A DNA stretch of 64,000 bases from Chloranthus sessilifolius (lineage: Eukaryota > Streptophyta > Magnoliopsida > Chloranthales > Chloranthaceae): positions 150,739,317 to 150,803,316 of the forward strand of contig CM037584.1 of assembly GCA_021018995.1 (NCBI GenBank). The letters are read 5' to 3'. The translations under genes were made by a program, and so were the position numbers. Position 1 is the first letter of the stretch; each line of letters starts with the position of its first letter. This document shows, in pieces, positions 1 to 64,000 of the stretch. The notes below the pieces were generated by a model, which was given only the letters and a program-made list of their open reading frames with translations, ran no database searches and was not told where the DNA came from.

Positions 1-63
1 TTTCTTATTCTTTAAATCTGTTTTCAAAACGTAAATAAATCATGCACACTTAGAACAACAACA
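1..63 (+). repeat. 3' end of an Athila-type LTR (remnant)
   Basis: The end of this stretch (TTTTCAAAA, then ATAAATCA, GCACACTTAG and AACAACAACA) matches the terminal end of the L-element LTRs read on the minus strand, which finish the same way just before their PBS. Here no PBS follows, so it is probably the downstream LTR end of an element lying left of the window. Confidence 0.55.
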
Positions 64-936
64 GGTGATGGTGAGTGTACGTAAGCCCTCTCATTTCAGG
101 ATATCGTTCGTACCTCAATGCTAACAGTCCCCAAGCGCATTGCAACTTTACTGGGCATAACTACGATGATCACAAAAAGTGTAAGCCCGTTAGCCTGGAT
201 ATCGTCCACTTCCTGAGGGAAATTATAGATTTGTAATGTTGAGTATTAATATAAACCAGATAGCTCCATGAAATGGGGTGATCGATCTATGCTTCGGAAT
301 CGACGCGAAGTACATAAAGTGAAGGCCTACAAATTGTGTCCAATCCTATGGGGTATTGACAGCTCCATTGGATTGGCCATGGGTTCCCTTACCTAAGTAA
401 GGCTTAGAGTCTTTGAGTGAACCCATCAACCTCAAGGTTGCTTTAGCATGATTTACCCGAGTGGAGCGAATATTGATGTCGCAACACTTCTTGGGAATGC
501 ATGCCCATTTTCAGAGTGAATTTTTATGTGTTATTTTTTGAATTTTCTTTTATTTCGAGGCCTCTAAGCAAAGCTCAAGGACCACTGACAATTTTATTCT
601 TGCACAACTCTTTAAGTGGTTCAAATGCTAGTTGATATGCTTTAAGAGTGCGTGCGCTCTGTCGGGGATAGGTACACCTTGGGGATGTGCACGTTTCGGT
701 GGTGAGGTGCCCCTGATTCACACGAACCGGAGTGCCTTAACTCGAGACAAAGCTAAAAAAGATCAGGCTAGGCCAAACATCCATCCAAAGAGATGGTCAA
801 TTCTAGCCTCCATCCCCAATGAAATCACATCTTACTAACTATGCACAGATAGACACCCATCAGGGGCGATAAGCAACAAATAGGCGTGAACGGAAGCCTC
901 GACCCTAAGGAACAATTTATGAGGACAAACGACCAT
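64..936. other. Unassigned intergenic sequence
   Basis: No convincing coding region, known repeat family or RNA gene is visible. Open frames are short and have no recognisable domain. It lies between the LTR end at the window edge and the start of E1. Confidence 0.5.
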
Positions 937-1210
937 TGTTAAGACCTGAAAAGTACCACTTTTCACCCCTTAACTTAATCTCTATTAGACCCTTAGTCAT
1001 TTAATTAATATGTGCTAAGCCCATTTTGTAGGTAATAAGCAGCAGCTGTAAATAAGGCCCTAACCATGCCAAGAAGCTTACCTTTTTATCCCAGAAGTGC
1101 CTCAGGAGAAAGAAAGTTAGACCTAAACAAAATTGGTTGTAGCTTAGGGACAACAAAGCAGAAATAAGTCAAGAAGTGAGCCTCACGTAGATGTTGCAGG
1201 GCTCAATTGA

Positions 1211-1700
1211 ACCAGAAAGAATGCTTTGCACAGTTGTCGCGGGCTTCTGAAGGCAACACACCAACTGGTTGTGACGTTCTTGCGCAGATTGATGACAGAA
1301 GGGAGTAAAAAGTAGACTTCACGCAGTTCTCGCGTGGCTCAGTCATAAGCTCTCGCGAAGTCTCGCATAGTCTCGCATAGCTCAAGAAAGGCACCTTTAA
1401 TCTTCGCGCGATTTACTGAGGAGAGAGAGCTCCAAGCATTCCTGCGCGCAGTTGTCGCGCAGTGGCCACGGGATACAGACCTTCAGGGAACTACTCGTAC
1501 GATTAAGAAGCCCATGCACCTTGCTTCTTCGCGAGGATCCCCGTGGGATTCACCAAGGAACGAACTACGCGCACCATTCCCGCACCATTCAAATGGAAAG
1601 AGCAATCCCGTGACGACCAAAGTACCAATCCCGCGACTGCAAGAGCTTCAAGTCAATTCAATCCCGCGATGCCAATTCTATCACACGACAAGACCTGAAA
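1211..1700 (+). promoter_or_regulatory. TCGCG-core motif cluster in E1 LTR
   Basis: Many short sites share a TCGCG or CGCGA core: TTGTCGCGGG, TTCTCGCGTGG, CTCTCGCGAAG, GTCTCGCATAG twice, TTCGCGCGATT, GTTGTCGCGCAG, AATCCCGCGA twice. Around 1350-1385 they follow at 10 bp steps. The same motif forms recur at 7331-7770, upstream of the E1 extra ORF. The cluster lies 200-690 bp upstream of a TATA box, so a U3 enhancer-like role is inferred. Confidence 0.55.
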
Positions 1701-1903
1701 CTCATTTCTACCTAGCGAGGTTCGGGATCTTAACTTCTCCCCACTTCTGTAGGGGCAATCTGGGAACTTCCAGTAACTAGGGCACGTACTCCAATGCTCC
1801 AATCTTTGTGCACACACCTCGAGGCATCTAAGGAATAAAAATGGGCCACGATAGCATTGATAAACTAGGGTTTTCCTAACCCTAATTCTCACAGAGCTGA
1901 CTG

Positions 1904-1912
1904 CTATATAAG
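1904..1912 (+). promoter_or_regulatory. Probable TATA box of E1 LTR promoter
   Basis: CTATATAAG sits downstream of the TCGCG cluster and upstream of pyrimidine-rich sequence suitable for a transcription start. The position fits the U3/R boundary of an LTR. Identified from sequence only. Confidence 0.5.
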
Positions 1913-2224
1913 CCTAAGCCTAGTTTAGGTTTAAGGGACTTCTGTACTCCTTCTTGAACCAACTGTAGAATTGGAGGAGGCTAAGGTTAGGGTTTAGGCA
2001 GCTTCTTTTTCCCTTTTCCCTGTCTCCATAGTCCAGCATTTGCTGGCTATGCCTTTGTATGTTTATTTAGAACAATTTTGATGGTGTTTTATAGTAGGGT
2101 GTTATATTTATATGGGATTGATGTTTTGAGAGTTGTTCTGTACAAGGCGGCTACCTTGAGATCCTCCATTGCTATGTTGCATTATAAGCAATGGAGAATT
2201 ATTGTTAAATGGTTATTTAGATCC

Positions 2225-2960
2225 CAGTGACCTGTGTGTCTAGGTTAGGCACATTGCAGGCCTAACCCCACCACAAGATCCACTAAATCTGAACCCCCAT
2301 GGGAGCTTGTGCTGGTAGCCTTGTGAATATGGTGGTGGTAGCAATTTTCTTATTCTGTCTTAGACCTCTGTGAGGAGGATAGCCTCTGGGATAGTCTGTG
2401 ACCATTCAAGTGGATAGGTTATAGCCCTAGGGTGAGGCCAATCCATAGATCTAAGGTAGATTCTTCTTCTCTACACTTGTGCTTGTAGCCTTGTGAGAGA
2501 TTGTGCAGAGACAGACTCCCCTGTATTTGTATAGACCCAGCATCAGATGGCAGATCTGATCTGGCTGTAGAGATTGTAGGCTTGTGAGTGGATCACTGCT
2601 GCCTTTCTAAGGTAGTGGACAGTTAGGCTTAAAAGCTAGTACTCAAACTCTTGCTGGTTCTGTGTGTCTAGGCTAGTGCACTTTGCAGGCCTAGCCCCAC
2701 ACACAGAACTTTAGAGGTTGAAGTTCCTATGGATTCTTGAGCTGGTAGCCTGGATGAAGTAGTGCCTACAATGATAAACTTGTTCTGACCTATCTTTGGA
2801 CTGTGGTTCCCCTATTGGATAGTCTGTGACCATTTAAGTGGACAGGTTATAGCCATAAGGGATTGGATCATGGCACAGGGGTGAGTTGGATCCTTTCTCC
2901 TCTTTGGTGATAATGTAGCCATTGGACAAGATTTCTATAGCAGCAGATATGAGTTTGAGT
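2225..2960 (+). repeat. Diverged tandem duplication (about 428 bp) in E1 LTR
   Basis: Two successive units share an ordered set of blocks: TGTGTGTCTAGG and GCAGGCCTA (2234 and 2661), then GCTGGTAGCC (about 2311 and 2740), then GGATAGTCTGTGACCATT (2390 and 2817). The homologous stretch is single-copy in the L LTRs, so the duplication looks specific to E1. Confidence 0.6.
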
Positions 2961-3234
2961 TATAAGACCCATCAAATCTATACCTAATAGCCTACTTCTC
3001 ACCCTTTTATATTTATTTTCTCACACTCCATCATTCTTCTCCACCATTTCTATAGTTTAGGCATTAGGTTACCTTAGGATTTAAACATTAGTGACCTTAA
3101 ATCCCCTTCCACTTAGGATTGCCAGATCTGTAGCCAGATCTGGAGGGCCTACTAAAGATAGCTCCCTTGGAGCTTTAGATCAACTTTCCCTATGGGATAA
3201 AATCTCATTAAAACTTGCTACAACAGGCCCTTTT

Positions 3235-4071
3235 GATAAGGGGAATGCACAGATAGAGGAAATGATGGAGACCTTTAAGCAGGTAAAAATCAATTTTCCC
3301 CTGCTTGATGCAATTCGACAGGTCCCAGCCTATGCCAAATTTCTGAAAGACCTTTATACTTAAAAAAGAAAAGCTAGAGGCCATTTGTCCAAAAAGGTTT
3401 TTGCAACTGATACAGTTAATTCTGTATTAAACATGACAATGTCAGAGAAGTTGCAAGACCCAGGGATACCCACTATTCCCTGCATAATTGGAGACCACAC
3501 AATTGGAAGGGCCCTTCTAGACCTTGGAGCCAGTGTAAACCTGCTGCCATACAGTGTGTATCTGCAGCTAGGTTTGGGGGAGCTAAAACCTAACCCCATT
3601 GTGCTGTTAATGGCTGATAGGTCTGAGAGGAGACCTATGGGAGTGGTTGAGGATGTCTTAGTAGGGGTGGACAAGTTATTTTACCCTGAAGACTTCCTTG
3701 TTTTAGACATGGGCTGTAACAAGAGTACATCCCCTATACCTGTTATTTTGGGCAGGCCATTCTTGGCCACTGCCAATGCATGCATTCAATGGAGGTCTGG
3801 GATTATGGAGGTAACTTTCAGACATATGAAGGTTGAACTTAATGTGTACAATGGTGCAAAGTACCCTCAACAGGACAATGAGGAAAGCTTTGCAGTGGAT
3901 GTACTAGAAGAAGTTGTTGAAGAAGAACTGTCCACTCTGCTGGAGTGGGGCAACATTGTCACAAGTTTAACTGAAGTTTGGAACATGGTAGAGGAAGGAA
4001 GCCTAGCTGTAATACCAGAAGACATGACCACATTGAAGTCTTCTGTGGGCTTAGTGCAGTATTCCATTTAG
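3235..4071 (+). pseudogene. E1 gag C-terminus and aspartic protease (Athila-like)
   Basis: One reading frame, broken only by TAA at 3361-3363, carries the end of gag (LLDAIRQVPAYAKFLKDL) and then a retropepsin-like domain. The protease shows ALLDLGASVNLLPYSVY, whose D-L-G-A replaces the usual DTG/DSG active site as is typical of Athila-type elements, and the flap-side stretch VILGRPFLATANA. Such a protease would process the Gag-Pol polyprotein. The N-terminal part of gag is missing. A TAG at 4069-4071 separates it from the reverse transcriptase, which continues in the same frame. The element is not translatable as one polyprotein as it stands. Confidence 0.85.
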
Positions 4072-4080
4072 AATCCTACA

Positions 4081-5318
4081 TTGCTGCCCCTTCCTCAAAC
4101 CAATAAAGCACCAATCCTGCTATCCACCCAACAAGCCCCTGATCTGGATCTCAAGAAGCTTTCAGAAACATTAAAATATGCTTTCCTTGAGAAAGATGAG
4201 AAACTTCCTGTAATTATCTCCTCCTCTCTTACCAATGAACAAGAGGAAGAATTACTAACAGTCTTGAGGAGGCACAAAAAGGCAATTGGCTGGACCATTA
4301 TAGATCTAGGAGGGATAGATGTATCAATCTGTATACACAGGATCCATCTAGAGGAGGGCTCAACACCTTCCAGGGAAATACCGAGGAAATTAAATCCTCA
4401 CATGCAGGAAGTGGTCCTCAAAGAAATCATTAAATTGCTAGATGCTGGGGTAATTTACCCCATTTCTGATTCTGAATGGGTGGCACCTATCCAAGTGGTG
4501 CCCAAGAAATCTGGCATTACAGTCATCACAACTGAGTCTGGAGAGCTGAGACCAGCCAGAGAGACGACTTGCTGGAGAGTTTGCATAGATTATCGGAAGC
4601 TCAACTCTAAGATCGGAAAAGACCACTTCCCTCTCCCATTCATTGATCAAATTCTGGATAAGTTAGCTGGAAAAGCTTTTTACTGTTTTCTTGATGGGTA
4701 CTCAGGGTACAACCAGATCCTTGTGCACCCTCATGACCAAGAGAAAACTACATTTACTTACCCTTTTGGCACCTTTGCTTACCGAAGGATGTCTTTTGGG
4801 CTGTGTAATGCCCCAGCCACCTTTCAGAGGTGTATGTATGCCATATTCTCTGATATGATTGACAAATTCTTGAAAATTTTTATGGATGATTTTTCTGTAT
4901 ATGGGGACAGTTTTGGCCAATGTCTGTAACACCTCCACCTGGTCTTACAAAGATGTGAGGAGACCAATCTGGTCTTAAGTTGGAAAAAGAGCCACTTCAT
5001 GGTAACACAAGGTATTGTATTGGGCCATGTAGTCTCTAAAGATGGGATTGAGGTAGATAAGGCCAAAGTTGTCCTCATTACAAATTTGGCCCTCCAAGAA
5101 CAGTCAAACAAATCAGATCTTTCCTTGGACATGTTGGATTCTACAGGAGGTTCATTAAAGACTTCAGCAAAATTGCTAAACCATTGTGCCACCTGCTCTG
5201 CCAGGATGTGCCCTTTGACTTTTCTGCTGAATGTCTGGAGGCTTTTAAAACTTTTAAGATTTGCCTCACCTCTGCCCCTGTACTCTAAATACCTGACTAT
5301 GCACTCTCCTTTGAGTTA
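4081..5318 (+). pseudogene. E1 reverse transcriptase (Athila-like), frameshifted
   Basis: Fingers and palm are clear: VCIDYRKLNSKIGKDHFPLP, GYSGYNQI, RRMSFGLCNAPATFQRCM, and the catalytic box FMDDFSVYGDSF whose F-M-D-D form is characteristic of the Athila lineage. The frame stays open to TAA at 4927-4929 and continues in the same frame (SHFMVTQGIVLGHVVSKDGI) to about 5090. It then shifts, and the connection reappears in another frame (IRSFLGHVGFYRRFIKDF). It follows the protease in the usual gypsy order. At least one stop and one frameshift make it a relic, unless some are sequencing errors. Confidence 0.88.
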
Positions 5319-5655
5319 ATGTGTGATGCATCCGACTTGACAATAGGTACTGTTTTGGGTCAAAGAAAAGATAAGCTGCCCGTGGTCTTTGCCTATCTCA
5401 GCAAATCACTTGCTGAAGCTCAGCTGAATTACACCACAACTGAGAAAGAGCTTTTGATAGTGGTTTTACTGTGGATAAATTTAGACCTTACCTACTTGGG
5501 TCTAAAACTGTAATTTTCACAGACTACTCAGCATTGAAGTACCTATTGTCCAAGAAGGATGCTAAGCCCAGGCTGATTAGATGGATACTCCTGTTGCAGG
5601 AGTTTGACATTGAAATCAAGGATAAAAAGGGTGTAGAAAATGTGGTGGCTAACAC
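5319..5655 (+). pseudogene. E1 RNase H domain, frameshifted
   Basis: The RNase H fold is recognisable from MCDASDLTIGTVLGQ (first catalytic Asp), TTTEKELLIVV (catalytic Glu) and, after a frameshift near 5470, FTDYSALKYLLSKKDAKPRL (catalytic Asp). The domain would remove the RNA strand during reverse transcription. It directly follows the reverse transcriptase. A few codons seem lost at the frameshift between ELLIVV and DKFRPYLLGSK. Confidence 0.82.
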
Positions 5656-6972
5656 TTGTCCAGAATTGTGTTGGATAAATGTGCTGATGATCTTGCAACT
5701 GATGTTTTCCCGAATGAGCAACTGTTTGCCATCCAATCCTTGGTTTCTTGGTATGCACACATTGTAAATTATCTAGTTATAGGCAAGATTCCTGCCCATT
5801 GGACCAAAATGGACAAAGACCTATTTTTCTCACAGGTCAAATTCTTTTTCTGGGAGGAACCTTGCTTATACAAGTATTGTGCAAACCAAATCATTCAAAA
5901 ATGTGTTCCAGAAAGTGATGTCCCCAGTATTCTGGCCATGTGCCATAAAAATGCCTGTGGAGGCCACTTTAGTGGAAGAAAAATAACTAACAAAGTCTTA
6001 CAGTGTGGGTTCTATTGGCCTTCTTTATTCAGAGATGCCAATACACACTACAGGACCTGTGAAAGATATAAAAAATTAGGAGGGTTGTCCAAAAGAAACT
6101 CAATGCCTTTTCAGCCCATCCTTGTTGTGGAACTGTTTTATGTCTGGGGTATTGACTTCATGGGCCCCTTTCCTCCTTCAAATGGTTATCATTTCATCTT
6201 AGTGGCAATGGATTATGTTTCCAAATGGGTAGAAGCTATTGTCATAAGAACCAATGATAATCAGGTTGCCCTCAAGTTTATAAAGTAGAATATCTTCTCA
6301 AGATTTGGCACCCCTAGAGCCATTATCAGTGATGGGGGTAGCCATTTCTATAATAGAAATTCGAGAGCTTGCTCAAGAAATGTTCTGTCAACCATAGGAT
6401 TGCTACTCCCTATGAGGACTGACAGGAAAGACTGGACTGACAAGCTAAATGATGCATTGTGGGCTTATAGGACTGCCTATAAGACTCCCATTGGTATGTC
6501 CCCATTCAGACTAGTTTATGGCAAGGCTTGTCACCTCCTAGTAGAGTTAGAACACAGGGCCTATTGGGCCATTAAACATTTAAATCTAGACCTAACTTCT
6601 GCTGGTCATCACAGGTTGCTGCAACTATCAGAATTGGATGATCTGAGGATGGATGCATATGCCAATGCCCGAATCTACAAGGAAAGGTCCAAGGCTTTCT
6701 TTGACAAGGGTCTGTTGAGAAAGAGCTTCATAGCTGGTGACAAGGTTTGGTTGTTTAACTCCAAACTTAAATTTTTTCCTGGCAAACTGAAATCTAGATG
6801 GGAAGGTCCCTACATTGTCATGAGTGTTTCCCCATCTAGTGCTGTGGAAATTAAGGATCCCAAGTCTGGGAAAACCTTGAAGGTGAATGGTCAGAGGCTT
6901 AAGCCTTGTTTCGAAAATCCTGCTGAACCCATAGACACCATTCACTTTCAAAGGGATCCTTCATTAAACTGA
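5656..6972 (+). pseudogene. E1 integrase, zinc finger and catalytic core damaged
   Basis: The N-terminal zinc-binding region (HKNACGGH ... RTCERYKK) keeps both His and the first Cys, but the second Cys of CxxC is Tyr. The core follows with WGIDFMGPFPP (first Asp), VAMDYVSKWVEAI and, after TAG at 6286-6288, [10 protein letters not shown] (second Asp). A short deletion near 6390-6410 joins the ATPY block to [17 protein letters not shown] and removes the segment that normally carries the catalytic Glu. The C-terminal part ([27 protein letters not shown]) is intact to the stop at 6970-6972. Integration activity should be lost. Confidence 0.87.
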
Positions 6973-7330
6973 TCCACAGCTGTGTCAATATTGTATCATA
7001 TGTACTTTGGTTTTGTTAGATTTGTCTTGCTTTCTTTTGTTCAAATGCTCTAGGAAAGTTTAGTGGCCCCACCTGAAGCTGGACCTGTCTGGTTTGAATT
7101 TTTTATGCTTGGTTTGATGATTTCTGCCCTTGGATTGATGGTTTTTGCCTGAATGCACAATGTTGGATGGTATTTTTACTGTCTATGCTTTAAATATTTG
7201 ATCTTAATGTGTCTGGGGGTACCTATGGTGGAGAGTCATGCCTAGGATTCAGCCACAACACAAATGGAAATGGCAGAACAGAGAGCACATGCTCTCTATT
7301 TACTACTTTGCTGTCGCTGGGTTCAAAAGG
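6973..7330 (+). other. E1 post-pol spacer with PPT-like motif
   Basis: No coding sequence is seen. At about 7203-7222 it contains CTTAATGTGTCTGGGGGTAC, the G-run motif that commonly follows integrase in Athila/Tat-type elements and resembles a polypurine tract. Known plant elements use such internal tracts as extra plus-strand primers; here that is inference. Confidence 0.5.
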
Positions 7331-7770
7331 AGGCCTGAGAGACTCTCGCGTAGTTCATGTAGAACACTTTTATAGCTATCGCGAGAGTCAAATAAACCTG
7401 CGAACCTCTTGCGCTATCCAAATAGAGCATTTCCCTAGCTGTCTCGAGGTTTAGCAGGAAGCCTGGGAGACTCTCGCGCAATTAAAAAAGAATACTTCAT
7501 TAGCTGCCGCGAGATTCAAAGGCTGTCACCAGATTCAAAGTGAACCTCAGAGCCTTTCGCGCAATCCAAATGGAGGCCTGGGAGCCTCTCGCGCAATTCA
7601 CATGGAATTCTTCACATGTTGTCGCGCGCTCCAAGGTCAACCTGGGAGATTGTCGCGCAATCCAAATTGAATAACACCTTCACTAGGTTTCATTTCTAAT
7701 CCCGCGACCAGATATTTCCAAAGCGCGCCAAGCTTAGCGACAAGTATTTTAACCCCGCGCTTGTCTCCCT
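7331..7770 (+). promoter_or_regulatory. Internal TCGCG-core motif cluster upstream of E1 aORF
   Basis: At least ten sites of the type found in the E1 LTR recur here: GACTCTCGCGTAG, CTATCGCGAGAG, GACTCTCGCGCAATT, CTGCCGCGAGATT, CCTTTCGCGCAAT, CCTCTCGCGCAATT, GTTGTCGCGCGC, GATTGTCGCGCAAT, AATCCCGCGACC. The forms GTTGTCGCGC and AATCCCGCGA are identical between the LTR and this internal copy. The extra ORF starts about 260 bp downstream. A TATTTTAA at about 7745 is only a weak TATA candidate. Confidence 0.55.
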
Positions 7771-8031
7771 TTTCAATACTCTCACTTCCTTCTTCATCCA
7801 GCGAAACCCTAGCTTCTGGCGCTCTTCTCCCTCTTTCCTCCAGCGTCCATCCTACAACCCATCATTCACACTAGGAATCTACATAATTGTTCCTAACATC
7901 ATCCCCATCAATTGCCCTCTACTCAGAGATCTCGTGGTGCCTTGTGCGACAGATCGAACCAAACCTTACAATTTTTGGGTAAGCACTCAAATCTCAGTCC
8001 CCATTTCTCATATTCAAAAGTAGAGTTTGGA

Positions 8032-8825
8032 ATGGCCCCTAAGAGTGCACTAAAGAGAAGGGGCAAGGATAAGGCCCCTGTTGAGCCCGCTGCTAAGAAG
8101 GTCAAAACTTCAAAGGCACCGAAAAAAGGGAAGGAAGTGGTTGAGGAGGTGGAGGAGCCAACCCCTGAACCCTCCGAGCTCATGGCTTCAATCCCCTTGG
8201 AGCCTGAGAAAACTTTCGACCTGCCCTTCTTTGAGAAGGAGCCTCTCTCTGCCCCTGCCGTGCAGTTTATGAGCAAGGCTGGCCTGACACCCTTGATGAG
8301 AGGAATTCTAGCACTAGCCTACCCTAGGCTAGTGCAACTCTTTTACTAGCACATCAGGGTCACCAAGGATAAAGATGGACAAGCAGGTCTACTGGTGTTG
8401 ATTGATGACTTCGAAATGTTAGTTAGCCCCAAGGTGATTGCAGAGGTATTGGGCATCCTAGCCGCATTTGACCCTAGCTGTGGATATGGCCCCCCCTGAG
8501 TGCCTCAATTAATACAATTGCAAGGGTATTGACTAGAGGATTAAAGGCCTCAGGGGATTCTATCAGAAGAAGAGAGTTCGAGCCTGGACTCCTTTTCATT
8601 GACCAGGTCCTGAGAAAGAACATCTATTGCTCAGGCCATCAGTAGGAGAGGAGAGCTCCTATTGCTGATGTTGTCTATTCGTTTTCTCTGGGCTATGGCT
8701 TTCATGCATCCTAGTTAATCTTTGAGGCAATGAAGGACCTGGTGGAGAAATTGGGGTAGAACAAGAAGCCACACACACTCCCCTATGCCAGAGTCATCAC
8801 CAAGCTGCTAATAAAGGGGGGGTAT
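8032..8825 (+). pseudogene. E1 extra ORF (aORF) downstream of pol, interrupted by L
   Basis: The likely start is the ATG at 8032, giving a Lys-rich, Pro/Glu-containing N-terminus (MAPKSALKRRGKDKAP) that looks nuclear or DNA-binding; an upstream in-frame ATG at 7912 is possible. Then come YPRLVQLFY, a stop at 8347-8349, and readable sequence through several frames (GLLVLIDDFEMLVSPKVIAE; LPYARVITKLL at 8778-8810) until the L insertion. These blocks align with the T1 aORF (YPRLVRLFYQGL; MPYARLISSML) and partly with E3. Similar ORFs after pol in plant Ty3 elements have been described as extra ORFs or putative plant transposon proteins; their function is unknown. Confidence 0.7.
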
Positions 8826-10632
8826 TGTTGTTGCTTCTTAGTGTGCTTGATTTATGTGTATTTTGAAAACAGTTTTAAAGTTGCCAAATTACAGTGGCTC
8901 TAAACTATATAAGAAATTAAAGAAATATCAGCACAGTTAGAAGAGAATTAGCCTGCAAGATCAGGGCCAATTGTAGCAAGTTTTAAAAGTAAGTGAGTGA
9001 AAGATCGTCCACAGAGAATTTGTTTAAAATGTAAGATAAACCTCCAGATCTGAGCTACCAGATCTGGCTTCTTATCCTATCTAGAAAGTTGATAAGATGA
9101 GAGGTTTGAATTTGTCATGTTTAACAAACTAAAAACAAAGGAAAATTTAAACTAAATGATCCAGATCCGAGTTGGGGGAGTGATTGAAACAAAGATGGAG
9201 AAGTAATATCTAACTCTGATTTGGCCTTTGAAATCTAATGAGAAATACTGCAGTTCAGCAGAGGTGATCCAATCTTCATCTGGCTACAAGCACAGATGTA
9301 AGAGAGATAAATCTAATTCAAGGATTAGGCTACACTTATGGCTATGGTCTGTCCACTTTAATGGCCACAAACCATCCAATAGTTATTAATCCAAATCCTC
9401 AATTCAGAACAGGAAACATCACTACAAATGCTGTAAGAGACTAGGTTACCAACACTAATTCTTACAGGATTAATGAATCAAGGGAAATTGCATAAAAAAT
9501 AGTAAATCTAAAGGAGTCTAATGCAACCTTTTCAAATCCACCGTTACAATTACAGAGCACAGCTTAAACAGCTCTCAGATTTGTAGTCTTGAATACAACT
9601 CTCTTTTGAATTACAGAAACGTCTCACAGCTCTCAATTGCAACTCAAAGTGAAGCTATTACAGGGATTTCAGACAAACTGTCTGGCTGGGAAATGGGGGA
9701 TTAGAAATGAAACTCAAAATCTGGATACCCAAATTGGGCAAATGGTTCGTCTATTTATAGTTTTCCCTAAGCCAGCTCAGATGTGTATCAACCAATCAGA
9801 ATTGGATAGATCTGTATCAACCAATAGGAGTCGAGCACCAGGATCGGATCATTACGTGCCAATCGAAGCGCTTGATCTGGTTCGACCAATCGGAAGCAGA
9901 GGCATCAATTACATTATGCATTTTGAAAGTTTGTTAGAGTTTCTAGAAGTTCCGCCAAGTAATTTCATCTTTGGGTGTTCACATGGGGTGGAATATGCCT
10001 TTGGTTCGTCCTCAGATTCTTCCAGAATGTCTTTGGGCTTTTCAATGCATTGGGGGCGTCGTGGATTCTTGGAATTGCCCTTGTTAAGCTGCGAATCTCG
10101 AGAATACCTTTTCGCAGAGTTCGGGGCCTTTTGCAAAGTTCAATGACTTCAAGCTCTGTTGCAAAGTTCAATCTTCTTTTCAAGGAGTTCGGATGCTCTT
10201 TGAAAGCTACACAGGTTTTAGTCCTTTTCGAGTTTAGGGCCTTTTCACAAAGTTCAATGACTTCAAGCTCATTACAAAGTTCAATCTTCTTTTCGAGGAG
10301 TGTTTTCTTCTTTTGCAAAGTTCAAGGTTCTTTCTGAAAAGTGCAAGTTCTTTTGAAAAAGAACTCGTAGTGCATTCTCTATTGAAATGTTCTGCTTCTC
10401 TTCTGTGTCTTTGCCTCTTCTATTTAGACCTTTCCACGGTGATGAGGTTGTTTCTTCACTTCCTTCCTTTGGTGACATGGATTGTCATCTTTTGGCACTT
10501 TTGAGTCAGCTTTTATGGTTAAGCGTGTCTTTATTGTTAGGCAACATAGGCACTTAAAATACTTATTTAGTTCTCTCAAGGGTCTATCAAGGCCCAGTTA
10601 AGGGGTGAAAATGGTATTTTCCGTTCTCAACA
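8826..10632 (-). repeat. L LTR copy 1 (leftmost, 3' LTR)
   Basis: On the + strand it begins TGTTGTTGCTTCTTAG inside the E1 aORF and ends CTCAACA next to the C-rich complement of the polypurine tract. The first kilobase reads cleanly; beyond about 9850 many CAG/CTG sites are garbled relative to sister copies. Confidence 0.8.
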
Positions 10633-13051
10633 CCCCAAACCTAAGCTTTGCTAGTCACAGCAAAGACAAAATTTAAAAATAGAATGATACGCCATTTTTG
10701 TAGGGAGCACGGTTGCATTTGGCATATGCAACAAGCCTTTTAAACCCCTAGGTGATCCCTAGTGGAGGAGTGAAGTCTCCTGAGGGTTTTCAGTGAAGGT
10801 ACCCACAAACTTCTCCAATAAATCGCTTAAGATCAATGCGTTCATTAAAGCAAACTTTTATCCAATCAGATTATTCACATACGCATCGATCGAGTTGTAA
10901 GAAGTTTTTAAGAAAACATCAATTCAAAACTAAAATTCTCTGTAATTCCTTTACCATTCACTCGCTTGGTGTCAAAAGTTTTTACAAGAAAATTAATGAA
11001 AACTTGCCTTCTATTTGAGAATTCAGTTTGATGTTACCCCAAATAATTTGATTTCAAACTCAACTCTCACAGTTTTCACTCACCATGTAAATATGAGGGT
11101 TGCACTATTTCACACACTCAAGAGCAATTATCCTCAAATAGGATTGTAAGCAAGAGCATAGGCATTGCTTTTCGATTCGAATTTACTACTTTTTTCACCA
11201 TAGATTACACAAATCCTTATCTCCATGTGACACTCAATCCATCATTGATCGAGGACTCTAACTTGGGTTGTAATGTGGCTTATGGGTGAAATTTATCAAG
11301 AATAAAGGGGTGGAATGGAGTTCAAAATTGAGAAGTCAGTCAAGGTAAGGAGGTGATAGACACACCTTCTTCAATTCAGCACAACCTCATCTTCTTCTTT
11401 GCATTTTGAGCCAAAGTTGCCATCTTTTTCTCTTTCTTTTTCAAACTTCTAATGAAATGCCTTCTCCTTTTCTTTTTTTTCTTTTTTTTTTTCAAAGCAA
11501 CATTGACTGGAATGCCACATTTCTTCTGCTGATACAGCATTGCCTTAAATTATTTTTTTTTTTTACCAAATTGTTACCCAACTCACCTTTCTTCAACTTT
11601 CTTTCCTTTACCTTGAATTCTCGAGTGAGGTTAGGCTAAATGAGGTTGGTGAGGTTTCAAAGAAATCTTGGATTTATAAAGCTCAATTGGTGTGTATCAA
11701 GGGCGCTTCAAAAGGTTGGGCTTTTTGAAGTTCAAAGCATCCAAAAGGAGGCCTTACATCATGTCTTTAATATCATGATTCTTTGTCAAGATATTTTAAC
11801 TTGGATATGTGTAACTTCTAGTGAAAACAAGGTGTTCAACATTCCTAGAGCGTAAAAAATTGCCAATTCATACCTCCAAAGAATACATTTCAAAGAGCCC
11901 AAATCTCACCGGGTGTGGTTTTCTATCAAATTCTTGAGGTATATCATCTTTATTTCTCTCTTTTAGGTTTACTAAAACATCAATTTTTATTTTGGAAATT
12001 TTGACATTCACTTCATGAAAGTATTAGAATTATACTAGAAATTAATTTTAAAAGTTTTAACTTCCTCATTTTAAAAAAAAACAGTGTGAGATTACTTCAT
12101 TTTCAAAAATTATGCGATCATAAGTGCATCAAGCATTAACTTATTTTATTGGCATACGCCATACCCCACCTAAGATGAACATTGTCCTCAATGTTCTAGA
12201 CAATGAGAGACTAGGCAGGTAAAGAAGAAAGAAAAACTAAGAACGAAAAATCTAAACTATATATGAGAAAATAAAATGTAAAAGCGAAGATATGAGCAAG
12301 GAAATGGAAAACATGATATACAAATGCAAGAAAAATCAACAAACCAACGCTAGAAGCGCTAAATAAAATCTAAAAATAGAAGGATTACTATGCAAATGGA
12401 AGGAAACTAATGCTAATAACGAGAAAGCAGTAAAAACAAGGTAAGGGACTGAATATAAAGTTAAAAAAAATAGAAAAGTGTTGATACAAAAACAGAATTT
12501 GTGAATGCAAAATAGGGAAACAAAGTTAGAAACTAACTGTACTCACAGAAAAATGACGAAAATTAGTAAAACGAGGACACATTAACCGAAGAAAGAAAAA
12601 AATCAGCGATCTAAAAACAGAATTTGAAACTAAAATTCCTAAAACAGAAAATCTAATGCCAAATGATACATCCTAAGCCCAAAGAAGAAAAAAAAAAAAA
12701 AAAAAGCCTGAGATACTTATGAATCTAAGTGATTATAAAAATGATTAGCAGGAATACAGTGAAAAGCAAGATTCATAAGACTGACCCCTTTGTTGATGAT
12801 GTGTATGAATAAAAAAATAATGAAGCATGGGAGCACATATTAAAAACAGGGTTCACACACAGCTGAGACCCATTTATGAAGAAGAAATCTCGAAGGAAAA
12901 TAAAATCAGTGGGTCCATTGAATATTCAAAACAGCCTATGATTCACTACTCATTATCCTTACATGATTCCTAAAAAAGAAAAAATGATCTCAGCAGGTCC
13001 AGATGGGAAAAGTGGATGCAAATGGAGAAAAACAACCCATCCGAAAGATAT

Positions 13052-13115
13052 CTATATATATATATATTTTTTTTTTTTTTTTAATTTTCTATTTTTTTTT
13101 TTTTTTTTTTTTTTT
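13052..13115. repeat. TA and poly-T low-complexity run in L internal region
   Basis: A TA run is followed by long T runs. The equivalent positions in copy 2 (about 17975-18030) and copy 3 (about 22905-22963) differ in length, as expected for slippage-prone sequence. Confidence 0.8.
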
Positions 13116-13723
13116 GTTTTGGATCAGCCCGGGCTCAACAAGAGCCCTTATTTACTACTGCTGAAAATAATGAGAAACAACTCAGAGATTTTCTATTTGT
13201 GTTTTCATCTTCTTTTATTTTGTATTTGGTTTTGTAAAAAAAAAATCGGCATGCCTAAAAGCAATGAGAAAATATAATCAAAACAAACATTAAATCTGAG
13301 CTGCTGGTTCTCAAGAATAGAAAATGAATGCAAAGGAGAAGGGATGCAAACTCAAGCGGATCTGCTCCGACTTTAGTCCAGATGCTCCTTGTTGGGCCTG
13401 CTCCGGATCTGCAAAATCCAAAAAGCTACGCGATACCTTATTCAATTATATTGACAAAAATAAAAAGAAAAACTCAGACTCTTGCCCAAATTGGACAAAA
13501 GACAAAGAGTGGCGCAACATTTATTCAAATAACTAGAAAGCAAGAATAAAAACTTCGGAAAAAAAAAAATAAATTCTGCTGCAGTAAAACAGGTTTTCTA
13601 TACAAAACTGCAGTAGACATTTAATCAAGCACTTGGTATGCAAAGTGCAGGTTTAAAGCAAAAATTAAAATAAAAATCAAATCTACAAAATAGAAAAACT
13701 TAGGTCTACCAATTTTAAAATCT

Positions 13724-13743
13724 ATTCCCCGGCAACGGCGCCA
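13724..13743 (-). other. PBS of L unit 1 (tRNA-Asp type)
   Basis: The + strand ATTCCCCGGCAACGGCGCCA equals the 3' end of plant tRNA-Asp, apart from small differences at the 5' side, so the minus strand is a PBS for that tRNA. It is separated by a few A residues from the adjacent LTR end. Confidence 0.85.
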
Positions 13744-13749
13744 AAAACT

Positions 13750-15539
13750 TGTTGTTGCTTCTTAGTGTGCTTGATTTATGTGTATTTTGAAAACAGTTTT
13801 AAAGTTGCCAAATTACAGTGGCTCTAAACTATATAAGAAATTAAAGAAATATCAGCCTGATTAGAAGAGAATTAGCCTGCAAGATCAGGGCCAATTGTAG
13901 CAAGTTTTAAAAGTAAGTGAGTGAAAGATCGTCCACAGAGAATTTGTTTAAAATGTAAGATAAACCTCCAGATCTGAGCTACCAGATCTGGCTTCTTATC
14001 CTATCTAGAAAGTTGATAAGATGAGAGGTTTGAATTTGTCATGTTTAACAAACTAAAAACAAAGGAAAATTTAAACTAAATGATCCAGATCCGAGTTGGG
14101 GGAGTGATTGAAACAAAGATGGAGAAGTAATATCTAACTCTGATTTGGCCTTTGAAATCTAATGAGAAATCTGCGAGGTGATCCAATCTTCATCGGCTAC
14201 AACACGGATGTAAGAGATAAATCTAATTCAAGGATTAGGCTACACTTATGGCTATAGTGCATCCACTTTAATGGCCACAAACCATCCAATAGTTATTAAT
14301 CCAAATCCTCAATTTAGCGAAACATCACTACAAATGCTGTAAGAGACTAGGTTACCAACACTAATTCTTACAGGATTAATGAATCAAGGGAAATTGCATA
14401 AAAAATAGTAAATCTAAAGGAGTCTAATGCAACCTTTTCAAATCCACCGTTACAATTACAGAGCACAGCTTAAACAGCTCTCAGATTTGTAGTCTTGAAT
14501 ACAACTCTCTTTTGAATTACAGAAACGTCTCACAGCTCTCAATTGCAACTCAAAGTGAAGCTATTACAGGGATTTCAGACAAACTGTCTGGCTGGGAAAT
14601 GGGGGATTAGAAATGAAACTCAAAATCTGGATACCCAAATTGGGCAAATGGTTCGTCTATTTATAGTTTTCCCTAAGCCAAATTTATGTGTATCAACCAA
14701 TCAGAATTGGATAGATCTGTATCAACCAATAGGAGTCGAGCACCAGGATCCAGATCTGTTCTGGCCAATCAGAACTGCTTGATCTGGTTCAGCCAATCAG
14801 GAAACAGAGGCATCAATTCTGTTATGCATTTTGAAAGTTTGTTAGAGTTTCTAGAAGTTCCCGCCAAGTAATTTCATCTTTGGGTGTTCACATGGGGTGG
14901 AATATGCCTTTGGTTCGTGCTCAGAATCTTCCAGAATGTCTCTGGGCTTTTCAATGCATTGGGGCGCGTGCAGCAGATTACTGAATTGCCCTTGTTAAAG
15001 CTGCGAATCTCCAGAATACCTTTTCGCAGAGTTCAGGGGCCTTTTTGCAAAGTTCAATGACTTCAAGCCTGCTCGAAGTTCAATCTTCTTTTCAAGGAGT
15101 TCGATGCCTTTGAAAGCTACACCGGAGTTTTAGTCCTTTTCGCAGAAGTTTAGGGCCTTTTCACAAAGTTCAATGACTTCAAGCTCTCGCAAAGTTCAAT
15201 CTTCTTTCGAGGAGTGTTTTCTTTTGCAAAGTTCAAGGTTCTTTAAAAGTGCAAGTTCTTTGTAAAAGAACTCAGAGTGCATTTCTCATTCGAAATGTTC
15301 CCGCTTCTTATGTGTCTTTGCCTCTTCTATTTAGACCTTTCCACACCGATGAGGTTGTTTCTTCACTTCCTTCCTTTGACCACATGGATTGTCATCTTTT
15401 GGCACTTTTGAGTCGCTTTTATGGTTAAGCGTGTTTTATTGTTAGTGCAACAGGCACTTAAAATACTTATTTAGTTCTCTCAAGGGTCTATCAAGGCCCA
15501 GATTAAGGGGTGAAAATGGTATTTTCCAGCCTCAACACA
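13750..15539 (-). repeat. L LTR copy 2
   Basis: Same ends as the other copies (TGTTGTTGC to CTCAACACA on the + strand). Differences to copy 1 sit mainly at CAG/CTG sites, for example 14169-14215, where copy 1 reads CTGCAGTTCAGCAGAGG and this copy reads CTGCGAGG. Confidence 0.82.
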
Positions 15540-18500
15540 CCTTAAACCTAAGCTTTGCTAGTCCCCGAAAGCAAAGACAAAATTTAAAAATAGAATGAAA
15601 AGCCATTTTTAGGGAGCACAGCTTGCATTTAGCATATGCAACAAGCCTTTTAAACCCCTAGGTGATCCCTAGTGGAGGAGTGAAGTCTCCGAGGGTTTTC
15701 AGTGAAGGTACCCACAAACTTCTCCAATAAATCGCTAAGATCAATGCGCTCAAGAAGCAAACTTTCATCCAATCAGATTATTCATATACGCATCGGTCAG
15801 TTGTAAGAAGTTTTTAAGAAAACATCAATTCAAAACTAAAATTCTCTGTAATTCCTTTACCATTCACTTTCGATTGGTGTCAAAAGTTTTTACAAGAAAA
15901 ATTAATGAAAAACTTGCCTTCTATTTGAGAATTCAGTTTTGATGTTACCCCAAATAATTTGATTTCAAACTCAACTCTCACGGGTTTTCACTCACCATGT
16001 AAATATGAGGTTGCACTATTTCACATCAAGAGCAATTCTGATCCTCAAATAGGATTGTAAGCAAGAGCATAGGCATTGCTTTTGATTCGAATTTACTACT
16101 TTTTCACCATAGATTACACAAATCCTTATCTCCATGTGTGACTCAATCCATCATTGATCAAGAAGGACTCTAACTTGGGTTGTAATGTGGCTTATGGGTG
16201 AAATTTATCAAGAATAAAGGGTGGAATGGAGTTCAAAATTGAGAAGTCGGTCAAGGTAAGGAGGTGATAGACACACCTTCTTCAATTGACAATTTCATCT
16301 TCTTCTTTGAATTTTGAGCCAAAGTGGTCATCTTTTTCTCTTTCTTTTTCAAACTTCCAATGAAATGCCTTCTCCTTTTCTTTTCTTTTCTTTTTTTTTT
16401 TTCAAATCAACATTGACTGGAATGCCACATTTCTTCTGCTGATACATCATTGCCTTCAATTATTTTTCTTTTTCTTTTACCAAACTGTTACCCAACTCAC
16501 CTTTCTTCAGCTTTCTTTCCTTTACCTTCTGAATTCTCAGAGTGAGGGTTAGGCTAAATGAGGTTGGTGAGGTTTCAAAGAAATCTTGGATTTATAAAGC
16601 TCAATTGGTGTGTATCAAGGCGATTTCAAAAGGTTGGGCTTTTGAAGTTCAAACTGTCGCAAACGAGGCCTTACATCATGTCTTTAATATCATGATTGCT
16701 GTCAAGATATTTTAACTTGGATATGTGTAACTTCTAGTGAAAACAAGCCGGTTCAAACAGTCCCTAGAGCAGAAAAAACTGCCAATTCATACCTCCAAAG
16801 AATACATTTCAGCAGGCCCAAATCTCACTGGGTGTGGTTTTCTATCAAATTCTTGAGGTATATCATCACTGTTTTCTCTCTTTTTAGGTTTACTAAAACA
16901 TCAATTTTTATTTTGGAAATTTTCTGACATTCACTTCATGAAAGTATTAGAATTATACTAGAAATTAATTTTAAAAAGTTTTAACTTCCTCATTTTTAAA
17001 AAAAAAAACAGGTGTGAGATTACTTCATTTTCAAAAATTCTGCTGATCATAAGCTGCATCAAGCATTAACTTATTTTATTGGCATACCTGCCATACCCCC
17101 AAACCTAAGATGAACATTGTCCTCAATGTTCTAGACAATGAGAGACTAGGGGCAGCAGGGTAAAAGAAGAAAGAAAAACTAAGAACAGAAAAAATCTAAA
17201 CTATATGCAGCAGAAAATAAAAATGTAAAACTGAAGATATGAGCAAGGAAATGGAAAACATGATATACAAATGCAAGAAAAATCAACAAACCAACGCTAG
17301 AACTGCTAAATAAAATCTAAAAAATAGAAGGATTACTATGCAAATGGAAGGAAACTAATGCTAATAACAGAGAAACAGTAAAAACAAGGTAAGGGACTGA
17401 ATATAAAGTTAAAAAATAGAAAAGTGTTGATACAAAAACAGAATTTGTGAATGCAAAATAGGGAAACAAAGTTAGAAACTAAGCGTACTCACGAAAAATG
17501 ACGAAAATTAGTAAAAGCGAGGACACATTAATGAAGAAAGAAAAAATCGTGATCTAAAAGCGAATTTGAAACTAAAATTCCTAAAAAGAAAATCTAATGC
17601 CAAATGATACATCCTAAGCCCAAAGAAGAAAAAAAAAAAAAAAACGAGATACTTATGAATCTAAGTGATTATAAAATGATTAGCGAGGAATACGGTGAAA
17701 AGCAAGATTCATAAATGACCCCTTTGTTGATGATGTATGAATAAAAATAATGAAGCATGGGAGCACATATTAAAAGCAGGGTTCACACACAATTTGAGAC
17801 CCATTTATGAAGAAGAAATCTCGAAGGAAAATAAAATCTGGGTCCATTGAATATTCAAAACAGCTATGATTCACTACTCATTATCCTTACATGATTCCTA
17901 AAAAGAAAAATGATCTCAAAGGTCCGGATGGGAAAAGTGGATGCAAATGGAGAAAACATTACATCCTAAGATATCTATATATATATATATATATATTTTT
18001 TAATTTTCTATTTTTTTATTTATTTTTTTTGTTATGTGGATCAGGGCTCAACAAGAGCCCTTATTTACTCTTGCTGAAAATAATGAGAAACAACTCAGAT
18101 TTTCTATTTGTGTTTTCATCTTCTTTTATTTTGTATTTGGTTTTGTAAAAAAATCAAGCATGCCTAAAAGGCAATGAAAAATATAATCAAAACAAACATT
18201 AAATATGCAGAATGCTGGTTCTCAAGAATAGAAAATGAAAGCAAAGGAGAAGGATGCAAACTCAGCGGATCTGCTCCGGCTTTAGTCCAGATGCTCCTTG
18301 TTGGACTACTCGATATATGCAAAAATCCAAAAAAGCTGACTTATTCAATTATATTGACAAAATAAAAAGAAAACTCAAAGCACGCCCAAATTTGACAAAA
18401 AGACAAAAGAGTGGCAGCAACATTTATTCAAATAACTAGAAAGCAAGGAATAAAAACTCAGAAAAAAAAAAAAAAAAAAAAAAAATTTCTGCTGCAGTAA

Positions 18501-18662
18501 AACAGGTTTTCTATATAAAACTGCAGTAGACATTTAATCAAGCACTTGGTATGCAAAGTGCAGGTTTAAAGCAAAAATTAAAATAAAAATCAAATCTACA
18601 AAATAGAAAAACTTAGGTCTACCAATTTTAAAATCTATTCCCCGGCAACGGCGCCAAAAACT
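15540..18662 (-). mobile_element. L internal region copy 2, non-coding
   Basis: Colinear with copy 1. The post-pol signature lies near 17094-17150, a TA/T-rich run around 17975-18030 and a long A-run near 18460. No coding domain. Confidence 0.75.
18637..18656 (-). other. PBS of L unit 2 (tRNA-Asp type)
   Basis: Identical to the PBS of unit 1, and again a few bases before an LTR end. Confidence 0.85.
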
Positions 18663-20454
18663 TGTTGTTGCTTCTTAGTGTGCTTGATTTATGTGTATTT
18701 TGAAAACAGCTTTAAAGTTGCCAAATTACAGTGGCTCTAAACTATACAAGAAATTAAAGAAATATCAGCACAGTTAGAAGAGAATTAGCCTGCAAGATCA
18801 GGGCCAATTGTAGCAAGTTTTAAAAGTAAGTGAGTGAAAGATCGTCCACAGAAAATTTGTTTAAAATGTAAGATAAACCTCCAGATCTGAGCTACCAGAT
18901 CTGGCTTCTTATCCTATCTAGAAAGTTGATAAGATGAGAGGTTTGAATTTGTCATGTTTAACAAACTAAAAACAAAGGAAAATTTAAACTAAATGATCTA
19001 GATCCGAGTTGGGGGAGTGATTGAAACAAAGATGGAGAAGTAATATCTAACTCTGATTTGGCCTTTGAAATCTAATGAGAAATACTGCAGTTCAGCAGAG
19101 GTGATCCAATCTTCATCTGGCTACAAGCACAGATGTAAGAGAGATAAATCTAATTCAAGGATTAGGCTACACTTATGGCTATGGTCTGTCCACTTTAATG
19201 GCCACAAACCATCCAATAGTTATTAATCCAAATCCTCAATTCAGCGAAACATCACTACAAATCTTTGTAGAGACTAGGTTACCAACACTAATTCTTACAG
19301 GATTAATGAATCAAGGGAAATAGCATAAAAAACAGTAAATCTAAAGGAGTCTAATGCAACCTTTTCAAATCCACCGTTACAATTACAGAGCACAGCTTAA
19401 ACAGCTCTCAGATTTGTAGTCTTGAATACAACTCTCTTTTGAATTACAGAAACGTCTCACAGCTCTCAATTGCAACTCAAAGTGAAGCTATTACAGGGAT
19501 TTCAGACAAACTGTCTGGCTGGGAAATGGGGGATTAGAAATGAAACTCAAAATCTGGATACCCAAATTGGGCAAATGGTTCGTCTATTTATAGATTTCCC
19601 TAAGCCTCGGATGTGTATCAACCAATCAATTGGATAGATCTGTATCAACCAATAGGAGTCGAGCACGGGATCCGGATCTTTACGGCCAATCGTGAATCGC
19701 TTGATCGGTTCACCAATCAGAAGCAGAGGCATCAATTTTGTTATGCATTTTGAAAGTTTGTTAGAGTTTCTAGAAGTTCCCTTAAGTAATTTCATCTTTG
19801 GGTGTTCACATGGGGTGGAATATGCCTTTGGTTGCTTTAATCTTCCGAATGTCTGGGCTTTTCAATGCATTAGGGGCGTGTGATTCTTGAATTGCCCTTG
19901 TTAAAGTGCGAATCTCGAATACCTTTTCGCAGAGTTCAGGGCCTTTTGCAAAGTTCAATGACTTCAAGCTCTGTTCATAAAGTTCAATCTTCTTTTCAAG
20001 GAGTTGATGCTCTTTGAAAGCTACACTGAGTTTTAGTCCTTTTCGCGAGTTTAGGGGCCTTTTTCGCAAAGTTCAATGACTTCTAAAGCTCGTCAAAGTT
20101 CAATCTTCTTTTCGAGGAGTGTTTTCTTCTTTTGCAAAGTTCAAGGTTCTTCTGAAAAGTGCAAGTTCTTTCTTGAAAAGAACTCAGAGTGCATTTCTCT
20201 ATTCAAATGTTCCTGCTTCTCTTCTGGTCTTTGCCTCTTCTATTTAGACCTTTCCACGGTGATGAGGTTGTTTCTTCACTTCCTTCCTTTGGTGACATGG
20301 ATTGTCATCTTTTGGCACTTTTGAGTGCTTTTATGGTTAAGCGTGTCTTTATTGTTAGGCGCAACATAGGCACTTAAAATACTTATTTAGTTCTCTCAAG
20401 GGTCTATCAAGGCCCAGATTAAGGGTGAAAATGGTATTTTCAGTTCTCAACACA
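18663..20454 (-). repeat. L LTR copy 3
   Basis: Same termini as the other copies. The first kilobase is nearly identical to copy 1, including the clean CTGCAGTTCAGCAG stretch. Confidence 0.82.
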
Positions 20455-23400
20455 CCCCAAACCTAAGCTTTGCTAGTCCACGAGCAAAGACAAAATTTAA
20501 AAATAGAATGAAAAGCCATTTTGTAGGGAGCACAGTTGCATTTAGCATATGCAACAAGCCTTTTAAACCCCTAGGTGATCCCTAGTGGAGGAGTGAAGTC
20601 TCTGAGGTTTTGTGAAGGTACCCCTAAACTTCTCCAATAAATCGATTAAGATCAATGCAGTTCATTAAAGCAAACTTTTATCCAATCAGATTATTCACAT
20701 ACGCATCGATCAGGTTGTAAGAAGTTTTTAAGAAAACATCAATTCAAAACTAAAATTCTCTTTGTAATTCCTTTACCATTCACTCATTGGTGTCAAAAGT
20801 TTTACAAGAAAATTAATGAAAAACTTGCCTTCTATTTGAGAATTTGATTTGATGTTACCCCAAATAATTTGATTTCAAACTCAACTCTCACGGGTTTTCA
20901 CTCACCATGTAAATATGAGGGTTGCACTATTTCACACGCTCAAGAGCAATTCATCCTCAAATAGGATTGTAAGCAAGAGCATAGGCATTGCTTTTATTCT
21001 GAATTTACTACTTTTTCACCATAGATTACACAAATCCTTATCGCCAGGTGACGGCTCAATCCAGCTTTGATCAGGAAGGACTCTAACTTGGGTTGTAAGG
21101 TGGGGTATGGGTGAAATTTATCAAGAATAAAGGGGTGGAATGGAGTTCAAAATTGAGAAGTGAGTCAAGGTAAGGAGGTGATAGACACACCTTCTTCAAT
21201 TAAACTAATTTCATCTTCTTCTTTGAATTTTGAGCCAAAGTGGCCATCTTTTCTCTTTCTTTTCAAACTTCCAATGAAATGCCTTCTCCTTTTCTTTTCT
21301 TTTTTTTTTTTTTTTTCAAATCAACATTGGTAGAATGCCACATTTCTTCTGGCGATACATCATTGCCTTCAATTATTTTTCTTTTCTTTTACCAAATTGT
21401 TACCCAACTCACCTTTCTTGACTTTCTTTCCTTTACCTTGAATTCTCGGAGTGAGGTTAGGCTAAATGAGGTTGGTGAGGTTTCAAAGAAATCTTGGATT
21501 TATAAAGCTCAATTGGTGTGTATCAAGGCGGTTTCAAAAGGTTGGGCTTTTTGAAGTTCAAAGCTGTCCAAAAGGAGGCCTTACATCATGTCTTTAATAT
21601 CATGATTCTTTGTCAAGATATTTTAACTTGGATATGTAACTTCTAGTGAAAACAAGCGAGTTCAAACAGGTCCCTAGAGCAGAAAAAATTGCCAATTCAT
21701 ACCTCCAAAGAATACATTTCAGCAGGCCCAAATCTCACTGGGTGTGGTTTTCTATCAAATTCTTGAGGTATATCATCACTGTTTTCTCTCTTTTTAGGTT
21801 TACTAAAACATCAATTTTTATTTTGGAAATTTTCTGACATTCACTTCATGAAAGTATTAGAATTATACTAGAAATTAATGTTAAAAAGTTTTAACTTCCT
21901 CATTTTAAAAAAAAAAAACAGGTGTGAGATTACTTCATTTTCAAAAATTATCTTTGATCATAAGTGCATCAAGCATTAACTTATTTTATTGGCATACCTG
22001 CCATACCCCCAAACCTAAGATGAACATTGTCCTCAATGTTCTAGACAATGAGAGACTAGGGGCAGCAGGGTAAAAGAAGAAAGAAAAACTAAGAACAGAA
22101 AAAATCTAAACTATATGCAGCAGAAAATAAAAATGTAAAACTGAAGATATGAGCAAGGAAATGGAAAACATGATATACAAATGCAAGAAAAATCAACAAA
22201 CCAACGCTAGAACTGCTAAATAAAATCTAAAAAAAGAAGGATTACTATGCAAATGGAAGGAAACTAATGCTAATAACGGAAAGCAGTAAAAACAAGGTAA
22301 GGGAATGAATATAAAGTTAAAAAAAATAGAAAAGTGTTGATACAAAAGAATTTGTGAATGCAAAATAGGAAACAAAGTTAGAAACTAAGCATACTCACAG
22401 AAAAATGACGAAAATTAGTATAACGAGGACACATTATCCGAAGAAAGAAAAAATCAGTGATCTAAAAACAAATTTGAAACTAAAATTCCTAAAAGCAGAA
22501 AATCTAATGCCAAATGATACATCCTAAGCCCAAAGAAGAAAGAAAAAAAAAAAAAAAAAGCCTGAGATACTTATGAATCTAAGTGATTATAAAAATGATT
22601 AGCAGGAATACAGTGAAAAGCAAGATTCATAAGACTGACCCCTTTGTTGATGATGTGTATGAATAAAAAAATAATGAAGCATGGGAGCACATATTAAAAA
22701 CAGGGTTCACACACAGCTGAGACCCATTTATGAAGAAGAAATCTCGAAGGAAAATAAAATCAGTGGGTCCATTGAATATTCAAAACAGCCTATGATTCAC
22801 TACTCATTATCCTACATGATTCCTAAAAAAGAAAAAATGATCTCAGCAGGTCCAGATGGGAAAAGTGGATGCAAATGGAGAAAAACAGCCCATCCGGAAG
22901 ATATCTATATATATATATATATATTTTTTTTAATTTTCTATTTTTTTTTATTTTTTTTTTTGTTTTGGATCAGCCCGGGCTCAACAAGAGCCCTTATTTA
23001 CTACTGCTGAAAATAATGAGAAACAACTCAGAGATTTTCTATTTGTGTTTTCATCTTCTTTTATTTTGTATTTGGTTTTGTAAAAAAATCAGATGCCTAA
23101 AAGACAATGCAGAAAATATAATCAAAACAAACATTAAATCTCAAGAGCTACTGGTTCTCAAGAAAAGAAAATGAATGCAAAGGAGAAGGGGATGCAAACT
23201 CAAGCAGATCTGCTCCAGCTTTAGTCCAGATGCTCCTTGTTGGACGGCTGCTCCAGATCTGCAAAAATCCAAAAAACTGCAGCAGTACCTTATTCAATTA
23301 TATTGACAAAAATAAAAAGAAAAACTCAGGCTACTGCCCAAATTTGACAAAAAGACAAAAGAGTGGCAGCAACATTTATTCAAATAACTAGAAAGCAAAG

Positions 23401-23612
23401 AATAAAAACTCAGAAAAAAAAAAAAAAAAAAAAAAATTCTGCTGCAGTAAAACAGGTTTTCTATATAAAACTGCAGTAGACATTTAATCAAGCACTTGGT
23501 ATGCAAAGTGCAGGTTTAAAGCAAAAATTAAAATAAAAATCAAATCTACAAAATAGAAAAACTTAGGTCTACCAATTTTAAAATCTATTCCCCGGCAACG
23601 GCGCCAAAAACT
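20455..23612 (-). mobile_element. L internal region copy 3, non-coding
   Basis: Colinear with copies 1 and 2. At 22005-22019 it holds ACCCCCAAACCTAAG, a repeat of the polypurine tract complement, followed by the post-pol signature. No coding domain. Confidence 0.75.
23587..23606 (-). other. PBS of L unit 3 (tRNA-Asp type)
   Basis: Identical to the PBSs of units 1 and 2, adjacent to LTR copy 4. Confidence 0.85.
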
Positions 23613-25407
23613 TGTTGTTGCTTCTTAGTGTGCTTGATTTATGTGTATTTTGAAAACAGTTTTAAAGTTGCCAAATTACAGTGGCTCTAAACTATATAAG
23701 AAATTAAAGAAATATCAGCACAGTTAGAAGAGAATTAGCCTGCAAGATCAGGGCCAATTGTAGCAAGTTTTAAAAGTAAGTGAGTGAAAGATCGTCCACA
23801 GAGAATTTGTTTAAAATGTAAGATAAACCTCGGATCGAGCTACGGATCGGCTTCTTATCCTATCTAGAAAGTTGATAAGATGAGAGGTTTGAATTTGTCA
23901 TGTTTAACAAACTAAAAACAAAGGAAAATTTAAACTAAATGATCCAGATCCGAGTTGGGGGAGTGATTGAAACAAAGATGGAGAAGTAATATCTAACTCT
24001 GATTTGGCCTTTGAAATCTAATGAGAAATCTGCGATTCGTGAGAGGTGATCCAATCTTCATCGGCTACAAACAGGATGTAAGAGATAAATCTAATTCAAG
24101 GATTAGGCTACACTTATGGCTATAGTGCATCCACTTTAATGGCCACAAACCATCCAATAGTTATTAATCCAAATCCTCAATTCGAGCAGAAACATCACTA
24201 CAAATGCTGTAAGAGACTAGGTTACCAACACTAATTCTTACAGGATTAATGAATCAAGGGAAATTGCATAAAAAATAGTAAATCTAAAGGAGTCTAATGC
24301 AACCTTTTCAAATCCACCGTTACAATTACAGAGCACAGCTTAAACAGCTCTCAGATTTGTAGTCTTGAATACAACTCTCTTTTGAATTACAGAAACGCCT
24401 CACAGCTCTCAATTGCAACTCAAAGTGAAGCTATTACAGGGATTTCAGACAAACTGTCTGGCTGGGAAATGGGGGATTAGAAATGAAACTCAAAATCTGG
24501 ATACCCAAATTGGGCAAATGGTTCGTCTATTTATAGTTTTCCCTAAGCCTCGGATGTGTATCAACCAATCGAATTGGATAGATCTGTATCAACCAATAGA
24601 GTCGAGCACCGGGATCGAGATCTGTTACGGCCAATCGAAATTCCTTGATCTGGTTCGTGTCGAAGCAGAGGCATCAATTACATTATGCATTTTGAAAGTT
24701 TGTTAGAGTTTCTAGAAGTTCCCAGTAATTTCATCTTTGGGTGTTCACATGGGGTGGAATATGCCTTTGGTTAGTGCTCGAATCTTCGAATGTCTGGGCT
24801 TTTCAATGCATTGAGGCGGCGTCTTTGATTCTTGAATTGCCCTTGTTAAAGCTGCGAATCTCGAATACCTTTTAGCGAGTTAGGGGCCTTTTGCAAAGTT
24901 CAATGACTTACGAGCTCTGTTAGCAAAGTTCAATCTTCTTTTCAAGGAGTTCGGATGCTCTTTGAAAGCTACACAGAGTTTTAGTCCTTTTCGCGAGTTT
25001 AGGGCCTTTTAAAGTTCAATGACTACGAAGCTCTGATCGCTAAAGTTTAATCTTCTTTTTAGAGGTGTTTTTCTTCTTTTTGCAAAGTTCAAGGTTCTTT
25101 CACGAAAGCAAGTTCCTTGAAAAGAACTACAGTAGTGCATTCTCTATTTGAAATGTTCCTGCTTCTCTTCTGGTCTTTGCCTCTTCTATTTAGACCTTTC
25201 CACGGTGATGAGGTTGTTTCTTCACTTCCTTCCTTTGGGCTGACATGGATTGTCATCTTTTTGGCACTTTTGAGCTGCTTTTATGGTTAAGCGTGTCTTT
25301 ATTGTTAGCTGCAACATAGGCACTTAAAATACTTATTTAGTTCTCTCAAGGGTCTATCAAGGCACAGATTAAGGGGTGAAAATTGGTATTTTCCAGTTCT
25401 CAACACA
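23613..25407 (-). repeat. L LTR copy 4
   Basis: Same termini as the others. Near 23829-23855 every CAG/CTG is altered: CCTCCAGATCTGAGC in sister copies reads CCTCGGATCGAGC here, and CCAGATCTGGC reads CGGATCGGC. Confidence 0.82.
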
Positions 25408-25420
25408 CCCCCAAACCTAA
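25408..25420 (-). other. Polypurine tract of L (best-preserved copy)
   Basis: The minus strand reads AGGTTTGGGGG directly before the LTR start TGTGTTGAG, the expected plus-strand priming site. The other copies have the same tract with fewer G residues. Confidence 0.7.
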
Positions 25421-27596
25421 GCTTTGCTAGTCCCTGAGCAAAGACAAAATTTAAAAATAGAATGAAAAGCCATTTTGTAGGGAGCACAGCTGCATTTAGC
25501 TTATGCAACAAGCCGTTTAAACCCCTAGGTGATCCCTAGTGGAGGTGAAGTCTCTGAGGGTTTTAGGTGAAAGGTACCCACAAACTTCTCCAATAAATCA
25601 GTTAAAGATCAATCGATTACATAAAGCAAACTTTTATCCAATCGATTATTCACATACGCATCGATCGAGTTGTAAAGTTTTTTAAGAAAACATCAATTCA
25701 AAACTAAAATTCTCTTGTAATTCCTTTACCATTCACTCATTGGTGTCAAAAGTTTTTTACAAGAAAAATTAATGAAAAACTTGCCTTCTATTTGAGAATT
25801 CAGTTTGATGTTACCCCAAATAATTTGATTTCAAACTCAACTCTCACGGGGTTTTCACTCACCATGTAAATATGAGGGTTGCACTATTTCACATGACTCA
25901 AGAGCAATTACAGTCCTCAAATAGGATTGTAAGCAAGAGCATAGGCATTGCTTTTCGATTCTGAATTTACTACTTTTTCACCATAGATTACACAAATCCT
26001 TATCTCCATGTGGACTCAATCCATCATTGATCGATGAGGACTTTAACTTGGGTTGTAATGTGGCTTATGGGTGAAATTTATCAAGAATAAAGGGTGGAAT
26101 GGAGTTCAAAATTGAGAAGTCGGTCAAGGTAAGGAGGTGATAGACACACCTTCTTCAAGACAATTTCATCTTCTTCTTTGAATTTTGAGCCAAAGTGGCC
26201 ATCTTTTCTCTTTCTTTTCAAACTTCCAATGAAATGCCTTCTCCTTTTTTTTTTTTTTTTTTTTTTTTTTCAAATCCGCATTGGGAATGCCACATTTCTT
26301 CTCTGATACATCATTGCCTTCAATTATTTTTCTTTTCTTTTACCAAATTGTTACCCAACTCACCTTTCTTGACTTTCTTTCCTTTACCTTGAATTCTCGG
26401 AGTGAGGTTAGGCTAAATGAGGTTGGTGAGGTTTCAAAGAAATCTTGGATTTATAAAGCTCAATTGGTGTGTATCAAGGCGCTTTCAAAAGGTTGGGCTT
26501 TTGAAGTTCAAAGCTGTCCAAAAGGAGGCCTTACATCATGTCTTTAATATCATGATTCTTTGTCAAGATATTTTAACTTGGATATGTGTAACTTCTAGTG
26601 AAAACAAGCGTGTTCAAAACAAATTGCCCTAGAGCGAGAAAAAATTGCCAATTCATACCTCCAAAGAATACATTTTGAGCCCAAATCTCCTTTGGGTGTG
26701 GTTTCTATCAAATTCTTGAGGTATATCATCCTTTCTCTCTTTTAGGTTTACTAAAACATCAATTTTATTTTGGAAATTTTAAACATTCACTTCATGAAAG
26801 TATTAGAATTATACTAGAAATTAATTTTAAAAGTTTTAACTTCCTCATTTTTTAAAAAAAGCAGTGTGAGATTACTTCATTTTCAAAATTATCTTGATCA
26901 TAAGCATCAAGCATTAACTTATTTTATTGGCATACACCGCCATACCCCAAACCTAAGATGAACATTGTCCTCAATGTTCTAGACAATGAGAGACTAGGCA
27001 AGTAGGTAAAGAAGAAAGAAAAACTAAGAACGAAAAAATCTAAACTATATGCGTGAGAAAATAAAAATGTAAAACTGAAGATATGAGCAAGGAAATGGAA
27101 AACATGATATACAAATGCAAGAAAAATCAACAAACCAACGCTAGAACTGCTAAATAAAATCTAAAAAATAGAAGGATTACTATGCAAATGGAAGGAAACT
27201 AATGCTAATAACAGAGAAACAGTAAAAATAAGGTAAGGGACTGAATATAAAGTTAAAAAAAATAGAAAAGTGTTGATACAAAAACAGAATTTGTGAATGC
27301 AAAATAGGGAAACAAAGTTAGAAACTAACTGTACTCACAGAAAAATGACGAAAATTAGTAAAACGAGGACACATTAACCGAAGAAAGAAAAAAATCAGCG
27401 ATCTAAAAACAGAATTTGAAACTAAAATTCCTAAAACAGAAAATCTAATGCCAAATGATACATCCTAAGCCCAAAGAAGAAAAAAAAAAAAAAAAAAAAA
27501 AAAAAGCCTGAGATACTTATGAATCTAAGTGATTATAAAAATGATTAGCAGGAATACAGTGAAAAGCAAGATTCATAAGACTGACCCCTTTGTTGA
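25408..27596 (-). mobile_element. L internal region copy 4, truncated
   Basis: Colinear with the other internal regions until TTTGTTGA at 27596, where sister copies continue TGATGTGTATGAAT but this one switches to element B. About 0.9-1.0 kb of internal sequence, the PBS and the terminal LTR are missing. Confidence 0.75.
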
Positions 27597-27640
27597 GTAA
27601 TGGCCCTCCGGATATCTGACCAACTGGGCTTGTCTGCCAT
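27597..27640 (-). pseudogene. Start of element B downstream ORF, truncated
   Basis: On the minus strand an ATG at 27640 opens MADKPSWSDIRRAI and is then cut by the junction with L at 27596/27597. It lies in the position of the extra ORFs of E1 and T1: after the post-pol region, downstream of a motif cluster and 72 bp from a TATA box. Fourteen codons are too few to test homology to the aORF family, so its identity rests on position. Confidence 0.45.
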
Positions 27641-27711
27641 GGCGAAAATGTTTCAAGAAAAGGGGTGGAATGATAGTGAAAATGGATGAAATGGGCGAAA
27701 TGGGGAGCTGG

Positions 27712-27719
27712 TTTTATAG
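27712..27719 (-). promoter_or_regulatory. TATA box upstream of element B downstream ORF
   Basis: The minus strand reads CCACTATAAAACCAG, a good plant TATA context, 72 bp before the ATG at 27640. With the GACCGGTC cluster just upstream, it suggests a separate internal promoter. Confidence 0.5.
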
Positions 27720-27870
27720 TGGAAAAGGGTGGAGAAGGTGAAAGGTTGTGTTTAATGTGGGAGGTGACAGGTTGGAAGGTGCAAGGGCATGCCAAAAACA
27801 AGACAAATTTAAATAAAGACGACTCACAAGGCTCACGGAAGAAGACAAACATGGGAAAAACTAGGGCAAA

Positions 27871-28172
27871 ACCGGTCAAAATGAGATTTTTGATCAATCA
27901 AAGGGCTTTATAAAGCCCACAGACTCGACCGGTCAAAATCGTTTAGACTAGTCACAAAATGAGAGAAATTCAATTTTCCAACAAAGCTTATGTTCTTGAA
28001 GCAAAGCTCCCCAGTCTCAACCGGTCGAAATCTATTTCGACAAGTCGAAACACAACACAGAACATCAGAAACTCTGATTTTTGATAAAACATTGATTTCG
28101 ACCGGTCGACTCAGGCTCGACCAGTCAAAATTCGTTGCATTTCTTCCTTCTTGAGCAACTTGACCAATCAAA
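27871..28172 (-). promoter_or_regulatory. GACCGGTC motif cluster inside element B
   Basis: Sites include ACCGGTCAAAA (27871), CTCGACCGGTCAAAATCG, AGACTAGTCAC, TCAACCGGTCGAAATC, TTTCGACAAGTCGAAA, TTCGACCGGTCGACTC, GCTCGACCAGTCAAAATT and CTTGACCAATCAAAATC. The last pairs repeat at 19-20 bp. The same motif occurs in the B LTR at 43914-44172. Confidence 0.5.
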
Positions 28173-28338
28173 ATCTGGTAAAGAACTCAGTTCTCAGCCC
28201 AGACTTTACCAATACAAACATAAAGACTTCTAAAAATAAGCAAACTTAAAACTTCAATTAATAATATACATGGTGCTTGGGTTGCCTTCCAAGAAGCACT
28301 ACGGATGCGTCAGTAGCTCGAGTAGGTCATTGTGCTCA
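28173..28338 (-). other. Element B post-pol spacer
   Basis: On the minus strand TGGAAGGCAACCCAAGCACC at about 28270-28292 is the GGCAACCCAAG signature common after pol in Athila-type elements. It follows directly on the end of gag, so protease, reverse transcriptase, RNase H and integrase are absent. Confidence 0.5.
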
Positions 28339-29673
28339 TCAAGGCATTGGCGGGTCAGGGGAAGACGAAGTCTCCCCAAGACCTTTTGGATTAGTTACCA
28401 GTCGAGATGGTAATTGGGCCTCTTCTCTCCTACTCAAAGCAGTCGCTAGTTGCCAAATTTGAGTCCTAGCGCAGTCGTAGAATGCATGAGAGTGTGGAGT
28501 AAATGTTCTTGGTGTCGGCCTTATTGCTGCCAATTGTGAATTGCCTACAATACGGCTTCCTCTAAAGTATTATTCCAATGAGGCATATAGTATTGTTGTC
28601 CCTCAGATGGTGAAAAAAATTGCGAAGTGTTCATTGGCCTTGGAGGCTGATTGTTTCTCCGCATCAGGTTGGTCTACCGGGATAGATTTGGATGGGTCTT
28701 CCAACTTGGATTGTAAATATTTACACAACTAAAATTATTATCCAAGCATTAGAAGGAACCAATTGCAGCTAGCTGTTCTTGAGTCAATGTGGAGTATAAA
28801 GGGGGCAACAGGGTGCTTAGGGACCATAGGAGTAGGGTTGTGGTTGATTTCATAATCCTTACCTTCGTGAGATGTTGGGTGTGATTTTATACCCAACATG
28901 GACTGGATTTTGGTCTTCCAAAGTTTCAACTTTGGGAGAAAATTCATCATTGAATTTAATTTATGTAGTCCTCCTCGCTTAAGAGGTGAATTCCTTAAAT
29001 TCTTTGAATCAGCCTTGCGCGTTGCAGCATGTTGCACCGGGATCTCATTAAGGGTCTCGAAGAGTTCCCAAGCATCCTTTGCGGTCAATGTAAGAAACAT
29101 ACCCCCACAAGTGACATCAATCATATCCCGGGTTTGTTCGCTTAAGCCTTTATAAAAACTGAGCACCATTTCCCAGCACAAGACCTCATGTTGAGGGCAC
29201 TTATGCAAAAGTTTGTTAAAGTGTTTCCAACTCTCAAGAAAAGACTCTTCCGAACCTTGATAGAATGTAGTAATTGCCTTCTGAAATTGACTCATCTTAC
29301 AGACTGGGAAGTACTTATTTAGAAATGTGTTTTGTAACTCTTCCCAACTAGCAATAGAGTCGATGGGCAAAGAGTGCAGCCACTGCTTTGCCCTATCTCT
29401 AAGTGAAAATGAAAACAGCCTCAAACGAGTGGCCTCTTCCGATAAGTTTTTTATTCTAAAAGTAGTACAGATTTCCAGAAAACATGTTAAATGCAAATGG
29501 GGATCCTCGTTATCATGCCTATGAAAAATAGGAAGTAGTTGAAGTAAGTTGGGCTTGATTTTAAAGACCCCATTACTGCTGGTTGAAGGTACACGAATAC
29601 ATGAGGGAGGCGCTAGAGTGGCCGGTGTGTAATACTCCCTCTACGTCCTAGCCACATGTTCATCTCCCACCAT
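28339..29673 (-). pseudogene. Element B gag (Athila-like)
   Basis: The likely start is the ATG at 29673 (MVGDEHVART, then TAG at codon 11, then REYYTPATLAPP). The Retrotrans_gag core is clear: NEDPHLHLTCFLEICTTF, RLRLFSFSLRDRAKQWLHSL, TFLNKYFPVCK, SFLESWKHFNKLLHKCPQH, GLSEQTRDMIDVTCGG. After a stop at 28738 the Athila-type C-terminal part continues in other frames (YNPSWKTHPNLSR; QIWQLATALSRREEAQLPSR; NPKGLGE). Gag forms the capsid-like particle. No complete zinc knuckle is visible. Confidence 0.85.
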
Positions 29674-29999
29674 AATTGATTTTTTGATTGGAAGCAGGGC
29701 GGGATGGCTAGAGCGTTAAAAAAAAACTAACAATGTTTTGAGAAGAAAAAGAGCTAGTGTGAATATGCCGACATGTTCTCTCAAGCTCAAGGTCTAGTCG
29801 CTCTAGAGAGAAGAATTGCGACTTTAACCTTGGCACAAACCAAGAAACTACAAACAATAACAAAATGCTAATCCTAACTAATGAAAATCGAAAACACATA
29901 CCTAAGCCTCTCGAAGCGTCCCGTGATAAGCCTTCGGTAAGTTAACGCCTTCGATCTTCCAAGCATAAGAAACAAAAATCAAAGAAAACTAGGGTTAGT
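29674..29999 (-). other. Element B untranslated leader, split by T1
   Basis: Non-coding sequence upstream of gag. It is cut by the T1 insertion at 29999/30005 and resumes at 42934-42980 up to the PBS. Confidence 0.6.
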
Positions 30000-30004
30000 A
30001 TAAG
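30000..30004. repeat. T1 target site duplication, left
   Basis: ATAAG, directly before the LTR start TGTGACAGCC. The identical pentamer follows the right LTR at 42929-42933, which defines the T1 insertion exactly. Confidence 0.9.
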
Positions 30005-32584
30005 TGTGACAGCCCGGACTTCGGCACCCCGAAACCCGTGCCATCAGCACGATCATCTTGACCGTGCCCCTCAACTATGCACGGAACACTGGTATATCAA
30101 GCATAAAATAAATAAGAACAACTTGCGGAATTTAAATCTACATAAAAATACTTCTCAAAAGACAGTTCTACCCTCATGCCTCTGCATGAAGGGAGAACCG
30201 ATCCGAACCATCGATGATAACCATCATCATGGATGGTTCGCCCAAAAGAATACTCTGATATCCATATACACAAGGTTTAATAAAAAAAAACCAGGCTTGA
30301 CATACCAAGCCGTACAATCTCCAACTAAAACTCCTCAAAGTCGCACAGCAGAGTCCTCTAGAAGAAGTCCTCTGGAGGTGGCTCTAACTCCTCGCCGGCC
30401 GCAAGGTCCGACTCACCGGTCGGCGTCTCCACAAGCCTCGTGACTACTAGTAGTGGACCTGCGCGACGTATAGTCTATAGGGTGAGCTACATCCTAGCTC
30501 AATAGAGAGCGAACACAATTGAACATATAAAATATAACTCACATGTATTCTATGATATGCATGATGTGTCTATGCATTTATTGATGGAAAACAGTTAAAA
30601 ACGCTTCAATTACTGGTAGGTTACTCATGTCTTTTAGTTAATCAAGAATGATGCTGAGAAGGCCTAAAGCAAAACTTAAACTTCAACTTAAATAATCCCC
30701 GAGCAATATAGCATCGAGCCCCGACGAGATACCCTTCATCGTCATCTATATAGGCAGGTTTTAAATGTATTCACAGGAATACCAATAGTACCAAGCCCCT
30801 TTCCACAGGGATTGGTGGCGGGTTTCACATCTCATCAACACCCACAGGGTGTGCTTACTCTGTCTGGATAAGCCTCTCGGCCTCTGAATTAGCGCCGTAT
30901 CGGTCACGGATATCTGCGCGTCGATCGTGGTTATCCGCCACGTCGGTGGGGTAACCTATCAAACCTCAAATAACAAAAATATCGATTGCCTTACATATAG
31001 TTATTCACCGTGTAATTGTGCTATCTTATATCGTTAGGCCTCATCAAGCATGATTCAATCATGGATACATCCACAGGATGTGTCCGTTCACTTACATCAC
31101 ACGATGCCTTTACCTCTTCACTTCATCATCCCACAGGGATGGTCCATTTAAGATCTCTTATGAATGTCACACACACACAGTTTTCATAATCATTGAGTAG
31201 AAAAACATTTGAATTCAATTGATATCATTACATACATGCTCTTGTAAAATAAAGAACAAGTTCAGGGTGTTCCCAATGAGAAGACTTTAGCTGATCAATG
31301 CATCAAGATCCCGCATGGCTCCTTGTGCACTCGTTCTCACGTACCACCTATGGTACCATATAACATGTGAAACACATCACAAAGGATGCCATAGAGAAGG
31401 TATAAGATCTCGCAAAATCTTAAAGTCAAACCAAAGGTCAACTACACGATCGATTAATCGATCTCCAAAATCGATTAATCGAATCAATTCGATGTCGATT
31501 TCCAAAATCGATTAATCGAAAGTCAATATCGATTAATCGAAGCAATTTCGATTAATCGAAATTCTCCTTCGCAAAGTCCATTCTCGATTCGAGCAATTGA
31601 ATTGTCATTCGATTAATCGAATACATTTTGATTAATCGAAATTCTTCTTTCGCAAAGTAAATTCTTGTTGACGATTCGAGTTTCCATTCGATTAATCGAA
31701 TCAATTTCGATTAATCGAAATCCTTCTTCAGCAGGACCCTTATTTGAATAGTCGATTTTCACAAGTTGATTAATCGATTCCAAATCGACATCGAAACTAA
31801 ATCGATTAATCGAAATCCCATTCGATTAGTCGATTTTTCCTTAAGTTATTTCCTCCAACCCACGAGGGTCCTTGGAAGTTCTCGATCGATTAATCGATTC
31901 TCAAATCGATTAATCGAAATCAAAATCGATTAATCGAAATCCAATTCGATTAATGAAATCGGTCCTCGACTCTTCAACTTCACGGCCAATTTCGATTAAT
32001 GACAATTTCGATTAATCGAAATTGTCGATTCGACCCCTTGTTCTTCCCAATCTTTTCCATACTTTTCTTCTATCTTTCTAAGCCATTATCCTATGATTTA
32101 ACCCACATTTCTTGTAACTTAACCCCTATAATCTATGCATCTTATTTACCAAAAAATTTACCTTGGATAGACCTCAAGTTGATTTCTATCAATAGTTGGA
32201 AGGCTAGGGTTTCTAGCTCGGTTCTAACGGATCCCTTAACGTCGAATCCGGCCTCTTTAATGCTTGACTCCCTCTTCCAAACAGATTGCAATAACTCCTC
32301 TCTTAATCCTCTCTCTTTCTCTCTTCTTTACTTCAACCACCAAAACATGAAAGTTAGGGTTTTCAACCCTTTTATCTTATCCTTTTTTTCTCGGCGTGGA
32401 GCACATACACACTCATCAGTGTATGTAACTCTACAACTCCTCTATCTCTCCCCTCTTCTACACTGTTTCATACATCACTTCTCCTCATCTCCTTAAGTTC
32501 ACCAATGAACTATCTCATGGTCAAACCTAAGACCAATCGAGCACGGATCCCGAGTCATAGTTCAATGTGATTTTAGGGCTTACA
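30005..32584 (-). repeat. T1 3' LTR (left copy)
   Basis: About 2.58 kb, ending GGGCTTACA before the C-rich polypurine-tract complement. Compared with the right copy it lacks or alters bases mainly at CTG/CAG and CCCTGGG sites. Confidence 0.9.
31448..32026 (-). promoter_or_regulatory. CGATTAATCG palindrome array in T1 left LTR
   Basis: About twenty perfect or near copies of TCGATTAATCGA, usually flanked by AAA and TTT, mostly spaced 19-21 bp where they run in series. Individual copies are missing or damaged relative to the right LTR. Confidence 0.8.
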
Positions 32585-32600
32585 TCCTCCCCACCTTGGA
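32585..32600 (-). other. T1 polypurine tract
   Basis: The minus strand reads CCAAGGTGGGGAGGA immediately before the LTR start TGTAAGCCC, as expected for the plus-strand primer. Confidence 0.8.
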
Positions 32601-33065
32601 AATTTTAGGTCTCGAAAATCACCCAAAGGTGTGGTGGTGTACCTCTCCCCACACTTGGAGGTGAGGTGGTTCATTGGACTCATATGTATTTAAGTCTCCA
32701 CACATTCACACAACACAAACATGGAAGTAGAAGCTAGCAAAATTGAACAATTTATATAAAAATTTAATTTGTATTAAGGATTGAATATTTTGTTACAATG
32801 CCAATAAGTTGGCGTACAATAAAAAGTAATGTATAATCAAAATGCAAAAGACATAGGCGACTCAAGCAGGTCCCCTCGGTGATCGTGCTTTGGGCAGTTG
32901 CTCCATCCGAGGTGGCGGTCGGACAAGATGGTGGCGAACTCTTTGGAGCTGGCTGTGTGGGGGTGGTGGCCTGGTGGCCGGATGTGGATGTGGAGGAACT
33001 GCGTCCGTGGTGGGATGGAAGACGGGTCCTCTATGGAAGGCGTGCGTCCGGCCGTCCATTCTTCT
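32601..33065 (-). other. T1 region between aORF stop and polypurine tract
   Basis: This probable 3' untranslated sequence has no domain. The overlapping Pro/His-rich frames on both strands look like composition artefacts. Confidence 0.5.
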
Positions 33066-34354
33066 TCATGCCAAAGACATATCCATGTAGGTGTGGGGGT
33101 AGATGAACTGGAGGGTGTGAAACATGAGGAAATCAATCCTCCTGTTCATCCTCTCGTTATTTGCGTCCATTCTGGCCAACACGTCCTCTATGGTAGGACC
33201 GGATGGAGCGCGCCGGCGGTAGGATGAGGTGGGAGTCATGGCGCGAGTGTGTGTGGTGTCGGCGGTTGTGGTGTGGGAGGAACCCTCTCCACAGATGGCT
33301 CACGGCGGGTGTGCCCCACCCTCAAGTGGGTCCTTTGAGGTGGTGTGCTTCTTCTTTGACTCTTTGGGCGGGAGCGGGACCCGGAGCTGGTAGGGTCCGC
33401 TTCAATAGGTTGTAGCTACGGGTCCATGAAGACTTGGTGAACGTCTTCACGCGATCCGTAGCCCTCACCTCGTGGGGCGAAATAGTGTAGGAGGGCTCGT
33501 GAGTAGCACTCCAACATGCTCGAGATGAGCCGAGCATACGGCATCTTCTCCTTGGGCGCATGTTGCCCTTCATCACTTACTCTTGATGTACCGCATCCCT
33601 CAAGGATGACCATGGTAGCATCAAACCATCGCCATGAAGGCGCGTAAAGTGCATGTTGCACTTTATCCACGCTCCGTGTCGTGGCGATCGGGTAAAGGTT
33701 GCATTTTATTATGGAGTCGAGCATCCACATGTAGGGTGGAAGGCCGACCCTCTTGATGGACGTGCCCGACCCCTTCTTCCCGTTGGTCATGCGAGACATG
33801 ACCTCTTCAAAACGGGGTTCCTTTTCAAAGGGTGGGAATAAGGTAGTCTCGGGGTAAAGTCGAGGTAGCATTCAAGCACCTCACGAGTGATCGTGAGAGA
33901 CCCCCTCGATCTTGGTTATAATACAATCGTCGCTAGGGCCATTGGTTAGCCCTTGGTAGAACAACCTCACCAATCTAGGGTAATAGGAACCCCGGATTGG
34001 TTTGAGAAGGTTGCCGAGTCCGGCACTGGTTAGGTAGTTCTGAGCCCATTGGGTCTCGCCCGGTAAATCGGGATTTGTGAATAGGGTAGGGTCGATGGTG
34101 TATTCGACCTCAAAGGTCTTGGCAGCCCACCACTCGTTTGGTTGCTCCACGTTGGTGGGTGGTGGTGGCATGGGGGTGGATTCGCGGGAAGACTCGCGCG
34201 TAGATGCGCTCGTCGAACCGGAGGTGGTCTCCGATTCCGACGGTGATGGAGTCCTCACCGGCGACGGGGTAGGTGGTGGTGGTGCGGCGTTCTTACGCCT
34301 AACCGGTAGCTTGGAAGTTGCCTTCTTCGAAGACAATCGGGTTTTGGGCGGCAT
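33066..34354 (-). pseudogene. T1 extra ORF (aORF), homologous to those of E1 and E3, frameshifted
   Basis: From the ATG at 34354 the product has a basic N-terminus (MPPKTRLSSKKATSKLPVRR), a Pro/Ser/Thr-rich linker to about residue 70, then a globular part: NEWWAAKTFEVEY, YYPRLVRLFYQGL (residues 124-136). After a frameshift near 33890 come PPYMWMLDSIIKC, MPYARLISSML and, in further frames, SWTRSYNLLKRTLP and MDANNERMNRRIDFLMFHTL, ending with TGA at 33066-33068. Intact length would be about 430 residues. Function is unknown; the tail fits a DNA- or nucleus-directed protein. A motif array and TATA box lie upstream. Frameshifts may be real or base-calling errors. Confidence 0.72.
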
Positions 34355-34566
34355 ATTGGGGAAAACTAGGGTTTTTAACTAGCTCAAATGGAAAGAAAAC
34401 GGAAATCTAGGGTTTACCTTAGGTTTTCGAAGGCGGATTCGGAAGCGAATCGATGGAAGGTCCAAACCCTAGGGCACCGGCTTGTCGGAGAAGAGGAAGA
34501 AGATCAACCGTTTAAAAACCTCAAAGTGAAATGATTTCGAATGCCAAAGAAAATCCCCAATTTTCA
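34355..34566 (-). other. 5' untranslated region of T1 aORF
   Basis: The roughly 210 bp between the TATA box and the ATG contain TTCTTCCTCTTCTCC and several AAACCCTAG-type leader motifs of plant transcripts. A possible 5' splice site (AAGGTAAACC) is seen, but no intron is proven. Confidence 0.35.
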
Positions 34567-34574
34567 ATATATAG
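34567..34574 (-). promoter_or_regulatory. TATA box between palindrome array and T1 aORF
   Basis: The minus strand reads CCTATATATTG directly downstream of the last palindrome (34579-34588) and about 210 bp before the aORF ATG. The order array, TATA, leader, ORF is that of a compact promoter. Confidence 0.5.
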
Positions 34575-34578
34575 GACT

Positions 34579-35200
34579 CGATTAATCGAAATTACATTTC
34601 GATTAATCGAAATTTAAAACTAGGTTAAGCCGCGTAAAATCGATTAATCGATTTCCCAAATCGATTAATCGAAAGTCAAATTCGATTAATCGAAAATATT
34701 TTGATTAATCGAAATCGTGCCTGTTTAAAATTTCAAATTTTTAAGCTCACTGGCGCTTGCCAGTCGATTAATCGAAATCCCTTTCGATTAATCGAAATTC
34801 CAAAATCGATTAATCGAATTTAGTTTCGATTAATCGAAATAAAACTATAACTTCAATTTTTCTAAACTTTCTTAAGTATTCGATTAATGAAATCCATTTC
34901 GATTAATCGAAATTTCAAATCGATTAATCGAAATTACTTGATTAATCGAAATTATCCATTGACTTTAATATCTCTCAAGTCCTTTAAGTAACTCGATTAA
35001 TCGAAAATCCAATTCGATTAATCGAATTACAAAATCGATTAATCGAAATTTATAATTCGATCAATCGAAACTTCATTCTAGGTATATTCTAACTCAAATT
35101 TTTCATTTCCAGTCACTGGCACATGCCAGTCGACTAATCGAACAAAATCGATTAATCGAAATTCCAAATCGATTAATCGATTTGAAATTCGATTAATCGG
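34579..35200 (-). promoter_or_regulatory. Internal CGATTAATCG palindrome array upstream of T1 aORF
   Basis: Twenty-two perfect or near copies of the LTR motif lie in five sub-blocks of four or so, each mostly at 19-21 bp steps. Two sub-blocks are preceded by perfect small hairpins (ACTGGC-GCTT-GCCAGT at 34749-34764; ACTGGC-ACAT-GCCAGT at 35115-35130). It lies between the end of pol and the aORF, outside the LTRs. Confidence 0.8.
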
Positions 35201-35308
35201 TTTTGCCCTATTTTTTACAAAATTTCAATCTTTTCTTTCTTTTACTATTTTTGACAATTTAATGATTGGATCAAAATTTCCATTGAATTTCAAGCATAGT
35301 GGAAATTT

Positions 35309-35569
35309 TCACAAAGCGTGGTTGCGGTTTACACCGAATTCACACGTTGTTGGAAACAAGGCCGGATATTGTTCTTTCACATCGGCCTCTCGTTCCCAAG
35401 TAGCCTCTTCTTTTGGATGATTGTTCCACCGAACAAGCACTAAGGGAATCACTTTAGTGCGCAGTACTTGCTCTTTTCGATCCAGAATCTCCACTGGTTC
35501 CTCTATCATGCTCATGTCCTCACACATCTCTATAGGTTGCTTCCCTAACACATGAGACGGATCATTCAC
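35309..35569 (-). pseudogene. T1 chromodomain and pol C-terminus
   Basis: VEILDRKEQVLRTK, then VIPLVLVRWNNHPKEEATWE and YPALF form the C-terminal chromodomain typical of chromoviruses, which is known to steer integration to particular chromatin. It is read in a frame overlapping the preceding integrase segment by a few bases, so one frameshift separates them. Confidence 0.8.
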
Positions 35570-36735
35570 GTATTTTCTACGAGCATCGATATGTGGAAGA
35601 CATTATGTACTCGATCGAATAGCGGTGGTAAACTAATGCGATATGCAACTTCACCTATTCCCAAAATTTCAAATGGTCCAACATAACGTGGACTTAACTT
35701 CCCCTCTTGCCAAATCGCATTACACCTTTCATAGGTGACACCTTCACAAACACATGCGCCCCACTTTGTAGTCAACACTAGTCCGCTTCACATCGAGCGT
35801 AACTTTTCTCTCTCTCTTGTCTTCAACCTTTCTTCGATAATTCGGACAACGGTGGCGTTGTCTTCAAGCGATTCGGTCCTAATACAAATTTCTCACTGTT
35901 TCCTCCCAATTGAGGTGACTTGCATCGTCGTCCATCTGAGCTTCATACGGTGCCATGCCAATGCTCGTTTGAAAACTGTTGTTATATGAACTCGAGCATC
36001 GGTAGATACTCATCCGATCCTTGCATATCAAGCATGCAAGCTCTGAGCATGTCTTCTATCACTTGATTCACCCGCTCTGTCTGCCCATCAGTTTGAGGAT
36101 GGAAAGCTGAACTAAAGTCTAGTCGTGTTCCCATTCCTTCTTGAAATTTCTTCTAAAACTTGGACGTATATAGTGGATCACGATCTGAAATGATGCTGCT
36201 TGGAATCCCCTGTAATCTTACAATCTCCTTCATGTATAATTCTGCCAGTCTTCCTGCAGATATATGTATTATACTGACAAAAGTCTTGATTTGGTCAATC
36301 GGTCTCTGACCCAAATGGCATTGTGTCTCTTAGCGATGGGGTAATCCAACAATGAAATCCATTGAGATCGATTCCCACTTCCATTACGGTATTGGTAAAG
36401 GTTGCAATAGTCCCAGGATGTCTATGATCAACCTTCACTTGTCGACAAGTCAAACATCGTGACACATACTCCACGCGTCTTGTTTGATCCTCTCCACGGT
36501 AATTCTTTTTCAAATCTTGGTACATTTGGTGCTACCGGTGGATAGCATAATTTGACTTATGCGCCCCATCAAGAATCGTCCGTCTTAGATCGGCATTGAC
36601 CGGGATGCATAGACGGCCTTTAAACAACAAAGAACCATCTTCTTTTACTGAAAAGTCCGACCTGATGCCTTCATTCACGTCTTGATGAATCTTTGTTAAT
36701 GTCGGATCCTTCATCTGTAGATCGTGGATATGTTC
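35570..36735 (-). pseudogene. T1 integrase, several frameshifts
   Basis: In minus-strand order: the zinc-binding end (HKSNYAIHR; YVSRCLTCRQVKVDHRHPG), a core spread over frames with the ISDRDPLY box (about 36175-36200), HPQTDGQTERVNQ (about 36050-36090, catalytic Glu) and LRACMLDMQG, and the C-terminal part YVGPFEILGIGEVAYRISLP. Both catalytic Asp boxes and the Glu can be read, so the site itself is preserved although the frame is broken. Confidence 0.78.
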
Positions 36736-37532
36736 AAATATCAGCTTCTTGATATGTTAGCCAAAAAGGATCCAGTGTCCTTTGACTCAATGTTCGCATC
36801 ATAGAGTGCCAGGTCTTCCAATAATTTCCATCGGTGCATACCCAAAATCAAAGAAGCTAATTGAGCTGAACCTTTTCGACTCAATGCATCGGCTACTACA
36901 TTCGCCTTGCCTGGATGGTATTGTATAGAGCAATCGTAGTCCTTGAGGAATTCCATCCATCTGCGCTGTCTCATATTGAGCTCCTTCTGTGTAAACAGAT
37001 ATCGGAGGCTCTTATGATCGGTGAAAATTTCAAATGTCTCACCATACAAGTAGTGTCTCCAAATTTTCAGCGCAAAAATGACTGCTGCCAGTTCCAAGTC
37101 ATGAGTCGGGTAATTTTTCTCGTGTTCTTTCAACTGTCTTGATCCGTAAGCTATCACCTGCTTGTGTTGGTTGAGCACACAACCAAGGCCATTGTATGAC
37201 GCGTCGCTGTACACTGCGTATCCTCCTCTGCCTGAAGGAATTGCCAACACTGGAGCCGAAGTGAGTCTCGTTTTGAGTTCTTGAAAACTCTTCTCGCATG
37301 CCTCACTCCACTCAAACCTTGAATCTTTACGTGTCAGCTTTGTGAGAGGTCCCGATATTTTTGAAAACCCCTCAACGAAACGTCGATAATAGCCTGCTAA
37401 GCCCAGAAAACTTCGGACATCCATCCGTCTTTGGTGCTCCCATTTAACTCGCTTCTATCTTTCTTTGGATCTACTGGTAATGTAGCCGTGGAGACGACAT
37501 GTCCCTAAAAGCTAACTTCTTCCAACCAATAC
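36736..37532 (-). pseudogene. T1 RT connection and RNase H
   Basis: [20 protein letters not shown] leads into RNase H with [17 protein letters not shown] (Asp), [20 protein letters not shown] (Glu) and [20 protein letters not shown] (Asp), ending with [16 protein letters not shown]. The domain order is canonical and most of it lies in one frame (36741-37424). Confidence 0.88.
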
Positions 37533-38198
37533 TCACACTTCGAGTTTGGCGTACAATTGGTGTTCACGAAGCGTATGTAGAGCAATCCTCAAGTGTTCTT
37601 GGTGCTGCGTCTTGGATTTGGAGTATATCAGTATATCATCAACGAACACTACCACGCAGGAGTCCAAGTGTGGTGTAAACACTCGCTTCATCGGATCCAT
37701 AAATGATTTTGGAGCATTCGTTAATCCAAACGGCATCACAAGGAATTCATAGTGTCCATACCGTGTCCGGAAAGCTGTCTTCTGTATGTCCTCTGTCTTG
37801 ACTCGCAACTGATGATAACCAGATCTTAGGTCGATCTTGGAAAAATACCTTGCTCCTTGCAGTTGGTCGAATAGATCGTCAATTCTAGGCAAAGGGTAGC
37901 GGTTCTTCACAGTAAGTTTGTTCAATTGTCGATAGTCAATGCATAGTCGCATTGACCCATCTTTCTTCTTGACAAATAAGACCGGTGCTCCCCATGGAGA
38001 CACGCTCGGTCTAACAAACCCCTTGTCCATTAGTTCTTGTAGTTGTTCCTTCAACTCCTTTGACTCAGCGGGAGCCATTCTATAAGGTGCTTTTGAAATA
38101 GGCTCCGTTCCTGGTGCTAAGTCAATGGCGAATTCTACTTCTCTTTCTGGAGCTAATCCAGGCAATTTTTCCGGAACACGTCCAAATAAGTCTCGCAT
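37533..38198 (-). pseudogene. T1 reverse transcriptase (Tekay-like)
   Basis: An open segment of 221 codons has [74 protein letters not shown] and the active site [12 protein letters not shown]. These motifs match Del/Tekay chromoviruses. The frame closes before the connection domain near 37530, where a shift occurs. Confidence 0.9.
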
Positions 38199-38800
38199 AA
38201 TTGCTATCTCGAAATGACGTTCTTTTCCTCCTTGTCCTCCTTTAAGAAAGCTAAGTATCCAGCATCCCTTCGATCATTTTCTCGGCCCTTCTGAGATCAT
38301 GGCACATATAATGACCTCACTCCTTGAAACCGAAATGATCTTCTTGTGTTGGGTGCGAAATGACTACCTTGTTCTTGCAATCAATGGTCGCACAATCTTT
38401 GCGCCAACGATCCATGCCAAGGATCACATCAAACCCTTGCATGTCTAAAGATCAACTTTGCTTCCAATTCATGCACTTCTAAGTCTTGAACACTTTCTGA
38501 CGATGGATTTGCAAGCTAACTCCGTGTCTACTAACTCTCTCGGAATAGACACGATAGGACGAAATCCAACGTCTGAACGATCTTCATCTTCTTAGCAAAG
38601 CGTGGAGGACGAATGAGTGGGTAGACCCGGGTCTATCAACACTCGGCGTCATGTCTAAATACACTTTTCATACATAGTTAAAGTACCTATAATATATATA
38701 CACATACATACAGAAATTTACACATCAAAATGCACTCTCAGTTTATATTAAAAGAATCTACACTATTCCTAATGCATGCACCCTTTCCATCTAAAATTCT
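38199..38800 (-). pseudogene. T1 protease region, degraded
   Basis: Fragments in several frames: LIDPGSTHSFV near 38610-38640 (active site D-P-G-S instead of D-T-G/S) and GFDVILGMDRW near 38400-38440, as in other Tekay-like proteases. No long open frame remains. Confidence 0.6.
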
Positions 38801-40192
38801 TTATGAAACGGAATTTTTTTCTGTAATAAAATAAAATTTCTCACCTTGGATGACGTCGTGCACATTCCCTGCTTCCTGAGCAGTGACTGCATAGGCTCTC
38901 CCCCTAACAATCGGCTTCTTTGCTTGAATGGGTCGTGGTGCTGTAACTGAAGCCGTCTTGCCCTTGTCTGTCTCGGGGCAATCCTTGATCAAGTGGCCCA
39001 CCTTGCCACGGAAACAACCTCTAGTTCGATTTTGCAGTCTACAGTCCTATGCGGCTTGCCACATCTGGCACACGTCTCTCGAGGTGCGGAAGATACGATA
39101 CGAGAACCCTGTGTGATGGCGCCCGATGAGACATGGCAGGCTCTCATAGCGAAAAAGGTCTCCCGACGCAAGTAATGGAAACCTCTGTTGGTATTCATTG
39201 CGCCTTCCAAAACCTCCACAAGCTGCGGTCTCTGACCCTGACCCACGAACCTCGGCTTTTTATTCACCGGTTCGTAGTTCCCCATCCTTCCGTGGTCAAG
39301 TCCTCTCTGTTGCTCTCTCTGTCTATATCTGTTCGTGTTCTCCTCTTCTACAACCAATGCTTTGCTCATGACCTCTTCATAGGTCCTAAGTTGAAATGGA
39401 GCCACGCCTCCCCTAACCTCAGGCTTCAAACCTTGCTGAAACCTCTTGGACTTCATCACTTCAGTAGCGACGTAGTCCGGTGCAAAACGGGCAAGTCGTA
39501 GAAACTCTACCCCATACTCTCTGACTGTCATCCTCCCTTGTACTAGTAGGGTGAATCTCAAGTGGTTCCTCACTACTTAGGAAAATATTGTTTGTTGAAT
39601 TCCTCAACAATTCCTCCCAAGTCCAAGGCAACTCGGGTCTCTGAGGCGAGTCCTTATCACGGACTTCCACCAAGGCCCAGCCTCCCCATCCAACATGTAA
39701 GCTGCCCATCTTACACTCTCATCTTCCCTGCAAGTTAGCACGCTAAAGACTTTCTCCATTTCCATCTGCCAATTCTCGCCATTGTGCGCCGCCTTTGGAA
39801 AATGTAGGAGGTCTCATCCTTCTAAACTCTGTAAAAGATGAGGGCACAGGCAACGCAGGTCCTACAGGTGGTGTAGGTGGCTGCTGTTCTCTAGACGCAT
39901 GAGCTGCAAAGGATGCGGCTTGTTGTGCCATGGCAGCTGCCATAGTCTCCATAGTGTGCATCATCCTTTGTCGCTCTTCTCTATCTTCTTGTCTTTCTCT
40001 CAATCTTTCTTGCTCTCTCAGATCTTGATCCTGATGATCTCGATCCTCTTCCTCATGCTGTCTGCTACTACTGCCCCCTGGGGCCTCGTTACCTCCTAAA
40101 GGCACTCTGTTGGTAGGAGAGATGAAATCATCTCCACTACGCAAACTCCTTTGATGGCCTCCTCTTGGTCGGCCCCTCCCTCTAGCTGACAT
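38801..40192 (-). pseudogene. T1 gag, three frames
   Basis: It starts at the ATG at 40192 (MSARGRGRPRGGHQRSLRSG); an in-frame ATG further upstream would begin inside the LTR and is unlikely. A Gln/Glu/Arg-rich coiled-coil-like stretch follows, then the gag core (LLVQGRMTVREYGVEFLRLA, FQQGLKPEVRGGVAPFQ), a first Cys-His cluster (CARCGKPHRTVDCK) and, after a frameshift, the end of a zinc knuckle (MGHLIKDCPETDKG). Frameshifts lie near 39740, 39580 and 39000. Confidence 0.82.
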
Positions 40193-40272
40193 TGCGGCTG
40201 CATTTGAAACTAAAGTTTCGTTAGCAGAAGCCCCTATGTTACGAAAAGAACCCTTGTCGAGTGCTAAAAGAA

Positions 40273-40288
40273 AATGCTTTGATACCAA
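40273..40288 (-). other. T1 PBS (initiator tRNA-Met type)
   Basis: The minus strand reads TTGGTATCAAAGCATT directly after the LTR end GGGCTGTCACAG, close to the common TGGTATCAGAGC primer site. Confidence 0.8.
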
Positions 40289-40289
40289 C

Positions 40290-42928
40290 TGTGACAGCCC
40301 GGACTTCGGCACCCCGAAACCCGTGCCATCAGCACGATCATCTTGACCGTGCCCCTCAACTATGCACGGAACACTGGTATATCAAGCATAAAATAAATAA
40401 GAACAACTTGCGGAATTTAAATCTACATAAAAACACTTCTCAAAAGACAGTTCTACCCTCATGCCTCTGCATGAAGGGAGAACCGATCCGAACTCATCGA
40501 TGATAACCATCATCATGGATGGTTCGCCCAAAAGAATACTCTGATATCCATATACACAAGGTTTAATCAAAAAAAACCAGGCTTGACATACCAAGCCGTA
40601 CAATCTCCAACTAAAACTCCTCAAAGTCGCACAGCAGAGTCCTCTAGAAGAAGTCCTCTGGAGGTGGCTCTAACTCCTCGCCGGCCGCAAGGTCCGACTC
40701 ACCGGGGTCAGCGTCTCCTGAAGCCTCGGCAGCTGCTAGTAGTGGACCTGCGACGTATAGTCTATAGGGTGAGCTACATCCTAGCTCAATAGGGAACAGA
40801 ACACAATTGAACATATAAAATATAACTCACATGTATTCTATGATATGCATGTATGATGTGTTTATGCATTTATTGATGGAAAACAGTTAAAAATGCTTCA
40901 ATTACTGGTAGGTTACTCATGTCTTTTAGTTAATCAAGAATGATGCTGAGAAGGCCTAAAGCAAAACTTAAACTTCAACTTAAATAATCCCCGAGCAATA
41001 TAGCATCGAGCCCCGACGAGATACCCTTCATCGTCATCTATATAGATTTTAAATGTATTCACAGGAATACCAATAGTACCAAGCCCCTTTCACAGGGATT
41101 GGTGGCGGGTTTCACATCTCATCAACACCCACGGGTGTGCTTACTCTGTCTGCGGATAAGCCTCCGTCTTGGCCTCTGATTAACGCCGTATCGGTCACGG
41201 ATATCCTGCGCGTCGGTATGGTTATCCCGCCACGTCGGTGGGGTAACCTATCAAACCTCAAATAACAAAATATCGATTGCCTTACATATAGTTATTCACC
41301 GTGTAATTGTGCTATCTTATATGCTTAGGCCTCATCAAGCATGATTCAATCATGGATACATCCCTGGGATGTGTCCGTTCACTTGCATCACACCTGATGC
41401 CTTTACCTCTTCACTTCATCATCCCCTGGGGATGGTCCATTTAAGATCTCTTATGAATGTCACACACACACTTTTCATAATCATTGAGTAGTAAAACATT
41501 TGAATTGAATTGATATCATTACATACATGCTCTTGTAAAATAAAGTACATGTTCAGGGTGTTCCCTACCACAAGTCTTTAGCTGATCAATGCATCAAGGT
41601 CCCGCATGGCTCCTTGTGCACTCGTTCTCACGTACCACCTATGGTACCATATAACATGTGAAACACATCACAAAGGATGCCATAGAGAAGGTATAAGATC
41701 TCCCAAAAATCTTAAAGTCAAACCAAAGGTCAACATAGTTCACTACAGTCGATTAATCGATCTCCAAAATCGATTAATCGAATCTGATTCGATTAATCGA
41801 TTTCCAAAATCGATTAATCGAAAGTCAATATCAATTAATCGAAGCAATTTCGATTAATCGAAATTCTCCTTTTCGCAAAGTCCATTCTCGATTCAATAAA
41901 TAATTGTCATTCGATTAATCGAATCTTTCGATTAATCGAAATTCTTCTTTTCAAAAGTAAATTCTTGTTCAATTGAAGTTTCCATTCGATTAATCGAATC
42001 CAATTTCGATTAATCGAAATCCTTCTTTCGCATAAGCGAGACCCTTATTTGAATAGTCGATTTTCACAAGTTGATTAATCGATTCCAAATCGATTAATCG
42101 AAACTAAAATCGATTAATCGAAATCCCATTTCGATTAGTCGATTTTTCCTTAAGTTATTTCCTCCAACCCCTGGGGTCCACTGGAAGTTCTCAGTCGATT
42201 AATCGATTCTCAAATCGATTAATCGAAATCCAAAGTCGATTAATCGAAATCCAATTCGATTAATCGAAATCGGGGTCCTCTGACTCTTCAACTTCCTGGC
42301 CAATTTCGATTAATCGAAACCCAATTTCGATTAATCGAAATTGTCAGTTTCAGCCCCCTTCGAGCTGTTCTTCCCAATCTTTTTCCATACTTTTTCTTCT
42401 ATCTTTCTAAGCCATTATCCTATGATTTAACCCACATTTTACTGTAACTTAACCCCTATAATCTATGCATCTTATTTACCAAAAAATTTACCTTGGATAG
42501 ACCTCAAGTTGATTTCTATCAATAGTTGGAAGGCTAGGGTTTCTAGCTCTGGTTCTAACGGATCCCTTGCGTCGAATCCGGCCTCTTTAATGCTTGACTC
42601 CCTCTTCCAAACAGTTGCAATAACTCCTCTCTTAATCCTCTCTCTTTCTCTCTCTTCTTTACTTCTCTCAACCACCAAAACATGAAAGTTAGGGTTTTCA
42701 ACCCTTTTTATCTTATCCTTTTTTTTTCTCGGCGTGGAGCACATACACACTCATCAGTGTATGTAACTCTACAACTCCTCTATCTCTCCACTCTTCTACA
42801 CTGATTCACACATCACTTCTGCTCATCTCACCTTAAGTTCATCAATGAACTATCTCATGGTCAAACCTAAGACCAATCGGGCACGGATCCCGAGGTCATA
42901 GTTCAATGTGATTTTTCGGGCTATTACA
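40290..42928 (-). repeat. T1 5' LTR (right copy)
   Basis: About 2.64 kb with the same ends as the left copy (TGTGACAGCC to GGGCTATTACA). It preserves CTG/CAG sites that are garbled in the left copy, for example CCCTGGGATG against CCACAGGATG. Confidence 0.9.
41750..42340 (-). promoter_or_regulatory. CGATTAATCG palindrome array in T1 right LTR
   Basis: Twenty copies including near matches, mostly at 19-21 bp spacing in runs of two to four. In LTR orientation the array begins about 590 bp from the LTR 5' end, consistent with U3. Confidence 0.82.
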
Positions 42929-42933
42929 ATAAG
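42929..42933. repeat. T1 target site duplication, right
   Basis: ATAAG, identical to 30000-30004. Confidence 0.9.
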
Positions 42934-42980
42934 ATACAAATATACAAATAAAACAAAAATCAAAACAAGATAAAGCCAAA

Positions 42981-42998
42981 GTCCCCAACAGCGGTGCA
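42981..42998 (-). other. Element B PBS (diverged tRNA-Asp type)
   Basis: The + strand GTCCCCAACAGCGGTGCA is a decayed form of the tRNA-Asp 3' end seen intact in L. It sits at the same spacing from the adjacent LTR end and belongs to the B gag on the other side of T1. Confidence 0.65.
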
Positions 42999-43005
42999 AA
43001 AAACT

Positions 43006-44316
43006 TGATCGTTTATAAATAGAAATCTTACAACTGCACTAGTTCGAATGTACTAGGGCAAGTACAAGGGTGTCGAATCACAAGGACTTGTCATTTATCT
43101 TTATTCAATTTCTATTTTATTTTAATAAAAATATATATAATTAAGTTTCCTAAATAAACTAAAATAAAAAGAAATCTAAAATAGTTTTGAAATAAGAGAG
43201 GAGAAGGCAGTATGGAATCTCTCTTGGTTCTTAGCCTTGTTTATAATAACTCCTATTTCTTTTCTATTATGAATCCCAAGTACCTCTGCTCCATGCTACA
43301 AGCTCTGTTGCATCATATATGAATTAAACGAATCTAAACATCAAAGCATCATTGCATGTAACCAACTAAAACTGCCCTACAAGGCCTAGTCCATCAGGGA
43401 ATATCCTATCTACCTACAAGGCCACTGGAATTAAACTCAATAGAATTAAACCTTTACAATCGTGCGTTCTCGATGACTCTCGGAACCTTAAAAATGCAAT
43501 CGTACCATTAAAACGGAATTCAAAATAAAACATAAATAAACTTTATTATATACTTATCTGAAATTTACAAGAGATCTTAGGTTGATCGCTTTTAGTCTCA
43601 CATTGATCTAAAGATCTTCATCATTGCTGAATCGCTCTTCAATCAATGATTACAGTCAATTTCCCTCTATATTTCAGAACTATATATAACCTAAACTATG
43701 AATACTCGTGCCAAACTCTCTAGAAAAGGCTGTCGTGCGAATTCCTCTAAAACCTAACCCTAGGGTCCTTATTTATAGAGTATAAGGCCTCAGAATACAC
43801 AAGTATCTCTCCGTGATCCAAAAAAATTAGTTGGACGAAGAAGAACCGGAAGGAGATTGATACGTCAGAGAAAATCTAGCCGGAAAGCACATTTTTCGAG
43901 CAGAAACTCTATTGTGATCGGTTGAACTAGTTTCTCAACCAATCAGACTTCAGATTAATTCTTCAGGTCACACGCGCTTTGCGAAGCTTCAATTCTCTTG
44001 AATTCCTGATCGGTCGAACTGGTTGTGACCGGTCGACTTTGTGTATCTGAAGCTTCTGGGAGAGCTAGCTGATCAAAATAGATATTTTGACCAATCCATT
44101 TAGGTCCTTTATTTCTTCTCTGTTTTCCTCCTAAACAACTCTCTATTGCGCGGTCCTAATCGATCAAATTTGCAATCTTGACTCGTCACAATGACCTTTC
44201 TGGGCATTCTTTCAATCGGTTTCCTCTTAGATTCTTGCCGAAGCTTTGGGTTTCTTCTAATGTTGCTCATTTAACTCATTTCTCATTTATCCAACCTTTG
44301 CACCTGTTGCAACACA
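43006..44316 (-). repeat. Element B 5' LTR
   Basis: On the + strand it runs from TGATCGTTTATAAAT, next to the PBS, to GCAACACA. On the minus strand it therefore starts TGTGTTGC, like the L LTR start TGTGTTGAG. The right boundary is inferred from that similarity. The second LTR is lost at the L junction. Confidence 0.55.
43914..44172 (-). promoter_or_regulatory. GACCGGTC-type motif cluster in element B LTR
   Basis: TGATCGGTTGAACTAG, CTGATCGGTCGAACTGG, TGTGACCGGTCGACTTT and ATTTTGACCAATCC match the motif forms inside B at 27871-28172. There are fewer and more decayed copies than in the T1 or E3 arrays. Confidence 0.4.
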
Positions 44317-44561
44317 ACATGAACTAAAAGCATCTATTAGTAGCTAAGTGAGAGCCAACAAGGCCAAGATTTGGATCAAAAGTATACCATTTTCGAGGTC
44401 GATCAAGCAGTATGGTCCATAATCAATCGATCGAAAAGGAAATTGATCGATCGGTCTAGTAAGTTATTATGAAATTTTTTTATTCTGTTCCGAATTGATC
44501 AATCGGGAACAAGGATCGATTGATCGATAACATTATTTCGGTAATAATTTAGGGTTCCGAA
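44317..44561. other. Older sequence between element B LTR and T2
   Basis: It contains scattered ATCGATCG-type motifs (AATCGATCGAAAAGG, TTGATCGATCGGTC, GGATCGATTGATCGATAA). It continues at 54762 after T2 and may be part of another LTR ending at 55343. Confidence 0.35.
44557..44561. repeat. T2 target site duplication, left
   Basis: CGAAA, repeated at 54757-54761 after the right LTR. Confidence 0.85.
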
Positions 44562-47132
44562 ATGTGACGCCCTGACTTTTCCCCCTACACGAATATCTGA
44601 GAAAAGTCGATTCGTCATCGAATCCAATGCTCAATGATCACACTGAACACTCAACTCTCTGATACTATCTGTGATGATCCGATCCTCCCAACACGGATTT
44701 CGCGGATGACCGAACCGGCTTTCAAAAATTTGAACACACCGATATCATATACGAACGCAGACAATCAGAACGGATATCATGTGAATACGGAAAAACAAAG
44801 ATGCAGATATCCAATGGCAACAACTAGAATTCCTATACACATATAGAGCACAACTAAATCAAAATAAACCACCGATAACGGCCGATCATCACCTAAACAA
44901 TGGTACAATATACAAAGGAATTATATACAGAGACCCGTGACATAAGTGTATCAAGTCTCAAAATGCAAAAGTCTACACTATACCAAATCTAGACCAGGAG
45001 CTAAGGATAGAAATCCTCGAGCTAAAGATCTTCTTCCTCCGGTACGAAATCAGGATTGACCTCAAGCTCAGCATCCTGCTCAGTACCTACACCTGTGACA
45101 AATGATGTTGGAATGAGCTAACAGTCTAAGCTTAGTAGAGAAAAGATCAATACCAAGTACATTTCATATCATCAAGGCATAGATTCATAGATCATTAATC
45201 AGAAAACAATTCAGATCAAAATGAAGCTAAATTCCAAAAGCTTATTCATAATGAAAGCGATTACTGATTTCAAAAACACATTCATATCAACACAGAGTTT
45301 ACCGAAATCTTAAACGTAAATCACACGGTCTAAAGAGAAGTTTTCACATTTGATTGTGTCAAATCTGAATAAACATGCAGCTTTTACTTAATGCAAAACT
45401 TAAACATTTCAACTTAAAAACCTCCAACGCATTTAGAATTGTTGAGTCAAATCTCCAATGGGAATCCCCCTTGACCATTGTCGTTCAATTGAACAGTTTT
45501 CACAAAGTGTGGTTGGCTCACCTTACAAATAACAAATCACAAATTAACCGTCGTGCCAATTCAAAATACAATTGAAGGATTCGTTCACATGAACCTTAAA
45601 TAAAAATGCGGATTTTCTAATACTTACTAAGTGATGAAAAACATAATTAATAGCTAAACTTTTCACATACAGAGTTCAGAGCATACAGAGTTCTTATTTG
45701 GAATTCAAATACAAAGTTCATATACAAATTCAGAAACGATGCAATGTACGAAGTTCTGATTCAAAGTTCGGATTAAAAGTTAGGATTCAAAGTTTGGATT
45801 CAAAATTCAATGAGTTCAAAGGTCAATTCCTCCATGATCGACTCTAATCTAATTACCTCACATGAATCTATAGTTAAAAATCAGAATGTACTGTGCATTG
45901 AGTTTTCCCTAACTTAACCTTGAAATCGAACGGAGCACTGCAAAGATCCTATTGGTGTCCGCCGCTCGCACTCAATCTAGATCACAATGTTCAATAACCC
46001 CATATCAATAACGAAGGAGTCAAACGATTCAATACATTCTCAAGCTTTCCCAAAGAAAATACCAAGATAGCCAAAAATAAGGAAAATCGCACAAGCGGTC
46101 TCCAAAATCGTGCGAGTGAATTTGGCACTTCCTGTGGCACTTCAAAATTCGCACGAGAGAATTTTGCCAGAGAAAATCTGCCTAAAATCTAAGGAAAATA
46201 GTGTGAGCAATTTTTCCTGATTTTTCCTGCAAATCTTTCTCCTGCTTTCTAAAGGCATATCGCTCAAGCGATTTACAATTCGCTCAAGTGATTTTCAATT
46301 CGCACGAGGGATTTTGGATTGCCGCGAGCAATTCAGTGTTATGTAGAATCTTCTTCTTTCTTTCAGGCTCATTTTTCCCCGAATTTCAAAATGAACTCAA
46401 TCACACCCCACACACCTATCAAACTAAATTTAGGAAAGTAAATTGGCATGATAACACTATGAAACTCACCTTCTTAGGCCGCATATACGAAGCTTGCAAC
46501 AATAGTTCAAAGAGGGTTTCGGCGTCACACTTGTGAAACCTCATGGTATTCGATATCAAACTAAACTCCACTCTAACGTGCAATGATCTTTAGCTTTTAA
46601 GCCGCGCAACGATCTTCACACTTACTATGGTCGACTCACATTCACTCTAAGATACTTGCTCGTTCAAAGACGTGTTCTCTCTTTCCTTTCAATCTCAACT
46701 AATTCAAAGCTTGAAGGTTCCTCACGGTCGGAATCAACACGGAACGGTCGAAACTACGAGAATCCTCGCGAAGAAGAAGCTTGAGGAGATTAGGGATTGG
46801 GAAGAAGGGATGATAGCTTGCTCTCTACTCTTCTCTCACAAATATCTTTGATATTTGTTTCAAATGGGTTTTATCCCCTTTTATAGCTTATGGGCTTGTT
46901 CCGGTGTTAAGTAGTCACATCGTGAGTCGGTGCACGGGCTCTCTATCACAATGTAAAATAATGCAGTCTAGTTTCACTTACACACCAAATCTTTCACCAC
47001 TGATGTTCTCGCTAAGCTTATGACTCTTTTCACACGATTCAACATATTTACTTTTATACCACTGTACATAATTTTAAGACCCGAACACTCAATCGAGTGT
47101 AATTCAGGTTCAAAATTTTCCAGGAGGTTACA
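44562..47132 (-). repeat. T2 3' LTR (left copy)
   Basis: On the + strand it starts TGTGACGCCCTGAC and ends GGAGGTTACA. It contains a PBS/LTR-end-like module near 44674-44690 (CTCTGATACTATCTGTGATG), which recurs in the right LTR. Confidence 0.85.
46087..46332 (-). promoter_or_regulatory. Decayed TCGCGCGAGCGA-type cluster in T2 left LTR
   Basis: Sites such as ATCGCACAAGCGG, ATCGTGCGAGTGA, TCGCACGAGAGA, TCGCTCAAGCGATT twice, TCGCACGAGGGATT and GCCGCGAGCAATT. Compared with the right LTR many CG steps have become CA or TG. Confidence 0.55.
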
Positions 47133-47150
47133 TTCTCCCCTCCATAAGAA
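47133..47150 (-). other. T2 polypurine tract
   Basis: The minus strand reads TCTTATGGAGGGGAGAA directly before the LTR start TGTAACC. Confidence 0.75.
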
Positions 47151-47690
47151 ATTTTTGTCCTCGAAAATTCACACGTGACATTTGGTCGGACTAAATCGAT
47201 TCAATTATCAAGTTTCATAATGAGAGTTTGTAGATGGTATTCATCCGAAGAATATACTTATACAATACCAACACAACACGAAGCATTGAAAGCATGGCTA
47301 CTGGTAATGGTAGCAATACTAGAGCAAGATAACAAAATTCTATTAATATACATCATTTCATTAAAAATCAATATGTTGCGCTTTACACCAAAGATGTCCA
47401 TTTTCTTATTCACTAGTGCTCTCACTCAAGCGTTCAATAATTAAGCATACATTTATCCACAACACATTGTAACATATTGATTAAAATTTTGGGACCTCAA
47501 TTCTCACTTAACAATGATATCATAAGGATCTTGTTTACAATCACTCACAGTTCGTTACAATATAAGCTTCCATTGAATCCCAACAGAACTAAGAAACCAT
47601 TTATAACACTGATACCAACTGTGACATTCTAATCAAAATATTCACATCATTAAAATAGAAAACCATTCAAATATTTAAGAAAAACCAAAG
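47151..47690 (-). other. T2 3' non-coding region
   Basis: No aORF and no motif cluster. At about 47611-47626 it carries CTGATACCAACTGTGAC, a PBS-plus-LTR-end sequence out of place (see findings). Confidence 0.6.
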
Positions 47691-48935
47691 AGGTGTGGAT
47701 ACGCATCCCTTATATCTGACTCGCATTCCCAGATGGCCTCCTCCGATGAATGATTTCGCAACCATATGAGCACTAAAGGAATTCACTTGGTACGGAGCAC
47801 TAGTTCTTTCCGATCGAGGATCTGCACTGGCTCTTTCGTGATAGTCAGATTCTCTTGGATCTTGATGGGTTGGTGATCTAGGAAGTGAGTCGAGTCATTC
47901 ACGTACTTTTGTAACATCGATGCGTGGAACACATTGTGCATACCAGACAATTGCAACAGTAGAGCGACTCGATACGCAACCTCGCCAACCTGTCTCAGTA
48001 TTTTGAAAGGTCTAACAAAACATGAGCTTAGTTTTACACGCTTCCCAAAATGCATTATGCCTCTTGTGGGCAAAATTTTGATGAACACATTGTCCCCAAC
48101 CTAAAATTCCACACTTATTCATTTGCGGTTGGCATAGCTCTTTTGGCGCTCTGTACGACTCTCAACCTCTCACGAATTAATTGAATCACTTCGATAGTGC
48201 TTTCAACCACTTTCGGACTCAATAAGAGTCTCTCTCCAGTTTCCTCCCAATTGAGCGGAGACTTGCATCTCCGATTGTATAATGCTTCAAATGGTATCAT
48301 GCCGATGCTCGCCTGGTAGCTATTATTATAAGCGAATTTGATCAGGGGCAGAAGCATATCCCATGATCCCTGGAAGTCAAGCATACAGGCCCGAAGTATA
48401 TCTTCAATTATCTGATTCACCCTCTCGGTTTGCCCATCGGTCTGAGAATGAAAGGCGAACTAAAATCTAATTTAGAACCCATTCCTTCTTAAAAACGTTG
48501 CCAAAACTATAAAGTATACAGAGGGTCTCTTTCTGATACGATGCTGGCAGGTATGTCGTGCAGCCTGAAGATTTCCTTAAGGTACAACTCTACAAGATTA
48601 CTGATTGTATATCTCATGTTGTATGGCAGGAAGTGGGCTGACTTAGTCAATCAATCAACGATTACCCAGATAGCATTGTGCCCTTTCACTGTTCTCAGTA
48701 ATCCAAGAATGAAGTTCATGATATGGCTTCCCATTTCCACTCCGGTATGGGCAAGGGCTGTAATATACCCTAAGGGTTTCATTGGTCTACTTTCACCTGT
48801 TGGCAAACCAAGCATTTGGACACATACTCCGCAACTTTTTTCTTTAAACCTCTCCACCATAAATTCTTTCTCAAATCCTAGTACATCTTGGTACTCCCAG
48901 GGTGGTATTAGATGGAATAATTGTAATCTTTAAGG
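47691..48935 (-). pseudogene. T2 integrase and chromodomain, degraded
   Basis: Readable minus-strand pieces: WVIVDRLTKSAHFLP-like start truncated near 48651, MNQIIEDILRACMLDFQGSW, YNRRCKSPLNWEETGE, SSCFVRPFKILRQVGEVAYR, QKYVNDSTHFLDHQPI, then VQILDRKELVLRTK and a broken chromodomain (about 47695-47790). Stops and frameshifts are frequent. The match to T1 is strong at protein level. Confidence 0.75.
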
Positions 48936-49399
48936 AACTCCATCTATGTCCTCTGCCTCAAATTCAAATCTTTTTGAGTGAATAGGTACTTGAGACTTTT
49001 GTGGTCGGTGAATATGTCAAATGTTTTACTGTAGAGGTAATGCCTCCAAATCTTCAATGCGAAGATGATTGCTGCTAGTTCAAGATCATGAGTTGGGTAA
49101 TTCTTCTCATAGTCTTTGAGTTGTCGTAAATCATATGCGATGACTCGTTCATTTTGGTTAAGCACACAGCCCAATTCATTGTGTGATGCATCGCTGAGCA
49201 CCACAAAACCTTCACTACCTGATGGTATGGCAAGTACTGATGCGAAGGTTAACCTCTTCTTGAGCTCCTGAAAGCTCTATTCACATAGTTCGGTCCATTC
49301 AAACTTGACATTCTTTCTCGTGAGCTGAGTGAGTGGCCTCAAAATTTTGGAGAATCCTTCAACGAATCTCCTATGATATCCGGCCAAACTCAGAAAGCT
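48936..49399 (-). pseudogene. T2 RNase H
   Basis: [20 protein letters not shown] (Asp), [20 protein letters not shown] (Glu) and [20 protein letters not shown] (Asp) are open in one frame (48944-49204). The connection segment ([18 protein letters not shown]) precedes it with stops. Confidence 0.82.
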
Positions 49400-50200
49400 T
49401 CACACTTCTGTAACCGTCTTCAGTTGTTCCCATTTCACCACAGCCTCAATCTTAGTTGGGCCTATGGTTATGCCTGCCTCAGAAATGACATGCCCGAAAA
49501 ACCTTACTTGTTCTAGTAGGGACTCACATTTCCTTAGCTTCACATACAACTGATGATCACAAAGCGTTTGAAGAGCGATACACAAATATTGTTCATGTTC
49601 CTCTCTCGTCTTAGAAAATATGAGGATGTCATCTATGAAGACAACCACACATTTGTCAAGATGTGGTCTGAACACCGTGTTCATTAGATCCATTCGTCAA
49701 CCCATATGGCATCACTAGGAACTCATAGTGGCCATATCTTATGTGGAATGTTATTTTCGAGATGTCTTTGACCTTGATTTTCAATTGATGGTAACCTAAC
49801 CTCAAGTTGATCTTTGAGAAAAATTTTGCATCTTGTAACTAATCGAAGAGGTCATCAATGCGAGAAAGTGGATAGCGGTTCTTGATCATCAACTTGTTTA
49901 ATTAACGATAATCAATGCAAAGTTGCATAGAACCATCCTTTTTTACGAAGAGAACTGGTGCTCCCCATGGAGAGACGCTTGGCCTAATGAATTTTTTATT
50001 CAAGAGCTCTTGGAGCTGCTCCTTAAGCTCTTTCAACTCTGTCGGTGCAATACGGTATGGTGCCTTTGATACCGGCTCGGTGCCTGGAGCCAGATCAATA
50101 TCAAACTCGACTTCTCGATCCGACGGTAATCCAGGTAAGTCATCAGGAAACACCTTCGAAAATTCACATGCAATGGGAAATTCACATGCAATCGTGTGGC
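49400..50200 (-). pseudogene. T2 reverse transcriptase (Tekay-like), frameshifted
   Basis: [20 protein letters not shown] and LCIDYR, then in another frame [15 protein letters not shown], then VVVFIDDILIFSKTREEH with the catalytic Asp pair. Frameshifts lie near 49900 and 49690. Confidence 0.85.
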
Positions 50201-50575
50201 TTGGATAGTGGATAAGAAAGGCACTATGCATGACTTGATGCCATAGAATCGGAAAGGTTTCCTTGTCGGAGAGCGAAACGTGACCACTTTTCGAAGACAA
50301 TCCACGCTCGCATGGTAGGTTGATAGCCAATCCATGCCAAGGATTGCATCAAATCCTTGCATGTCCAAAATGATTAGATCGACCATGGTTTCATGGTCCT
50401 CTATCGGGACAACTATTGACCGGCAACTGTTGTCGGTAACTATTGAATCTCCTGTTGGAACTGACACCATTAGAATGTAGTCTAACGGTTCTGAAATGAT
50501 ACTCAATTCAGCCACAAATTGAGACATTATAAAAGAATGTGTCGATCCTAGGTCTATCAGAGGCTATGCCTTGTG
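50201..50575 (-). pseudogene. T2 protease
   Basis: LIDLGSTHSFIMSQFVAEL holds the active site as D-L-G-S. It is followed by [20 protein letters not shown] and [17 protein letters not shown], all typical of Tekay-like proteases. The domain is mostly open in one frame. Confidence 0.8.
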
Positions 50576-50740
50576 TTGACAAATGTTACTACTCTGGTAC
50601 ATGCGCAAAGTACCTAAATTTTATGCATGCAATTTTAGTTAAGTGTATGTGCAAGGTGTCATGACACTTATGAAGTGTTAAAAATTAAAATAACTTCTAA
50701 GGTATTTCATAAACTAAATATAGAGTGATAACTTAACAAT

Positions 50741-52000
50741 TCAAAATGAAATTATACCTTGGATAATTTCATTTGTTGCTTGTGCGTCATGTGCTGAAAC
50801 GACAAAGTTACGACCCTGAACTGTGGGTCGGAAGGTCCTCTGAGTAGGTGCCGAAGTCGCCTGTTCCTTCTTCGCTTTGGGGCAGGCTCTAATCATATGT
50901 CCTTGCATGCCACACCTGAAGCATGCACCTGTAATCCACCTACACTTCTTTGTCTTATGCCACTTCTCGCATCTTACGCACATTTCACCCGGTGTTGATG
51001 AATAGGTGCGTGAATCTTGTTGCACCCGCGACGTTCCCGTCGTAGTGGGGTTTGCAGGACAGAAAGGTCCTATTGATGCTGGCATAGTCGGTACAGATAT
51101 GGAGTCTGAGCAAATTGCCAATGTGTTGGCATCAAAAACCTCGATTTCTTACTTGCCTGCTCATGGGGGTACGCATGTGCCCGACCTACCTTACTTTTAT
51201 TTTGTTGGTCTTCTCTTATACATGTTTTCGATATCTCGTTCGGCTATAAGGGCTAGGCTCATGATTCTAGCATAGGTCTCTGCCTCAAATAGAGAAATTC
51301 TCTCTTTGATGTTAGGCCTCACACCACGCTTAAACTTTTTGGCATTCATAAGTTTTATGGCCACGTGCTGAGGAGCGAATTTGGAGAGCCTAGTGAACTT
51401 GGCCTCATACTCGCGTACAAACATCCTATCTTGCTCCAGTGCAACAAACTTGACTTTTCACTGATCTCGGATTACCTTAGGGAAGTATTTCTCGTTGAAT
51501 GTCTCCACAAACAGTGCCCAGGTCCATGGCGCATTTGGAATCTCTTCTACCATGGTCCTTTCTATCGAATCCCACCATGGGTCAGCTTCTCCCTCTAGCT
51601 GGAAGGAAGCCTAGCTAACCTTCTCTTCTTCGGTACATGGAATCCACCGAAGAATCTTCTCAACTTGGTTTAGCCACTTTTCCGGTTCAAGAGGATCGGC
51701 CTGACCATAAAAGCTAGGAGGTTTCATCCTCCTGAACCGCTCAAACCCTGAAGGTTGTTGTCTCTCTATAAGCCAAGCTGTCTACTAAGCCATTGTATTA
51801 ACCATGGTCTCCAACAGCTATCTATCCTGGCTGTCGTTCTTTCCTCCTCCTGGAGGAATGTCATTGTCGGCACTGTTCCCTCCTCTCAAGGGAACACGGT
51901 TAGCCCCGGTGGCTATTCCTTCACCACCCGATGTTCCTTCATCACTCGGTGTCCTTCTATTTCTTGAGGACCCTCGGTCTTCTGCGTGGGGCCATAGCGA
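50741..52000 (-). pseudogene. T2 gag
   Basis: A start near 52000 (MAPRRRPRV) soon shifts frame (TGANRVPLRGGNSADNDIPP). The core FVREYEAKFTRLSKFAPQHV and FKRGVRPNIKERISLFEAE is followed by Cys-His motifs CVRCEKWHKTKKC and CFRCGMQGHMIRACP, the latter a complete CCHC zinc knuckle. Several frames are needed. Confidence 0.8.
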
Positions 52001-52271
52001 TCTATCATGATCAAAACATAAGTTTTAATCAGTATCAATCGTGAACTTTAGATTACCTAAGATAACCTAGAACTTAGAGTCTATGCTCTGACGAAATCTA
52101 ATGTCATAGTTCTGATATCACTATGACACATAGTGTCACAATTGACCCGCTCTTATGATGTCACACGGACCTAAAGTCGTGTTCTCTGATACCAACTGTA
52201 ACACTTGGTGTTACGGTTGACTCGCACTAATATCGTATATAGGACCTAATACCATAGTCTCTGATACTAAC
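52001..52271 (-). repeat. T2 leader with tandem PBS/LTR-end modules
   Basis: TCTGATA followed by an LTR-end-like TGACAC/TAACAC/TGACGC block starts at 52111, 52185 and 52260, so two complete modules of 74-75 bp precede the functional LTR junction. The 52185 copy is a better initiator tRNA-Met PBS (minus strand TTGGTATCAGAG) than the terminal one (TTAGTATCAGAG). Confidence 0.7.
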
Positions 52272-54756
52272 TATGACGCCCCAACTTTTCCCCCTACACG
52301 AATATCCGAGAAAAGCCGGTCTGTCATTGAATCCAATGCTCAATGATCACACTGAACACTGAATTCTCTGATACTATCTGTGATGACCCGATCCTCCCAA
52401 CACGGATTTCAGAGAAGACCGGTCCATCTTTTGGAAATTAGAACACATCGATATCATATATGAAAGCGGACAATCAGAATAGATATCATGTGAATATGGA
52501 AAAACAAAGATGCAGATATCAAATGGCAACAACTAGAATTTCTATATACATATAGAGCACAAGTAAATCCAAATAAACCACCAGTGACAATTAACCATCA
52601 CCTAAATTGTGGTGCAATATACAAAGGAAATATACACAGAGACCAGTGACGTAAGTGTATCAAGTCTCAAATTGCAAAAGTCTACACTATACCAAAACTA
52701 GACCAAGAACTAAGGATAGAAATCCTCTAGCTGAAGATCCTTATTCCTCTGGTACGAAATCAGGATCGCCCTGAAGTTCGGGATCCTGCTAAGTACCTAC
52801 ACTTGTGACATATGATGTCGGGATGAGCTAATAGTCTAAGCTTAGTACAGAAAAGATCAATAGCAAGTACATTTCATATCATCAAGGCATAGATTCAAAG
52901 ATCATTAATCAGAAAAAAACTCAGATCAAAACGGAGCTAAATTCCATAAGCTAATTTATATTGAAAGCGACTACTGAGTTCAAAGGCGCATTCATATCAA
53001 CACAGAGTTTACAGAAATCTTAAATGTAAATCACACGGTCTAAAGTGAAGTTTTCACATTTGATTGTGTCAAATCTGAATAAACATGCAGCTTTTACTTA
53101 ATGCCTAACTTAAGCTTTTCAACTTAAAAACCTCCAATGCATATAACATTGTTGAGTCAAATCTCCAATGGGAACCCCCTTGACCATTGTTGTTCAATTG
53201 AACAGTTTTCACAAAGTGCGGTTGATCCGCCTTACGAATAACAAATCACGGATTAATCGTCATGCCCGTTCAAAATACAATTGAGGGATTCGTTCACAGG
53301 AACCTTAAATCAAAATGCGGATTTTCTAATACTAAGTGACAAAAAACATAATTAATGGCTAAACTTTTCACATACATAGTTCGAAGCATACGGAGTTCTT
53401 ATTCGGAATTCAAATACAAAGTTCATATACAAATTCGGAAACGATGCAATGTACAAAGTTCTGATTCATAGTTCGGATTCAAAATTCAAAGAGTTCAAAG
53501 GGCAATTCCTCCATGAATCCATGGTTAAAAATCAGAATGTAACTGTGCATTGAGTTTTCTCTACCTTAACCTCGAAATTGAACAGAGCAATGCAAAGATC
53601 CTATTGGCATCCTCTAGCACTCAATCTAGATCACAATGATCAATAGCCCCATATCATTAACAAAGGAGTCGAACGACTCAATACATTCTCAAGCTTTCCC
53701 AAAGAAAATACCAAGACAGCCAAAAACAGGGTAAATTGCGCGAGCGCTCTCCAAAATCACGCAAGCGATTTTGGCACTTCCTATGGCACTTCAAAATTTG
53801 CGCGAGCGAATTTTACCAAAGAAAATCTGCCTAAAATTTGAGGAAAAATCGCGCGAGTGATTTTTTCTACAAATCTTTCTCCTTCTTTTTGAAGGCATAT
53901 CGCTCAAGCGATATTCAATATGCGCGAGCGATTTGGGATTCGCGCGAGCGATTTTGTGTGATGCAGAATCTTCTTCTTCTTTCTTCCGGGCTCATTTTTT
54001 TTTAAATTTCAAAATGAACTCAATCACACACCACACATCTATCATCCTAAATTTAGGACAGTAAATTGGCACGATAACACTATGAAACTCACCTTCTTAG
54101 GTCGCGTACACGAAGCTTGAGACAATCGTTCAAAGGGGGTTATGGGGTCACACTTGTGAAACCTCACGGCATTTGATATCAAATGAAACTCCACTCTAAT
54201 GCGCAATGATCTTTAGCTTTTAAGCCATGCAACGATCTTCACACTTACTATGGTCGACACGCGTTTGCTCTACGATACTTGCACGTTCAAAAACACGTTC
54301 TCTCTTTCTTTTCAATTTCAACTAATTCAAAGCTTGGAGGTTCCTCGCGGTTGGAATCAACACGGAACAGTCGGAACTACGAGAATCCTCGCGACGAAGA
54401 AGCTTGAGGAGATTTGGGTTTTAAAAGAGGGTTTGGGAAGAAGGATGATAGCTTGCTCTCTACTCCTCTCACAAATATCTTTGATATTAGTTTCAAATGG
54501 GTTTTGTCTCCTTTTATTACTTATGGGCTTCATCTGGTGTTAAGTAGTCACATCGTGAGTCGGTGTACGTAACAATACAAAATAATGCGGTCTAGCTTCA
54601 CTTACACACCAAATCTTTCAGCATTGATACTCTCGCTAAGCTTATGGCTCTTTTCACATGGCTCAACATATTTACTTTTGCACCACTGTACACAATTGTT
54701 AGACCCGAACACTCAATCGGGTGTAATTCGGGTTCGGAATTTTTTGGGATGTTATA
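52272..54756 (-). repeat. T2 5' LTR (right copy)
   Basis: On the + strand it starts TATGACGCCCCAAC and ends GGATGTTATA. A further PBS-like module begins at 52367 inside it. It diverges visibly from the left copy throughout. Confidence 0.85.
53737..53954 (-). promoter_or_regulatory. TCGCGCGAGCGA-type cluster in T2 right LTR
   Basis: TTGCGCGAGCGCT, TCACGCAAGCGATT, TTGCGCGAGCGAATT, ATCGCGCGAGTGATT, TCGCTCAAGCGAT, TGCGCGAGCGATT, TCGCGCGAGCGATT. The last three repeat at 20-21 bp. Better preserved than in the left LTR. Confidence 0.6.
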
Positions 54757-54761
54757 CGAAA
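54757..54761. repeat. T2 target site duplication, right
   Basis: CGAAA, identical to 44557-44561. Confidence 0.85.
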
Positions 54762-55343
54762 AGACTCAAAATGAACTAAAATCAATAAAAATAGTTAAAA
54801 TAACAACATAAAGAGAACTAGCTAAGGTTGGCCGATCTACTCTTTCAAAAGTGATTTTTATACAAAAAATACACGGGCTTGATTTATTTAATATGTCGGT
54901 ACGCAATGAGATTTGAAAAGAACAAGATGAATTGATAAGTACCCATCTCTTGAAGCGTGATTGACAGATCAGCGGCGATTAGGGTAAAAAGATCGACATT
55001 CCACGTGATGACCCATATAAGATTTCTCCTTCTTCTTCCTCTTTGATCTTGATGGTGGGAATTGATCACGGTGGTTCTTTGTGAAAAACATGCAAGATTT
55101 TAGGGAAAATATTAGGGAGATTGAGAAGAGATGGGTTGAAAAAGAAAGGTTGCGACTGCTAGGGATTCTTAAGAGAAGAAAAAAAGAAGAGACTCCTAGG
55201 GTTTTTAAAGAAGAAACCCTAGGATTTTTGAAGAATAAGGGACTGCTAGGGTTTCTTAAGAAAAACAAAACTGAAAAGAGATTTGTATAACTTGAAAAAT
55301 AAAGTTTTCTCAAATAAGATAGGTTCCAGAGTGGAGCGTTACA
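54762..55343 (-). repeat. Probable LTR fragment of an older element
   Basis: The right end reads GGAGCGTTACA, so on the minus strand it begins TGTAACGCTCC, the usual start of chromovirus LTRs in this window (TGTAACAGCC, TGTGACGCC). It contains repeated CCCTAGGGTTTTTA-like leader sequence. The partner end was not found. Confidence 0.4.
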
Positions 55344-56300
55344 ACTAAGTAGTATAGTGCAAACACACATCTAACACCATAAATAAGGTTTAAAAAAATC
55401 CGGATCGTTATAATAGAAGATGATGTTGGATTTTAGGATGCCCTCACCTTCGGTGCTTCAATTCCTTTGATCGCCCTAGTTGTCGTGGCTGCTATGGTCT
55501 GAGTTTCGATCGCGATGTAATAAGAGTTTTAATCAAAGAGGGAAGACACGGCAGAGGCTATGCGTATAATATAAATGTTGTGGTTTTACACAAAACTATT
55601 TTGATTAAAAGTTTTCGGCTTTGAATTTTGTATTATGGCTCGTGGCGTCAAATCTCGGCCGATTGCGATCCAAATTAATTTGGACCGTTTGGGCACTTTT
55701 TGAAATCTCATGTGAACTAAAAGTTATTATTAGGTACGATGCGGGAGTACCATGTAATCTGATAGTATGGTCACTTTTTGAGATTTGTATCATTTGTACC
55801 GTCTTATAAGGGGGCCATGATTTAAAGGTCTGGGATGTCAAATATTGAGAAGAAAAATTATCTTTATAATTTCAATCAAAGCAGTCAAATATTATCTAAA
55901 TTTTGTAGTTATCATACAAATTCAATTTTTATTTATTATGTTTTCATTTTGTAATTTTTTATTTTTTATTTTTTAGCTCGAAAACTTTCGTTTAAGGATC
56001 AGCCGAACAGATCCACCTATCTCAATCCCTATCGGTTTTAGGCTGGCTCCTGATGTCGGTAGTGGGTATTTGAAACCAAAATGGAAATTACCAAAGAAAT
56101 TTTCTTTGAATATGGGTGGGTTACCGAAGTAAAGACACATGTCACATTAGCAGAATGGAATATTTTTTAAGTGCCTTACAAACATATCTATATCTTAAGA
56201 GCTTTAAAACAAGTGGAACCAAATATTTTCACTTAGTTGCTTTTAAGATGTTTATCACCTTGTTCATATAGTTTTTTTGATAAAAACTTGGAATGAGTTT
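55344..56300. other. Unassigned, AT-rich, possibly LTR-derived
   Basis: No domain-bearing frame. CCGGATCGTTATAAT near 55400 could be another degraded LTR start on the minus strand. The rest shows nothing identifiable. Confidence 0.4.
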
Positions 56301-56740
56301 AATATAAATGGCTTTGAAATACGACTGCCCAAAGCCGTCTTATTTTAAAAATAAGAAGATCTAAAACTATTTTCACGTCCGTTCTTTTTCAGGCGTCTTA
56401 AATATATAAGACGGTCTGAAACCGTCTTATATTCCTTAAATACAATGGTAGAAAATGACTGTTTTCGGCCGTCCTAATATAAGACGGTCCGAGACCGTCT
56501 CATATTAACCATTGAAGACAGTTATCGACCATTTAATAAGACAGCTCATGACCATCTCTAATAAACCGTCTTTTCTTTAGAGATGGTCATGAACCGTCTT
56601 ATTTATTATATCAGACGGTCCTTTATGAATTGTCCTATTTGAATGACGGCACAGATAGGACGGTCTAAAACAGTCATATTTTTTAAATTTTGGAAAAAAA
56701 AAATTTTAAAAATAAGACGGTCTTAGATAGACTTTTTTTA
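56300..56740. repeat. Inverted GACGGTC repeat region, possible DNA transposon subterminal sequence
   Basis: Many copies of AAGACGGTCTGAAACCGTCT-type inverted units (TAAGACGGTCCGAGACCGTC, AACCGTCTTTTC, CAGACGGTCC, GGACGGTCTAAAACAGTC). Such AAGACGGT arrays commonly lie near the ends of plant CACTA-type transposons or related MITEs. No terminal inverted repeat, transposase or target duplication was identified, so the class is a guess. Confidence 0.45.
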
Positions 56741-56925
56741 AAAATTGTAATAAAAAAAAATATTTATAATTCTGGGTAGGGCCTATACCACAGAATAATC
56801 TGCTCATCCATCAAAAAATTATAAATGGACATAAAAAATACTTCATAGTAAAACCATAATTTATCCTGCTTAACCAACAGAAAACCACAATTGAGTATAA
56901 AAAAAAATTTACTCCTACAAATTTA

Positions 56926-56926
56926 C

Positions 56927-56986
<60 letters not shown>
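56926..56986. repeat. CA/TA microsatellite
   Basis: A CA run (56926-56948) passes directly into a TA run (56949-56986). Confidence 0.95.
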
Positions 56987-56991
<5 letters not shown>

Positions 56992-59879
56992 TAGTGGGGC
57001 CTGCACGTGCGGGCAATATATTTATAATGATCTTAAGGACTGGCAAAGGAAAATGGCCTCTCGTTCGATAACATGTACAAAGGAAATATTCACATTGCCG
57101 AAAAGGACCTACCGTTCGATAACATTCACAAAGGAAATACTGGTATTTTGGAATTTAAACAAATATTAGTATTTAAACAAATATGTCTTCTACTACATCA
57201 AAATGAGAAAAAGGCACAAAAAATGTTAAATTCAAAAATTCTATCATCTTATTTCAAATACCCATACCTGGAAATCACCAGTTTTGGAACATCTCACAGT
57301 GATCCAATGAACTCCAATCAGATCATTGAAACACATTATGCATATATACATACACATATATGCAAGTTATCAAAATTGATTACCGTATGTATGAATCTAT
57401 TAGAGCTGCATAAGTCACGATGTTATATTCATCGGGGAAAAACTCGAATATTGTTGTAGCGGAAGAACACGTTCTTGCAAAACCTAACCTGCAAATCAAA
57501 TTGGAGATCAGATTTAATCCTAAAGCAAGATTGGCACAAACAAAAAAGCAATAAGAAATTAGCATAGATCTCATATTTATCATAAGAAGATCTATACATG
57601 ATAATAATTTATTATAGTAACCGACATTGACATGATCCCTTTCTCCTCTTGAAGTATCTACCGAAATGTTAGTCTAGTTAATTGCAATAAGATACAAACC
57701 TGCAATAGTAAATGGAATTTCTAGCTCATAAAATGCTTCATATAAATTTGAAGGGTAAGGATTTTTTCAGTAAATTAAACATTGTTTAATCATTTATTTT
57801 GTTTTCTCATACTTGCTTTTAGTTCGAACCCACAGAATCTTGGTGCACCTCCGCCAAACACCATTGATTGCTTTGAATCAGACGATGGAATCCATTTCTC
57901 CCCAATCTTACACACGCTGGATCTTTAGACCATGAGAGTCATAATAGTGTTGCAGTGATCTGTTTGCAAAGTTCGCTTGGTTAATCGTACATCTATGTCA
58001 AGCACTTATAAAATTCAAATCCAAAAACTTTCAAGACATCTGCTGCATGGCACACAACACAGATTCTGTATACCAATAACAACATATACAAAAACCCAAT
58101 TGCCTTTTAATTATAAGATTTTCAAATCTTATAACTATAATTTTCTAGTAACATGTCTACTAAATCTGCGCTACAACATAAAACGGCTGCCAGGGAATGC
58201 TTCCATTTTTCATCTTTTAGGCCATTTGGAAAGAGATAAACAATAGAACCTTTGAGGGAAAGGAGCAGAGGTCTTTGAGTATGATTAGAAAATTCATTTA
58301 GAGAGTTATCAGCTGGGCAGCATCGGCTTTGCAACTGAGCTCTTTTTTACACTGGTGCCTTTCATAGCCATATCAAATCTAGTGTTGATAGGGCACCGTG
58401 CAATAGCCATAGCGTTGCTGGGGAGGTGGTTTCATGGGAGACAATGAAAGTAACACTTTTTTCAGTAACAGCGAAGCAAGGCTTCAAGCTGGTGAAGTTG
58501 GTACTCAGTCTTTGTTTTAATATCGGCGATGAAAACATATTAAAAAGCCAAAAGGGCATCTCGAAACTATCAATGAAGACCTCCCTCTGGCGGAAGGCAA
58601 AAAGGCTACTCAAAAATTCGGCGAAGGTAATGTTGGCTTGGATCAATGGTATAGCCCCTTGGAGACACAGTCACCTAATGGGGGTTTGGCAATAATTCGG
58701 CAAGGTTAAAACTCGGGAAAATTCGGCAAAATTTGGCAAGTTCGGGAGAAATTGGAGAGAAAAAGATAAAAAATTAACAAGAGTAAAAAATTTCAAAAAC
58801 ATAAAAGTGCACGATTTATTGACAAAAATTGTGAATTATTCATACTTCAGTCACGGATTATTCGTGAAATTTTTAAAAACACACCATTTTTTGAAAAATC
58901 GCAAATATTTCAGGATTACTTTGTAGAATTTGGTGACTGCTTGGACATATATTTATCATTTCGACTCTATTTGAGAAGCTTTGACTGGTAGCTATATTGT
59001 CTTTAATCTATAAGATCTGAAAACTGCATTTTACCTGGCCATTCTTGTGGCTCACCTAGCCATTCTTTAATCTATAAGATCTGAAAACTGCATTTCTCTT
59101 AGTGACCACTACCCATCTGAGGGCTAACCACCAATCTCCAATCTTCTTTTCCTGTAATGAACCATGTGTTAGATGCAATTAATGCAGATGTAAGTATGTA
59201 TCCTTGAATCAATAAACACGAATGCATTAGTGGTCATTAGTGGAAGTCGTAGTTGAAAGAAGCACTTTATATGAATGACCAAGCTACTCTATTTGGCATA
59301 TTATACCACGTCAAGCCATACTTGCAAAGTTGCAGGGCTGAGTGAGTAGTCTGCATAACCATGTCACCTATGCAAATATGTCAAACTCAACTATTTTAGT
59401 GTGGAAAATGCATAAGATAGTGCAGTGCCTTGAACAATTTTTAGCAGACAAATAATGAGCATAACAAATGGAGTGAATAAACATTGATACCAACAATACC
59501 TAAAGCAAATAGAAAGAATTGAAAGACACAGCAATAGCTAACCATTTTTCAATCAATTGTTCTTATTACTAATTTACGCCTTACGAGAGCTATGTAATGA
59601 CGTAAACCAGCTAAATAGCTTAGAAATTATGAACAGGGTAGGTTGTGTGCATGCTACAAAAGGTGTTTTCGTGGGGTATGGGGAGAGTACAGAGGACATA
59701 GGCATTAGGATCTTATTTTCTTGTTGTCTCAGAGTGTTGGATTATGAACCTGCATGACCAAAATTTCTCATTCCCAACGTAGCATATTACTCTATAAAAT
59801 AAAGACTCACGCTTTTTGGGAGGTTGAGCTTAACCCTTACCTAGTCAATAATGGGAACAATTTTGCCAAATACGTCTCC
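56987..59879. other. Unassigned intergenic sequence
   Basis: No supported gene. A palindromic GCACGTGC sits at 57003-57010. Around 58440-58690 there are moderately long frames on both strands without a recognisable domain. A 32 bp direct duplication is listed separately. Confidence 0.5.
59000..59095. repeat. Short direct duplication
   Basis: A 32 bp sequence starting TCTTTAATCTATAAGATC is present at 59000-59031 and 59064-59095, separated by 32 bp that itself contains TAGCCATTC/TGGCCATTC repeats. Confidence 0.85.
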
Positions 59880-59899
59880 TAAAATTAATCACCAAAGGT

Positions 59900-60031
59900 G
59901 AGTCAGGATGACAGAGTCCTAATGGTGTAGAATCCATGAGCCTAACTCAACCTCACAAAACTGGCTTGTAAGGTGAGGTTTGCCTCAAGTGTATATATAT
60001 ATCCCAAGGCCATTGACCTACGCAATGTGGG
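59900..60031. repeat. Possible dispersed plant repeat end interrupted by E3
   Basis: AGAATCCATGAGCCTAACTC, CTTGTAAGGTGAGGTTTGCC and CGCAATGTGGG resemble a module often seen at the ends of dispersed plant repeats. This is from memory of similar sequences and not verified. E3 is inserted right after GTGGG, its presumed target site. Confidence 0.35.
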
Positions 60032-62974
60032 TGTAACAGCCCGGATTTCTACACCCAGAAATCCGTGCCATCAGGATCATACTCTAGATGATCCCCAGGA
60101 CAAATCACGAAGTGTCTGCTCGTATAGCGGAAATCAAGCAGACACTGTCCAGCAGTGGTAGATCGAGTTATCACAAGGCATTTAAAATAGAAAGAAGCAA
60201 TAAAACAAACATGTATCTAAATATATAAAAATATACATTCCCAAAAAGGAACCAAGAAGAACCAATGGTGATAGACATCCATCACCCAAAATAATGGTTC
60301 CTAATAATGGTTCCAATAGAATGTATAGTAATACTATAAAAGGAAGAAAATATCTACAGAAAGTAAATACAGAAGTGGCCACCAGGCGCACAATAATCCA
60401 AAGGTTTACACAAAATCCTAAAAATAGTAGACTCGTATACCCAGACTAAGGATAAAAGTCGAAATCACTTTGGGCGTCTCTCCTAAATCCTCGGCCTCGG
60501 CCTGGATCAGTGTAATGGGTCACTCTCGGTCTTGGGAAAGTACCGCTTCAGAACCTAAAAGTGATTTAGAAAGCAGGGTGAGCTACATCATAGCTCAATA
60601 GAAGAATTCCAACTAAATGAATTGAATATGCAGATCATGCTATCTCATAACAGAAATCAAATCAGAAACGTACAATCATGACGAGTCAAATCAAATACTG
60701 AGCTTTTAGAAAAAAAATCAGATGTTATGCAAGTATATTATCAGAGAGCTTAAATTGTGTATATTTAACTTAAGAAACTCCCGTGACTATATAGCACGGA
60801 GTAAACAGGAATGTCCGATAGGAAACCCCAACCAATCGTCGTTCACATGAACAAATTTGAAAGTGCAACAATGCCTCATCTATGGAGTGCAATTGCGCAG
60901 AGGATTACAAGCAGGTGCACAAGTGTGCCAGGCATCGGATATACCGCCGGGTCGGTGGGGATCATCTGGTTTAAATCATCAAATCACATACATATATACC
61001 TCACAGATCAGATAGCAGAAATCAGAAGCAGATTTCAGGATACGAATCAGGAAACAGAAATAAAAGATAGCAGGAATTTATGATATGCATATATGATTGT
61101 TAAAAATAGAAATCAGGACACAGATATAAAATAAACATGAAATCATACTCAAAAACAGTTTAGGTTGGTTTTCCCCTACCTCAGGTCAAACCTCTTTCTA
61201 AGCAAATCCAACGCCGTTCTAAAGCAGTCCAAAAGTTCTTATCTACGGCCTCCACTCTTAGTCTACATCACACACATGATGATGTATAAAAATTGATCCT
61301 AAATATTAATAATATTGACGTATTTAAGTGTTTTCTCAAAAAAGAGACGGAAATGGGTAATTTCGTGTTGACTCAAAACTTGACCCAACTTCCCACTTCA
61401 TTTTGACCCTCATAATATTTGATTTAAGATTTGTCTAATTCATAAAAGAGTTAGATATCGTCGTACTCTTTCCAACGCATCAAGAATCGCGTCAATCGGA
61501 GTTCGGGACAAGGAGTTATGGCCAAAATACCGAAGCTATATCGATACTTCAGTCAAAACGTGCTAACTTAGAACTTGGCCAAACTTCCAGCTCAATTTTG
61601 ATCATTAAAAAAATTTATTCATTAGTTAGTTAATTCATAAAAGTTGTAGATTTAGTTTTCCTCTTTCCAATGCCATAAGAATTTCATCAATCGGAGTTCA
61701 GAGTAAAATGTTATGGCCAAAACACTGAAGTAGTGTCGGCACAGTCAAATTGATCGATCAACACATTACATTGATCGATCAATACCACATTGATCGATCA
61801 ATTTCACCATTGATCGATCAACCACCATATTGATCGATCAATTTCACCATTGATCGATCACCCATCATATTGATCGATCAATTTCACCATTGATCGATCA
61901 ATGCTGTCGGGAATGAACCTCTAGCAACCTAACTTGCTGTTTTTATCATTGTATATATAATTTGATCGATCAATCACTTATATTGATCGATCAATACAAA
62001 ATTTGATCGATCAATCACCTATATTGATCGATCAACACCCAATTTGATCGATCAATCACCTACATTGATCGATCAAAACCTTCAGAAATGCACAGCCATA
62101 AGGTTTTGTCATTTTTGATCTATTTTCATCCAAATCATCTACGATCTTCATCGTATCACACACAAATCCACACTAAACTAAAACAAGGATTTATTCTACT
62201 ATCTAAACTATTAAAATCAAAGAAAAACTAACCTTTCTTCGATCAATTTCGCGCCTTTAAGGATCGTTGTCCAAAGGGGTTTCGAAACGAATCTTCCGAA
62301 TTTCTACGGCGATTTCACCTTGATTGATCACCACGAATTCAAGATGAAGCCGTCCATGATCCACGCATCGATCTTAACCTCTTCAACGCTTGGTTAGCGA
62401 TCACGAGGTGGAGCGTTTCTTGAAAAACGGGCTTCTAAGGAAAAAGGTGTTTGAATTGCTTGTAGTTCCCGGATCTCTAACGGTTGAAATTTACCAACGG
62501 ACACTCAGCGAGACCGTCATGTGCTTTGCAAAGGTTACGGAGATTTGGTAGCGATTGAAATTGAAATCTCACGCTTTCATGAGGGTTCCATGGGGAAGAA
62601 GCTCTCTCTCTCTCTCTCTAGAACTCCCAAACTCTAAGGCTTGCAACCGGGTGAAGCTTCTTTGAGAAGCTTTGCCTTTTAATTAGCTAAAGGGTTTGGT
62701 TTCGGTGCGAAGCGATAACACTGCAAAAGTGTGTTAGGCTTATCCACTTGAAATAGAGTTTGGTTTCGATGTTGAGCGGCACACGATGCGTCGGTGCATG
62801 GCTTTCACACTAAAGGCCCAAACACACATTTAAACTTTAATCCGTCCGTACAAGGTTATTCTAATATTATTTAAATATTTATTATTATATAAAAATCTAT
62901 GATGACATCGATTTTCGTGTCGACCACACACTCGAGGTCAGTCGAGTTCGGGTCTGATTTTTCGGGTTATTACA
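60032..62974 (-). repeat. E3 3' LTR
   Basis: About 2.94 kb with TG/CA ends. Its + strand start (TGTAACAGCCCGGATTTCTA, then TCCGTGCCATCAG) is similar to T1 (TGTGACAGCCCGGACTTCGG, then CCCGTGCCATCAG), so the families are related. The palindrome array lies in the distal, U3-like part. Confidence 0.8.
61751..62075 (-). promoter_or_regulatory. TGATCGATCA palindrome array in E3 LTR
   Basis: Fourteen exact copies of the 10 bp palindrome. Block 1 starts at 61751, 61772, 61791, 61811, 61831, 61851, 61871, 61891 (steps 21, 19, then 20). Block 2 starts at 61963, 61984, 62004, 62025, 62045, 62066 (steps 21, 20, 21, 20, 21). A TATATATA (61952-61959) lies between the blocks. Spacers differ while the palindrome is invariant. 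Confidence 0.88.
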
Positions 62975-62994
62975 TTCTTCCCACCTTAAAGAAT
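62975..62994 (-). other. E3 polypurine tract
   Basis: The minus strand reads TTTAAGGTGGGAAGAA before the LTR start TGTAATAACCC, parallel to T1 (CCAAGGTGGGGAGGA). Confidence 0.75.
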
Positions 62995-63437
62995 TTTCGT
63001 CCTCGAAAATCGACATGCCAGTTTCAATAAGGTATGAGTATAATTCAATATGCCCAAAAATTATGGTCATGACATTTTCCTCTCTTCAAGGAATTTTCGC
63101 TTTCGAAACTGCAAAACATACCTAAATAGGTCTACTATCCCCACAGGTTTAAACAAAGCAGTGATAATTATGTCACAAAATTTTATTATATTATAGTAAT
63201 AGATCAAGATAGAATAACTAAGTTCTAAATTATTTTTGCCAATAATATTTTCATAAATTTTAATTTATTTTGATTTTTCGTGCCAGGCACGTATATCAAA
63301 GCAGTCGAGTTCTGTTTAGAATTTTAGGGTCATTACATTATCCCCCCCTTAGAAATTTTCGTCCCCGAAAATGTCTAACAGACACTAACAGTTTGAACCC
63401 TAGCAAACGTGCACAGAACATCAAAATGAATATTTGG
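62995..63437 (-). repeat. E3 3' non-coding region with repeated LTR-end/PPT-like modules
   Basis: The junction motif at 62965-63010 (TTATTACATTCTTCCC ... TTTTCGTCCTCGAAAAT) recurs at 63062-63107 (TCATGACATTTTCCTC ... TTTTCGCTTTCGAAA) and 63329-63372 (GTCATTACATTATCCCCC ... TTTTCGTCCCCGAAAAT). Confidence 0.6.
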
Positions 63438-64000
63438 TTACAGGGACAGCAGATGCATCCCCCTCAAGTGCAACGTTAGGCTATGCCCCCCATCATCTAG
63501 TGCTTGCCCATCAGGCACCTCCTCAACTGGAGCTGGTGGTATAACCCCCTCCTCAGGTAACCTCTTGACCAATAGATTATAGCTCTTGGTCCAATCCTTG
63601 AGCTTGAAAACTTTAATGTTCTTGGTCAAGCGAGGCTCGCCAGGAGCCAGGCTATACTCCTCTCTCAATGCGATATACTGCTCGACCATTCTTGTTATCA
63701 ATTGAGCCTATGACAGCTCTTTCTTTGAAGCAGTCTTCTGCTTCTCAAACAGTAAATCTCTATCATTGATCTCGCGAACTTGTGCAAAAACGGGGTTATG
63801 GCACACTTGATAAAAGTATCAAGCATCCATAGTCTATCAGGGAGTTGGGCTCAGTAAAGGCTTGACCTGAACTATACTGACCGCAAGTCTATCATGGTAT
63901 GGGACATCTTTGACATATGGTGGCAACAACAAGTCTCCACATACCGTGAAGAACATAGTAAAGCGGCGGCGACATCAAATTGGTTAAATTTATAGTCGCA
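63438..64000 (-). pseudogene. E3 extra ORF (aORF), C-terminal part
   Basis: Minus-strand reading gives WMLDTFIKCAI (about 63790-63830), AQLITRMVEQYIALREEYSL and DWTKSYNLLVKRLPEEG. These align in order with the T1 aORF (WMLDSIIKC, ARLISSMLECYSRALLHYF, SWTRSYNLLKRTLP). At least one frameshift and a stop before AQLITRM break it. The N-terminus and any upstream array lie outside the window. Function is unknown. Confidence 0.68.

Follow-up and report, generated by a model that had tools for sequence, protein, structure and literature searches.

Palindrome arrays in the LTRs and ahead of the extra ORF of a Ty3/gypsy chromovirus from Chloranthus sessilifolius: candidate operator sites at two putative promoters

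The window analysed here is a single 64-kb stretch of Chloranthus sessilifolius DNA, within which one copy of each element is seen. On its minus strand lies T1, a Ty3/gypsy element whose two LTRs are 93.5% identical. The TSD, read by eye, is CTTAT at 42929–42933 (before the 5′ LTR) and at 30000–30004 (after the 3′ LTR), and a PBS-like sequence, TGGTATCAAAGC, directly adjoins the end of the 5′ LTR (also by eye). Pfam matches to Retrotrans_gag, RVT_1 and RT_RNaseH, together with a C-terminal chromodomain, give T1 the gag, RT, RNase H and chromodomain of a Ty3/gypsy chromovirus. We take it to belong to Tekay/Del, a label that we base on LTR length and the PBS. The features of T1 are as follows, with copies of the palindrome counted at up to two mismatches.

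40290–42928, minus strand: 5′ LTR, TGTAAT...GTCACA (LTR pair comparison; ends by eye)
41749–42338, minus strand: 5′ LTR array, 20 copies of TCGATTAATCGA, 17 exact (motif scan; CpG o/e 2.8)
35345–35554, minus strand: chromodomain at the end of pol (Pfam PF00385, E = 8.4e-07)
34578–35200, minus strand: internal array, 22 copies of TCGATTAATCGA, between the end of pol and the aORF (CpG o/e 3.56)
34566–34573, minus strand: TATA TATATATT, putative core promoter of the aORF
32890–34354, minus strand: aORF, frame-broken, ATG at 34354, end approximate
30005–32584, minus strand: 3′ LTR (LTR pair comparison; ends by eye)
31450–32019, minus strand: 3′ LTR array, 17 copies of TCGATTAATCGA, 13 exact (motif scan)

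Read in the sense direction, the stop of the chromodomain frame (35,311–35,309) is followed by the internal array (35,200–34,578), the TATA sequence, a leader and the ATG of the aORF at 34,354. An earlier note on this DNA had described 22 palindromes between pol and the aORF, followed directly by a TATA box and the aORF leader, and this arrangement was confirmed, the last palindrome and TATATATT being separated by 4 bp. No ATG was seen by eye in the leader between the TATA sequence and the aORF. The background density of TATAWA in the window is 1.66 per kilobase per strand, so a TATA sequence this near the array would be expected by chance in only one or two cases in a hundred. The same note had placed about twenty palindromes in the U3-like part of each LTR. 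The counts agree, with slightly fewer in the 3′ LTR, but the U3-like placement is not established, as the 5′ LTR has a single TATAWA, at 41,044, some 700 bp past the downstream end of the array.

The aORF lies on the sense strand and is open in two pieces, 34354–33881 and 33871–33416, with further pieces in other frames. Its N-terminus is basic, as had been claimed, starting MPPKTRLSSKKATSKLPVRRKN. Sequence comparison relates it to aORF pieces in two neighbouring elements, A and T2. Against T2, blastp on a small set, run without a low-complexity filter, gave 43% identity over 49 amino acids (E = 3e-12) and 56% over 18 amino acids (E = 3e-05); the 18-residue piece gave E = 0.007 in a window-wide tblastn. 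Direct comparison of the T2 and A pieces yielded no match (best E = 0.042). No Pfam family, the Transposase_32 (PF20167)/env-like one included, was matched at E up to 10 by three broken pieces, two from T1 and one from A, and no DNA-binding domain was found in the aORF. The AlphaFold model of a 151-residue piece had a pLDDT of 39.4 and no usable fold, and searches of protein databases returned no homologue; in one of them, none of 2092 candidates came within E up to 0.1.

The palindrome is nearly confined to T1. The window contains 47 copies of its 10-bp core, CGATTAATCG, against 0.05 expected, a count reached in none of 100 shuffles, which rules out chance or low complexity as the origin of the arrays. 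These cores are distributed as 17 in the 5′ LTR, 17 in the internal array, where 16 of the 12-mers are also exact, 13 in the 3′ LTR and none elsewhere in the window. At up to two mismatches TCGATTAATCGA has one window-wide match outside T1, at 44516, and the broader palindrome class YGAYYRRTCR is found 85 times, 83 of them within array stretches. Spacing between T1 palindromes is 17–22 bp in 39 of 56 intervals.

When the palindromes were masked, comparison of the LTR and internal arrays gave nothing significant (best E = 1.8 among ten alignments), and thus the motif alone is common to the two places. The same result gives no support to an internal array that arose by simple copying of part of an LTR; an old duplication whose spacers have since diverged fully is the form of this origin that could still apply. 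In all three arrays every one of the 12 motif positions carries 1.4–1.9 bits of information, values raised by the choice of sites at up to two mismatches, and bases up to ten outside the motif carry at most 1.3 bits. Between the two LTRs, 6 of 233 palindrome columns differ compared with 30 of 331 columns in the array spacers (Fisher p = 0.0015), in an alignment that began two bases inside the 5′ LTR and two outside the 3′ LTR and so carries a spurious difference at its edge. The suggestion that one factor serves both places is strengthened by the shared 12-bp motif, the unrelated spacers and the fall in information beyond 12 bp, and judged from these sequence features it is likely that a single factor acts at both.

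Neighbouring elements in part repeat the layout of T1, each with its own palindrome.

1230–1700, plus strand: element A, presumed 5′ LTR with an array of CGCG palindromes (11 CGCG)
7330–7765, plus strand: element A, internal CGCG palindrome array (12 CGCG), between the end of pol (6972) and the aORF ATG (8032)
8032–8825, plus strand: element A, remains of an aORF related to that of T1, with the basic start MAPKSALKRRGKDK
27885–28175, minus strand: T4, array of TCGACCGGTCGA and variants, then TATA at 27718 and ATG at 27640
43890–44560, minus strand: T4, presumed remnant of an LTR in which palindromes of this class are scattered (five YGAYYRRTCR)
53720–53990, minus strand: T3, 5′ LTR array of TCGCTCGCGCGA-like boxes, the weakest case
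61750–62077, minus strand: T2, array of 14 copies of TTGATCGATCAA, 13 exact, in the 3′ LTR
62976–64000, minus strand: T2, internal end with remains of an aORF related to that of T1, cut by the end of the window

Element A has the same two-place layout as T1 with another motif, which also speaks for one factor at both places. Its 5′ LTR is presumed, as the window holds no LTR pair for A; the LTR array lies about 200 bp upstream of a TATA sequence, CTATATAAG, at 1905. The CGCG counts of 11 and 12 were reached in none of 500 shuffles of each stretch, for a description of the palindromes that was picked after inspection of the sequence. Described as TCTCGCGAGA, the A palindrome had only one match within one mismatch, and this description was set aside. 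In T2, for which the window contains a single LTR starting at 62974 and with an undefined end, the array straddles a TATA at 61959, one palindrome lying 2 bp from it, and spacing is 19–21 bp in 12 of 13 intervals. The T4 ORF behind the array is interrupted after about 15 codons by the 4.9-kb repeats. The T3 array lies about 0.8–1.0 kb into the LTR, downstream of TATAAAAG, a box that was read by eye in the 3′ LTR, at 46,885; the 5′ LTR is without this box. Shuffles reached the T3 CGCG count in 7 of 500 cases and the count of TCGCG plus CGCGA in 3 of 500. Neither an aORF nor an internal array was found in T3. In the three of five elements that could be judged, internal array and aORF are present or absent together (both in T1 and A, neither in T3); T4, with its truncated ORF, and T2, whose linker starts off the window, were left out of this comparison.

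Arrays at two promoter-like places suggest private genetic switches, possibly controlled by the extra genes. In our view the palindromes may serve as operators recognised by a single protein, dimeric and sequence-specific in its DNA binding, that is predicted to act at two T1 promoters: that of the LTR, which would give the genomic RNA, and an internal one immediately before the aORF. The best candidate for this protein would be the aORF product, and it is plausible that the aORF encodes such a factor. First made from the internal TATA promoter, this product would occupy the internal array, so that its own transcription is raised or protected, and would then bind the LTR arrays, so that the genomic transcript is switched on or kept unsilenced. 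As the palindrome differs from one element family to the next, each circuit would be private, and each aORF protein is predicted to bind the palindrome of its own element. What we infer is that a protein binds, which protein it is, and that it works by activation or anti-silencing and not by self-repression. Several points weigh against a circuit of this kind: the aORF pieces gave no known domain, usable structure or homologue, T3 has an LTR array and no aORF, the T2 and A pieces do not match each other, no TATAWA occurs between the element A internal array and the aORF, the T1 LTR array is not followed by one for 700 bp, and some ENV-bearing Sireviruses are without boxes. Taken as a whole, the two-promoter circuit with the aORF product as its factor is a tentative reading to which we give somewhat less than an even chance.

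The structural precedent is to be found in the Sireviruses, Ty1/copia elements with palindromic, high-copy, element-specific boxes in the LTR and between pol and ENV (PMC2829016). Among 13 box-bearing Sireviruses, copies in the linker occur in all nine with ENV and in none of the four without, and six further ENV-bearing Sireviruses have no boxes (PMC2829016). A link to an internal promoter was proposed, although an internal ENV promoter was not conclusively identified (PMC2829016). The T1 LTRs, with 20 and 17 clustered palindromic boxes, exceed the eight copies required of such a system, and T1, A and T3 agree with the occurrence of extra linker boxes only where the extra gene is present. By analogy, the Sirevirus boxes are a direct precedent for the layout of T1. 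The elements described here differ in being Ty3/gypsy (a chromovirus and an Athila-like one), in that the T1 and T2 motifs lack the CGG–CCG signature, which among published Sireviruses is missing from Tnd-1 (PMC2829016), and in the extension of the T1 internal array to the TATA box. What is new is a palindrome layout of the Sirevirus kind, in the LTR and ahead of an aORF, in Ty3/gypsy.

The Sirevirus data also bear on whether host transcription factors, for example stress-related ones, bind the arrays and are exploited at both promoters while the aORF has another role. Sirevirus boxes were matched mainly with stress-factor sites (Bousios 2010; PMC2829016), and T3, with an LTR array and no aORF, needs a factor supplied in trans or by the host. 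However, no single common binding factor was found in that study, and the four or five distinct palindromes in neighbouring elements would require equally many factors; we regard binding by host factors in place of the aORF product as rather unlikely.

The CpG content of the arrays is high, with o/e values of 2.8–3.6 in T1. In element A, 62 of 97 CpG lie inside the two arrays, which cover 907 of 7,826 bp, and the arrays have o/e values of 1.12 and 1.07 compared with 0.07 in pol and 0.09 in the rest of the LTR and leader. This retention suggests open chromatin. The arrays might accordingly be unmethylated CpG islands or nucleosome-excluding spacers in which CpG density and spacing matter and no specific protein is involved; variable LTR CpG islands are described for some Del groups and none for the eudicot group in the part of the literature consulted (PMC4029996). 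We consider this improbable, as a high CpG density can be had without repeating one identical, AT-centred 12-bp palindrome, and in T2 the array (1.70) differs little from the rest of the LTR (1.24). The aORF product could instead be an autorepressor, its operators beside the TATA closing both promoters for copy-number control. The palindrome-to-TATA distances at the putative T1 aORF promoter and in the T2 LTR would suit this, but some 20 sites over 600 bp exceed the needs of simple occlusion and the open chromatin suggested by CpG retention argues the other way, which makes self-repression very improbable.

Folding was calculated for the T1 internal and T2 arrays, and both fold well beyond shuffled sequences (z = −15.8 with 20 shuffles and z = −12.3 with 100 shuffles, respectively). 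The palindromes might act in RNA, long hairpins feeding siRNA production or binding a dsRNA-binding protein. Palindrome-rich LTR regions of maize Sireviruses are small-RNA hotspots according to the sections seen of two reports (PMC5311732, PMC10760457), and protein models of a 5′ aORF in maize and sorghum Tekay resemble a dsRNA-binding protein in a third, seen likewise in part (PMC11728184). Yet repeated palindromes give strong folding automatically, inverted pairs would suffice for hairpins with no need for one perfect 12-bp palindrome between unrelated spacers, and the T1 internal array abuts a TATA box. Action in RNA thus seems unlikely to us, if a little less so than the CpG-based account.

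For the proposed two-promoter circuit, the closest functional model is the foamy virus Tas loop, in which an internal promoter drives an accessory gene situated close to the 3′ LTR and Tas sites at both promoters give positive feedback (PMC3798896). T1 would share with it candidate sites for one factor at the LTR and at a putative internal promoter, binding in T1 being predicted. Tas sites are few and are not known to take the form of a palindromic array; Tas belongs to an animal retrovirus and is taken here as an analogue. The earlier note had drawn its comparison with VANC of VANDAL transposons, a private anti-silencing system with clusters of short non-coding motifs that differ between related elements (PMC5735166). 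The logic fits, and CpG retention in the A arrays is compatible with motif-directed demethylation and no more. However, the VANDAL carriers are Mutator-like DNA transposons whereas T1 is an LTR element, the motifs (YAGTATTAY or AGTTGT(C/A)C) lack palindromic symmetry (PMC5735166), and the Sirevirus boxes, unnamed in that note, and Tas are closer in structure and function, respectively. Grande gene23 and the Retand aORFs also lie between pol and the 3′ LTR; gene23 is served by a promoter of its own and its product is nuclear, and a Retand aORF may contain a DNA-binding domain and has tandem repeats close to it, as far as the consulted parts of these papers go, which do not mention a palindrome array at LTR and aORF (PMC7264820, PMC11963269). 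Those ORFs are antisense, whereas the T1 aORF is sense.

What extra ORFs do in plant retrotransposons is under discussion, and those on the sense strand are often viewed as possible envelopes, according to the portion seen of one report (PMC7264820). If the arrays are binding sites for aORF products, Sirevirus boxes, VANC anti-silencing and foamy virus Tas would become linked, and a route would be suggested by which a methylated retrotransposon reactivates itself. More broadly, and doubtfully, plant env-like or orphan 3′ ORFs might be sequence-specific DNA-binding regulators and not envelopes, coevolving with private palindrome arrays at the LTR and an internal promoter in a foamy-virus-like circuit with VANC-like methylation protection, common to the Tekay and Athila-like lineages and also, whether separately acquired or exchanged, to the Sireviruses. 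The CpG pattern of element A, kept mainly in the LTR and pre-aORF arrays, would provide a cheap genome-wide screen.

Beyond the window, a search of viral_contigs with RT matched a pattern in 16 stretches, none of which was confirmed, and pairs of the T2 and T4 palindromes had no matches there. Pairs of the T1 palindrome were found in one stretch of viral_contigs and four of genome_contigs. Having no large array, these five loci were treated as unrelated to T1; each carries two to three exact 12-mers and two to five GATTAATC cores.

Two of the elements with palindrome arrays lie in the window as follows.

42,928 to 30,005, minus strand: T1, a Ty3/gypsy LTR retrotransposon with an LTR pair of 2.6 kb and the target-site duplication CTTAT
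about 1,000-8,825, plus strand: element A, presumably Athila-like, with an RT 33% identical to that of T1 over 210 aa

The two LTRs of T1 are 2.6 kb each and 93.5% identical, and a PBS-like TGGTATCAAAGC directly follows the 5' LTR. The presence of gag, RT, RNase H and a chromodomain identifies T1 as a chromovirus, which we take to belong to the Tekay/Del lineage. The palindrome counts given in the earlier note for its LTRs and interior were recovered: allowing up to two mismatches, TCGATTAATCGA occurs 20 times in the 5' LTR, 17 times in the 3' LTR and 22 times in the linker between pol and the extra ORF (aORF), and its 10-bp core was found 47 times compared with 0.05 expected. The internal array begins about 110 bp past the pol stop (35,309) and its last palindrome lies 4 bp before TATATATT, with the aORF ATG following at 34,354. 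The TATA-box consensus TATAWA is common in the window (1.66 per kb per strand), so that by itself this box is modest evidence. We note AAACCCTA motifs, which we take to be telobox-like, as known from plant gene promoters, in the aORF leader (34355-34570) and beside the TATA box of element A (1860-1900).

Once the palindromes were masked, no significant similarity remained between the internal array and either T1 LTR (best E 1.8 among 10 alignments). In all three arrays the information content is 1.4-1.9 bits across the 12 palindrome positions, values that are inflated because the sites were selected at no more than two mismatches, and falls to 1.3 bits or less in the ten flanking bases on each side, a drop that this selection does not affect. 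As judged from the sequence, it is apparently the motif, and not the surrounding region, that matters at these positions. The palindromes are spaced 17-22 bp apart, near two helical turns, in 39 of 56 intervals in T1; in the neighbouring element T2, 12 of 13 intervals measure 19-21 bp. Tandem duplication may be a partial cause of this regularity. Between the T1 LTRs, differences occupy 6 of 233 palindrome columns, 30 of 331 array-spacer columns and 75 of 1997 columns in the remaining LTR. Palindromes differ from spacers (p 0.0015) but not from the remaining LTR (p 0.46). The contrast thus reflects exceptional divergence of the spacers and not exceptional conservation of the palindromes relative to the whole LTR. 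Many of the differences between the LTRs (30005-32584 versus 40290-42928) resemble systematic consensus errors, such as CCCAGGG against CCTGTGG and CAG against CG, and the broken frames, including ORF frameshifts, may therefore be artefacts.

T2 has one LTR within the window, starting at 62,974, in which 14 copies of TTGATCGATCAA lie on both sides of a TATA box, one of them 2 bp from it. Its internal end codes for pieces related to the T1 aORF, which they match at 43% across 49 aa (E 3e-12) and at 56% across 18 aa (E 3e-05). Element A carries 11 CGCG boxes about 200 bp upstream of a TATA box in its 5' LTR, which is presumed, there being no A LTR pair within the window, and 12 more between pol and its aORF; no TATAWA was found between this internal array and the aORF. 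These counts were reached by none of 500 shuffles for either array stretch; in 100 shuffled windows, no 430-bp stretch had more than five CGCG. The aORF of element A matches that of T1 at 30% across 120 aa (E 2e-9, with part of the match of low complexity), with a second colinear block at E 5e-6, and the relation appears in a window-wide tblastn at E 3e-7 and 1.5e-4. Compared directly, the aORF pieces of T2 and A showed no match (best E 0.042). No domain was detected in the aORF pieces, structure modelling gave no usable fold and a search of the protein database found no homologue.

T4 has TCGACCGGTCGA-type boxes followed by a TATA box and an ATG, the ORF being cut after about 15 codons, and related boxes occur in a presumed T4 LTR remnant beyond T1. 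T1 appears to be inserted in T4, and we infer that both of its flanks belong to this single element. The RT of T3 is 75% identical to that of T1 over 159 aa, and its LTR contains TCGCTCGCGCGA-like boxes; no boxes were found in its linker, and neither an aORF-like frame nor an aORF match in the window-wide tblastn. An LTR array is thus possible without an aORF in cis. Across the window, all 74 occurrences of TYGAYYRRTCRA and 83 of the 85 of YGAYYRRTCR fall within the array stretches of these elements; since the consensus was derived from the arrays themselves, only its scarcity elsewhere is informative. All comparisons are based on one copy per element family in the window.

The CpG observed/expected ratio is 2.8 in the 5' LTR array and 3.56 in the internal array of T1, compared with 0.83 in pol, and the contrast in T2 is small (1.70 in the array versus 1.24 in the remaining LTR); CG-containing motifs alone push such array values upward. 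The more telling point is that element A has retained array CpG despite its loss nearly everywhere else. Its pol has a ratio of 0.07 (TpG+CpA 1.28), with 0.07-0.11 over pol and most of the presumed LTR; for the remaining LTR plus leader it is 0.09, for the aORF 0.18 and for the aORF leader 0.56. The two arrays have ratios of 1.12 and 1.07; together they account for 62 of the 97 CpG of the element within 907 of its 7,826 bp. Either selection preserved the sites during the active life of the element, or the arrays were spared methylation.

The earlier note had suggested one factor for both T1 arrays, with the aORF product as a candidate. The simplest account, which we consider probable, is a single putative dimeric DNA-binding protein that acts on the two promoters alike. 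That this protein would be the aORF product we propose only tentatively; the idea is plausible because it would explain both the co-occurrence of internal arrays with aORFs and the element-specificity of the palindromes. Activation, anti-silencing and self-repression by such a factor would all look alike at the level of sequence. The closest functional model is the foamy virus Tas circuit, in which Tas is reported to act on its internal promoter before the LTR (PMC3798896). Motif clusters recognized by VANC are described as differing between related elements (PMC5735166), and a 2026 paper that cites VANC describes as still unsettled whether ORFs in other lineages of LTR elements influence the methylation of those elements (PMC12844716).

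Bousios et al. (2010; PMC2829016) reported 13 Sireviruses whose LTRs contain repeated palindromic motifs. According to the same report, 77 of 79 extra linker copies lie upstream of ENV, linker copies occur in nine of nine boxed Sireviruses with ENV and in none of four without it, and six more have ENV without boxes. These Ty1/copia elements follow the same rule as here, with boxes in the LTR and upstream of the extra gene, and the architecture is therefore already known. The new part is its presence in a Ty3/gypsy chromovirus and Athila-like elements; among the matches listed, no title or abstract reports it for Ty3/gypsy, although absence from print is unproven.

Reading by eye, we note nested insertions at 27600-44560, with T1 within T4 (TSD CTTAT) and T3 (TSD TTTCG) abutting the presumed T4 LTR remnant. 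Several sequences resembling an LTR end plus PBS (TCACAG..GTATCAG) were seen in T3, some within the LTR or the linker and some following the 5' LTR:

44674-44690, 47600-47625 and 52150-52400: T3 LTR-end/PBS-like sequences, read by eye

Between the A aORF and the T4 ORF start, a 4.9-kb unit is repeated in tandem about 3.8 times over 8826-27596; its copies are about 93% identical and show similar error-like differences. The two ORFs are oppositely oriented and both are cut by these repeats, the first unit of which contains a CpG-richer stretch near 9726-10325.
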